Below are positions 1 to 64,000 of a stretch of 64,000 nt of DNA, piece by piece (position 1 is the stretch's first letter; every line of letters begins with the position of its first letter). This DNA comes from Onchidella celtica (taxonomy: Eukaryota; Mollusca; Gastropoda; Systellommatophora; Onchidiidae). The DNA is taken from NCBI GenBank assembly GCA_963931925.1, contig OZ007569.1, positions 25,584,524 to 25,648,523 on the forward strand, given 5' to 3'. Under the pieces are notes generated by a model. The model saw only the letters and a list, made by a program, of their open reading frames with translations, searched no databases and was not told the DNA's origin. The position numbers and the translations under genes were made by a program.

Positions 1-955
1 TTATTTGAGTGATAATCAACACCAAACTTACCCATCGTCTTGTTGCCGTTCTGCTCCATATCCGTTGATAGTGTTGAGTCACCTTTGAGATCACCTAATC
101 AGCTCTTGAAAATTCACCCGCGGACCTATCGCGACCGCATGCTTCGAGCCGAACGGCCACTTACCAGCAGCGTACGTTACCGGTTATAAACACGATGACG
201 GGTCTGCCGACTACCTGGCTCTGTAGGACAAAGACGGGCCACGTGCGTGATTCCGTTCTTTGTGTGAAGACAAAGGGGCTATTATGCAATAAAAATCACG
301 CCGCTATTTAAAAGTCCAGCGGTCAGAAATTCACGTTTCCAGCAGAAAGCATCATGTTGACGAAAGTTAACACCAAAAGTAACTTACGAAGGGCGATCTT
401 TTGACCCCGCCATACACACTCCTTGCCGAGAGAAGAGGCTAGCGCGCCATACACACATTTAGACTGTTATATCAGGATTGCTGTAGCCTGTTTACATTAA
501 GTGTCAAGGTCTCCAGTTTTACGGAATATAGCTTTGATCACAACATCCCTAAAAATGTCACACTTTTTGTTACAAAATCCCGATCCATCCACCCACATTA
601 CATTTCAAAAGAATAATTATACATAGCTTTTAGTAGACACAGAGGATGTGAATGGAAAGATACACCATTTGTGCATCATTTTTACCATTTTCTGTTGACA
701 AACAAGTATTCTGTAGGAAAACAGACGAGGGACAAATAGATTGGTATGGTGAAAACACCAGTGTACAGCAAATCAGATTTTGACCCATATATTAATTATA
801 TTACGAAACAAACATGCAAAAATACAGATGTTACATGGCAATGAACATTGTTGTTTACTTCAAGCATACTTTTAATTATAGCCATCGTCTTCCTTATCCC
901 AATTGCCACCTTCCTGCCAAATTTAAGGCCTGAAGAGTGTATAGTTTGGTCAGTT

Positions 956-1051
956 CATCATCATCATTGCCTTTCTCACCCTGGATCAGGGTATAGGCCA
1001 CCAACAAACACTTTCCATCCCTCTCTATCATGGGCCAGCCTCTTCACATTA
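956..1051 (-). mobile_element. 3'-terminal fragment of the RTE-like LINE
   Basis: About 95 bp match the 3' end of the LINE at 34831-34930, starting with the CATCATCATC repeat (the element's 3' tail on the minus strand) and running through the last codons of its ORF. Only the extreme 3' end is present, as expected for a heavily 5'-truncated insertion. No target duplication could be recognised. Confidence 0.7.
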
Positions 1052-2229
1052 CTCTACTAACCAATACATCTCAAGCACTTAGACAATGTACTAATTATAA
1101 CAACACTGTGCTAATTATAACAACACTGCTAACTTTAACTCATTATCGAGCGTGATAGGGCATAGCAGCAAATGTTTTTATACCGATCAACTACAAACTA
1201 AACCACGTGGACAGCAGTAGCGTGGTCATCGCGCATCGGCCAGGGTCAGTGTGACCCAGATATGATTCCCCATGAGTAAGGTCACTGACCGACCGGCCTG
1301 CGGGCTTTACAGGTAGTGCGTGGGGTATAGGTTAATATACTTACTTTTTCTTTGGGTTTTGTCTTCTTAATTTTTGATATGTTTGAAGGTTTGTAAGTCC
1401 TGCTAGAGCTCCTGTTGATGTCCAGTTCAGTCATGTCTGTAATTAAAATACATGTAATTGTACAACCAATTACTAGTTACTCAGACCGATTCCATTGCAA
1501 TCAAATCTGTCCTCAATAACTGAAATTCCCCCAAATGTGAAATATTCTTGTGAAAAGAGCTTAAATTCAGCTAGGCAAAATAATTAGCAAAATCTACATA
1601 AAAGATTGAAGAAATGTCTGATAGATTAATGCAAACACCTTAATCTGCTCCTTAAAATATAAGATAAAATGTTTCACATTTGACAAAGTTTATTTCGCAA
1701 AAAAGAGAAGTTTCTTGATGAAAAATGGTGATTCAATGCTGGTGTGAGTGACCTGAAATGCACGGTAAAAAAGTCTGTCGTCACAGGACGGAGATTTGGT
1801 GAATGTTCTTATAATACAAGTAATACACCCTAACAGTAATAGCAGAAAGACTTGGTTGCCTTTTGTCACCTGCACCAAGCTGAATATAATTGTTTGATGG
1901 ATATATGCAAAAGACAAACTGAAATAATTATGAAATAAATCAGCTTGTCTTTGACTGTCAAATCACAGTGTATTCTAAGACTAACACCAATAGTGAAATT
2001 ATTCACTGCTGTGCATTTCAAATTTTAGGTGAAATCAAAGGATTAGGGAGTTTTACAATAATATTATAATAAGCAACATTTTATACTCGCATGGACATCC
2101 ACATTAAATCACATTATTATTATTATATTATTATGCATGTTCCCATGTATAATGTAACAATACTTCATCACAGCATGACTTAGGCAACCAACCCCCTCCC
2201 CACCCTCAATTATTAAATTGTTATTACCT

Positions 2230-2350
2230 TAAAGCGTGTTACCTTATCTCATGAATCCCACAAACTCTGTCTCGGTAGGGAAGTGGTGTAGCCTTTATAC
2301 CAGAAATTTGTGCCAGGTATTGGCTGCCAAGTTGACTAATGTACGCCACA
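2230..2350 (-). repeat. Right (3') LTR of the basonuclin element, copy 1
   Basis: 121 bp, reading TGTGGCG...CGCTTTA on the minus strand. Its last 12 bases are missing from the left LTR, where basonuclin sequence begins instead. The ends form only an imperfect inverted repeat. Confidence 0.75.
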
Positions 2351-2365
2351 ATACTCCCCCTCTAG

Positions 2366-2908
2366 TTATGGAATAACGTAATCTTGCAGGAGTCGTTTGG
2401 GAAAGCGGACTTGTCGTCCTCGCTGTGTGACGTTTTGCTGCTGTTGAATGTTTTTGTCGGTACATATTGTACTTGATGCTGGTTGTTGTGGGTGGCCACT
2501 AGCGTGCGTGAAACGTTTGGTTTCCGCTAGGGGTTGCTGTCGCTCTGTGTAAGCGGCTTTGAGTCGGTCAATGGAAACGAACTCAGCGCGTCCATTTCGA
2601 GAAAGTTTATAACATTTCTTATTTCTCGATAGTACGAGAAACGGACCGTCGTAGGTGGGTTGAAGAGGTTTTCTTACAGCGTCGTGCCTTACGTAGACAT
2701 GTGTTGCTTGCGGCAGGCTGTAGTCAATATGACTGTTGCGCTGTTGTACTCTAGTGGGGGTGGCAGTGATGCGGTTCATGTGTTGTCGCAGTCTGCTAAC
2801 ATATGATGTTGGGTCTTCAACTGGTTCTGGAGATGTCTGAACGAAATCTCCGGGGACTCTCAGTGTAGAACCATAAACCAACTCTGCTGCAGAACATTGT
2901 AGGTCTTC
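2366..2908 (-). pseudogene. Ty3/gypsy integrase C-terminal part, copy 1
   Basis: Continues the frame of the basonuclin fusion after the single TAG at 2909. Recognisable motifs are CSAAELVYGSTLRVPG, then a C-terminal block with THVYVRHDAVRKPLQPTYDGPF and FVSIDRLKAAY (GPY/F-like integrase tail). The polypurine tract and right LTR follow the TAA stop within 15 bp, as expected for the 3' end of a gypsy pol. The zinc-binding and DDE catalytic parts are absent, so no integrase activity can be encoded. Confidence 0.85.
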
Positions 2909-4672
2909 CTATAGGGTGGTTCGGATTCCAAGTAGGACGAGTGGGAGAGTTTCGGTCCATTTGTCAGTTTCATGGCACTTGAGTGCTCCTTTGCTATTAC
3001 TTCTTTGGGTTCCATCTACTTTTTCTAGAGATGTAATATTTACCTTGCCAGTATCTGGTGTGCTTTCTCCATTACATGCTATAGCAGTGTTGCTGCCATG
3101 TCCAGGTGATGGCTTCCCTGTGGGATCTTTGTCATCAGAATTGTCATCACTAGCCATCCGACTCTCTCCTTGTTGTGCACATCTCGTGGGAGCTGCATTC
3201 TTCCTTCTGTTTCCCCCTCTCATTCCACCTTCATTCTTCAGACTCGTTTCATCAGCTTCCACCTCCTCATCTCTTTTATCTTCTTTGTCATCCGCCACAG
3301 CATCTAGATCTATCTCCAGCTTCATCTCTCCATCATACTTTTTAGTTAGATCACAGGGCTCTTCTTCTGAGCTGTTAGCTGAGGATATTTTGCTCAGATC
3401 AGTAGGTAGTTCCTCGTCTAGTTTAACCCTTTTCTCTGGGGGTGGCAGGAACGGAAACTGGGCAGACATCTCAATGAAGAAGCTGGAGTCTGGCCTTATA
3501 ATACGTGGTGTATCCAGAATTGGAAGAACTTGTGTGGGGATGGCTTGGGCATTGGTGGGGTTTGTGATGGACATCGTAGGGGTGGACGAGGCTACAGGAG
3601 TCACAGAACCATTGCTGGATGAGAGGTCCAATTCCTCAGATACATCATGTTCATCTTTCCTCTTCTGAGGCATGTGAAGTTTGGGATTGGGGTTGGCACT
3701 ATGCCTGTTCCTGCTTCTCCTTGAGCTGAACATCATATTACAACCTTCCACTGTGCATTTGTGCATCTCCTTGAGGTGGACAGCGCTGTAATGGATCTTG
3801 AGAGCACCTTTATCACAGAATGTTTTATTACAAGCCGTGCACAGCACTCTCTTTTTACCATTAGGTCCTACAAAAGTGCTGCCGAAATTTGCTGAGGGTG
3901 TCCACTGGCGTTTGATGGGGTTGGTTGACTTTCGCATATGCTGTTTATTCTTCTTTTCTCCATCTGATGGTGAGTCAGGGTTATCTTTATTGGAGTAGTC
4001 CAGAACTTCTCCATCTTCCTCAGATCCTGATGCATATTGATCACCACCATCCACTTCATCCAATCCTTGAGGTTGGTGTTGCTGTGGCTGTAGGACCTGA
4101 TGTGACGGTGATGTTGTGACTGAGGAGACCACGGTAGGTGTGGTGCTCAGGTTCTTTGGGCTGTCACATAGGGGAGATCGGCGGGCTGCTGACTTGTCCA
4201 AACTCCCAGGACTAAGGCTGATGGCAGGACTTGCTTGTTCTTTACGGGCATCAAATGGCTGCATAACCTGTAGGCGATTGAGGGGTGGGGTAGCCAGTGG
4301 GGTAGTAGAAGTGGTTGGGGTCTGGGGCAGGGTTACAGTTCTTGCATCTCTGCTGGGGCTGTAGGTGGGTGAGATGAGGGGAGAGGTTATCATCCGATTG
4401 CCTGGTGGGATGAAAGGAACAGCTCTGGTCCCAAACAGCTGACGTGTTGATTCATAAGATTTGATATAATTTTGCATAGACAAGTTACTGCGCTCGATGA
4501 ACTTCTTGATATCCGATTCTGCCCGTGAGGTTTGTTTGACCAAAACTTCATGTCGATCTTTGGTATCCTGGAGTCTAATCTCCTGAGCTATGGCTTTGGT
4601 TTCTCCGAACCGCAAGAACTGCTGCAGCACGACCATCTCTTCCTCTCGAGTGGCCACACACCATTTGTCCAA
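2909..4672 (-). CDS. Basonuclin-like zinc-finger segment fused to gypsy integrase, copy 1
   Basis: 587-codon open frame. Residues 2-25 (DKWCVATREEE...LQQFLRFGETK) match the conserved N-terminal block of basonuclins. Residues ~275-335 hold the typical paired C2H2 finger: CTAC...HYSAVH, then CTVEGCNMMFSS..SRNRHSANPNP. Basonuclins are nuclear zinc-finger regulators of epithelial and germ cells. Acidic, Ser/Thr-Pro-rich tracts and a PTDLS motif (CtBP-binding consensus) follow. From about residue 560 (near 2992) the protein becomes integrase: GALKCHETDKW..LPLVLLGIRTT. It ends at TAG 2909-2911, where related integrases continue; the same frame then stays open to 2366. The frame opens with TTG; the first ATG is codon 13, and a stop lies just upstream in the LTR. 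Expression would depend on the LTR TATA box. Confidence 0.85.
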   Translation of the reverse strand: MDKWCVATREEEMVVLQQFLRFGETKAIAQEIRLQDTKDRHEVLVKQTSRAESDIKKFIERSNLSMQNYIKSYESTRQLFGTRAVPFIPPGNRMITSPLISPTYSPSRDARTVTLPQTPTTSTTPLATPPLNRLQVMQPFDARKEQASPAISLSPGSLDKSAARRSPLCDSPKNLSTTPTVVSSVTTSPSHQVLQPQQHQPQGLDEVDGGDQYASGSEEDGEVLDYSNKDNPDSPSDGEKKNKQHMRKSTNPIKRQWTPSANFGSTFVGPNGKKRVLCTACNKTFCDKGALKIHYSAVHLKEMHKCTVEGCNMMFSSRRSRNRHSANPNPKLHMPQKRKDEHDVSEELDLSSSNGSVTPVASSTPTMSITNPTNAQAIPTQVLPILDTPRIIRPDSSFFIEMSAQFPFLPPPEKRVKLDEELPTDLSKISSANSSEEEPCDLTKKYDGEMKLEIDLDAVADDKEDKRDEEVEADETSLKNEGGMRGGNRRKNAAPTRCAQQGESRMASDDNSDDKDPTGKPSPGHGSNTAIACNGESTPDTGKVNITSLEKVDGTQRSNSKGALKCHETDKWTETLPLVLLGIRTTL

Positions 4673-4689
4673 GACACGCCCAGAGCTAT

Positions 4690-4798
4690 CCTTATCTCAT
4701 GAATCCCACAAACTCTGTCTCGGTAGGGAAGTGGTGTAGCCTTTATACCATAAATTTGTGCCAGGTATTGGCTGCCAAGTTGACTAATGTACGCCACA
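4690..4798 (-). repeat. Left (5') LTR of the basonuclin element, copy 1
   Basis: 109 bp matching 2242-2350 with one substitution (CATAAA against CAGAAA on the plus strand). It lacks the final ~12 bp of the other LTR, and no primer-binding site follows; basonuclin sequence starts immediately. Confidence 0.75.
4741..4747 (-). promoter_or_regulatory. TATA box in the left LTR
   Basis: TATAAAG on the minus strand inside the LTR, correctly placed and oriented to drive the basonuclin-integrase frame starting about 70 bp downstream. The same motif is in the right LTR (2293-2299). Confidence 0.5.
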
Positions 4799-4800
4799 AC

Positions 4801-5873
4801 CTGTTTCATCTGAATTTGAGTCTGAGAATAGAGATGGTGACCGTGGTTTCCCCTTGCCTGAATTTTCTAGAGAGGACTCAGATATAGCAGACAAACCAAG
4901 GTCTTTTGTCATATTCCTGAAGGGGGGTGGGGGGGGCAGATTCATCAGCTTGTAGTGAACGATAAGTATCTCTTGGTGGGGTGATGTTCCTTGGTGCTTT
5001 GGATTTCTTCAGCTGTTTTAGTTCATCAGTTTTACCGGGGGGGGGGGGGGGGGGGGGGGGGGTTTTCGCAGTTGAATATTGGAGAAGTGATAGAGTCAAA
5101 ACCAAAAACAAGAATCCTCCATTTTCTGTGGAGATTCTTTGGTAAATTCCTCTGTCTTTTGCAGCAAAGCGGTCTGTAGCGGAATTGGGCTTAATATATA
5201 TGTACTTTTCTTGTTTACGAAATATGAACCAAAAGCTGAAGTAAATTTCCCTTGTTCTTTCTTAATATTCTGCAGATTTCTCTTCCTCTTTTTACCATTC
5301 GTCGGTTCAAAGTCATCCATTTCAGGTGATGAATCTACTAGGTCTGAATTTTGGCGACTTTTCTTTGATACTGGAGACAATCCAATCCCAGAGTCTCCTT
5401 GAGAGCTATAACTATAAGAAAGATGAGTGGATATGCCAGGAAGACGCTCAGGTTGTAAGCTGCGTTTTCTTGCAGATCTACGAAACTGAGGGGTAACAAA
5501 ACTCTTGTGGAGTTGTGCTGTCATAAGGTTTGAGTGGGAGGATGGGAGTCACCTCTGGAGTTACAGATAGTGAGTCTGGTGTGCTGAGGTCTTGTTGTTT
5601 TGGCTTTGAAACTCTTTCATTGAGAAGGACTGGGGTACTTGCAAGATTGTCTTTCCCCTTTCCTGTCTTTGAGTGACATGCTGCTTTAGGGTGCCTTTTT
5701 GCTTGTTTCGATCTGCTTCTTTTCTTTGGAGCTGAGCCAGATTTCTTGCCAGTCTTTTGCCTGACATCTGGCACATCTTCAATCATGTCAATTTCATAGG
5801 GATCACTGCAATTTTGCTCAGGGCTTGTGTTGGCTGTGACTGATTCTTCATCTGCATCATAAGCAGAATCTGC
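4801..5873 (-). pseudogene. Large exon of the sororin-like gene, copy 1
   Basis: Acceptor CCAG before 5873; original donor ACAG/GT at 4801/4800. The upstream part encodes ADSAYDADEES and a Lys/Arg-rich stretch. The frame then changes between about 5470 and 5550: either a frameshift or a 67-nt microintron whose ends would be GTGACT and CCCCTCAG, because joining these restores one frame (VTPE to FRRSARKR). A 26-G run (5037-5062, coding poly-Pro on the minus strand) and an A insertion near 5105 disturb the downstream frame compared with copy 3. The exon now ends at the retroelement rather than at a normal intron. Confidence 0.55.
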
Positions 5874-7545
5874 CTGGAAAAGAGAGATTGGACTTTGAAT
5901 GAATAGCTTTTGAACAAGTACAGCTTGCATGTGCCCCACCAATTTCAAAGTAATCTGTTATCATGGCTGGCTTCCTTAATTCCTTACTTCTGACAATTTA
6001 TTTAGCAAAGCACCACTTTTGACGGAAAACATTTTAAGTTAATTCTTTGGCAATGGCATAGTGTGCGCATGTTTTCTTTAAAGATCGTTAAGACTTTTCC
6101 ATCAATGACTGTTTTCGATTAAAATCAGGGTTATTAAAAGACTATTAAAAATTAAATGTCAATAGATTCCTACCAAACCACTGTCCATTTGTTTTGGAGT
6201 AATGGATCTCTTCTGACTCTGAATCTGAAAGGAACAAAGAAGTAAAAATTGTACATACTTGCAAATACATAATTTCACATTACATGAAAAAGATATCAAA
6301 CATGCTTACTCTGAAGAAACCGAAACAGACTGAAAAATAACAAGGTGTTTTCTTTTAAAATTTATATGTCAAACGACCAACAAACCCTATAATCATACGC
6401 TCTTTACTTCAGATTTCTTTCTGGACTTTCACACTTCCCACAATTCATAGAAAATTCCAGCAGACAATTTCAGTCAAATTTCATTAAATTGCATAGTGCC
6501 AAAAGTTCTGCGTTGAAAATAGGAAATGTTGAATGAGACTTCATTCGACCTGCTGATGATACTTGGTGCCGTGAAAAATTCTACGTACCCTAATTCTTTC
6601 AGACAGACGTCTTGGTAATTGATCTTGATTGTCAGATTCACTGGACCGGTTACCTATAGACATAATGATGAATGACATTAATTAAACAACATTGTAATAG
6701 AAACAATCTATATTTTTCTAATGACTGTACTGACCTTACTGTATTGTATCTAAATAGCACGGCAGTCCCATAAGAGTCATTAAAACAAGAATTTTTTGTG
6801 TGCCTATCACCGATATATCGGTTCATCAGCTGGTCACCCATGTGCCAATTGCCGATGTATCGGTGTACAAAAGAATGCTAGGCTATTTTGTTTTTGGGAT
6901 GAAAGAAAGTCAACTTTCTATTAATATAGATGATGCTGTAGTTAGTTTTCTTTCATCTCCCCCCTTTTCCTGTATTGGCAAGCTTGGAAAAATTCATGGC
7001 ACACAAAGAGTTCATCAGAATCAGACTATTATATGACACTAGATGACCAACCGGGCCTTGCCCAGAATAAACAATAATGTGCTCCCCCCCTCCCCCCTCT
7101 CTCATATAATAAAAGTAATAAACCACAGTCTTGCTTCAGAACTCATGCGCACCACACAACAATACGCACCAAACTGAACGCTTGATACGGGTTACGGTAC
7201 TATATATGGGTCAGAATCTGATTTGCTGTACACTTTTTGTGACACAATGATGAATTTTAAAAATTGATATCCATGCTTGAAAACCAATACATCTCATTCT
7301 GTAAACAATTGTCTTTCATACTCTGTAGCTGCCTTTTAGCATTCCCTTTGGGTTTCAACAATATCACTCATTCTTGATTGACAGGATGTATGTTACATAA
7401 ACACCGTCACAACACAAAAAACAACTCAAGCACTTGTAATTAGAAGGCCAGGAAACTAATTAAGCAAGTTCATTTCATACTGTCAGAAGAACAATCTTGT
7501 GAGTCAATAATCATTTGTGACATTCAAAATGCCTCTCAGATTTGC

Positions 7546-9248
7546 GATCGATTACTCCTGAAACCAGCTTGCTCCTCCCGAAGTTTTGGGTCTGTTGCAT
7601 TCTGTATTCGCTTGAGAATAATCCGATTGAAAACCTTTCCTGGGATGGAGAGAAGTGTGATTCCTCTGTAGTTACTACAATTGCTGAGGTCCCCTTTTTT
7701 TGGAAGCTTCACGAGGTGTCCTTCCTTCCAGTCCTTTGGAAACTTGCCTCCGATCCAAATCCTCCAGAATAGTGAGTGCAGACCCTCTGCAGCCCCAGCA
7801 GCATCTGCCTTCAGCGCCTCTGGTGGGATCTGATCTGGTCCAGCTGCCTTGCCCCGATTTAACTGCTTTATGGCATCATTAATCTCTGCTTTAGTCGGAG
7901 GGGCGCAACTGATCGGTAAATCATTTCCTGCGGGTAGAATGTCGGGTGGGTTGCTTGGTGGAGGTCTGTTCAAGAGGCTGTTAAAATGTTCTATCCATCT
8001 TTTTGCCTGAGCTTCCTTTCCAAAAATAGCCTTCCTGTTGTAATCCTTGACAGGAACTTCAGGTTTTCCATATTTTCCAGTAAGAGTCTTTGTAGTCTGG
8101 TAGAGGATCCTCATGTGTCCTCCTGTTGCTGCCTTCTCTGCTAACATTCCTATGAACTCCTCTTTGTCTTTTTTAATTGATTTTTTGACCTCTTTAGCTG
8201 ATGCTCGGTACTCTTCCTGGTTACCAACTCTTGAGCTTCTTGTACGACTTGCATTTACCTGTTCTTTTAGGTCTCTTCTTATCCTTATCAAGTCCAGTGA
8301 TTTTTGACTGATCCATTCCTTGTGTTCCACTTTCTTTTCCCCAAGAACATCCCGACATGTCGATGTAAATACTCCTTTTACCTTAGCCCAGTGAGTCTCC
8401 AAATCTACTGTCTCTTCGAGGTCAACAAGAGGTTTGAATCTATTCCTCAGTGTCAGCTGGAACTCTTCCTTCTTGTCTCCATCCAGAAGGCTCACTTGAA
8501 ACTTTCTCCTCTTTGTTCCTGCTCTGGTACCTTGTTTCTTGAGGCGGAGTTTTGAGTCTTGCCAGCAGCATGTGATGGTCAGATCCAACATCAGCTCCTC
8601 TCTGCACTATGACATCCTCCAGTGAGCGTCTGAATCGTCGGGTGATGCAAAAGTGGTCAATCTGGTTTTCAGTTACCGTACTCCATCCGGTGAAATCCAA
8701 GTGGCCTTATGGATCCTCTTGTGTGGGAGTACTGAACCTCCAATCACATAGCTGTTAAATGCGCAGAAACTTGCAAACCGCTCTCCATTCTCATTCATTT
8801 GTCCCAAACCATTGCAGCCCATAATGTCCTCATACCCTGCATTGGCGTCTCCCATTATAATCACATCTTTTCTTGGCAATGTGTCAACTATTTCCTGAAG
8901 CTGGTTGTAGAAATCGTCCTTGTCCTCATCGGTTGCTTCATTTGTTGGGGCGTATATCTGCACAATGTTCATGTTGATGTTCTTGTTCTTTGTAGTAAAT
9001 GATGCCAATATAATTCTCCTTCCGTAGGGTTCCCATCCCCTCAGTGACCTTTGGGCGTGCTTGCTCAAGATGATCGCTACTCCTTCTGTGTGCTTTTTGT
9101 CCTCCCTTCCAGAATACAAAATCTTTTCCCCAGAATTAAGTTGTTTCAGTCCGGACTGTATCCAGCGGGTCTCACCAACTCCAAGTATGTGCAGTCTGTA
9201 TCGCCTCATCTCCATTGTAACCTGGGCACTCTTTCCTGCTTCATACAT
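7546..9248 (-). pseudogene. LINE endonuclease-reverse transcriptase, broken (copy 1)
   Basis: Endonuclease motifs in order: WNVRSMYEAGK (start at 9248 is the M within it, since a stop lies a few codons upstream), GVGETRW, YAPTNE, IMGDANA, TWISPDG, NQIDHF and GSDHHML. Reverse-transcriptase motifs begin with PDQIPPEALK and NYRGITLLS. Compared with 34998-37460 this copy lacks 21 bp after GDANA (losing the conserved KIG), has a 4-bp insertion near 8690 and one extra base near 8562, each frameshift splitting the frame, and ends before the YADD-type catalytic motif. It cannot make an active enzyme. Confidence 0.85.
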
Positions 9249-9600
9249 GGAGCGGACATTCCACGATGTTTGATGAAGGAGCAGTCAGGCCAGTGGAGTC
9301 CTTTCGGCTTTGTCCATTGTCCTTCATTGAATCTACAGGTGCAGATGCTCCCCCTTCTCCCAAGATAAAAGACTGATTTAAAGTATTTGCTTGTGTTTCT
9401 GTAACTGGTTTATTTTTACAGGGTGGGTAGTTGGCCCACCGCCAACTGGCTCTTCTCGGGAGACCAGGACCTTTGCACCTTTAGTCGCCTCTTACGACAC
9501 GCAGTATCACGTCAGATGTATTCTTTGCTGTCCCTCTTCTGCAAGAGGGCCCCGCATCTGCACGGGCGGCCCAGGACTATTACTTTCAGTAAAAGTACTG
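7546..9600 (-). mobile_element. RTE-like LINE, 3'-truncated copy (copy 1)
   Basis: Minus-strand LINE within an intron of the sororin-like gene. It has 5' leader sequence (about 9250-9600), the apurinic-type endonuclease and the start of reverse transcriptase, and stops abruptly at 7546 where the copy at 34831-37482 continues. Loss of the 3' part is unusual for a LINE, which normally loses the 5' end, so a later deletion or recombination removed it. The outer 5' limit is approximate. Confidence 0.75.
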
Positions 9601-10239
9601 TGGTTTGAAAACCAAAGTTAAAACATCATTGTGGCCTGTAAAAAATCTCCTTTATCTCAGCTGCATATTCTGCAATCTCAACCTTTTCTCTGTGGCCTCT
9701 GACTAGCATGAACATCCTGCTACTTTAAACTCTTTAGAAAAGTCACTGAGGATTTGAGATCTAAAAATAATGGTATATTTAAAACACTTAAACATTCGCA
9801 AATCAAAGCATGAACTGATATTTTACCTGGGCTGAAGCTAAATTATCATTGGTGTGGTGTAATGAATGAAACTCATCAGCCATAGCCATGTTTGCAGATC
9901 TGCTTATTAACTGTGACTCAATAACAATTCATTGCATTATTACTGCGGTAACATGTCTGAGATGAAATTATCATTTGATAATATCAAATATTTTACATAG
10001 ATTGCATGCGTCTAAACAAAAAAGTTTCCCGTCCTTGCAGATCTAGATGTCCCAGCAACATGGAATGGCAATACATTATTACAGACATGAGTTTCCATAA
10101 TATGTATAGCCTACTATTATAAAGCTTTTTTATAAATAATTCTTCCATGATTACTGAAAGTTTCTAATAGCTGCAGAGTATAGGCTACACAGATGGACGC
10201 TTAAGCCTAGATAAACAATGAAGATCAGAAGAAGGAAAC

Positions 10240-12079
10240 CAAATCAGTTTCAGTAACGAACTCCTACGCGAAGGTCAAAGTCTAAGTTGAAAAATGTAGA
10301 CAACCTACTTTTATTCCTTGCTATCAAGGCACAATTTAAAGTTTTCATCATGTGAATTACTTCTTTCAGACAAAGACCTTATGTGACTGCAACACTAAGC
10401 ATTTTGAGTTTCAGTAACGAACTCCCCCACGTCACCCAAAATGTACGACTCTGATCGTGCCATCCAAGTTTTAGGTCTCGGTGTTCAAATGTAATCAAAA
10501 TTTTATTGCATTCAATTTTACGAACATCAGTGCAACTGATATCAATGTGTGCTTTCAGATCCGGACTGCCCTACGTTATTGCAACATTAAGCATTTCGAG
10601 TTTCACTAACAAACGCCCATGCGAAGATCAAAGCCTACCGAAAGCTGTAATCGTACTTTTATTTCTTGCTCAACAGCACCAAAACAAGTTTTAATAATGT
10701 GAATTAGTTGAAACCCAATGACAACAAAAGAAAAGCCTTCTTTCAGATCGGCAACGGCCGTGTGTTACTGCAACACCAAACATTTGGATTTTCAGTAACG
10801 AACTACCATGTGGAGTTCAAAGCCTACATTGAGAAAAAAAAATGTAAACGCACTTTTATTCCACACTACCAGGTCACAATTTATAGTATTCATAATATGA
10901 ATTACCAGAAACCAGCTGATTATAAAACATAGGCCTTCTTTCAAATCGGCAAAGGCAGTATGTGACTGCAACACTAAGCATTTCGAGTTTCCGTAACGAA
11001 CTCTCCCGCGTGACACTCAAAATGTATGACTTTGATCGTGTCATCTAAGTTTTGGGTCGTCAAGTTCAAATGTAAAAATTGTATTGCATGCAAGTTTACT
11101 AACATCAGTGCAACTGATAAATATGTGTTCTTTCAGATCCGGGCTGCCGTACGTTAATGCAACACTGAGCATTTCGAGTTTCAATAACGAACGCCCACGT
11201 GAAGCTCAAAGCCTATTGAAAATGTGGTCGTAGTTTTATTTCTTGCTACACGGCACCAAATCAAGTTCTGTAAATGTGAACTATTTAAACCAAATGACAA
11301 CAAAAGAAAAACTTTCGTTGAGATCGGCGTATGCCATTGAAACACAAAACATTTCGGGTTTACGTTACGAACATCCATTGATGTTATCATCCAATTTAGA
11401 CTTATGATCACATCATTGTAGGAAATTTGTATTCATTATGTGTGACGGACACAAGTGACACATTACGAATTTAATGTACAACAGGCTACCGTTTATTGAT
11501 TTTTTTCCCCCCTCAGTATGCAGTGCGTTATTAAACACCATGCAATATGTGTTGCCGTAACGAACTCCAGATGTAGCTACCGGGAAATAATTCAGTCATG
11601 TTCAGTATCGGGGCATTGGATGGGGTGATTTACAATAATGAGAAAGATATCCGCTGAGCGAAAGTCGCCTTTTAAATGCAAGAAATAAAAAAAATCTTTT
11701 TACAGCACGGCGTTCGTCACGTCAACACAACGCCATGTAGGGTTTCAATAACGCACGCACTAGTGTAGCAATCTTCCCCGACTCGTCGCGCTGATCATTT
11801 GGCATGTTGCCAAGAAGTGTTTACACGGACTATACCTTTATTATGTTTAAGGCCAAAGCGCCTGATTTCCATTTCGCAAGTTTTACACACATTTGAGAGT
11901 CTGTTCGTTATTAAACACGAGGGCAATTATGAAAAGAAACGCTGTTTTGACCTTAAATAATGCGTACACCATGCATTTCTGGTTTTTTAGCGCACATCTG
12001 ATTCTCGCTGGATCCCACAGTCCAATAAATTCATTCAATATTGAAATTGCACATACTTCAGTAAGGAAGTGGGTGTACG
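10240..12079. repeat. Degenerate ~190-bp satellite array
   Basis: A motif with CTTTCAGATC(C/G)G, then a tract about a GTAACGAAC core, then a CTTTTATT tract recurs at 10373, 10552, 10740, 10938, 11130 and 11312 (spacings 179, 188, 198, 192, 182 bp). Weaker echoes of the TTA-TTAAACAC and GTAACGAACTCC pieces continue to about 12075. Units differ by many substitutions, so the array is old. A shorter homologous array lies at 40932-42240. No coding potential is seen. Confidence 0.75.
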
Positions 12080-13034
12080 TTATTTGAGTGATAATCAACA
12101 CCAAACTTACCCATCGTCTTGTTGCCGTTCTGCTCCATATCCGTTGATAGTGTTGAGTCACCTTTGAGATCACCTAATCAGCTCTTGAAAATTCACCCGC
12201 GGACCTATCGCGACCGCATGCTTCGAGCCGAACGGCCACTTACCAGCAGCGTACGTTACCGGTTATAAACACGATGACGGGTCTGCCGACTACCTGGCTC
12301 TGTAGGACAAAGACGGGCCACGTGCGTGATTCCGTTCTTTGTGTGAAGACAAAGGGGCTATTATGCAATAAAAATCACGCCGCTATTTAAAAGTCCAGCG
12401 GTCAGAAATTCACGTTTCCAGCAGAAAGCATCATGTTGACGAAAGTTAACACCAAAAGTAACTTACGAAGGGCGATCTTTTGACCCCGCCATACACACTC
12501 CTTGCCGAGAGAAGAGGCTAGCGCGCCATACACACATTTAGACTGTTATATCAGGATTGCTGTAGCCTGTTTACATTAAGTGTCAAGGTCTCCAGTTTTA
12601 CGGAATATAGCTTTGATCACAACATCCCTAAAAATGTCACACTTTTTGTTACAAAATCCCGATCCATCCACCCACATTACATTTCAAAAGAATAATTATA
12701 CATAGCTTTTAGTAGACACAGAGGATGTGAATGGAAAGATACACCATTTGTGCATCATTTTTACCATTTTCTGTTGACAAACAAGTATTCTGTAGGAAAA
12801 CAGACGAGGGACAAATAGATTGGTATGGTGAAAACACCAGTGTACAGCAAATCAGATTTTGACCCATATATTAATTATATTACGAAACAAACATGCAAAA
12901 ATACAGATGTTACATGGCAATGAACATTGTTGTTTACTTCAAGCATACTTTTAATTATAGCCATCGTCTTCCTTATCCCAATTGCCACCTTCCTGCCAAA
13001 TTTAAGGCCTGAAGAGTGTATAGTTTGGTCAGTT

Positions 13035-13130
13035 CATCATCATCATTGCCTTTCTCACCCTGGATCAGGGTATAGGCCACCAACAAACACTTTCCATCCC
13101 TCTCTATCATGGGCCAGCCTCTTCACATTA
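13035..13130 (-). mobile_element. 3'-terminal fragment of the RTE-like LINE (copy 2)
   Basis: Duplicate of the fragment at 956-1051, carried by the 12,079-bp tandem duplication. Confidence 0.7.
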
Positions 13131-14444
13131 CTCTACTAACCAATACATCTCAAGCACTTAGACAATGTACTAATTATAACAACACTGTGCTAATTATAAC
13201 AACACTGCTAACTTTAACTCATTATCGAGCGTGATAGGGCATAGCAGCAAATGTTTTTATACCGATCAACTACAAACTAAACCACGTGGACAGCAGTAGC
13301 GTGGTCATCGCGCATCGGCCAGGGTCAGTGTGACCCAGATATGATTCCCCATGAGTAAGGTCACTGACCGACCGGCCTGCGGGCTTTACAGGTAGTGCGT
13401 GGGGTATAGGTTAATATACTTACTTTTTCTTTGGGTTTTGTCTTCTTAATTTTTGATATGTTTGAAGGTTTGTAAGTCCTGCTAGAGCTCCTGTTGATGT
13501 CCAGTTCAGTCATGTCTGTAATTAAAATACATGTAATTGTACAACCAATTACTAGTTACTCAGACCGATTCCATTGCAATCAAATCTGTCCTCAATAACT
13601 GAAATTCCCCCAAATGTGAAATATTCTTGTGAAAAGAGCTTAAATTCAGCTAGGCAAAATAATTAGCAAAATCTACATAAAAGATTGAAGAAATGTCTGA
13701 TAGATTAATGCAAACACCTTAATCTGCTCCTTAAAATATAAGATAAAATGTTTCACATTTGACAAAGTTTATTTCGCAAAAAAGAGAAGTTTCTTGATGA
13801 AAAATGGTGATTCAATGCTGGTGTGAGTGACCTGAAATGCACGGTAAAAAAGTCTGTCGTCACAGGACGGAGATTTGGTGAATGTTCTTATAATACAAGT
13901 AATACACCCTAACAGTAATAGCAGAAAGACTTGGTTGCCTTTTGTCACCTGCACCAAGCTGAATATAATTGTTTGATGGATATATGCAAAAGACAAACTG
14001 AAATAATTATGAAATAAATCAGCTTGTCTTTGACTGTCAAATCACAGTGTATTCTAAGACTAACACCAATAGTGAAATTATTCACTGCTGTGCATTTCAA
14101 ATTTTAGGTGAAATCAAAGGATTAGGGAGTTTTACAATAATATTATAATAAGCAACATTTTATACTCGCATGGACATCCACATTAAATCACATTATTATT
14201 ATTATATTATTATGCATGTTCCCATGTATAATGTAACAATACTTCATCACAGCATGACTTAGGCAACCAACCCCCTCCCCACCCTCAATTATTAAATTGT
14301 TATTACCTTAAAGCGTGTTACCTTATCTCATGAATCCCACAAACTCTGTCTCGGTAGGGAAGTGGTGTAGCCTTTATACCAGAAATTTGTGCCAGGTATT
14401 GGCTGCCAAGTTGACTAATGTACGCCACAATACTCCCCCTCTAG

Positions 14445-14987
14445 TTATGGAATAACGTAATCTTGCAGGAGTCGTTTGGGAAAGCGGACTTGTCGTCCTC
14501 GCTGTGTGACGTTTTGCTGCTGTTGAATGTTTTTGTCGGTACATATTGTACTTGATGCTGGTTGTTGTGGGTGGCCACTAGCGTGCGTGAAACGTTTGGT
14601 TTCCGCTAGGGGTTGCTGTCGCTCTGTGTAAGCGGCTTTGAGTCGGTCAATGGAAACGAACTCAGCGCGTCCATTTCGAGAAAGTTTATAACATTTCTTA
14701 TTTCTCGATAGTACGAGAAACGGACCGTCGTAGGTGGGTTGAAGAGGTTTTCTTACAGCGTCGTGCCTTACGTAGACATGTGTTGCTTGCGGCAGGCTGT
14801 AGTCAATATGACTGTTGCGCTGTTGTACTCTAGTGGGGGTGGCAGTGATGCGGTTCATGTGTTGTCGCAGTCTGCTAACATATGATGTTGGGTCTTCAAC
14901 TGGTTCTGGAGATGTCTGAACGAAATCTCCGGGGACTCTCAGTGTAGAACCATAAACCAACTCTGCTGCAGAACATTGTAGGTCTTC
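14445..14987 (-). pseudogene. Ty3/gypsy integrase C-terminal part, copy 2
   Basis: Identical to 2366-2908; same frame as the fusion beyond the TAG, followed by polypurine tract and right LTR. Confidence 0.85.
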
Positions 14988-16751
14988 CTATAGGGTGGTT
15001 CGGATTCCAAGTAGGACGAGTGGGAGAGTTTCGGTCCATTTGTCAGTTTCATGGCACTTGAGTGCTCCTTTGCTATTACTTCTTTGGGTTCCATCTACTT
15101 TTTCTAGAGATGTAATATTTACCTTGCCAGTATCTGGTGTGCTTTCTCCATTACATGCTATAGCAGTGTTGCTGCCATGTCCAGGTGATGGCTTCCCTGT
15201 GGGATCTTTGTCATCAGAATTGTCATCACTAGCCATCCGACTCTCTCCTTGTTGTGCACATCTCGTGGGAGCTGCATTCTTCCTTCTGTTTCCCCCTCTC
15301 ATTCCACCTTCATTCTTCAGACTCGTTTCATCAGCTTCCACCTCCTCATCTCTTTTATCTTCTTTGTCATCCGCCACAGCATCTAGATCTATCTCCAGCT
15401 TCATCTCTCCATCATACTTTTTAGTTAGATCACAGGGCTCTTCTTCTGAGCTGTTAGCTGAGGATATTTTGCTCAGATCAGTAGGTAGTTCCTCGTCTAG
15501 TTTAACCCTTTTCTCTGGGGGTGGCAGGAACGGAAACTGGGCAGACATCTCAATGAAGAAGCTGGAGTCTGGCCTTATAATACGTGGTGTATCCAGAATT
15601 GGAAGAACTTGTGTGGGGATGGCTTGGGCATTGGTGGGGTTTGTGATGGACATCGTAGGGGTGGACGAGGCTACAGGAGTCACAGAACCATTGCTGGATG
15701 AGAGGTCCAATTCCTCAGATACATCATGTTCATCTTTCCTCTTCTGAGGCATGTGAAGTTTGGGATTGGGGTTGGCACTATGCCTGTTCCTGCTTCTCCT
15801 TGAGCTGAACATCATATTACAACCTTCCACTGTGCATTTGTGCATCTCCTTGAGGTGGACAGCGCTGTAATGGATCTTGAGAGCACCTTTATCACAGAAT
15901 GTTTTATTACAAGCCGTGCACAGCACTCTCTTTTTACCATTAGGTCCTACAAAAGTGCTGCCGAAATTTGCTGAGGGTGTCCACTGGCGTTTGATGGGGT
16001 TGGTTGACTTTCGCATATGCTGTTTATTCTTCTTTTCTCCATCTGATGGTGAGTCAGGGTTATCTTTATTGGAGTAGTCCAGAACTTCTCCATCTTCCTC
16101 AGATCCTGATGCATATTGATCACCACCATCCACTTCATCCAATCCTTGAGGTTGGTGTTGCTGTGGCTGTAGGACCTGATGTGACGGTGATGTTGTGACT
16201 GAGGAGACCACGGTAGGTGTGGTGCTCAGGTTCTTTGGGCTGTCACATAGGGGAGATCGGCGGGCTGCTGACTTGTCCAAACTCCCAGGACTAAGGCTGA
16301 TGGCAGGACTTGCTTGTTCTTTACGGGCATCAAATGGCTGCATAACCTGTAGGCGATTGAGGGGTGGGGTAGCCAGTGGGGTAGTAGAAGTGGTTGGGGT
16401 CTGGGGCAGGGTTACAGTTCTTGCATCTCTGCTGGGGCTGTAGGTGGGTGAGATGAGGGGAGAGGTTATCATCCGATTGCCTGGTGGGATGAAAGGAACA
16501 GCTCTGGTCCCAAACAGCTGACGTGTTGATTCATAAGATTTGATATAATTTTGCATAGACAAGTTACTGCGCTCGATGAACTTCTTGATATCCGATTCTG
16601 CCCGTGAGGTTTGTTTGACCAAAACTTCATGTCGATCTTTGGTATCCTGGAGTCTAATCTCCTGAGCTATGGCTTTGGTTTCTCCGAACCGCAAGAACTG
16701 CTGCAGCACGACCATCTCTTCCTCTCGAGTGGCCACACACCATTTGTCCAA
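14988..16751 (-). CDS. Basonuclin-like/integrase fusion, copy 2
   Basis: Translates identically to 2909-4672: basonuclin N-terminal block, paired C2H2 finger, PTDLS motif, then integrase from about residue 560, ending at the same TAG. Confidence 0.85.
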   Translation of the reverse strand: MDKWCVATREEEMVVLQQFLRFGETKAIAQEIRLQDTKDRHEVLVKQTSRAESDIKKFIERSNLSMQNYIKSYESTRQLFGTRAVPFIPPGNRMITSPLISPTYSPSRDARTVTLPQTPTTSTTPLATPPLNRLQVMQPFDARKEQASPAISLSPGSLDKSAARRSPLCDSPKNLSTTPTVVSSVTTSPSHQVLQPQQHQPQGLDEVDGGDQYASGSEEDGEVLDYSNKDNPDSPSDGEKKNKQHMRKSTNPIKRQWTPSANFGSTFVGPNGKKRVLCTACNKTFCDKGALKIHYSAVHLKEMHKCTVEGCNMMFSSRRSRNRHSANPNPKLHMPQKRKDEHDVSEELDLSSSNGSVTPVASSTPTMSITNPTNAQAIPTQVLPILDTPRIIRPDSSFFIEMSAQFPFLPPPEKRVKLDEELPTDLSKISSANSSEEEPCDLTKKYDGEMKLEIDLDAVADDKEDKRDEEVEADETSLKNEGGMRGGNRRKNAAPTRCAQQGESRMASDDNSDDKDPTGKPSPGHGSNTAIACNGESTPDTGKVNITSLEKVDGTQRSNSKGALKCHETDKWTETLPLVLLGIRTTL

Positions 16752-19624
16752 GACACGCCCAGAGCTATCCTTATCTCATGAATCCCACAAACTCTGTCTC
16801 GGTAGGGAAGTGGTGTAGCCTTTATACCATAAATTTGTGCCAGGTATTGGCTGCCAAGTTGACTAATGTACGCCACAACCTGTTTCATCTGAATTTGAGT
16901 CTGAGAATAGAGATGGTGACCGTGGTTTCCCCTTGCCTGAATTTTCTAGAGAGGACTCAGATATAGCAGACAAACCAAGGTCTTTTGTCATATTCCTGAA
17001 GGGGGGTGGGGGGGGCAGATTCATCAGCTTGTAGTGAACGATAAGTATCTCTTGGTGGGGTGATGTTCCTTGGTGCTTTGGATTTCTTCAGCTGTTTTAG
17101 TTCATCAGTTTTACCGGGGGGGGGGGGGGGGGGGGGGGGGGTTTTCGCAGTTGAATATTGGAGAAGTGATAGAGTCAAAACCAAAAACAAGAATCCTCCA
17201 TTTTCTGTGGAGATTCTTTGGTAAATTCCTCTGTCTTTTGCAGCAAAGCGGTCTGTAGCGGAATTGGGCTTAATATATATGTACTTTTCTTGTTTACGAA
17301 ATATGAACCAAAAGCTGAAGTAAATTTCCCTTGTTCTTTCTTAATATTCTGCAGATTTCTCTTCCTCTTTTTACCATTCGTCGGTTCAAAGTCATCCATT
17401 TCAGGTGATGAATCTACTAGGTCTGAATTTTGGCGACTTTTCTTTGATACTGGAGACAATCCAATCCCAGAGTCTCCTTGAGAGCTATAACTATAAGAAA
17501 GATGAGTGGATATGCCAGGAAGACGCTCAGGTTGTAAGCTGCGTTTTCTTGCAGATCTACGAAACTGAGGGGTAACAAAACTCTTGTGGAGTTGTGCTGT
17601 CATAAGGTTTGAGTGGGAGGATGGGAGTCACCTCTGGAGTTACAGATAGTGAGTCTGGTGTGCTGAGGTCTTGTTGTTTTGGCTTTGAAACTCTTTCATT
17701 GAGAAGGACTGGGGTACTTGCAAGATTGTCTTTCCCCTTTCCTGTCTTTGAGTGACATGCTGCTTTAGGGTGCCTTTTTGCTTGTTTCGATCTGCTTCTT
17801 TTCTTTGGAGCTGAGCCAGATTTCTTGCCAGTCTTTTGCCTGACATCTGGCACATCTTCAATCATGTCAATTTCATAGGGATCACTGCAATTTTGCTCAG
17901 GGCTTGTGTTGGCTGTGACTGATTCTTCATCTGCATCATAAGCAGAATCTGCCTGGAAAAGAGAGATTGGACTTTGAATGAATAGCTTTTGAACAAGTAC
18001 AGCTTGCATGTGCCCCACCAATTTCAAAGTAATCTGTTATCATGGCTGGCTTCCTTAATTCCTTACTTCTGACAATTTATTTAGCAAAGCACCACTTTTG
18101 ACGGAAAACATTTTAAGTTAATTCTTTGGCAATGGCATAGTGTGCGCATGTTTTCTTTAAAGATCGTTAAGACTTTTCCATCAATGACTGTTTTCGATTA
18201 AAATCAGGGTTATTAAAAGACTATTAAAAATTAAATGTCAATAGATTCCTACCAAACCACTGTCCATTTGTTTTGGAGTAATGGATCTCTTCTGACTCTG
18301 AATCTGAAAGGAACAAAGAAGTAAAAATTGTACATACTTGCAAATACATAATTTCACATTACATGAAAAAGATATCAAACATGCTTACTCTGAAGAAACC
18401 GAAACAGACTGAAAAATAACAAGGTGTTTTCTTTTAAAATTTATATGTCAAACGACCAACAAACCCTATAATCATACGCTCTTTACTTCAGATTTCTTTC
18501 TGGACTTTCACACTTCCCACAATTCATAGAAAATTCCAGCAGACAATTTCAGTCAAATTTCATTAAATTGCATAGTGCCAAAAGTTCTGCGTTGAAAATA
18601 GGAAATGTTGAATGAGACTTCATTCGACCTGCTGATGATACTTGGTGCCGTGAAAAATTCTACGTACCCTAATTCTTTCAGACAGACGTCTTGGTAATTG
18701 ATCTTGATTGTCAGATTCACTGGACCGGTTACCTATAGACATAATGATGAATGACATTAATTAAACAACATTGTAATAGAAACAATCTATATTTTTCTAA
18801 TGACTGTACTGACCTTACTGTATTGTATCTAAATAGCACGGCAGTCCCATAAGAGTCATTAAAACAAGAATTTTTTGTGTGCCTATCACCGATATATCGG
18901 TTCATCAGCTGGTCACCCATGTGCCAATTGCCGATGTATCGGTGTACAAAAGAATGCTAGGCTATTTTGTTTTTGGGATGAAAGAAAGTCAACTTTCTAT
19001 TAATATAGATGATGCTGTAGTTAGTTTTCTTTCATCTCCCCCCTTTTCCTGTATTGGCAAGCTTGGAAAAATTCATGGCACACAAAGAGTTCATCAGAAT
19101 CAGACTATTATATGACACTAGATGACCAACCGGGCCTTGCCCAGAATAAACAATAATGTGCTCCCCCCCTCCCCCCTCTCTCATATAATAAAAGTAATAA
19201 ACCACAGTCTTGCTTCAGAACTCATGCGCACCACACAACAATACGCACCAAACTGAACGCTTGATACGGGTTACGGTACTATATATGGGTCAGAATCTGA
19301 TTTGCTGTACACTTTTTGTGACACAATGATGAATTTTAAAAATTGATATCCATGCTTGAAAACCAATACATCTCATTCTGTAAACAATTGTCTTTCATAC
19401 TCTGTAGCTGCCTTTTAGCATTCCCTTTGGGTTTCAACAATATCACTCATTCTTGATTGACAGGATGTATGTTACATAAACACCGTCACAACACAAAAAA
19501 CAACTCAAGCACTTGTAATTAGAAGGCCAGGAAACTAATTAAGCAAGTTCATTTCATACTGTCAGAAGAACAATCTTGTGAGTCAATAATCATTTGTGAC
19601 ATTCAAAATGCCTCTCAGATTTGC

Positions 19625-21679
19625 GATCGATTACTCCTGAAACCAGCTTGCTCCTCCCGAAGTTTTGGGTCTGTTGCATTCTGTATTCGCTTGAGAATAA
19701 TCCGATTGAAAACCTTTCCTGGGATGGAGAGAAGTGTGATTCCTCTGTAGTTACTACAATTGCTGAGGTCCCCTTTTTTTGGAAGCTTCACGAGGTGTCC
19801 TTCCTTCCAGTCCTTTGGAAACTTGCCTCCGATCCAAATCCTCCAGAATAGTGAGTGCAGACCCTCTGCAGCCCCAGCAGCATCTGCCTTCAGCGCCTCT
19901 GGTGGGATCTGATCTGGTCCAGCTGCCTTGCCCCGATTTAACTGCTTTATGGCATCATTAATCTCTGCTTTAGTCGGAGGGGCGCAACTGATCGGTAAAT
20001 CATTTCCTGCGGGTAGAATGTCGGGTGGGTTGCTTGGTGGAGGTCTGTTCAAGAGGCTGTTAAAATGTTCTATCCATCTTTTTGCCTGAGCTTCCTTTCC
20101 AAAAATAGCCTTCCTGTTGTAATCCTTGACAGGAACTTCAGGTTTTCCATATTTTCCAGTAAGAGTCTTTGTAGTCTGGTAGAGGATCCTCATGTGTCCT
20201 CCTGTTGCTGCCTTCTCTGCTAACATTCCTATGAACTCCTCTTTGTCTTTTTTAATTGATTTTTTGACCTCTTTAGCTGATGCTCGGTACTCTTCCTGGT
20301 TACCAACTCTTGAGCTTCTTGTACGACTTGCATTTACCTGTTCTTTTAGGTCTCTTCTTATCCTTATCAAGTCCAGTGATTTTTGACTGATCCATTCCTT
20401 GTGTTCCACTTTCTTTTCCCCAAGAACATCCCGACATGTCGATGTAAATACTCCTTTTACCTTAGCCCAGTGAGTCTCCAAATCTACTGTTTCTTCGAGG
20501 TCAACAAGAGGTTTGAATCTATTCCTCAGTGTCAGCTGGAACTCTTCCTTCTTGTCTCCATCCAGAAGGCTCACTTGAAACTTTCTCCTCTTTGTTCCTG
20601 CTCTGGTACCTTGTTTCTTGAGGCGGAGTTTTGAGTCTTGCCAGCAGCATGTGATGGTCAGATCCAACATCAGCTCCTCTCTGCACTATGACATCCTCCA
20701 GTGAGCGTCTGAATCGTCGGGTGATGCAAAAGTGGTCAATCTGGTTTTCAGTTACCGTACTCCATCCGGTGAAATCCAAGTGGCCTTATGGATCCTCTTG
20801 TGTGGGAGTACTGAACCTCCAATCACATAGCTGTTAAATGCGCAGAAACTTGCAAACCGCTCTCCATTCTCATTCATTTGTCCCAAACCATTGCAGCCCA
20901 TAATGTCCTCATACCCTGCATTGGCGTCTCCCATTATAATCACATCTTTTCTTGGCAATGTGTCAACTATTTCCTGAAGCTGGTTGTAGAAATCGTCCTT
21001 GTCCTCATCGGTTGCTTCATTTGTTGGGGCGTATATCTGCACAATGTTCATGTTGATGTTCTTGTTCTTTGTAGTAAATGATGCCAATATAATTCTCCTT
21101 CCGTAGGGTTCCCATCCCCTCAGTGACCTTTGGGCGTGCTTGCTCAAGATGATCGCTACTCCTTCTGTGTGCTTTTTGTCCTCCCTTCCAGAATACAAAA
21201 TCTTTTCCCCAGAATTAAGTTGTTTCAGTCCGGACTGTATCCAGCGGGTCTCACCAACTCCAAGTATGTGCAGTCTGTATCGCCTCATCTCCATTGTAAC
21301 CTGGGCACTCTTTCCTGCTTCATACATGGAGCGGACATTCCACGATGTTTGATGAAGGAGCAGTCAGGCCAGTGGAGTCCTTTCGGCTTTGTCCATTGTC
21401 CTTCATTGAATCTACAGGTGCAGATGCTCCCCCTTCTCCCAAGATAAAAGACTGATTTAAAGTATTTGCTTGTGTTTCTGTAACTGGTTTATTTTTACAG
21501 GGTGGGTAGTTGGCCCACCGCCAACTGGCTCTTCTCGGGAGACCAGGACCTTTGCACCTTTAGTCGCCTCTTACGACACGCAGTATCACGTCAGATGTAT
21601 TCTTTGCTGTCCCTCTTCTGCAAGAGGGCCCCGCATCTGCACGGGCGGCCCAGGACTATTACTTTCAGTAAAAGTACTG
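19625..21679 (-). mobile_element. RTE-like LINE, 3'-truncated copy (copy 2)
   Basis: Duplicate of 7546-9600 with the same deletions and frameshifts (broken frame 19625-21327). The only difference noticed between the two units, T at 20491, falls inside it. Confidence 0.75.
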
Positions 21680-22201
21680 TGGTTTGAAAACCAAAGTTAA
21701 AACATCATTGTGGCCTGTAAAAAATCTCCTTTATCTCAGCTGCATATTCTGCAATCTCAACCTTTTCTCTGTGGCCTCTGACTAGCATGAACATCCTGCT
21801 ACTTTAAACTCTTTAGAAAAGTCACTGAGGATTTGAGATCTAAAAATAATGGTATATTTAAAACACTTAAACATTCGCAAATCAAAGCATGAACTGATAT
21901 TTTACCTGGGCTGAAGCTAAATTATCATTGGTGTGGTGTAATGAATGAAACTCATCAGCCATAGCCATGTTTGCAGATCTGCTTATTAACTGTGACTCAA
22001 TAACAATTCATTGCATTATTACTGCGGTAACATGTCTGAGATGAAATTATCATTTGATAATATCAAATATTTTACATAGATTGCATGCGTCTAAACAAAA
22101 AAGTTTCCCGTCCTTGCAGATCTAGATGTCCCAGCAACATGGAATGGCAATACATTATTACAGACATGAGTTTCCATAATATGTATAGCCTACTATTATA
22201 G

Positions 22202-22397
22202 GCTTGCTCCTCACGAAGTTTTGGGTCTGTTGCATTCTGTATTCGCTTGAGAATAATCCGATTGAAAACCTTTCCTGGGATGGAGAGAAGTGTGATTCCT
22301 CTGTAGTTACTACAATTGCTGAGGTCCCCTTTTTTTTGAAGCTTCACGAGGTGTCCTTCCTTCCAGTCCTTTGGAAACTTGCCTCCGATCCAAATCT
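22202..22397 (-). mobile_element. RTE-like LINE reverse-transcriptase fragment at duplication border
   Basis: 196 bp matching 36029-36224, encoding WIGGKFPKDWKEGHL to LREEQA of the reverse transcriptase. Neither LINE end is present and no target duplication flanks it. It begins at the last base shared by the two 12-kb copies, so it marks the breakpoint. It carries CTCACGAAG, as in the 34.8-kb element, not the CTCCCGAAG of the copies inside the unit. Confidence 0.8.
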
Positions 22398-25300
22398 GAC
22401 TTGTGGCAAATAAATTTATAACACATTGCATGAGTGTTCAGTGTTCCCTTTAATTTATTTGGGAAATATTTGCTGTGATATGTTGCTTGCAAGATGGCAT
22501 TATCTTGGGGAGGTTAAATGCTTGTCCGAGTTGGTGGCACTTCCCTCTGTCCAAGTGCTGTGGCTGCCCTTCCATAGCTGGGGTAACGCAGCCGGTTTTC
22601 AACCACCTCATTCCACAGATCATTCACATATGCTGAAATACAAATAATAGTTCAGGTGATTTGGCGACAGATAAAATCTCATTTTTATTAGTAACACTAA
22701 GAGGTTATAATGGTAACAGGCTACCGATAGACAATGCTTACCTCCAACCCCCATTCTAAATTTCCCAAGCAACTGCAGAAAGGCTGTATTGAAAGACCAC
22801 ATTTTAATTGAACTGTTTTGTGTAGATTATGCCCACTCTTTGACTATTAATGAATCTCATATTACCACAGTATGGTTTCTACCTTACGCCGCCACCACTT
22901 TTTAACAGAAAATATGACATCAAATAATAAATCACTTTCAATAAAGAAAGATTTAAAGTAAACCATTCTTTTGCACCTCCTTTTTTTACTTACCATAAGT
23001 GCTCTCTTCTTTGACAAAACGTAGAATGGCATGGCCTTTTTTTGCTTTTGGATACACCATTGTTGTCTTTGGCTGGCCGTCGTCATCTTCAACTCTTTCC
23101 TTATCACCATTTTCACTGAAATGAAGAGCTGCCAGGAGTAACCTTCAATAAAAGGACAGAAAGGGATTTATGAAATATAAAATGCACAACCAACCAAATT
23201 CATCAACTGCACTTAATGTCTGGTAAGTTTAGCCTCTGTATAACTAATTTTTGGGAGCTGCCGGCCCACCAGAAAAGAAAAAGCAATAAACCTGTAGATA
23301 TGTACATTGTATAACTTTTTATAAAATTGATAATTTTACCGCCTTCCCAAGAAAATTCATGCTATCAGGTGATGGTTATATTTTAATAATGTTGTAATCA
23401 TTGTCATCTGGACCATGGTACTCTAAAAATGTTCTGTTGTGTTTCCAGGCTGAAAACTGTAGCCACAATGAATTCAAAATGCAAATGATCTAACTATGGC
23501 GAAACAGAGATGCAGCTCCTAAAATAGTAACAAAACAGTACTATAAAACTGAAAACACCTCAAGATATTACATTACCAATCATCCTTGTCTTGGTGTTTG
23601 TGGCTGAGTAACTTCAATTATGAATAATGACAAAGATGACATGACTTACTTTGCTTTCATCACCGGATAGGAATAGTGATAAAATTTTGGTGCGAACTGG
23701 CATATCAGGGAATAAAATGCTTCCATCTTTGAAGTCTGGATGTGTGGTGACAATTGTTTGATGTCTTGAAGCAGCAGCTTTTGTTCCACAATTTTTTTCA
23801 GCTCACGGAACTGTCTACTGTCTGAAATTAGAGCCAATCAATCATCTTCAGTGCAAGGTTTCTGAACACAACTGACAATATGCCTACAACAATAATTGCA
23901 TTCTTTGCTTAACTGTTCTGCATTAGTTTTCGTATACTTGCACAGTCCTTTAAAAAGTTTGTGGCCAAAATTTATTATTATTACATAAAACTTTTAATCC
24001 CCAGTGATTACCTGGCCTAAACCGCTCCCGGTCATCCACGCCCATCTCCTCGTGTTCACAGCTTGGAAACAGGTCTCCATGTCCCTCATGGATGTTGCAA
24101 ACATGTCGCAAACAGACAGCCACTTTTCAAGGACGAGCTCCCCATTCCCGTCGCTGCTGCTGGCAACCCAGTATAGGTGATTCGAAATGCTCTTGGCCCA
24201 TAGTTGGACCATATTAAGCTCTTTTTTCTTTTTTGAAAGAGCTTTCAGTTTTTTCTGAATGCCTGTTTGATTTGCAAAATTAATGAGTTGTTTAGTGTGT
24301 ACATTTACTCTGGGCATATTTTCTTCCACCTTGTAATCGGAGATATTTTTATTGTCTTGTTCATTCTTATTGTCAGTATACACTGCATAGATTTCTTAAT
24401 CAGTTAATGTATTACATGTAAATGACACTTTTATAGTTTACTTTTCATGACTTTAAATTGTAATAAATGTTATCCTGTTATTGTTCCCCATGGCTTACTC
24501 TTGACTTTCTACAATGCGCATTGAGTGTTTGCCAGCGAAATCAAAATATTTAACTTCAAGCCCCTGATTTGTGGCTGTCCATTTCTTTTCACACTGCTAT
24601 GGCGATCTGTACACAGGTCTGAGATTTTTATTTTCTCATTCTCCAGTTTCAGTAAACCTCGTTGCAGCCCCTCTAACTCCATGGCATATGAGTTTGGAGT
24701 CTCTTATAAAAGTGTGAAGAAATAAAAGACGGTGAACAAATATCTCAGCTGTATAATGACAAAGAAATAACTATGGTGACTAGGTCAATATTTATGATGT
24801 AGTCAGATCTGGCAACTTTACCATTTATACCTGGTAGACAAACACAAGACTGAACAGAGCACAGACATATGTTGTCAGTAAATTACTAAAAAAAAACACT
24901 GGACGGAGCTGGATTTTTTTTTTTTTGTAAATTGAAACTGTTTGCAGTCTATCAAAAGGGATATTATTATACCAGTCTAAAGCTATTTCTATCACTGTTG
25001 GAGAGGGAAAAGAGGGAAAGAAAATTCATAAGTTTCAAATTCTTGAATCACACTCATGTATAATACGTACCATCACTAGTTGCACGTCGAGCACTTTGTT
25101 GGATTCCAGATCGAGAAGTGTATAGCTAGAATATGTAGCTGTTTGGCCAGGTGTGCAGCAGCGTGCATCCCCTCCAACTTTGATTGGTCTTCCTTGGCGC
25201 TCCTGCATTAGAAAGGCCTGCTGCCTTTCCCACTGTTTTGAAACTGAGGGGACGAGATATCCTCGCTGGATGTTGTAGTAAGTTTGGAGGCTCATTGTGG

Positions 25301-25881
25301 CTACAGACATTGATTTTAGTGACCTGATAATTTTTGAAACATTCAGGCCAAAGAAGAAAACGTGTGCAGCCAACAGGATATTTCCACAAGCCAGCTTATG
25401 GTAAACTGGCTGGCTATTCCATTGCCAGCTATGCCCATTAATACAATTTACCACGCAGTGGAGCATAGTTCCCCAAGTCTTCGCTGACTGTACCTACAAA
25501 GATTCAACAATAACATTAAGAGACTCATCAAAATCATCTAAAAACTAGCAATAGAATTTTGCTATTACATGCAGGATGGGAAATGCAAAATTTACGAACG
25601 ACATTCATCGGTAGGATGGAGCTTGAAAGTCTGCGCCTGTTTCCCTCCTCACCACATTATTCAATCCTGTTCTAATTTATCAAACCTTGCAAAGTAAAAA
25701 GTACAGGTCCTCATTTTGAGATATCCTCACTTCAGCTGAAAAATTGAAACTACCAACTTACAGCCATCTTCAGCTTACAATTTTAAATGACAAAGGTTGT
25801 TGGCTTGGACACAGACATTAAATTCTTTTTCATTTATGGCAAAGATTTATGCTTACCTTGGCTTCAGCCCCACACACTCTG

Positions 25882-27027
25882 TGTCACAAATCCCAGACTG
25901 GGAAATGCAATAAGTATAACAGGACAACAATCACGAACGAACATGTATAACACTTAACAGAACACCCCATCAGACTCACACATTTATTAAACATAAATAT
26001 AAAGATAACAATGCAATGACATACGTTAGATCACTTAATTAAACTGCCGTCCACGGCCTTCTCCCGTAAGCACACTTCCTCGGGTCCACAACCCGGTAAT
26101 TACTCTAAAGACACCTCGGCCTCAGCCTCTCCACTCAGGGTCTTAATGACACACTAATATTCTTTCACTCCACAGTCTCTCAATAGCGCCTCCCTACAGC
26201 AATACACCTTAGCCTCCTATACACTTCACGTGGCCATAACACGTTGATACTTCAATTCACACAGTAATACATCCATGTCACCGTAGTACGTCTTAATAGC
26301 ACATTACAAGCATATATACATCCCTGTCGGTGGCCAGACTGCCACGACTCATGTTCTGCGACTGTCCTACACGACAGCGTCACTCCTGGCCTATGTGTGG
26401 CCTTCGGCCCTATGCTGGCCTATCCCCTGTGCTCACCGACGCGGCTCTTCGGCCCGTCCCCGACACCTACAAGAATAACATTACATTGGTATAATAATCC
26501 CATACCACTTCTATTCACTTCACCCCTCTTTACATCTCATGAAGCGTACACACAATAGCTCACATTTCACTCACCACATCTTACGGTAACACACCTCCCC
26601 CGTAGTACACCATACTCACTCGCGCTACAAATCCATGAACTCAACTTTCATCTATCGCTCATGGCGCACATTGCTATATACAGTATCAAGGACTTCCACA
26701 TTCCTCACATATACTTATTTACATCATGGTCATAGACGAATATAATACATCAATCATAACTATTATCAATCATCGTTTCACCTACCAGTCATCACTGGAA
26801 AAAACTCTCTCACTAGTCTTCCGACTGCTCCCCTTATGGTTGCCCTCTGGGCTTTCTCTTGCGTCCGCTTGCTAAGGACGTCTTAGTGTGCAGTGATAGT
26901 AATACAGCGCTCTCGCCCCAATCAGACCCCCCCCCCTCACACATGCACGCTTTCCCTTACCCCGTGGGTTAACTTTATTCTAACTCTCTTCTCGTAACTA
27001 CTGATCCTCGCTCACTCGCTCGTGACA
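25882..27027 (+). mobile_element. Solo LTR (1,146 bp)
   Basis: Starts TGTCAC and ends GTGACA (perfect 6-bp inverted ends) and is flanked by the 5-bp direct repeat CTCTG (25877-25881 and 27028-27032). Removing it and one CTCTG rejoins a coding exon of the THAP/transposase gene in frame (ESC to RVCGAEAK). The last bases, GCTCGTGACA, match the end of the Gmr1-like LTR at 50045-50054, hinting at a related family. No internal region remains, as after LTR-LTR recombination. Confidence 0.85.
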
Positions 27028-27073
27028 CTCTGCAGGATTCTAAAAGCTGAAACAAGTTGCTCTCAAATACAAT

Positions 27074-27690
27074 CAGACCTCCCTAGTTTGGAATTCAAAA
27101 TTCTGTAATGGATTCATAATTTTTCTGTAATCTGAACAAAAATTCTGTAATGAGACCAACATGCAACAAAAACTTCTTCGGACTCGGAGTCGGTTCTGCC
27201 ATCATCGACGAGGTAAACGAGTACGATAGACTTAGTGCTAGACTTAGTGTAAAAGGCTATTTCTACTCACAAATAAGCAAATCACATCTCCAAGTGATAG
27301 GTTCACAAGGCACAAAATAGAATAAAATATCCAAGAAAAATTCACAGGGGTACACGCAGATTAAATGGACACTTCACTGTTCTAGCTTGAGAACTGAATT
27401 GAATGAATGAGGACAGAAATTCACATGGGGTAGTCGGAAGAAGACAAGTGATGATCGCATGCGCAGTAGAGCGGTAGGCCTAAAGATCGGAAGCTAACCA
27501 AACAGCTCGAATCATTCGGCCTTTGATTCATTCGTAAAATTACATTCGTTATTATAATTTTTTCTCTAATTTATCGGAAAATTTGTACGATTTTCGAAAA
27601 TTCGTAATTTACCGACGATTTTCGTAATCCCGTAATCGGACCTCGCTTTCTGTAATGATTACGGCAATTCCGTAATACTAGGGAGGTCTG
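27074..27690. mobile_element. MITE, 617 bp, with 14-bp terminal inverted repeats
   Basis: Ends are a perfect inverted repeat: CAGACCTCCCTAGT at 27074 and its complement at 27677-27690. The direct repeat TACAAT flanks both sides (27068-27073, 27691-27696). The interior is non-coding and full of CGTAAT/CTGTAAT words. It interrupts a coding exon of the THAP/transposase gene (KTERKYIV / FESNLF). The superfamily is not assigned: a 6-bp duplication with CAG ends does not fit TA-targeting mariner/Tigger elements well. Confidence 0.85.
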
Positions 27691-29164
27691 TACAATGTAT
27701 TTTCGTTCGGTTTTGATGTCTTGTGTGTAACCTGAATCAGTGTCATCGTCATCGTCACACTCCTCCGGTGCAAATTCGTCATCTGCAGCTGCTGTGGCTG
27801 TCTGGCTGCTAACAAATGAGCTGTAGATTGAAAAATGTCAATACAATTCAATTTTGATTGAATATTATCCATTAAATGATGCAACACCTACACATACATT
27901 TCAGTATTTGAGCTTTTTTTATATCGTCAACTGTCTATAGTGTAATAAAAACTAATTCCTTGCTCTCAGAAAGTGTACATTATGTGATTACTTTGCATAA
28001 GACGATTGATGTGGCATATTCTATACAGCTAACAAAAAAAAAAAAGAAGGCTAGATCAGGTTAGAAATTGAAAAATCGTCTTGCCTTGAAAAGAAATACA
28101 AAATACTGCCAGATTAAGAGTGCTAATACCATTTGAACATTACGAACATTTTCTTGTCTAACTTGGGCAGGTTTGAAGTGGAGGGCATGGAAGCTTCTAG
28201 GGTATATCTTAGATAAACTGGCTGCTGCAGGAGGACGGGTTGCATCATTCTCTTTCTGTCCTGTAATGGGTTCTTCTGCAATGGTGTCAGTGTTAGTGTC
28301 ACACGTGGTGGCTGGCCCAGTCTCCTTCATGACTTGATCTATTAGCTTTAGAATGCAAGAAAAATGAAAATAATTATTGTCATGTAGCAGTTATCTGTCA
28401 TAGTTTGGGTGTTTAGATAAGAAGCAATTTTATCATAGTCTGGCGGTCCAAGTTAAAAAAAAATATATATTGACACGACAGGCTTTAGGTACTTTTCAAA
28501 ATGACAGAATACATTATATATATGTACATTACGTGTGCCAAAGAACGAAAATTTTGAGCAGAGACAAGATGCGTCAGAATGTTGGAAATTTTTCATATTT
28601 TTCACCGGAGATGGAAGTGAGTTTCATATAATATTCTGGTCCTAATGACAATATTCAATAAAACAACAGAGTAAAACATTTGGTAACTTGGCCCACCATA
28701 ACACTAAATTTTCCGGGCTCAGCACTGCTTACACTACCTCTTCCTGCTGCAAAAATGCTAGTTTTTTGCTAATTGCTTAGCAATAACGGAGCTGAAAATA
28801 TTGTTGCCAATTTTAGATTGACAAGTAATGTGGTAATAATATTATAATAAAATAGTAAAATATTAAAATGAAACTTGGTCGCAGCTTTGCAGGGCTGTGA
28901 CAGAAAAAAAAGATAAGAACTGTTACCAGCAATTAAATTAAGGCCACCCTTATCCGTCAACATTATCAACGGATACTGCCCAGGTTTATCCGTCAACGTT
29001 ATCGACGGATACTGCCCAGGTTTATACGGCAACACTATTGGCACTATTGACGAATGACAAACAACAACAACAAACAAACATGCAAACTGGATTTATTCCT
29101 AATGTTATTGGATTAAAAAAAATTACCAAATACATTGATTACTGATAAAAAGACTTCTCTAAGA

Positions 29165-29232
29165 AAAGAAAAAAAAACACCCTATCCCGGTGAGAATCGA
29201 ACCACTGTACCCCCGATTGGCAGGTAGATACA
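29165..29232 (-). other. Partial tRNA-like unit
   Basis: The minus strand shows the 3' half of the same kind of unit: CTACCTGCCAATC, B box GGTTCGATTC, then T-rich sequence. It lacks a clear A box. It resembles 29313-29402 and probably shares its origin. Confidence 0.4.
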
Positions 29233-29312
29233 AAAAAAAAAACAACTGAATTTCTTCCGTCATTGTCCTTGGATAAAAAAAAAAAATTGATGCCTAATAA
29301 AAAAAACGTGAC

Positions 29313-29402
29313 CAAAAAAAAAAGCTGCCGTGCTGAGAATTGAACCACTGCCATTTGATTGACGGGCAGAGATGCTAACAGCTACGCTATTGAGAACCCT
29401 GA
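29313..29402 (-). other. tRNA-like (SINE/pseudogene) unit with T-run terminator
   Basis: On the minus strand: an A-box-like TAGCGTAGCTGTTAGC (29374-29389), then B box GGTTCAATTC, a short tail and a run of T (29313-29322) suited to Pol III termination. The anticodon arm does not fold with a 7-nt loop, so this is not a working tRNA. Confidence 0.5.
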
Positions 29403-29675
29403 CTATTTGCGAGAAAAGTCTTACTAAATAAGTATGACCAAACCAAGAAACCCATATCACCTGAACCTTCGTGTCATCTATTAAATCAATAAAATTCCAA
29501 GTCTGTCCAATTTCAATATAGTTGTCAACACTCGCCCAATATATGAACATTGATCGCGTCGGGATGTAGGCTCGTACGGAACAAGGGGGGAAGACGGAGA
29601 AAGAGTTCAAATCAGGGGAGATGACTCGCAAATACAGAATTTATGTTGACGGATAAAAAAAATCCTAGGGAAAAT

Positions 29676-29701
29676 TTTATCCGTCGATATCGACGGATAA
29701 A
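29676..29701. repeat. Perfect 26-bp palindrome
   Basis: TTTATCCGTCGAT followed by its exact complement. The core TATCCGTC is the same word that forms the inverted ends at 28950 and 29645, so it probably belongs to the same element. Confidence 0.8.
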
Positions 29702-30265
29702 CACTTCGTTAAATTAATTAAACAAAAGTCTGCAAATGATTCGTTAATTTCGGTTCACAATTTTTGTTCACATCACAGGCACAATGACAACTGACAGCTG
29801 TTATGTCTGGACTTATTGGACCACACCAAAAGAATAAGTCTAAAACTAGTAAAACATTCGTGGGGAGAAGGTGGAGGTAGAAAAAAGAACAGCAAACTCT
29901 TCTGTTTTGTTTGGAAGGAGTACCTTACTCGAGCGCCACTTTCACTGTTATCAATTTAAACACATGGAATGGTCAGATGGACCTGGGGGCGTGAGGGTCT
30001 AGTCAGTTTGTATCAATGGGCGGTAGTCAGATTGACTAATCAGGCGAAAAAGGGCAGGGATGGTTGTGTTTAGTATAGTTTCTGGTCTTTGGCGCTCGAG
30101 TACGGAACTCCTTCCTTTTGTTTTTCTAACAACTAGATTTGATAGAGAATGTATTTTAATCTGGGCTTAGAGGCTTCACTAGATTTTCATGTAAATTGAT
30201 GATCTGCATAGATCTACACTACAGACTAGCTAGATGTAGATCTAGCCCGTTTGTCTTGGACTCAC

Positions 30266-30640
30266 CTCTTTTCTTTCTTTCCTTTCAACATATATCGTTT
30301 CTTTGGTACAGTTGAAGCTTGTGTGATCCTGGTCTGCTTTGTGCCATAGTCAAAAACTGTAGGAATGGCACCTGGCTTCAGCCTCATCTGGGTAGCGTTG
30401 TAGCCAATCGACCGAGCCACCACAGGATTGATCGTGAACTGATCAGGCTCGAAATGCAGTGCTCATAGCACCGCTGCCTGCTCAGAATGGCGGTCTACTG
30501 ACCAGTTCTTACGGTTAACTTTCCGCTCCCATATCTTTCTCAGTTCTTTGGCTTTGGGGAAGTGATGAAAACTTACTTTTTCCCCGTTTGCTGTCCGATT
30601 GTTTTTCCGATCGGCAATTAATTGCCACACAGTAAACCAT
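30266..30640 (-). pseudogene. THAP zinc-finger exon
   Basis: First exon of the gene above, from MVYCVAINC to a GTGAGT donor. A THAP domain is a DNA-binding C2CH finger of about 90 residues. The first Cys pair (CVAINC) is intact. The frame shifts at an AAAAA run near 30582, and the Cys of the C-x2-H pair is TGA (about 30470) before ALHFEPDQF. Tryptophans of KIW and NW and the P of the closing RLKPGAIP motif are present. Confidence 0.75.
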
Positions 30641-30664
30641 TGTTTTCGCGGTCGGCAGTAACTC

Positions 30665-30680
30665 TGACGTCACTTCCGTT
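30665..30680. promoter_or_regulatory. CRE plus ETS site upstream of the THAP exon
   Basis: TGACGTCA directly followed by CTTCCG, 25 bp upstream of the ATG at 30640. This CRE/ETS pair is typical of TATA-less animal promoters. Functional role is inferred from motif and position only. Confidence 0.4.
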
Positions 30681-31876
30681 TACGGGCACCGACGGGGAAA
30701 GACTTGCAACATGGCATCGGCGAATTTGACGACCCGACAATCGAGCTCAATCCTTATTCCATGGGAGCAATAACTCCTCCATAAACGTTTCAATAGCTCT
30801 GGGGTGAACCAACGGGCACCCTCCTTATTATAATAAGGCAATCGAACATGGTCATGGTACAACGTTTAATTGCACTTTTTAAAGCTGGCTAAATTAGGCA
30901 ATTACAATGTACCAGGCAACTGGACAATCACTTTGGTATGACGCTAGCTTGAAATGCATTTTATAAAGGAGCGCGTGGCACGCCACGTGCACGCAATCAT
31001 ATACAGATGATAAAACCTGCACAGAACAGCATTGTAGCTTAACTGGACTGGAAAGAATGCATGGCACTAAAATAAAGCTAGGCCTGGCTAAGAGTACTAA
31101 ATTGAAACGCATTATTAATGGTAAATATACGCGGACACACAATAGGTCTTTACCGGAATTACACGATACTTCCACTCTGTGATCAGTGCACAAGGTCACA
31201 AAATAATTTAGTACAGCATCTGCACATGAGACATTAAAACAATATCTCAACTTAAACTACAACACTGAAAAGCACATAAAATTACTAAGTACATGTACTT
31301 CCTATAGAATCCTTATGCCAACTTACCCAATATATGAAATGGAACTTTAACTACTACTAGCTTTCAATAATGTCAACATAAGTCTGTGCCCCTCGCCGTC
31401 AGATAAGAATATGACTAAGTGGTCAGACGGGACAAACTTATATTCGCGCCAGTGGTCAGCTGACCCGGGGAGGGACTGCATCGCCCAAACAAAGACGGTA
31501 CCAATGCCAGCGTGGGCATAGTCCACGCGCAGCGTCTCTGTTTGGGACTAACAAAGGGATAGTACAAAGCCCAGGTGTAGACAAAGAAATTTAGATGTAA
31601 TTTACATATAACCACGTTGCCAATATAACCAGGTCAGCGCATGAGAGAAATAAGATGGGGTGGACAATAATACAAACATAGCACTATGGCTACATTTGCT
31701 CCCTCACAACTATGCTGATGTGCAAGGCACTTGGCTTAAGGCCCAGTTGATGGCTTGCTATCGACCGATTTAAATTCGATGGTGTTGTAATTTTTATGAG
31801 GATAACAATAAAATATGAAAAAAGGACGTTAAGAGTGCATAACATTTCTTTTAAATGTCTGTCTGTCTCTCTCTCG

Positions 31877-31911
<35 letters not shown>

Positions 31912-33460
31912 TCTCTCTTATCTCTTTCTCTCTCTCTGCGCTGCTCTTTCACGCATTACTGTTGTTGAAATTATTGCCATGATCAGTTCGAAATTTGGTC
32001 AGATAATCCTCGACCATATAATAACTACTGTACTATGACTGCAAATACAAAGCATGCTCTGGCAATCGCGATACCAGTCAAACCTGACATCCTGTCTTTT
32101 TCAACTTCGGGCAATTTTTTCCTACTTCCTCTTTAGATCCCGTAAAAACCCATATTGCTGGAGCACATTAAAATTTCACATGGTTATACACTTCATAGAT
32201 CAAGACGTTAATCTGCAAGTTATCATAATTTGCCCATAACTCACGCTTTCCTGTGAACATTAAAACATTTCATTTGCACGGTGTCTACAGGCAATGAAAC
32301 ACCTCTCTGACGTTTATGACAGGAAATCAGGCGAAATCTTTTTAATAAGCGGTTGTTGTTTTTTTAATCAGTCGAGCGGACATGGAGAATATATAGAGCT
32401 GATGCTATATGCAGTTAAACTGTTTTGTGTGTATCTGTGACTTGTAGATGTTAAAAAAAAAGTCCAGTTTCATAAACTGTAACAATGCAAACATGTCACG
32501 ATGGCCGGACACAGAATGCGAGAGAAACGGGTAAGATAGACAGAAACACGCACGCGCACACACACACATACACACACACACAGGCAGGCAGACAGATATA
32601 GACAGAGACTGACAAACACAATAAGGGAGATAGGGAGACAGGCAGAGAGAAGGACGCATACACACACACATACACAAGGAGAGAGAGAAAGAGAGAGATG
32701 GGTCTGTCTATTTTCCCACTACCCCATTTTATAACAAAGCCAGGAGATTCATTGCCTTGTCTGTTTTATTGTCTCAATAAACTCCCCGTTCACAGGAAGA
32801 AACGCATTGAGATGGCAATATAATATACATTATGAGATTTGGCGCTTACTTCAACACTGAACACCCCGACAGTGTGATATTTTCAATTGTTTGCACACAT
32901 GCAAAGACATGTCCATTTCCTGTCCTTAAAAACAAAGAAGAAAGATTATTCCCTCTCTTTCTTATTTCCTAAAAAGGGCCATGTATGCAGTAATTGTAAG
33001 TGATAATCAGTAATGCTATAATGTTCATAATTTTCTCACTGAAATCTTACACTTCCTCCCCCCCTCCCCCTTTTTTTTTCATAGCCATGCCCAATATAAC
33101 ATTACAATAATTTCCTGTCAGTTTAGTCGTGCTACAAACAGCCATGCGCCAATGTTCATAGGGGAAAACCCCTTTACAGAATGATTTTCTATAATATCCT
33201 GTTAATATTATTACTACAGCGTACCAGTACTATTAATTGCTGCCACTACTACAACTACTATTACTACTACAACTACTACTATTACTACTACTACTACTAT
33301 TACAACTTCTAATATATGAATTTGGTATTTGGAGCTTGCGTTGTCCAGGAAATGAACTAACAGCAAAGTATATGTTTTGAAAGCTATTCCATTGGTTCTG
33401 GTCACACGGTATTGAAAAATTATCGAATTTACATGAACTAAAGGAAACAGTATGTAGTAG
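30681..33460. other. Non-coding stretch with microsatellites
   Basis: No supported gene. Contains a (CT)n tract at about 31863-31935, (AC)n at 32560-32583, and a (ACT/ATT)n tract at 33235-33302. The small open frames here are translations of these repeats or chance. Confidence 0.6.
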
Positions 33461-33468
33461 AATTCATG

Positions 33469-33705
33469 CTACAACAAAAATGGAATTGGGTCGGACACGT
33501 GGGGAGGATGAATGATAATAGATAGACAAAACGCTGCACTGAATGGCAACCACGGACAGAAAAAAGAACACGAGGGCGACCAGGAAGAAGATGGCAGTAT
33601 ATTAAAAAGAGACGAGGAACAACATGGATGAAGAAGACATCAGATAGAGTGGAATAGAAGTCATTGTCGGAGGGCTACATCTTGCAGTGGATGGAGAATA
33701 CCTAG
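33469..33705 (+). pseudogene. C-terminal fragment of a LINE reverse-transcriptase ORF
   Basis: The frame reads WNWVGHVGRMNDNR, then GRPGRRWQYI, GTTWMKK and LSEGYILQWME, the typical tail of LINE endonuclease-reverse transcriptases (W-GH-R and RGRP..RW motifs). Two stops interrupt it (33523 and 33655), both TAG where the family has Trp (TGG). The remainder of the element is missing. It is a different family from the RTE-like copies nearby, judged by the WVGHVGRM wording. Confidence 0.7.
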
Positions 33706-34830
33706 GTGAAAGGTGAAAGGCAATAGTATTGGTAACCGCTCGCCTGGTTCCACGAAGTGATCACATTCCAGTCTCAGCAGTCCGGTAATCTTCTGACCGA
33801 CAGCAGTAATATTTTAACGTCATGTGTTTATGGATCGATATATTAGTCCCGTTAGTCAGTCAGGCTCGTGGCCGTCATAAAACAATCACAGAGTCAAGAG
33901 TCAGGTCGAGTACTAGGGTCAACACTTCACCTGGAATTATCATTAGCCTGGCACACTTCAAGCTAAAACAGGCCGCACTATGAAACCGTGCCAGTGAGGT
34001 CATTCTTGACTGGGACTATACTGGAAGGTCATTCGTCATAACTACAATTTACGCAGTGAGGGACCGAACACAAAATACTTTCGAACAAAGCCGTGTTTCC
34101 TTGTGAACGGAAAGGCAAAACAGTGGAAACATCAAAATCAATCAAGTATGTAGTAAAAAGGAAGTGTTTCCATGTGTACAGAAGCGGCGTCTCTATACGC
34201 ATGAATAATATATTCTTCCTATTTTGCTGCTTGTAGGGTTTTCACATTTCAGTTTGCCGCCTCCGTCTCCGACCACATGAAAACCCAGCTTAAGTGTGAT
34301 TTCCCGAAGGGTAGAAAGTAAAACCAATGTGAACCGAAATGATGAAGTTCTCTTTCCACGGAGAATAACTGAACATTAAATTTTACAGAGCACGTTCAGT
34401 GGCGCGCAGGGGTTTGGTAATGCCTGGGCTCAACTCCTTGACTGTATGTCCCAAGATTCAAGTGGAGGGCCTAGCACTGAGAAATGTAAGAAAGGAAGAC
34501 AATGTGGGCAGCTTGTACAACGAAGCTAACACTAAAAGATCTCCAGTTTTTCAGAAAATGGAGATAGAACATAATTATAAGAACTAAGGTAGAGTTTTCA
34601 AAAAAATAATATGTTTAATTCATTATTCGTTTTTGGTAAATTCACTTTTGATGGAGTATGATTCTGTTATATATAATCATGTACAGATGTGACTACATGT
34701 AGATCTATGTGGGTGAGCAATGCATTGGAATTGCGGACAGTTTTTCATTTTCCACCTCAGAATAAAATAGATTTCACACTGTACTCTGCAACAAGCTTTC
34801 AGATATAGTATTTTATTACTATCTTTCTTT

Positions 34831-37482
34831 CATCATCATCATTGCCTTTCTCACCCTGGATCAGGGTATAGGCCACCAACAAACACTTTCCATCCCTCTC
34901 TATCATGGGCCAGCCTCTTTACATTATTCCAAGTCTTTCCGCTTCGTTGCACATCATTTTCTCTGGCTCTTCTCCACGTTCCGCGCGGCCTTCCTCTTCA
35001 TCTCTTGCCCTGGGGATTCCAATCCAATACCTTCTTCGCGATGCTGTTTCCTGGCCTCCTGAGAGTGTGGCCGATCCATCTCCATCGCCTCCTACCAATT
35101 TCCTCTCTGACTGGGCTCTGTCTTGTTCTTTTCCAAACAATTTCATTGCTGACCTTGTTTGTCCATCTGATCTTAAGTAGCTTCCTCAAACATCTGTTGA
35201 TGAAAACTTGGATTCTCTTTATGCAGGCCTGGGACGCATTCCAAGTCTCACATCCATACAACAGGACTGACTTCACGTTCGAGTTGAATATCCTCAGCTT
35301 TGTTTTTAGAGATATATCCTTGGTTCTCCAAATCTTGCTTAAGGACGTGAAAGCTGCCTGTGCCTTTCCAATTCGTGCTTTGACTTCTGCCTCTGTTCCT
35401 CCCTTATTGTCAATGATACTACCAAGATAGCAGAAGGACTCTACATCTTCCAGTGGTTGATCTCCTACTTTGACTTGTTCGCTTGGGGGTGCAACAATTT
35501 TTAGGACCTTCGACTTCGCAGGATGTATCCTCAATCCGATAGATTCTGAAATTTTGTTTAGAGCTGTAGTCTTTGCTTGCATCTGGTCGTGTGTGTGCGA
35601 CAATAGTGCCAAGTCATCTGCAAAATCTAGATCGTCCAGCTGTGTCCATGGGGTCCATTGTATGCCATTTCTTCCTCCATTGGTGGTTTCTTTCATAAGC
35701 CAATCAATCACCAGAATAAACAGAAATGGGGACAGCAAACAACCCTGCCTAACACCAGTCTTGATATCAAAGCTGTCAGTAAGCTCACCATCGTGTACAA
35801 CTCTGCAACTTGTCCCCTCGTACATGCTCTTGATAAGATTCACCATCTTCTCTGGGATTCCATAATGTCTCAATATTCTCCACAGCGTTTCTCTATCGAT
35901 GCTATCAAAGGCCTTCTCGTAGTCAAGGAAGTTCACTATCAGTTGGGAGTTCCACTCTAGCGACTGCTCTACTATAATTCTCAGCGTGGCGATCTGGTCG
36001 GTGGTTGATCGATTACTCCTGAAACCAGCTTGCTCCTCACGAAGTTTTGGGTCTGTTGCATTCTGTATTCGCTTGAGAATAATCCGATTGAAAACCTTTC
36101 CTGGGATGGAGAGAAGTGTGATTCCTCTGTAGTTACTACAATTGCTGAGGTCCCCTTTTTTTGGAAGCTTCACGAGGTGTCCTTCCTTCCAGTCCTTTGG
36201 AAACTTGCCTCCGATCCAAATCCTCGAGAATAGTGAGTGCAGACCCTCTGCAGCCCCAGCAGCATCTGCCTTCAGCGCCTCTGGTGGGATCTGGTCTGGT
36301 CCAGCTGCCTTGCCCCGATTTAACTGCTTTATGGCATCATTAATCTCTGCTTTAGTCGGAGGGTCGCAACTGATCGGTAAATCATTTCTTGCGGGTAGAA
36401 TGTCGGGTGGGTTGCTTGGTGGAGGTCTGTTCAAGAGGCTACTAAAATGTTCTATCCATCTTTTTGCCTGAGCTTCCTTTCCAAAAATAGCCTTCCTGTT
36501 GTAATCCTTGACAGGAACTTCCGGTTTTCCATATTTTCCAGCAAGAGTCTTTGTAGTCTGGTAGAGGATCCTCGTGTGTCCTCCTGTTGCTGCCTTCTCT
36601 GCTTTCTCTGCTAACATTCCTATGAACTCCTCTTTGTCTTTTTTAATTGATTTTTTGACCTCTTTAGCTGATGCTCGGTACTCTTCCTGGTTACCAACTC
36701 TTGAGCTTCTTGTACGACTTGCATTTACCTGTTCTTTTAGGTCTCTTCTTATCCTTATCAAGTCCAGTGATTTTTGACTGATCCATTCCTTGTGTTCCAC
36801 TTTCTTTTCCCCAAGAACATCCTGACATGTCGATGTAAATACTCCTTTTACCTTAGCCCAGTGAGTCTCCAAATCTACTGGCTCTTCGAGGTCAACAAGG
36901 TATTTGAATCTATTCCTCAGTGTCAGCTGGAACTCTTCCTTCTTGTCTTCATCCAGAAGGCTCACTTGAAACTTTCTCCTCTTTGTTCCTGCTCTGGTAC
37001 CTTGTTTCTTGAGGCGGATTTTGAGTCTTGCCAGCAGCATGTGATGGTCAGATCCAACATCAGCTCCTCTCTGCACTATGACATCCTCCAGTGAGCGTCT
37101 GAATCGTCGGGTGATGCAAAAGTGGTCAATCTGGTTTTCAGTTACTCCATCCGGTGAAATCCAAGTGGCCTTATGGATCCTCATGTGTGGGAATACTGAA
37201 CCTCCAATCACATAGCTGTTAAATGCGCAGAAACTTGCAAACCGCTCTCCATTCTCATTCATTTGTCCCAAACCATTGCACCCCATAATGTCCTCATACC
37301 CTGTATTGTCCTGTCCTATCTTGGCATTGGCGTCTCCCATTATAATGTTCACATCTTTTCTTGGCAATGTGTCAACTATTTCCTGAAGCAGGTTGTAGAA
37401 ATCGTCCTTGTCCTCATCGGTTGCTTCATTTGTTGGGGCGTATATCTGCACAATGTTCATGTTGATGTTCTTGTTCTTTGTA
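34831..37482 (-). mobile_element. RTE-like LINE, longest copy, 5'-truncated
   Basis: 2,652 bp flanked by the perfect 11-bp direct repeat TATCTTTCTTT (34820-34830 and 37483-37493), the mark of target-primed insertion. The 3' end is a short (ATG)n tail right after the ORF, as in RTE-type LINEs. The 5' end is cut inside the endonuclease region; leader and first ~70 endonuclease codons, present in the copy at 7546-9600, are missing. Confidence 0.9.
34851..37460 (-). pseudogene. LINE endonuclease-reverse transcriptase, nearly intact
   Basis: 820 open codons (37460 to 34998). Endonuclease: YAPTNE, IMGDANAKIGQ, TWISPDG, NQIDHF, GSDHHML. Reverse transcriptase: GPDQIPPEALK, NYRGITLLS, QAGFRSNRST, DYEKAFDSIDR, GVRQGCLLSPFLF, LDFADDLALLS (catalytic ADD) and a YLGS motif. 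The C-terminal tail has LLYGCETW and RRRWRWIGHTLRRP. This wording is like RTE/SR2-type elements. The TGA at 34998-35000 falls inside the conserved KRxRGRP motif; beyond it the frame stays open to a second TGA at 34851, next to the tail. The first TGA looks like a CGA (Arg) to TGA CpG change. With the missing N-terminus this copy is dead. Confidence 0.85.
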
Positions 37483-37493
37483 TATCTTTCTTT

Positions 37494-40400
37494 GACCCTG
37501 AATTAATATCTTTGAATGCCCGCGTCGCGTGCAAAAATCTGTCTCACTTTTGTTTAAGAAATGTGTTTTCCCGCTTTCATTGCGTGGTTAAGCTCAATTT
37601 GTCAGCGAAACAATGCATGTTAATGCCCAAGGTCTTTTCACTACGTATTGACCATGTGCGCCTCACGTGTGTTGATTCAACAAAGTTTTTTTCTTAAGCT
37701 ATGTGACATTTGCACGCATGTTATCCCAAGACACCAACTCAAGTTTTTAACCTCTGAAATGTTGTCTGATTTTTTTCTAGGTGTTCGTGCTTTGCGGTAA
37801 AGTGCACTTGATCGCCATGCATTTAGGGGCGCGTTTTATTGCGGAAGCGCATTTACTGGGAAGGGTTAAGGAAGTTTGCAGTTTATGGGGGCCATTTCAA
37901 ATTGTTTGGGTTTTATTATTTAGTTTTAGATGAAGGATATCGTAGGTTGGCCTTGAGTCTGTGTCTGCCATGCTCTCATCATTGTTCTTTGACACCTCAA
38001 GGCCCCGCTCGCCTCCCTCCCCTTCTTTCGTCTTCCCCCCCCCCCCCCCCAATCTCAATTTGCCGCCGTCGTTCGTTTTCAAATATTCAAAGCTTTTCTC
38101 AGTTCGTCACGAAGTTTTAAACTGAGCCCATGAATAAAAGAGTGGTCTAACTCCGCTGTCTTTGGAAACAGAGACAACTTTATGAGCTTGCTCGAAACTT
38201 TGCAATTTTTCAATGAAATAAAATTCCAATTCCCTTGAGCGGAAATAAACTATCATTTCGTGTCTTTTGCATTTGTGTACCTTTGAAATCATTTCTTATA
38301 CAACTATAATGCAATTTGTACACACACAAAAAAGTGCAGGTTTTCAATTGTCAGCATTGGTTACCTGTGACTGGAATCGTTATCAGAACGTGCACGCATA
38401 TAATAATAGTAATAAGAAAAACAAAGAGACTTCCCTCTGGCGAGCTCAATGGAATGACAAGCTACAGCTTTAGCGGTTTTACTGCTGACGAATGGGTTGA
38501 CTTGATATAGTGACATTGTTAAAATTTATATTCACTGCAACACTAACTGTCCATGAAATACAATCATGCCAATGCCCATGCCAGTTCTCTGATATACCGG
38601 AATGATATGGCGTACTAATTTATCCGCTGCCAAGGTGTATGTATACCTGAATGGCACACGGAGACCCTTGTCACGTTATTCCTAGAGTAACAACAAAAAC
38701 ATAGCGTTCGCAGCTTTCACTCCAATACTTTAATCTTGGGTCAACAAAATCGCTGACAGCAAACATTCCTGTTTTCCCGCGGATACATTCAGCCGTCTTT
38801 CACCTGGAAGATTAATTTTTAACACTTGGCACCTCTCGACTCATTCCCGGACGGGGTCGCTAAGATAGATCACGCAGATTAATACAGATCTAACCTTACA
38901 AGCTGCCACAGCGAGAGAACGTGCGCAGCCTACAGCTGGCAAACAAATAAGTAAGTACACATAATTCACGTTCTACCAGTGATTTAAGACTAGAAATCCT
39001 TCAACTCCGTGATCAGGGAATTATCTGCGGAGTTTTATCAGTGGCGCACGTCCGGATGTCTCTCTTACAAATCAACCAATCGGCGTTAATTTATCAACCG
39101 AAAATGACCTATGTCGGCCTCGGGGTTAAGAACAGAGCCGTGACCTGTCCTGGAAAAATTGGCATGAATGTGGTTGATTTATAGTGAACATTAGTTCTAG
39201 ATTTAAATAAATGGCTGTCAGTGCGGCTTTTGTCAAATTCTGTGCTCATGAAGATAAACGAGGGAACAGGTTTTCTCACTGAGGTACTCTCTGAGCCGCG
39301 GCCATTCTTATGCAATCCCAAGCTTAAGCCGCAGAGATTACCTGGTAAAATTAATTATTTAACACGGTGATAAACAGTGATTATTGGGTACAGGAGTGCG
39401 CAAACAGGAGAAAGGAAAGTAACTAAAGATAAACTTTCACAGTGATACAATACTGGCTGCATTTAACATTTTCATTTATATGTTGATTTTATAGCTCTTA
39501 AATCAGATTTATTCATATTTCAATTTCTAGCCGCATTCCAGAGGTTTCGTTTGAAATTGTTATCCCACGCTCTATTTATCTCCTAAAAGTTGAGGGGGGG
39601 GGGGTATCATACCAAGAACGGAACGGCAGAGTCAGCTGCTGTTACACAAGAAGTGTACGCTATAATTTCCCATATTTTCTTAGTAAGTCCAGAAAGACTC
39701 TGTCACACTAAGCCCGGTCAGACACAGTCAGCTTCCGTCGTTATTTCTTGCCTGTGCATTTTTCTGGCAGCAACTGACTGTGACGTTCCGCGCTTAGCAT
39801 GATACCCCTTTTCTCCGTCTTCGTGGCATTTATAACTGAGAACCGCAGTGCACGTATCAACCCATCTCTTTGGAAAAATAATTTTAAATTGCCCAATTTC
39901 ACAAGGTCTAGTTAGCGATATAATTCACACACAAAAAAAAACAAACTGTCAAACTGAAAGCAGTATAAGACACCCTTTTAATTGGCCAAATGCCTCATAC
40001 AGTTAAAAGTCTATGCATCGGTAGATGTTTCTCTTGCTGTAGTATCTCGAGATGGCTATCAGAGTTGCCATATCTATTCATCAAGCGCAGAAGAACCGAT
40101 ATGGTCCAGCTGGTTCCTTTGGCCCAACCCAAGCTAGTTTCCAAGTTAAGGGGCCATATCTAAAGTATGTATAATCGATAATGGCAATTTTCAACCGCTC
40201 TCTGGGCATTCCGTATTAAATTTTATAGTTCACCTTAAGCTTATCATTTATGAACCTGGCCCCCGGACATGTACAAACAGTAAGAGTTTACTGGAACATT
40301 TCAAAGTTTTTATGTGGACACCCCTCGAACATCCTACATCAACAACGTTCTTTCTTCTTTGTGCTTTTGGAAATCACCTACAAAAAAATTTTTTTTTGAA

Positions 40401-40930
40401 ATACAGGTTTAAGCCTACTGCTGCTGGAAAAGACCTGTATCGCATGATAATCAATGTTATTTAATAATATTCAGGTGATGTTTTCATACTGGTGATAATA
40501 ATGGACTTAATGTATAGAAAAAAAATAGGTTAAAAACATCTAATTTTGAAAATAAATATGAATAAGTAACAAACATTTCAAAGCATGAATGTGATTTGAT
40601 GACACTACCAAAGCTTCAACTTAACAGAAAATATGAAAGTTTTACTAATCTTAGTAATAGGTGACAGCAGCAATACAATGATTTTATAACCCAGTTAGAA
40701 TATCTAGTGATAATATGAGAAGCAGCAAAAGGAAAGGTGTAAAGAGGAGGAGGACAGGAACAGGAAAAGAAGGGGAGGACATCAGAACATGAAAAAAAAA
40801 GTTCCATACCAATCAAGATGTCAGAGGCAGGCTTGATATTATAATCCAAGTGCACTTCCACTTCATGTGGCATTTTGTTGGCCATTGCCGATGGTCTAAC
40901 AAATTTCACTAGGACTGCCCTCAGCAATTT
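37494..40930. other. Mostly featureless non-coding DNA
   Basis: Contains a C-run at 38034-38050 and a G-run near 39595-39604. At 40805-40939 the minus strand has an open stretch (MPHEVEVHLDYNIKPASDI) ending before a GTATGG that could be an exon with donor; I do not recognise it. Otherwise no supported gene or repeat. Confidence 0.4.
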
Positions 40931-43213
40931 TGACGTCACTCAAAATGTACGACTCTGATCGTGCCATCTAAGTTTTAGGTCTTGGTGTTCAAATGTAATC
41001 AAAATTTTATTGCATTCAATTTTACGAACATCAGTGCAACTGATATCAATGTGTGCTTTCAGATCCGGACTGCCCTACGTTATTGCAACATTAAGCATTT
41101 CGAGTTTCACTAACAAACGCCCATGCGAAGATCAAAGCCTAGCGAAAGCTGTGATCGTACTTTTATTTCTTGCTACACAGCACCAAAACAAGTTTTAATA
41201 ATGTGAATTCGTTGAAACCCAATGACAACAAGAGAAAAGCCTTCTTTCAGATCGGCAACGGCCGTTTACTAACATCAGTGCAACTGATAAATATGTGTTC
41301 TTTCAGATCCGGGCTGCCGTACGTTAATGCAACACTGAGCATTTCGAGTTTCAATAACGAACGCCCACGTGAAGCTCAAAGCCTATTGAAAATGTGGTCG
41401 TAGTTTTATTTCTTGCTACACGGCACCAAATCACGTTCTGTAAATGTGAACTATTTAAACCAAATGACAACAAAAGAAAAACTTTCGTTGAGATCGGCGT
41501 ATGCCATTGAAACACAAAACATTTCGGGTTTACGTTACGAACATCCATTGATGTTATCATCCAATTTAGACCTATGATCACATCATTGTAGGAAATTTGT
41601 ATTGATTATGTGTGACGGACTCAAGTGACACATTACGAATTTAATGTACAACAGGCTACCGTTTATTGATTTTTCCCCCGCAGTATGCAGTGCGTTATTA
41701 AACACCATGTAATATGTGTTGCCGTAACGAACTCCAGATGTAGCTACCGGGAAATAATTCAGTCATGTTCAATATCAGGGCATTGGATGGGGTGATGGAC
41801 AATAATGAGAAAGATATCCGCTGAGCGAAAGTCGCCTTTTAAATGCAAGAAATAAAAAAAATCTTTTTACATCACAGCGTTCGTCACGCCAACACAACAC
41901 CTTGTAGGGTTTCAATAACGCACCCACTAGTGTAGCAATCTTCCCTGACTCGTCGCGCTGATCATTTGGCATGTTGCCAAGAAGTGTTTACACGGATTAT
42001 ACCTTTATTATGTTTAAGGCCAAGGCGCTTGATTTCCATTTCGCAAGTTTTACACACATTTGAGAGTCTGTTCGTTATTAAACACGAGGGCACTTATGAA
42101 AAAAAAACGTTGTTTTGACCTTGAATAATGCGTACACCATGCATTTCTGGTTTTTTAGCGCACATCTGATTCTCGCTGGATCCCACAGTCCAATAAATTC
42201 ATTCAATATTGAAATTGCACATACTTCAGTAAGGAAGTGGGTGTACGTTATTTGAGTGATAATCAACACCAAACTTACCCATCGTCTTGTTGCCGTTCTG
42301 CTCCATATCCGTTGAAAGTGTTAAGTCACCTTTGAGATCACCTAATCAGCTCTTGAAAATTCACCCGCGGACCTATCGCGACCGCATGCTTCGAGCCGAA
42401 CGGCCACTTACCAGCAGCGTACGTTACCGGTTATAAACACGATGACGGGTCTGCTGACTACCTGGCTCTGTAGGACAAAGACGGGCCACGTGCCTGATTC
42501 CGTTCTTTGTGTGAAGATAAGGGGGCTATTATGCAATAAAAATCACGCCGCGATTTAAGTCCAGCGGTCAGAAATTCACGTTTCCAGCAGAAAGCATCAT
42601 GTTGACGAAAGTTAACACCAAAAGTAACGTACGAAGGGCGATCTTTTGACCCCGCCATACACACTCCTTGCCGAGAGAAGAGGCTAGCGTGCCATACACG
42701 CATTTGGACTATATCAGGATTGCTGTAGCCTGTTTACATTGAGTGTCAAGGTCTCCAGTTTTACGGAATATAGCTTTGATCACAACACTCCTAAAAATGT
42801 CACACTTTTTGTTACAAAATCTCGATCCATCCACCCACATTACATTTCAAAAGAATAATTATACATAGCTTTTAGTAGACACAGAGGATGTGAATGGAAA
42901 GATATACCATTTTTGCATCATTTTTACCATTTTCTGTTGACAAACAAGTATTCTGTAGGAAAACAGACGAGGGACAAATAGATTGGTATGGTGAAAACAC
43001 CAGTGTACAGCAAATCAGATTTTGACCCATATATTAATTATATTACGAAACAAACATGCAAAAATACAGATGTTACATAGCAATGAACATTGTTATTTAT
43101 TAAAAATACATGCTTGAAGTAAACAACTTTTAATTATAGCCATCATCTTCCTTATCCCAATTGCCACCTTCCTGCCAAATTTAAGGCCTGAAGAGTGTAT
43201 AGTTTGGTCAGTT

Positions 43214-43309
43214 CATCATCATCATTGCCTTTCTCACCCTGGATCAGGGTATAGGCCACCAACAAACACTTCCCATCCCTCTCTATCATGGGCCAGCCTC
43301 TTCACATTA
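43214..43309 (-). mobile_element. 3'-terminal fragment of the RTE-like LINE (copy 3)
   Basis: Matches 956-1051 at the same place in the third copy, so this small insertion predates the split of the three copies. Confidence 0.7.
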
Positions 43310-43602
43310 CTCTACTAACCAATACATCTTAAGCGCTTAGACAATGTACTAATTATAACAACACTGTGCTAATTATAACAACACTGCTAACTTTAACTCA
43401 TTATCGAGCGTGATAGGGCATAGCAGCAAATGTTTTTATACCGATCAACTACAAACTAAACCACGTGGACAGCAGTAGCGTGGTCATCGCGCATCGGCCA
43501 GGGTCAGTGTGACCCAGATATGATTCCCCATGAGTTAGGTCACTGACCGACCGGCCTGCGGGCTTTACAGGTAGTGCGTGGGGTATAGGTTAATATACTT
43601 AC

Positions 43603-44817
43603 TTTTTCTTTGGGTTTTGCCTTCTTAATTTTTGATATGTTTGAAGGTTTGTAAGTCCTGCTAGAGCTCCTGTTGATGTCCAGTTCAGTCATGTCTGTAA
43701 TTAAAATACATGTAATTGTACAACCAATTACTAGTTACTCAGACCGATTCCATTGCAATCAAATCTGTCCTCAATAACTGAAATTCCCCCAAATGTGAAA
43801 TATTCTTGTGAAAAGAGCTTAAATTCAGCTAGGCAAAATAATTAGCAAAATCTACATAAAAGATTGAAGAAATGTCTGATAGATTAATGCAAACACCTTA
43901 ATCTGCTCCTTAAAATATAAGATAAAATGTTTCACATTTGACAAAGTTTATTTCGCAAAAAAGAGAAGTTTCTTGATGAAAAATGGTGATTCAATGCTGG
44001 TGTGAGTGACCTGAAATGCACGGTAAAAAAGTCTGTCGTCACAGGACGGAGATTTGGTGAATGTTCTTATAATACAAGTAATACACCCTAACAGTAATAG
44101 CAGAAAGACTTGGTTGCCTTTTGTCACCTGCACCAAGCTGAATAGAATTGTTTGATAGATATATGCAAAAGACAAACTGAAATAATTATGAAATAAATCA
44201 GCTTGTCTTTGACTGTCAAATCACAGTGTATTCTAAGACTAACACCAATAGTGAAATTATTCACTGCTGTGCATTTCAAATTTTAGGTGAAATCAAAGGA
44301 TTAGGGAGTTTTACAATAATATTATAATAAGCAACATTTTATACTCGCATGGACATCCACATTAAATCACATTATTATTATTATATTATTATGCATGTTC
44401 CCATGTATAATGTAACAATACTTCATCACAGCATGACTTAGGCAACCAACCCCCTCCCCACCTTCAATTATTAAATTGTTATTACCTGTTTCATCTGAAT
44501 ATGAGTCTGAGAATAGAGATGGTGACCGTGGTTTCCCCTTGCCTGAATTTTCTAGAGAGGGCTCAGATATAGCAGACAAACCAAGGTCTTTTGTCATATT
44601 CCGGGGGGGGGGGGGGTTCTGATTCATTAGCTTGTAGTGAACGATAAGTATCTCTTGGTGGGGTGATGTTCCTTGGTGCTTTGGATTTCTTCAGCTGTTT
44701 TAGTTTATCAGTTTTACGGGGGGGGGGGGGGGGGGGAGTTTTCGCAGTTGAATATTGGAGAAGTGATAGAGTCAAAACCAAAACAAGAATCCTCCATTTT
44801 CTGTGGAGATTCTTTGG
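43603..44817 (-). pseudogene. Sororin-like gene, copy 3, 5'-truncated fragment
   Basis: Two exons: 44486-44817 (cut at the left end of homology) and 43603-43694, with an uninterrupted donor ACAG/GTAATAAC. Here the frame reads SCFGFDS, then KAPRNITPPRDTYRSL and LGLSAISEPSLENSG without the A insertion that breaks copies 1 and 2. This is the best view of the original reading frame. Upstream exons are absent, so the gene is a fragment. Confidence 0.55.
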
Positions 44818-45917
44818 CTGTCATCAGAGTTTGTTGCCATTTTTTACCCAAAAAGTTGCCAAAAGTTGCCGGAAAAAATGGCAAAAGTTGCCGAGAAGTT
44901 GCCGTGGGGTAAATGTAAAAAAAAATGTGGGTAAAACACTACTTAAAACTCACAACAGATATATTACACTGCAGATATAACCAGTGAAGCCATATAATCA
45001 ATAAATGACTGATATTTAATCAAAAAAATCACAAACCATGTACAGGATCAGGTTTACATAAGCAAAATGACACATATATTAGGGTGGGGATACAATAAGA
45101 TAATATGTATGCGAGTGTGAAACCCAGATACCGTACAATAGATAGAGAGAGAGAGAAAGAAAGAGAAAGAAGTAAACAAGCAATGTCATGGTATTAAAAA
45201 ATGTTCAGCTACCAATTATGATAATTTGTTATGGATATATTATGAGGCAAATAACACTAAAAATACAGCAAACTATACCTGCAGGCCCATAAAAATACCT
45301 TGAGTGTTAAGGCAGTGAAACAGTCAGAGGAAACCATAAAATGGCTGAAACACAAAATACATCTTTGAAGTCTAACTGCCTTTGTTTAGGCGTAATGTGC
45401 CGACCTGCCTTGTCACTGTCCTTTCTTTTCAAGTATTTGTCCATGGTTGACAAATTAGGCTAGTCTGTGGAGATAGTCTTCGTAAGTCGCGATTGTTGTG
45501 TACGCTACCGTGCGATGAAGAATGCGAAAGGAAGGGGCTAGTGTGGGCCTAGGAGCATTATAATATTATTGGCTTGCCAAGTAAAAATATGAAGAAGCCA
45601 TATCGATCATGAAAAAATGCCACAAAAAATATAGCTTAGCAGCCAAACCTACAAGCAGGGGCCAAACCCCGGCCAAATTATTAATACGGTCAATCTAACA
45701 GCAAAAAATTTGGCCTACGTATAGCCAAATTGGTAAAACGATGGAAAATGCACCAAACCCGAGGCCTACCATAGTACTCTGACTGCCTAGACCAAACCGG
45801 AAAAGATATTTGATGCGACCTTGGCCTGGTGACTTCGTTTTTTAATTTTTTCGTTTTTTTTTTTTTATTATAAAAAAAAATTATTAATTGCGGTAACGGT
45901 TGCCATTAAGGCTCAGG
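44818..45917. other. Non-coding spacer with short repeats
   Basis: At 44838-44905 the word AAAAGTTGCC and variants recur several times. An (AG)n tract lies near 45141-45172 and a T/A-rich stretch at 45838-45895. No gene is supported. Confidence 0.5.
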
Positions 45918-48207
45918 TTATGCCACCCGTTGGCCTGAGGCTGTCCCTTTAAAGGAAATATCGGCCGATCACGTCGCCGAGGCATTGGTGACCATATTCA
46001 CACGTGTCGGATTCCCGTCCGAATTATTATCTGATAGAGGTCCACAATTCACCTCTGACCTTTTCAGGAAAGTATTGGAACTCACGGGCATTAGGCAGAA
46101 ACTTACGTCGCCATACCATCCACAGTCCAATGGCTGTTGCGAGCGCTGGAATGCCACCATGAAAACTATGCTGGCACGCGTTTCCGCCGATAGACCTGGT
46201 GACTGGGACCGTCGACTTCCGGCCATCTTGTTCGCATATAGGGAACTCCCAAATGCGACAACGGGTTTTTCCCCGTTTGAACTTTTATACGGTCGAAAAC
46301 CACGTGGCCCGATGGCCATTTTACGCGATTTATACGCCGGTTCTGATACCGACGTTCCTGATACGCGATCCGCGTATCAGTACATAGTCGATCTCCGACA
46401 TAGAATAGTTAATGCATGCGACCTGGCTCGACAATTTGCATGCGTACGGACCAGGTCATTTATAGGATATCGCGATCGGGGTAGTCGGTTAAGAACCCTG
46501 TCAGTCGGAGATCGGGCATTGGTGCTGCTACCAGAAACGAATAACAAACTACTCCTCACTTGGAAAGGCCCCTTTCTAGTTAAAAAGCGACTCTCGAGAG
46601 TTAATTATCTCATTACCATACGTGGTAACGATAAGGTGTACCATATTAATATGTTGAAAAAGTATCTTACCGATGATCAAACTCATCACGATCATTCATG
46701 CCATGTTGTGGCCCAAGCAAACGCAGCGATGGTCACTATCGATGACAACGACCGGGAGCCATTATCTATGACTAGATCGCTCCTATCCTTGCAAGCCACA
46801 GAGGACGCGACTTCCGTTAATATCAATCCAGAGCTGGATCAAAGTAAGACACAGGACATCATGAATCTTGTTCGGGAGTTTTCGCCAGTATTCACTGATT
46901 TGCCGGGTAAAACATCCTTAGTTCAACACGTCATCCGGTTGCACTCGGACGTACCCGTGTTTGTCAAACCCTACCCGCGCCCGCTGCAAGCGCACGACAC
47001 CATACAGTCCGAGGTGGAAAAGATACTCAGCTTAGGAGTCATTGAGCGCTCGACGAGCCCTTACTGCTCGCCGATTGTACTAGTAAAGAAAACAGACGGT
47101 TCCGTTAGATTTTGTATCGATTACAGGAAGCTTAACGCTCTAACCATTTACGATGCTGAACCTATCCCGAATCAGGAAGATCTATTTGCGCGATTGGCCG
47201 AGTCGTCCGTGTTTTCGAAAATTGATTTGGCTAAAGGCTACTGGCAAATCCCAATGGAAGAGGCCAGTAAACAGTACACAGCGTTTCAGACCCCTATGGG
47301 TCTCATGCAATGGAGATTCATGCCATTCGGTCTCGTAACGGCACCAGCGACATTTGCGAGGATGATGAACATCCTATTGCAGCAGACACCATGCGTCCTA
47401 AGCTACTTTGACGACATTTGCGCTTTCCATACGGATTGGAAAGGCCACTTAGAAGCACTTCGTCAAGTGCTTAGTAAACTTCGAGATGCCGGGCTTACAG
47501 CTAAGCCTAGCAAAGTCTTCCTGGGTTATACGCAGATTAACTTTCTGGGACATACTATCGCCAAAGGCGTCCAAACACCGGACGACAGTAAGATAAGTAA
47601 GATTTTAAAACTCCAGGCTCCTCATACTAAGAAGCAGGTTCGTAGCCTGTTAGGCTTCTTAAGCTATTATCGGAAATTCGTTCCTAATTTTTCGGCCCTT
47701 ACGGCCCCGTTATCCGATCTTACAAGAAAAGACAGACCCAACAAAATTACCTGGAATACGCAGTGCGCCACCGCGCTCGCGACAGTGCAGCAACTGTTCT
47801 CCAGTTCGCCGCTGCTTATCCTACCGAATATTAGGCGCACCTTCACCGTCCGAACTGACGCGTCGGACCAAGGAATTGGAGCTGTTTTGCTTCAGGAAAG
47901 AGATGGCTTATTGCGCCCTTGTATGTACGCTAGCCGGAAATTACTTCCGAGAGAGCAGAGATACGCTATTATAGAGCGAGAATGCCTGGCGATTGTATAC
48001 GCCGTAGACGCGTTTTCCCGCTACCTACTTATGACAGAATTCGTCATCGAGACAGACCATAAACCGTTGTTATTTTTAAAATCGAACCGAGCCAAGAACG
48101 CTCGTTTGACCAGATGGAGTCTGGCCCTTCAGGAATACCGCTTCATTATAAAGGCCATTCCTGGTGGAGATAATGTCCATGCCGACCTATTATCACGGTT
48201 ACCTTAA
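45918..48207 (+). pseudogene. Partial pol: integrase (part), reverse transcriptase, RNase H
   Basis: Open from the truncation point to 48207 (first Met at 45985). Contains SDRGPQF and HPQSNGCCERWN of the integrase core, the GPF..VNYLI tail, the reverse-transcriptase YFDDICAF box and RNase H. It differs from the complete copy by one residue noticed (Ser for Leu in MTR-LLSL). Gag, protease and the integrase zinc finger are missing. Confidence 0.85.
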
Positions 48208-48825
48208 TCTTGTTGTATTTTAGTCTGTCATATGTATTGGCGTTGGATACTGATTAGCACCTCATTCAGAGACCGAGGGATGGTATCACATATTGTTCAC
48301 CCATTGTGAACACTTTTCACCTACCCCTGTGCTTTCCTTTGTTCCAACAGCTATTTTACTGACGTCGACCCGTATTTTGGCCACACCAGACGTTGTTGCC
48401 CAGGGTCGAGGACGAGAAGTCATGGCAGACCAGGAGTCCAGATCCACTAATGCCATCGATGCTACTATAGTTATCTTTTCTTGAGTATTATTCATTGTAT
48501 GTATGCATTCCTGATGACATTCGCACAGGATCAGTGTTGTACTCTAAAATTTTAGAGTTATGATTGTTAATGTCTACGTATTTAGAGGTAAGATTTAATC
48601 CTCAGAGAGATATATACTTTTGGACGGAACCTTAAGATTTTCATGAAGTTTTGTCCATCAGGGATACCCGTCCTGTAGGTTTTTTTTAACTTTAGTACTA
48701 GTCTTAGTTATTACCTAGTATTCTTAGTTAAGTTAACCTTTCGAGCAATTTCTCGACTCATGCCTTCCCCTTACGATAATCACTTATATCGTTAAAATTG
48801 CAAATTTTAACTGGGGTGGGGGATG
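45918..48825 (+). mobile_element. 5'-truncated Gmr1-like element
   Basis: Matches 53509-56416 with only three substitutions noticed, beginning abruptly in the integrase core (ATRWPEAVP). It runs through reverse transcriptase, RNase H, the 3' untranslated part and polypurine tract into the LTR at 48826, which it shares with the complete element to its right. No target duplication is visible at its left end. Confidence 0.9.
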
Positions 48826-50054
48826 TGTCATGATTCAGATGTTATTAAAACTCACGCAGAGAGTGAGTTGTTGTTGTTTTACCAGGGCCATGAGAAATTG
48901 GCTGGTGGCCTTGAACGGTCCTCGCCGAATTATAGTTGGTGAGTAAATAAATGTAAAGTTAAACTGTTAGATTCACGCTTGTCGGTTTTAATGTTCGTGA
49001 TTAATAAGTAATGGAGTAGGGGTGAAACAAGGTGGGCACAGTTGACATTGTTAAGTATGACTAGACAAGTTTTTGCACGTTAACTGGCTGGTAGAATAGT
49101 GCAGACGTATTACTACAATTAAAATGGTGGGAGGTTTCGACCTATGAGATAGCTGAACTAATTGGGCCAGCGGACTAGCACGCTGGGTAGTTACATAGTA
49201 TATAACATCGTGTAACGTTCAGATTAGGGGAATACAGACGAGCAGAAGCATCGTGTCGTGAAGTATCTCCGGTTGACCAGTACCTGAACTGTGTGCTTTG
49301 AAGACAAGAAGTCCTTGTTAACGGACTGGCTGAGCTCGAGAAAGAAAGGTCCGAGTGGGCTGACCTTTGAAAGCCCACGCTGCGCTATATTGATGTTCGC
49401 GCCTACCAGTAGGCGTGAGCAATGGTAATATATCTTATTTATTCAAGCATAATAGAGATCGGAGATAGAGAGAGAACTACAGCCTCATAGGAAGACTAAG
49501 GAAACCCCAGCTGGCACTCGACCACGAGTGTCCTGTATCATAGATCTATTGCCATAGTATGATTGGAATAATATAGCACATTGTTGATGAATTGAATAGT
49601 GATTGTGCATAAAATATAGTCTTTTGGCAACTGCTTAAATTACCTACAAGCCGAAGAGTGCTTCTGTAGGCTTTGAACGTACTGGGCTCTCCTAACATTT
49701 AAGCCCATATGATTATGGAGAGTTTGCCTGGCGACTGGCCAGTGGCGACTCAACTGTCACTTTAAATTGATATCTAGTTTCGTATAATATACCTATTTGC
49801 TATTGATTGCAGTACCTCCATAGTTACATGAATATCATTGGTTAAGTTATTAATTAGAGTTTTTTTGGTTTGAATATATACCCCTATTGTCTTTTGTTTT
49901 TGTTATTAATATTTATGTAAACTATGGCCTGACCGGCCTGACATATATACGCTCTAGTTATTTAATACTTTTCTTGTGTGGTTGTGTCCGAGTGTGAGTT
50001 AGCTGCCTCTCGTGCAGTCGTAACATCCCCAAGACCCTAACTCTGCTCGTGACA
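48826..50054 (+). repeat. Gmr1-like LTR, shared between the two copies
   Basis: 1,229 bp, TGTCA...TGACA. It is the 3' LTR of the truncated copy and the 5' LTR of the complete one. Confidence 0.9.
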
Positions 50055-51240
50055 TCTGGAGGGGATCCCACTGACATCTGAAGAGGACCCGTCACCCTCT
50101 GACATCTAGAGGACACTACTATCATCTGAAGAGGACCCCGTCAACAGCTGCAGGTCTACCACTCTACACTCCACTGTTATTTATATCATTTTTGTTTACA
50201 GATAGTTTTGTATACTGCTATTTTTTTTTGTTTCTCCCCCACATGTCTGGCATGTCCTCTCGTCATTGATCCTGGGACCACTACGAGGGACTGACAGCTA
50301 GCATCAGGAAAAGACAAGACCAGCGCTGTGGACCAAGGGAAAGAGCCAGTCCATTTTGCCCAGTTGAGTGAACCATCTGTATTTGTCTTCGTTTGAGGGG
50401 TTCGTCGTTCCAGCTCCCTTACTTTTGACAGGCATTATTTTTTCTTTTGTGTTAGATTAGATACGCGGGAGGTTGGAAGGGATCGAGACTCAGCATACCT
50501 CTTTTTGCCAGACTAGCAGATCTAGATGGCGTTTAAAACGGATAGGAGATTTGCTTTGCCTTGAATAGTTCTGTAGGGACCTGTTATTCGTATAGATTGT
50601 TAGCGTTCTATATTCCTCGTATTTTAGGAAGACGTCTCTCCTGTTCTTTTTCTTACCTTTTTGTAGATAGTTTCAGGTTAGTCAGGTCTGTTGTCGTTTG
50701 TTCTTTCTGTTAGTCTCGTCTTACTCTCCATGTAATTCTTTTCCATTATAGTGTTGCATTATTATATTTTGTATTCATACTTGCTATATTATTGCCTGGG
50801 ATAAATCACGTGTCTAGGGCACGTTGAGAGATAATCTGGATATTAGAGTTGTTAGGCTTGTATAGCCAAGGAAGTTAATATCGTGAATATTGATTTATTC
50901 CGATTTATAGCAGAGGGAACGCTGCTAGGAGTGTACGGAAAATACACTGGGAATATTACATTGGTATCGTTAGTTAACGACCAATCACGGAAGCAGTAGA
51001 CTGACTGCTTGAGGATTAGGAGAAATACGTGGAGTTAAGTGATCACTGAGATAGCTCAACCACTACTTGGTTGACTAAGACGTACAGTTTGTTGTTGATT
51101 TCGTTAATTTCGTTCATACTGCAGGAACGAACACCCGCAGAGTGCAATTGATAAATTGCTTAAAGGGAGAATAAAGTTAGAGATTTTTCAGAAGTTGTCC
51201 TCGATTAGGACATTATTATATCGCATTATCGACCGATATC
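50055..51240 (+). other. Untranslated leader of the Gmr1-like element
   Basis: 1.2 kb between LTR and gag. It opens with TCTGGAGGGGATCCCA; the TGG at 50057 could start a primer-binding site but I cannot name the tRNA. The motif GACATCTGAAGAGGAC recurs with variations four times at 50051-50135. Confidence 0.5.
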
Positions 51241-51921
51241 ATGGCCGAACTACAGAAATATTTGGAACTAGCCCAATCATTTGGCATACCGGAAGCTCAG
51301 CGTGCTTCTTGGGTAGACCAGAAACTGAAAGAAGAACGAGAAGAAAAGGCCGCGGAGAGATTACGAGAAGAAAAGGCCGCGGAGAGATTACGAGAAGAAA
51401 AGGCCGCGGAGAGATTACGAGAAGAAAAGGCCGCGGAGATATTACGCCAAGAAAAGGCCGCGGAGATATTACGCCAAGAAAAGGCCGCGGAGATATTACG
51501 CCAAGAAAAGGCCGCGGAGATATTACGCCAAGAAAAAGCTGCGGAACGAGACGATAGAGCCGCGGAACGCGCGGAAAAACAGGCTCAAAGAGAGTACGAG
51601 CTCGCTTTGAAACAGTTAGAAGCGAAGCAAGCCCAACCTACCGGGGCTCCGGAAGTTACTTCCAATAATAAAACGAAGCCTAAATTGCCAACCTTTAATG
51701 ATAAGGTTGATCGTATTGATTCCTACCTACACCGCTTCGAACTCCATGCCGTTTGCGCGGGATGGCAGCGTAGTGAGTACACGTCATGCCTCGCCAATCT
51801 TTTGACAGGGAGAGCGTTGGAAGTTTTCCATAGCCTCACTATTGATGACGCTAGGGACTATGACATTCTAAAGACCGCGCTATTAAAGCGTTTCCAACAT
51901 ACGGAAGATGGGATTTCATAA
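51241..51921 (+). CDS. Gag, N-terminal part (Gmr1-like)
   Basis: 226 codons from ATG 51241. Residues ~34-105 are a highly charged coiled coil built of 9-residue repeats (EEKAAERLR, later QEKAAEILR), encoded by a 27-bp tandem repeat (51340-51555). Then comes the capsid-like retrotransposon gag domain: LPTFNDKVDRIDSYLHRFE, FHSL, LLKRFQHTEDG. The frame stops just after HTEDG, while the gag domain goes on in the next forward frame (FHKRFRDCKPE) from 51912. The likely cause is one extra G in GATGGGATTT; a programmed frameshift is less likely because the break lies inside a domain. Gag forms the virus-like particle in the cytoplasm. Confidence 0.85.
   Translation: MAELQKYLELAQSFGIPEAQRASWVDQKLKEEREEKAAERLREEKAAERLREEKAAERLREEKAAEILRQEKAAEILRQEKAAEILRQEKAAEILRQEKAAERDDRAAERAEKQAQREYELALKQLEAKQAQPTGAPEVTSNNKTKPKLPTFNDKVDRIDSYLHRFELHAVCAGWQRSEYTSCLANLLTGRALEVFHSLTIDDARDYDILKTALLKRFQHTEDGIS
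51340..51555 (+). repeat. 27-bp tandem repeat coding the Gag coiled coil
   Basis: Seven full units and one degenerate unit, each nine codons. Units 1-3 code for ERLR ends and units 4-7 for EILR ends, so two sub-blocks were amplified separately. Confidence 0.9.
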
Positions 51922-54900
51922 GCGTTTCCGCGATTGCAAGCCGGAGGCATCTGAGAATTTCTCTACTTACGTGGACCGCCTCCGCCACCTACTCAGCCGT
52001 TGGACTGAGTTGGCCGGTGTGGAAGAGGGAAACTACAAGAAACTATATGATTTGATAATTAAAGACCAAATATATATGTCCTGCCACACGGACCTGGTGG
52101 CGCATTTTAAGGAACAAGCCCCCAAAACTACCGTCGAGATAACATCGATAGCGGAACGGTATGCTGCGGCTCACCCTAATCGATCGTTAGCTAAAGCTAA
52201 AGTAAGCGAACCGTGTTACGCCGGCGCTGCTACTAAGACACCGGTACCGTCGAGACAATCAAGACAGCCCTTTCGACAGTCGCCGCAGGTTCGTCCACGG
52301 TCCGAGCCGCCGGTTAGCAGGAGGCAACCGAATCCCCATAAATTTTCTCGGGACTGGGAACCCCGATATACACGTCCTTTCCCTACCGGAGGACCGCGTA
52401 ACAACTACTATCAAGCGCCCACATTTCCTTCTTATCGAGGTACACCTCGAAGGGATGATAATCCAGTCTACTGTTATAGATGTGGCGCCGGAGGCCACAT
52501 TGCGCGACAATGCAGAGTTAGATTAGATGCGGCAAATGCATGCTCTGTAGCATTCACCGAAAACCGCGGTTACAGAACTAGGAATGCCGAAACCGTAGAT
52601 AAAGTTATTCCAGTTATGTCCGCCCTCCACGAGCGAGGCGCGCTGACATTGTATGAGGGACGAGTAAACGCCATACGAGCATCCGTATTGCGAGATTCAG
52701 GCTGTACAACCGTCGGTGTACGTGAATCGCTGGTCCGTCCTGCACAACTCCTGGATCGCGACGCGACATGCATTACTTTTGGTGGTTCAGTTGAACATTT
52801 TCGTTTGGCGGAAATATATGTTGACACACCGTTTATAACTGGTGTTGTCACGGCCTGCGTGCTACCAAATCCGGTCGCCGACCTAATCATTGGGAATATT
52901 CCCCACTTAAAGGACGTCTCCGATTGCGAACTCGGGATTTGGGATGATAACGACATTGCGTGTGTCACGACAAGACAACAATCGCGTCGCCAGAGTGACG
53001 ACACATTACGATCGCCTGTCGTCGATTTGGATGTAACCCCCGAGATTTTTCGTAACGAACAGCGCACAGATCCATCACTAAAGCCCCTCTTTGCTAAGAT
53101 TGATCCGGACAACCCGGATACATCCAGGTTCTGCCTTAAAGACGACCTCCTATATCGCGTTTTTCGGGGAAAGCGCGAAACTATTTTGCAATTGATCATA
53201 CCGAGATCATTTCGCCGAGACATCACCCGCCTCGCGCACGACACGCCATTGGCGGGCCACCAAGGCAAAGCGAGAACAAAATCGAGAGTCCTGTCTCAGT
53301 TTTTTTGGCCCGGGGTTTACGGGGACATAAATAGCTATGTGTCGCGTTGCGATACATGCCAGAAAAGAACCCCCAAAGGAAAAACTTCGCGGGCACCTAT
53401 ACAAGAGATGCCGCCGGTTTCCACTCCATTTCAGCGAGTTGCCGTCGACATCGTCGGGCCATTACCGAAGTCGGATAGAGGCCATCGGTTTATTCTATCA
53501 GTAATCGATTATGCCACCCGTTGGCCTGAGGCTGTCCCTTTAAAGGAAATATCGGCCGATCACGTCGCCGAGGCATTGGTGACCATATTCACACGTGTCG
53601 GATTCCCGTCCGAATTATTATCTGATAGAGGTCCACAATTCACCTCTGACCTTTTCAGGAAAGTATTGGAACTCACGGGCATTAGGCAGAAACTTACGTC
53701 GCCATACCATCCACAGTCCAATGGCTGTTGCGAGCGCTGGAATGCCACCATGAAAACTATGCTGGCACGCGTTTCCGCCGATAGACCTGGTGACTGGGAC
53801 CGTCGACTTCCGGCCATCTTGTTCGCATATAGGGAACTCCCAAATGCGACAACGGGTTTTTCCCCGTTTGAACTTTTATACGGTCGAAAACCACGTGGCC
53901 CGATGGCCATTTTACGCGATTTATACGCCGGTTCTGATACCGACGTTCCTGATACGCGATCCGCGTATCAGTACATAGTCGATCTCCGACATAGAATAGT
54001 TAATGCATGCGACCTGGCTCGACAATTTGCATGCGTACGGACCAGGTCATTTATAGGATATCGCGATCGGGGTAGTCGGTTAAGAACCCTGTCAGTCGGA
54101 GATCGGGCATTGGTGCTGCTACCAGAAACGAATAACAAACTACTCCTCACTTGGAAAGGCCCCTTTCTAGTTAAAAAGCGACTCTCGAGAGTTAATTATC
54201 TCATTACCATACGTGGTAACGATAAGGTGTACCATATTAATATGTTGAAAAAGTATCTTACCGATGATCAAACTCATCACGATCATTCATGCCATGTTGT
54301 GGCCCAAGCAAACGCAGCGATGGTCACTATCGATGACAACGACCGGGAGCCATTATCTATGACTAGATTGCTCCTATCCTTGCAAGCCACAGAGGACGCG
54401 ACTTCCGTTAATATCAATCCAGAGCTGGATCAAAGTAAGACACAGGACATCATGAATCTTGTTCGGGAGTTTTCGCCAGTATTCACTGATTTGCCGGGTA
54501 AAACATCCTTAGTTCAACACGTCATCCGGTTGCACTCGGACGTACCCGTGTTTGTCAAACCCTACCCGCGCCCGCTGCAAGCGCACGACACCATACAGTC
54601 CGAGGTGGAAAAGATACTCAGCTTAGGAGTCATTGAGCGCTCGACGAGCCCTTACTGCTCGCCGATTGTACTAGTAAAGAAAACAGACGGTTCCGTTAGA
54701 TTTTGTATCGATTACAGGAAGCTTAACGCTCTAACCATTTACGATGCTGAACCTATCCCGAATCAGGAAGATCTATTTGCGCGATTGGCCGAGTCGTCCG
54801 TGTTTTCGAAAATTGATTTGGCTAAAGGCTACTGGCAAATCCCAATGGAAGAGGCCAGTAAACAGTACACAGCGTTTCAGACCCCTATGGGTCTCATGCA

Positions 54901-55798
54901 ATGGAGATTCATGCCATTCGGTCTCGTAACGGCACCAGCGACATTTGCGAGGATGATGAACATCCTATTGCAGCAGACACCATGCGTCCTAAGCTACTTT
55001 GACGACATTTGCGCTTTCCATACGGATTGGAAAGGCCACTTAGAAGCACTTCGTCAAGTGCTTAGTAAACTTCGAGATGCCGGGCTTACAGCTAAGCCTA
55101 GCAAAGTCTTCCTGGGTTATACGCAGATTAACTTTCTGGGACATACTATCGCCAAAGGCGTCCAAACACCGGACGACAGTAAGATAAGTAAGATTTTAAA
55201 ACTCCAGGCTCCTCATACTAAGAAGCAGGTTCGTAGCCTGTTAGGCTTCTTAAGCTATTATCGGAAATTCGTTCCTAATTTTTCGGCCCTTACGGCCCCG
55301 TTATCCGATCTTACAAGAAAAGACAGACCCAACAAAATTACCTGGAATACGCAGTGCGCCACCGCGCTCGCGACAGTGCAGCAACTGTTCTCCAGTTCGC
55401 CGCTGCTTATCCTACCGAATATTAGGCGCACCTTCACCGTCCGAACTGACGCGTCGGACCAAGGAATTGGAGCTGTTTTGCTTCAGGAAAGAGATGGCTT
55501 ATTGCGCCCTTGTATGTACGCTAGCCGGAAATTACTTCCGAGAGAGCAGAGATACGCTATTATAGAGCGAGAATGCCTGGCGATTGTATACGCCGTAGAC
55601 GCGTTTTCCCGCTACCTACTTATGACAGAATTCGTCATCGAGACAGACCATAAACCGTTGTTATTTTTAAAATCGAACCGAGCCAAGAACGCTCGTTTGA
55701 CCAGATGGAGTCTGGCCCTTCAGGAATACCGCTTCATTATAAAGGCCATTCCTGGTGGAGATAATGTCCATGCCGACCTATTATCACGGTTACCTTAA
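51908..55798 (+). CDS. Gag C-terminus plus Pol polyprotein (Gmr1-like)
   Basis: 1,296 residues. About 1-90: rest of the gag domain. 189-202: zinc knuckle CYRCGAGGHIARQC. 263-265: protease active site DSG. 444-484: integrase zinc finger (H444, H451, C481, C484). Integrase core D514, D573, E609, with exactly 35 residues between the last two. About 750-765: GPY/F-type tail (WKGPF..VNYLI). About 870-1085: reverse transcriptase, with KIDLAKGYWQIP and the catalytic YFDD at 1030-1033. About 1160-1296: RNase H (RTDASDQGIGAVLL, ERECLAIVYAV, ETDHKPL, NVHADLLSRLP). All catalytic residues seen are intact. The Met at 51908 is only the first in the open frame; normally this would be read as a continuation of gag. 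Confidence 0.9.
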   Translation: MGFHKRFRDCKPEASENFSTYVDRLRHLLSRWTELAGVEEGNYKKLYDLIIKDQIYMSCHTDLVAHFKEQAPKTTVEITSIAERYAAAHPNRSLAKAKVSEPCYAGAATKTPVPSRQSRQPFRQSPQVRPRSEPPVSRRQPNPHKFSRDWEPRYTRPFPTGGPRNNYYQAPTFPSYRGTPRRDDNPVYCYRCGAGGHIARQCRVRLDAANACSVAFTENRGYRTRNAETVDKVIPVMSALHERGALTLYEGRVNAIRASVLRDSGCTTVGVRESLVRPAQLLDRDATCITFGGSVEHFRLAEIYVDTPFITGVVTACVLPNPVADLIIGNIPHLKDVSDCELGIWDDNDIACVTTRQQSRRQSDDTLRSPVVDLDVTPEIFRNEQRTDPSLKPLFAKIDPDNPDTSRFCLKDDLLYRVFRGKRETILQLIIPRSFRRDITRLAHDTPLAGHQGKARTKSRVLSQFFWPGVYGDINSYVSRCDTCQKRTPKGKTSRAPIQEMPPVSTPFQRVAVDIVGPLPKSDRGHRFILSVIDYATRWPEAVPLKEISADHVAEALVTIFTRVGFPSELLSDRGPQFTSDLFRKVLELTGIRQKLTSPYHPQSNGCCERWNATMKTMLARVSADRPGDWDRRLPAILFAYRELPNATTGFSPFELLYGRKPRGPMAILRDLYAGSDTDVPDTRSAYQYIVDLRHRIVNACDLARQFACVRTRSFIGYRDRGSRLRTLSVGDRALVLLPETNNKLLLTWKGPFLVKKRLSRVNYLITIRGNDKVYHINMLKKYLTDDQTHHDHSCHVVAQANAAMVTIDDNDREPLSMTRLLLSLQATEDATSVNINPELDQSKTQDIMNLVREFSPVFTDLPGKTSLVQHVIRLHSDVPVFVKPYPRPLQAHDTIQSEVEKILSLGVIERSTSPYCSPIVLVKKTDGSVRFCIDYRKLNALTIYDAEPIPNQEDLFARLAESSVFSKIDLAKGYWQIPMEEASKQYTAFQTPMGLMQWRFMPFGLVTAPATFARMMNILLQQTPCVLSYFDDICAFHTDWKGHLEALRQVLSKLRDAGLTAKPSKVFLGYTQINFLGHTIAKGVQTPDDSKISKILKLQAPHTKKQVRSLLGFLSYYRKFVPNFSALTAPLSDLTRKDRPNKITWNTQCATALATVQQLFSSSPLLILPNIRRTFTVRTDASDQGIGAVLLQERDGLLRPCMYASRKLLPREQRYAIIERECLAIVYAVDAFSRYLLMTEFVIETDHKPLLFLKSNRAKNARLTRWSLALQEYRFIIKAIPGGDNVHADLLSRLP

Positions 55799-56414
55799 TC
55801 TTGTTGTATTTTAGTCTGTCATATGTATTGGCGTTGGATACTGATTAGCACCTCATTCAGAGACCGAGGGATGGTATCACATATTGTTCACCCATTGTGA
55901 ACACTTTTCACCTACCCCTGTGCTTTCCTTTGTTCCAACAGCTATTTTACTGACGTCGACCCGTATTTTGGCCACACCAGACGTTGTTGCCCAGGGTCGA
56001 GGACGAGAAGTCATGGCAGACCAGGAGTCCAGATCCACTAATGCCATCGATGCTACTATAGTTATCTTTTCTTGAGTATTATTCATTGTATGTATGCATT
56101 CCTGATGACATTCGCACAGGATCAGTGTTGTACTCTAAAATTTTAGAGTTATGATTGTTAATGTCTACGTATTTAGAGGTAAGATTTAATCCTCAGAGAG
56201 ATATATACTTTTGGACGGAACCTTGAGATTTTCATGAAGTTTTGTCCATCAGGGATACCCGTCCTGTAGGTTTTTTTTAACTTTAGTACTAGTCTTAGTT
56301 ATTACCTAGTATTCTTAGTTAAGTTAACCTTTCGAGCAATTTCTCGACTCATGCCTTCCCCTTACGATAATCATTTATATCGTTAAAATTGCAAATTTTA
56401 ACTGGGGTGGGGGA
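55799..56414 (+). other. 3' untranslated part and polypurine tract of the Gmr1-like element
   Basis: 0.6 kb without an env-like frame, ending in the polypurine tract GGGGTGGGGGA at 56404-56414. The same part in the truncated copy is 48208-48823. Confidence 0.7.
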
Positions 56415-56416
56415 TG

Positions 56417-57635
56417 TGTCATGATTCAGATATTAAAACTCACGCAGAGAGTGAGTTGTTGTTGTTTTACCAGGGCCATGAGAAATTGGCTGGTGGCCTT
56501 GAACGGTCCTCGCCGAATTATAGTTGGTGAGTAAATAAATGTAAAGTTAAACTGTTAGATTCACGCTTGTCGGTTTTAATGTTCGTGATTAATAAGTAAT
56601 GGAGTAGGGGTGAAACAAGGTGGGCACAGTTGACATTGTTAAGTATGACTAGACAAGTTTTTGCACGTTAACTGGCTGGTAGAATAGTGCAGACGTATTA
56701 CTACAATTAAAATGGTGGGAGGTTTCGACCTATGAGATAGCTGAACTAATTGGGCCAGCGGACTAGCACGCTGGGTAGTTACATAGTATATAACATCGTG
56801 TAACGTTCAGATTAGGGGAATACAGACGAGCAGAAGCATCGTGTCGTGAAGTATCTCCGGTTGACCAGTACCTGAACTGTGTGCTTTGAAGACAAGAAGT
56901 CCTTGCTAACGGACTGGCTGAGCTCGAGAAAGAAAGGTCCGAGTGGGCTGGCCTTTGAAAGCCCACGCTGCGCTATTTTGATGTTCGCGCCTACCAGTAG
57001 GCGTGAGCAATGGTAATATATCTTATTTATTCAAGCATAATAGAGATCGGAGATAGAGAGAGAACTACAGCCTCATAGGAAGACTAAGGAAACCCCAGCT
57101 GGCACTCGACCACGAGTGTCCTGTATCATAGATCTATTGCCATAGTATGATTGGAATAATATAGCACATTGTTGATGAATTGAATAGTGATTGTGCATAA
57201 AATATAGTCTTTTGGCAACTGCTTAAATTACCTACAAGCCGAAGAGTGCTTCTGTAGGCTTTGAACGTACTGGGCTCTCCTAACATTTAAGCCCATATGA
57301 TTATGGAGAGTTTGCCTGGCGACTGGCCAGTGGCGACTCAATTGTCACTTTAAATTGATATCTAGTTTCGTATAATATACCTATTTGCTATTGATTGCAG
57401 TACCTCCATAGTTACATGAATATCATTGGTTAAGTTATTAGAGTTTTTTTGGTTTGAATATATACCCCTATTGTCTTTTGTTTTTGTTATTATTTATGTA
57501 AACTATGGCCTGACCGGCCTGACATATATACGCTCTAGTTATTTAATACTTTTCTTGTGTGGTTGTGTCCGAGTGTGAGTTATCTGCCTCTCGTGCAGTC
57601 GTAACATCCCCAAGACCCTAACTCTGCTCGTGACA
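56417..57635 (+). repeat. Gmr1-like 3' LTR
   Basis: 1,219 bp, same ends as 48826-50054; follows the polypurine tract GGGGTGGGGGA (56404-56414). Confidence 0.9.
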
Positions 57636-58787
57636 CCGTTCACGACGTATCCCAGATTTATCGGTGCCAGTGAAAAACGCTTTTTGGGCGTACCGCCGAT
57701 TTATATTGTATTCTACACTCAGTTCTCTTTTATTTGATGTTTAACATTTTACTTTACTATCCATACTTTTTTTTCTGGAAGCGTTTTTCTGAACCATGCT
57801 GTTTTTTTTTTTCCAAAGTAGGAAAAAATTAATTACGTCCAGACTTGGCCGTTGCCCGTAACACTTACGTCCTGAAAGAGTTAATTCCTGGATGGAGATG
57901 GAGGATTTGGCTCAGTGTAGATATGATTCAGTTGAATTAGTCGCTGTCGTGTGGTGCTTAACTATTTCAGCTATTTCCCCATGGGCAGGGTCGGCTTTAA
58001 GCCAACATTGGATCATAGCTCTGAATTGGGCTTCATGCCCGGGTAAGGGGATCCTAAGCCAAGATAATCTAGTCTTGTCGAGTACACACAACACATTGGA
58101 ATACACAACATTACAGGTTTTACAGAGAAAGCAACAATTATCATTATTGCGCTGCGCAACTCCAAAGGCCGTCCCTGTCTGAGAGTATGACCACCGCTCG
58201 GCTTGAGCACAGTGGTGGCTCCTCTATGCAGCATTTACATTGAAAAAGGAAAGCAGACACGATAACACAATACGAAGTACCAGAGCAGGTTCTACATAAT
58301 CCAGCTTAGAATTCTAATCAAACTCTTAGTCCAAGACAGAAGCAGTCTTGCCCTTGTAGGAGAATGGCCGAAGTCTAATGACCTCGCCAGCACTCTTGTA
58401 GTACAATGTTCGGAATCTTCAGAGTCATCCCTACAATGGTCAGAATCTTAAGAGCGATCTGTCAGAATAATAAACCGCATGCGTGAGTTGACAGCAGGGA
58501 ACAAAGGCTCTCATTCAATATACAAAGTGGAAGCCGTAAAGCCGAGGTCCGCGACATCGGGCCGGGATAATTAATTAGGTGCCATTAGCTTGATTAAATG
58601 AGAGAGTCGGGTTTCTGATGGCTTGTCTGGAGAACTAATCAGTGGCTTTCGAACGTATTGGTACGTTCTCAACCCTTGTCAATACATCGCTGTATGACAA
58701 CCTGTTGTTCTCATGATACTTTGTGGCGTGGGCCGAAGTCAATCATTTTATCTCTTGATGAGGTACCCCTCAGGATAAACGTATGCT

Positions 58788-58832
58788 CTCTCTCTCTGTC
58801 ACACACACACACGCGCGCGCGTGTGTGTGTGT
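58788..58832. repeat. Compound dinucleotide repeat
   Basis: (TC)n, then (AC)n, (CG)n and (TG)n; the AC-CG-TG part is self-complementary and of the kind that adopts left-handed or hairpin DNA. Confidence 0.85.
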
Positions 58833-59970
58833 AATAGGTCGAAAGTGAGGTCCAAGTCAACAACATGGGAAAATGGGTTCCATTGTTAGATATAAGATTT
58901 TTTGAATTTTTTAAACAGGAAGGCCCAGCTACATTCCAAACATGACCTAAGTGTATCTTAGTTTGGTAATAACTCCGAAAACAAGAAAATTATATAGGTT
59001 TATAAAGACAGTGAAAAATGAGGCTTTTTCCAACAATGGGTTTATGGTCTAAAAATAGCACCTTTACTCTTTGACGCTTTCAAAATTAACAATGGGGTCC
59101 TTCATTGTGACATGTTAACAATTTCTTCACAACCGATTATAAGCTTGTCTATCGTGTGTCTTACGTTTTAACTACATTTTAACATGATAATACTATATAT
59201 ATAGCCTAAATATATATATTTATGTACATATATTTATATCTATGTATATAGTATATACTGAACAATTATTTTAAAATGTAACTTTAAAGTTTAACATAAG
59301 ACATATAATAGACAAGTTCTATTTTTGCTGACATAGGTTGGATTTCGCTTTTAGTCCTTTTCTATGTCTGTAAAAGATTTCCGAGCCAGCAACTATAAAG
59401 TTAAGTGGTAATATTATAGTACGTACATGTACAATGTACGAGTCTAGATCGGGGGTTGCTCAGTAACTAACATGCCCAATACCTGAAAACATAACCATTC
59501 ATCTCAAAGTTTTAATATAGAACATAAAGTTTCATTTTATAGGTTGAGATGTGTCATTTGATGAACAGACTTATGATGTGTAGAGGTGTATACAGGCCTG
59601 TTACTGGCCTCACATTCAGTGCTACAGAAAGTGAAGGTGTATCAGGCAATTGGACCTCTAGATAAAGACACTGGGGTTTTAGAAACGATACTGTCCCTCT
59701 CAACAATGTGACAGGGTCATCATGAGATCAATGGTGACAAAGAAGTGTATCCTTGCAAACAACACATTCAAATTGCAGATTTTCCAGACAGAATTGGGGG
59801 GGGGGGGGGAGTTTAAAAGTTTGCTCAGTCTTCTTTTCTTCATAGTGTCAACAATAGCAGTTTATGTCAGAGTCTTGACCCTGTCATTCTTGGGAGAAGC
59901 AGTAAGGACAGTGCCGAAATCTCAATAGTATTGCAGACATGGATTCAAATACAAAAACACACCAATCAAA

Positions 59971-60460
59971 TTAATATAAAACAATCAGTAAATTAATCAC
60001 ACCAGCACCAAAGAAATCTTTAATATTACTTTTTATTTTTGCACGACTCTTGGGCAATTGCAATTCATGGAACAATAAAAATGGTAATGAAAACATTTAC
60101 ATCAGATATGAGTGAAAATGACTACTGAGTGTACAGTGTATGAACGCTGAGAAAAAAAAATCAAAATTAACTTTTAAAGTCCACGTTATAGATCAAAAGA
60201 CAACCCCCCACCGCCCCCCTGCAGATTTTAATATAAAACAATCAGTCAATCACACCAGCACCAAAAATCTTTATTACTTTTTATTTTTGCACAACTCTTA
60301 GGCAATTGCAATTCATGGAACAATAGAAACGGTAATGAAAACATTTACATCATATATGAGTGAAAATGACTACTGAGTGTACAGTGTATGAACACTGAGA
60401 AAAAAATATATCAAAATAAACTTATAAAAGTCCATGTTATCTATCAAAAGACAACCCCTC
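59971..60460. repeat. Two-copy direct repeat, ~257-bp period
   Basis: Sequence from TTAATATAAAACAATCAG through AAAAGACAACCCC appears at 59971 and again at 60228, with several percent divergence and short indels. Non-coding. Confidence 0.85.
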
Positions 60461-62075
60461 TTAGTATTTTTGGTTCAGGCGACACCCTCTACTGCGCCAT
60501 CTTTAGATGTAATGTGAACAGCTTTTGACAGAATTATTGTATCTTAATAATGTTTTCACCATTTCAAAGAGAAATGAGCTTTCTCGTAATGCAAATAACT
60601 CCATATGCCCAAGATGCGACTTACGACTCATAGGGACTGGTTGCAAGACATATCATATCTCAAAAGTACCTTGCAAACCAACAAGCACATAGAAAAATAA
60701 ATCAATGATGTGGATAAAAAGGTAAATGAACACTAAATCTCAACAAAAATACGAACAATTTTAAAAGTGCTTCAAATTGTCAAAAGAATGCATCAATTTT
60801 TCAATAGTAAAAAGATTCATTAATTTACTATACATAAAAAGGATTTTATAAGGCTTAGCAAAACTAATTCTCCTCTCAAAGCAAACTCATTCTCGGTATT
60901 TATGAAATTATAAAAACAAATCAGGTAATCAATATACTGTGTTAACTACAGCAAATGCCTATGACCTCAAGTAGCTATGCAGCACACAGTGGTTGACAAA
61001 ATTACCAAACGAAGTGGATCTCAGGCGCTTACGTTAAGTTGCTAAAACAGAAAGACGTGGAAATAGCTTGTCTCAACTCTATACAGATACAAGCAAGTAA
61101 GTTAAAGAAAATTAAATTTTAAAAAATGTTGTACTGTAGTAGGTGCCTACAAAGTACAGTGTGTAAGAATTACAACAAAGACCAATAAAACATTAAATGA
61201 GAGTGAACGATCTTTATGCTTTCTATTACAAAAAGACATAGATACTATACTGTAATGAGAAAGATATGCCATAATTTCAAACTTTCAGGCAATTTTGTCC
61301 ATACTTAATGCAAGCTATCTTTTTATTTCACACCTCTGTCATGGTGGAAACAACAATAAATATACATGAGAAGGTTCATTAGAAAATGGCTTCTTATATT
61401 CAATGAGCACTTATAATAATTTGGAAGTCACTGTATTAAGTTTGTAACAACTGAAAAGACCATTAGGGTAAAAAACTTAAAATGAAACAAAATTAAAAGA
61501 ACATATTACAATCACTTAAGTCACCTTTTTAACAATGTTGTTAACCCATTACAAATAAAATGTGCCAGGCACACATTATCCCTACAATCAATGGGGAATA
61601 ATTTCCATTCAGTTGATTTAAACTGATATCAAACCCATCTCCTTATTGGCAAAAGAAGAAACATGGTACAACTCAACAAATCCAGAATATTTTTCTGTAA
61701 ATTTCTTTTGTTTCTGCTTTGATTTTTGTTATAATACATGTATATCTTTTAAAATAATCTAAATGTTCATTTAAGCTTATGACACTAAACAGGCTCTTAT
61801 TGTAGTTTTTTGCTTAAAACATTCTGTGACACATTTGATCAGTGATTCTTTGCAAACCGATGTACAACAAAACACACCCATGGTCTACAAGTACAATGGT
61901 GATAAAACATAATCTTTTAAATGCATGGAATAGATACATCAATATCATTTATATGCAGGCCAACTTAACTTTCCTTACAAAAAAGAATAGCCTCAACATC
62001 ATTTAAAATAATACTGAGAATAAGTTAAAAAAAAGAGAAAAATAAAAAACTTCCTCAACTTTAAAGGATTGCACA

Positions 62076-62320
62076 TGAGGGGCTGGGATGCAAAAACCTC
62101 TAAGCGCCATTTTGACATAGCATGAGTTGTTGAACCCTATAAAATTAATAAAACCATTTACAAATTATTGTGTGGTCTTAAAAGAACATGAAATGGATCA
62201 GCTTACCATTTGAGGTTAAAATATTTCTCTTAGTCAAGAGTTATTCAAATTAGAAAGTTACCAATTGACTTTTTGGGGATTTTTCCAATGGCGCTTAGGT
62301 TTTTGCATCTCAGCCCCTCA
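62076..62320. mobile_element. Small MITE-like element with ~35-bp inverted ends
   Basis: 245 bp. The left end TGAGGGGCTGGGATGCAAAA and continuing to GCGCCATT (62076-62113) is matched in inverse orientation at 62287-62320 with one mismatch and a 2-bp indel. The interior is AT-rich and non-coding. No convincing target duplication. Confidence 0.75.
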
Positions 62321-64000
62321 CCAGAGTAGATAAAATATGCCTCTTCTGTTTAGTGATGTTATAAACAAAGTCCTTGACGTTACGCCAAGTTTTTTGCTTC
62401 AGAGCAGGCTCATTAGCGATTGCGAGCTCGGCTTCATACTTCTGAGGAACTTTGTTCATTGTTATGCATGCATGCAACTGCTTTCTAACCGCACCTTTCT
62501 CTGCTTCTGTCCAAGGCCACCTCTTTGTTTTTGATGCTCTGTGCTTCACAGTCTTGTCCTCTGAAAGCATTTGCAGTTTTTCTGAGACATTCTCTCTGTC
62601 AGTTAAGAGACCTGTACCGTTACTATCAAATGCTCTGTGCTTCACAGTCTTTTCCTCAGAAAGCGTTCGCACTTTTTCTGAGACATTGGGCACTGATTCC
62701 TCCATCTCAACTTCATCATCTGAAGAGGGTTGTGAGACATTTTCTCTGTCAGTTATGAGACCTGTACCGTTACTATCAGTGCCATCATCATCATCCAGCA
62801 AGGCATCTTCAATTGCATCATTGTCCAGTCCAGATAATGTCATCCCTTTGTTAACTTTTAGAAGGATCTTTGCTACCTTTGCTCTATCAAGAACTTCACT
62901 CGGCTGTCTATAAACACTACGGTGGACCCTGATATCATGGCCTAAGAATGTTGCCAACTGATCCTGCTCCCACTTGCTGATTTCCATCGTCTGAGAGAGA
63001 GTGGCAACATGTTTTCGCAACTGCGTGAATGTAAAGATTGTGATATCTTCGACATTTGCCTCCTTTGCAAATTCACGAATGACGTCACTGCCTCTATGTG
63101 GTTTCAAACCTGTCTTTGATGCAAATAAGTAAGGACTGTCGATCGGTGGCTCCATGTTTTTACGCATTTGCAATAGACGCTTAATGTTATCAACCATCTG
63201 GGAAGTCAACAGAATTGGGACAGTTCTGTTGAACTTGCCTCGGATCTCGATTCTGTTGAAGAAATGAAGCAGCTTCTTTTCTGATTCAGACAGACCCTCT
63301 TTCATGTCTTGATTGTTAGACACACCGCAGAGCATGCCCCTCTCAAAATCCACAACTTTTATTCTTTGAACCTCTCCTCCACGTTTCCTATTGAACAGAG
63401 AAATAAGACAAAGGGTTGCTTTGGACAGTGTTGCATAATCGTCAGATGTGCACTTCGTATCCAATAAATGGTGGAGTTTCTCAATGTCTCTGCAGGTGGG
63501 TAAAAGTCGTGGTTTGTTTTGTCTTGCTCGATGGATTGACTGTGATGCAGTGGCACTGATTAGATCAGACCATTCTCCCTTAACTAGTTCTTGAAAAGAC
63601 TCAACTTGAACTTTTAACTCAGCATCCTCTTCTTTGATTGCTTGAGCTTTAAGAATAGTTGCACACGTTTTCAGCGAGTATCCAATCCTGTTTGCAAGAT
63701 TCCCTTTCTTAAACATGTGTGTTGAATCATCAAACACCGCCAGTTTTCTCACGCAGGAAATCAAAAGGTCAAAATTACTGACATGGAGGCACTGTCTTAT
63801 GGTGAAGACTTTCATTCCAGATTCTTGTCTCATGTATTGCAATAACCGACCTAGTTCGCGCATTCTCCCACTGATGTGTCCAGATATGTGTTCTTCTCTA
63901 TCTCTACGGTGATAGAGTCTCTCACCATAACGAATCACGAGACTGTCATTTTTTACCAGCCTCAAAACCTCATCCTGTTTCATATTCTGCACAATATTCC
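62310..64000 (-). CDS. Tyrosine-recombinase-like protein, N-terminus beyond window
   Basis: The frame is open to the window edge; the first ATG-coded Met is near 63983 but the frame continues upstream, so the start is not in view. At least 560 residues. In the numbering from 63992, KRGGEVQRI (R204), TQLRKHVATLSQ (R326, H328) and FLGHDIRVHRSVYRQ (H352, Y361) fit the R..H/K-x-x-R..H..Y pattern of tyrosine recombinases (phage-integrase fold). Related animal proteins descend from transposons such as Cryptons. An acidic linker holds a duplicated segment (DSNGTGL-TDRENVS ... KTVKHRA, twice). The C-terminal WPWTEAEKGAVRKQL..TWRNVKDFV block resembles a small helical DNA-binding module. The last codons (VRG) and TGA lie in the inverted-repeat element 62076-62320. 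No frame break is visible, so it may be expressed. Confidence 0.65.
   Translation of the reverse strand, partial: NIVQNMKQDEVLRLVKNDSLVIRYGERLYHRRDREEHISGHISGRMRELGRLLQYMRQESGMKVFTIRQCLHVSNFDLLISCVRKLAVFDDSTHMFKKGNLANRIGYSLKTCATILKAQAIKEEDAELKVQVESFQELVKGEWSDLISATASQSIHRARQNKPRLLPTCRDIEKLHHLLDTKCTSDDYATLSKATLCLISLFNRKRGGEVQRIKVVDFERGMLCGVSNNQDMKEGLSESEKKLLHFFNRIEIRGKFNRTVPILLTSQMVDNIKRLLQMRKNMEPPIDSPYLFASKTGLKPHRGSDVIREFAKEANVEDITIFTFTQLRKHVATLSQTMEISKWEQDQLATFLGHDIRVHRSVYRQPSEVLDRAKVAKILLKVNKGMTLSGLDNDAIEDALLDDDDGTDSNGTGLITDRENVSQPSSDDEVEMEESVPNVSEKVRTLSEEKTVKHRAFDSNGTGLLTDRENVSEKLQMLSEDKTVKHRASKTKRWPWTEAEKGAVRKQLHACITMNKVPQKYEAELAIANEPALKQKTWRNVKDFVYNITKQKRHILSTLVRG

Follow-up and report, generated by a model that had tools for sequence, protein, structure and literature searches.

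The window analysed here, a stretch of 64,000 nucleotides of the Onchidella celtica genome (G000:C3:25,584,524-25,648,523; assembly of 1.14 Gb in 43 contigs), carries a single 2,569-bp insertion at positions 2230-4798, flanked by a 4-bp target duplication. Read along the minus strand, the insertion consists of a 5' LTR (4798-4691), basonuclin coding sequence (4690-2993), the end of an integrase gene starting at 2992, a polypurine tract and a 3' LTR. The features of the locus, with the means of identification in brackets where it matters, are as follows:

4799..4802, strand., target-site duplication ACCT, first copy (site comparison with empty paralogs)
4691..4798, strand -, 5' LTR, nt 1-108 of 121, cut at an internal splice donor (LTR comparison)
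4742..4747, strand -, TATA box of the 5' LTR, TATAAA, LTR nt 52-57 (motif only)
2993..4690, strand -, captured basonuclin segment, 1,698 nt, 566 codons (alignment to the native exon)
2992..2993, strand -, 3' join in the open frame, microhomology CA, 2 nt
2366..2992, strand -, Ty3/gypsy integrase, C-terminal part only, TAG at 2909-2911
2351..2363, strand -, polypurine tract AGAGGGGGAGTAT adjoining the 3' LTR (by inspection)
2230..2350, strand -, 3' LTR, complete, 121 bp, TGTGGC...GCTTTA
2226..2229, strand., target-site duplication ACCT, second copy (site comparison with empty paralogs)
44484..44487, strand., unoccupied target site with a single ACCT, in a paralog lacking the insertion
14309..16877, strand -, second copy of the entire insertion, within a 12,079-bp tandem repeat

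Structure and insertion site of the element

The locus has the hallmarks of a Ty3/gypsy insertion, namely two LTRs, a short target duplication, a gypsy-type integrase and a polypurine tract; only the end of the integrase is present, and its assignment as gypsy-type rests on that end together with the family copies described below. Pfam detected nothing in the integrase end, and a PDB search returned no match. Missing from 2230-4798 are gag, protease, reverse transcriptase, RNase H and most of the integrase, and no primer-binding site follows the 5' LTR. The copy is therefore unable to initiate reverse transcription of its own RNA by normal priming, and represents a defective derivative rather than an autonomous member of the Ty3/gypsy group. 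As the original prediction had it, the captured reading frame runs in sense with the TATA box of the LTR, where TATAAA begins at nt 52.

The 5' LTR is 108-109 bp long, depending on the assignment of LTR nt 109, a G that is common to the LTR and the basonuclin exon; positions 4690-4798 thus give 109 bp in common with the 3' LTR, over which the two LTRs differ at a single position. Both LTRs carry a private T, reading ATG where the family has ACG, and by exact 24-nt matches across the genome it occurs nowhere but in the insert's three tandem copies, in 5' and 3' LTRs alike. The shared private base shows that both LTRs stem from one reverse-transcription event, and rules out two unrelated LTR remnants as their source.

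The occupied site reads TTATT and ACCT on one side of the insertion and ACCT and GTTTC on the other, versus an uninterrupted TTATT-ACCT-GTTTC with a single ACCT in the empty paralog at 44484-44487. Target duplication and empty paralog together show that the boundaries originally proposed for an LTR element, 2230..4798, are exact to the base. The insertion-free paralog extends over 41264-44817 and is diverged, with flanks 97.7% and 94.5% identical. A genome search with the empty site as query gave five paralogous sites, three with the insertion and two uninterrupted (the window's own at 100% and another at 93% on the same contig); the three occupied sites are all interrupted at query 105-108, corresponding to the 4-bp duplication. 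Window positions 1-10121 are repeated at 12080-22200 with one difference, and a further copy of the insertion-bearing region lies directly upstream of the window. The genome search for the structure that had been suggested at the outset thus yielded three copies in the assembly and, being near-identical tandem units, these represent one event, not three. No sign of renewed movement of the chimera was seen, the three full copies listed all residing in the tandem array.

Parent gene and parent element family

The open reading frame at 2909-4696(-) is basonuclin over most of its length, its best three matches being 69-73% identical over 92-95%; the protein of Candidula unifasciata is 73% identical. 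Pfam gave a C2H2 match alone, below the cut-off. The native gene resides on a different contig, with the relevant exon, located by protein match, at C1:96,393,262-96,394,995(-) within a 954-codon open frame, and two earlier basonuclin exons at C1:96,411,828-96,412,061 and C1:96,452,716-96,452,820 (tblastn, Candidula protein). The captured segment begins exactly where the native exon does, takes in most of it and ends inside it. The predicted ~1.7 kb of basonuclin between two short LTRs, in place of gag-pol, is borne out by a segment of 1,698 nt with four substitutions and no indels relative to the native exon of the same genome. Three of the substitutions are replacing (I to R, A to T, K to T) and one is silent, numbers too small to judge selection. 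All 147 columns that are invariant in eight aligned orthologs are kept in the captured segment; when each of the eight orthologs was left out in turn as a control, it showed 1 to 10 departures from invariant columns. Alignment to the genomic basonuclin gene, proposed earlier as a check, was thereby successful in finding the parent exon (4/1,698 nt differ) and indecisive regarding intron loss. Missing introns were dropped as proof of passage through RNA since the captured segment lies within one exon.

The native locus in the assembly displays no rearrangement joining the exon to integrase, and its 954-codon open exon is intact. The ~113 kb examined upstream of the native exon (to C1:96,507,999, taking in the 17-kb intron that precedes this exon) gave no match to the LTR of more than 16 nt, so this part of the assembly lacks the presumed source insertion. 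A search of the region with the join residues gave 10 candidates, none at E <= 0.01. Scanning of IMG/VR with the open reading frame returned four stretches that fit a pattern, none coding for a relative, and a scan with the LTR word returned none.

The parent element is readily recognized in the same genome. The integrase end and 3' LTR (insert nt 1806-2569) are 99.1% identical to the element copies L007 and L008 over 764 nt. The integrase tail of the open reading frame was found at no fewer than 48 further genomic places (protein search; 74 of 100 candidates scored), open frames in family copies reach 1,056 codons, and the family LTR has at least 40 genomic matches (40 of 110 candidates scored). 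From the LTR matches listed, 30 loci were taken, giving 32 LTR tails, three of them the insert's own and 29 from the family. All 32 read AAGGTAACACGCTTTA, and in 14 of the 29 family tails this is followed by ATTGGTGACC, the primer-binding region. The LTR of one copy, L059, has a differing end, ATAACACGCTTTA. Four LTR pairs were compared, of which three are identical and one has two differences. The family is a young one, made up of elements longer than the insert. Its primer-binding site, TGGTGACCCCGACGTGATC, fits the 3' end of tRNA-Trp, the candidate primer; the tRNA-Trp end has one exact genomic match, a fragment called as a tRNA by neither ARAGORN nor Rfam. In work on CsRn1-like Ty3/gypsy elements, tRNA-Trp is given for PwRn1 and related mosquito elements in the legend of a supplement (PMC2582038), a possible point of likeness to the present family.

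The 5' and 3' joins

The 3' LTR ends in GATAAG/GTAACACGCTTTA (slash, junction), the corresponding part of the 5' LTR reads GATAAG/GATAGCTCTGGG, and the native gene reads CTATTTTTATTTTTATTGTTTACAG/GATAGCTCTGGG. Comparison of the three ends indicates that the LTR breaks off at a splice-donor sequence, where the exon follows from its very first base, and the 5' LTR is 12-13 nt short because of this cut. In the native gene, the upstream exon ends in CTGCAG/GTGAGT and the acceptor is TTATTTTTATTGTTTACAG/GATAGC (TTTACAG/GATAGC). The donor in the LTR, AAG/GTAACA, is the sole one among the six GT sites of the LTR to score 7/9 consensus matches, a score found at 281 of 127,984 window positions on both strands; it departs from the consensus at +5 (normally G) and +6 (normally T). 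The full end GTAACACGCTTTA is kept in the insert's 3' LTR and in all 29 other family LTR tails.

The 5' join has a microhomology of 3 nt, AGG, with the mature mRNA and the unspliced gene alike, meaning that a plain template switch would give the identical product. Possible joins of a family LTR to basonuclin exons 2 and 3 that share 3 nt or more number 2,754, and one of them runs from the donor to an exon start; when a 400-nt leader is added to the LTR, the figure is two of 12,514. The exon edge itself is conserved across relatives, as judged from 120 orthologs listed out of 1,191 with E <= 0.001. The exon-boundary motif is found in 82 of these and is lacking in 38. Directly before the motif, 46 of the 82 have the spliced residues GYILQ, and 32 have other residues ending in Q (nine being the same sequence repeated, and some spanning no more than 2-4 residues), which fits intron read-through with a CAG acceptor; the last four have neither.

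At the 3' join, the native gene reads AGTAATAGCA/TTGAGC, the element copy L007 CTCA/AAGGAGC and the insert AGTAATAGCA/AAGGAGC, placing the join inside the native exon with a 2-nt microhomology, CA. Non-homologous recombination, as transduction would have it at this end, is the apparent origin. The in-frame fusion to gypsy integrase that had been predicted near 2992 was pinpointed to 2992/2993, within the single open reading frame 2909-4696(-), which continues for 27 integrase codons before ending in TAG at 2909-2911.

Exact patterns were used to look for similar events in the host genome. AAGG-not-T, a pattern blind to diverged LTRs, occurs genome-wide in the three insert copies only, and AAG-not-G, likewise searched as an exact pattern, occurs at one place, where an LTR that is normal in other respects carries a point change. 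By these patterns, no second spliced capture by the element family was found in the host genome.

Discussion

The insertion is a real and recent capture of a host gene by an LTR retrotransposon, and the capture probably took the splicing route known from transforming retroviruses. We assign a probability of about 0.83 to the insertion being a defective Ty3/gypsy retrotransposon that arose by transducing a host exon in the manner of retroviruses. The resemblance to retroviral oncogene capture noted in the original prediction is apt, the LTR unit, the target duplication and the captured segment all being confirmed. According to PMC515179, retroviral oncogene capture seems to require a chimeric transcript, and RNAs initiated in the LTR may be spliced from a donor, viral or cryptic, to an acceptor in the gene. 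Spliced HIV RNAs are described as being packaged and reverse transcribed (PMC1868081).

With the observed joins, LTR unit and parents as fixed points, a model of promoter use, splicing, co-packaging and the order of strand transfers can be proposed. An element copy would once have resided upstream of the big basonuclin exon, and a transcript started in its LTR would have been spliced from the U5 donor to the basonuclin acceptor, a step that would have removed the primer-binding site along with the final 13 nt of U5. The spliced chimeric RNA may then have been co-packaged with normal element RNA. Reverse transcription would have begun on the normal RNA, copying U3, the polypurine tract and the integrase end, before switching to the spliced RNA inside basonuclin and following that RNA as far as it reached in the 5' direction. 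In the second strand transfer, the common R-U5 stretch may have stood in for the missing primer-binding site, with a pairing of perhaps 30 nt if transcription starts ~30 nt past the TATA box. Integrase would finally have placed the product at a new site, with the tandem duplication coming later. The loss of the 13 nt and the primer-binding site fits a template from which these were spliced out, the full 3' LTR end fits a minus-strand start on normal element RNA, and the position of the 5' join at an exon edge supports passage through spliced RNA. Transduction calls for a 5' join between a donor and an exon acceptor, as found here, and for an element beside the parent gene, of which none was found in ~113 kb upstream in this assembly; it is owing to this lack of a nearby element that the route is one we infer. 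That a non-infectious Ty3/gypsy element ran the full retroviral transduction in an animal germ line, finishing via R-U5 without a primer-binding site on the captured strand, has in our view an even chance of being true.

The same structure might have been reached without a spliced chimera, by LTR-mediated retroposition with two template switches, from element RNA to basonuclin mRNA at CA and back to U5 at AGG. Chimeric animal retrocopies joined at microsimilarities are described in PMC5408686, and the short microhomology at both joins and the absence of a source LTR in the 113 kb upstream of the exon are in keeping with such an origin. This reading must take the exon-edge position as a coincidence, however, and the coincidence is considerable given that the join unites the sole good donor of the LTR with the first base of the exon, 1 of the 2,754 joins with comparable microhomology; two-switch retroposition is consequently unlikely. 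A fusion at the DNA level retains the spliced 5' join of the preferred explanation and differs from it only in the origin of the 3' join, and the odds of the two overlap. Here, flanking element copies or a deletion would have joined the exon to integrase, and an LTR-to-LTR transcript would have been spliced at the U5 donor and reverse transcribed whole. The product would be identical, and the 2-nt CA suits end joining as well as template switching, but more steps are required and the native locus is unrearranged in the assembly, with an intact 954-codon exon and no LTR found in the ~113 kb upstream, making prior DNA fusion distinctly unlikely.

Artefact and coincidence fare worse. The 12-kb unit is repeated at 99.99-100% and could partly be an assembly duplication, yet misassembly, or a gypsy remnant lying by chance beside a basonuclin exon, is very improbable in the face of an exact target duplication, two uninterrupted paralogs, a native gene on another contig and a private T in both LTRs. 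LINE-type open frames are found nearby, and a LINE-mediated processed pseudogene could by chance have landed near LTRs; against this stand a 3' end in the coding region, joined to integrase, the absence of poly(A), and the LTR flanks with their 4-bp duplication, which leave that origin scarcely credible.

The best explanation, transduction of a spliced host exon, invites comparison with known systems. Host-gene capture by LTR elements is already known, as reported for maize Bs1, animal retrocopies and crocodilian endogenous retroviruses. Retroviruses transduce oncogenes by way of a chimeric RNA, whether read-through or spliced, which is co-packaged and recombined in the course of reverse transcription. 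Like oncogene-transducing retroviruses, the insert has a spliced-type 5' join, a non-homologous 3' join inside an exon and a loss of replication genes; unlike them, it derives from a Ty3/gypsy retrotransposon that is not infectious, carries a developmental zinc-finger gene with no known phenotype, and has its donor inside the LTR, before the primer-binding site, which was hence lost. Animals are described as having LTR-mediated retrocopies formed by template switching (PMC5408686). In the cases of Tan and coworkers cited there, host RNA is likewise enclosed between LTR-element sequences through template switching, whereas the switch points are microsimilarities and the 5' join of the insert combines a donor with an exon edge. 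Maize Bs1 is also an LTR retrotransposon with host gene segments, none of them a full-length open reading frame, but it is a plant element with segments of three host genes (PMC13317346). The crocodilian elements with KIT-ligand and nectin3 similarly captured host mRNA in an animal germ line; they are, however, endogenous retroviruses whose copies are said to be under purifying selection (PMC4299795), whereas the insert goes back to a single event and occurs solely in a tandem array. What is new is a join of spliced type at an exon edge, in a gypsy retrotransposon whose donor lies within the LTR. No such join was found in the open-licence literature, surveyed mainly by titles and abstract starts, and no capture of basonuclin by a retrotransposon was found there as judged by the same parts of the articles.

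How retroelements acquire host genes, step by step, has mostly been deduced from old or selected cases. Here the parent exon, element family, donor, acceptor, joins, target and empty site are all present in one genome, almost unmutated, which allows the model to be followed nucleotide by nucleotide and put to the test in relatives from the same population. The structure also suggests a cheap genome-wide screen for LTRs cut at an internal splice donor. If a non-infectious element did complete the full retroviral route, the family would come with an exon trap of its own, and infectiousness would not be a requirement of the path that brought oncogenes into retroviruses.

Regarding coding potential, the first AUG after the TATA box opens a frame of two codons and the second an out-of-frame stretch of 29 codons, and the first in-frame basonuclin AUG is located at insert nt 163. 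The putative product would comprise the first finger pair and, at its end, 27 integrase residues.

Target site and leader of the chimeric element

On the minus strand, the duplicated target of the chimera (AGGT; 2226-2229 and 4799-4802, with the uninterrupted paralogous site at 44484-44487) resembles a splice donor belonging to some other gene's exon, reading ..GATGAAACAG up to the apparent boundary and GTAATAAC beyond it, with the open frame ..SPSLFSDSYSDETG. Because the target looks like the donor of such an exon, the retroelement carrying the basonuclin segment may have inserted exactly on a splice donor. The private T common to both LTRs creates a new AUG in the leader (ATG AGA TAA), located at LTR nucleotides 99-101 (4698-4700, minus strand), just ahead of the join between LTR and basonuclin exon. 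At L058 (G000:C15:10161357-10161376), a genomic locus matching the family's primer-binding site, a sequence like the 3' half of a tRNA-Trp is followed by CCA; no tRNA gene was called there, and the fragment could be a reverse-transcribed primer fragment.

Repeat unit and neighboring features

The chimera is carried by a 12,079-bp unit present in at least three copies across 1-22200 and just upstream, each with the chimera. The units are 99.99-100% identical over the stretches compared; they may have arisen by tandem duplication very recently or have been duplicated in the assembly. Near the chimera, two overlapping open frames look like a single gene with a frameshift, and occur with a long G run near 5037-5062; the apparent break could be an error of sequencing or of assembly.

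Other features of the window

5096-5957, minus: the two overlapping open frames
7536-8606, minus: apparently part of a LINE-type frame of the same kind as the next two entries
8673-9284, minus: open frames for endonuclease and reverse transcriptase of the LINE type
34998-37502, minus: as for 8673-9284
45910-50054: partial copy of the gypsy-type element below
51181-55798, plus: gypsy-type element with an unusual domain order in its ORF

In the ORF of the last element, the integrase (H2C2, 438-496; rve, 514-609) precedes the reverse transcriptase (RVT_1, 930-1088) and RNase H (1180-1281). This matches the unusual integrase-first order that has been described for Gmr1 elements (PMC6238403, PMC8220671).
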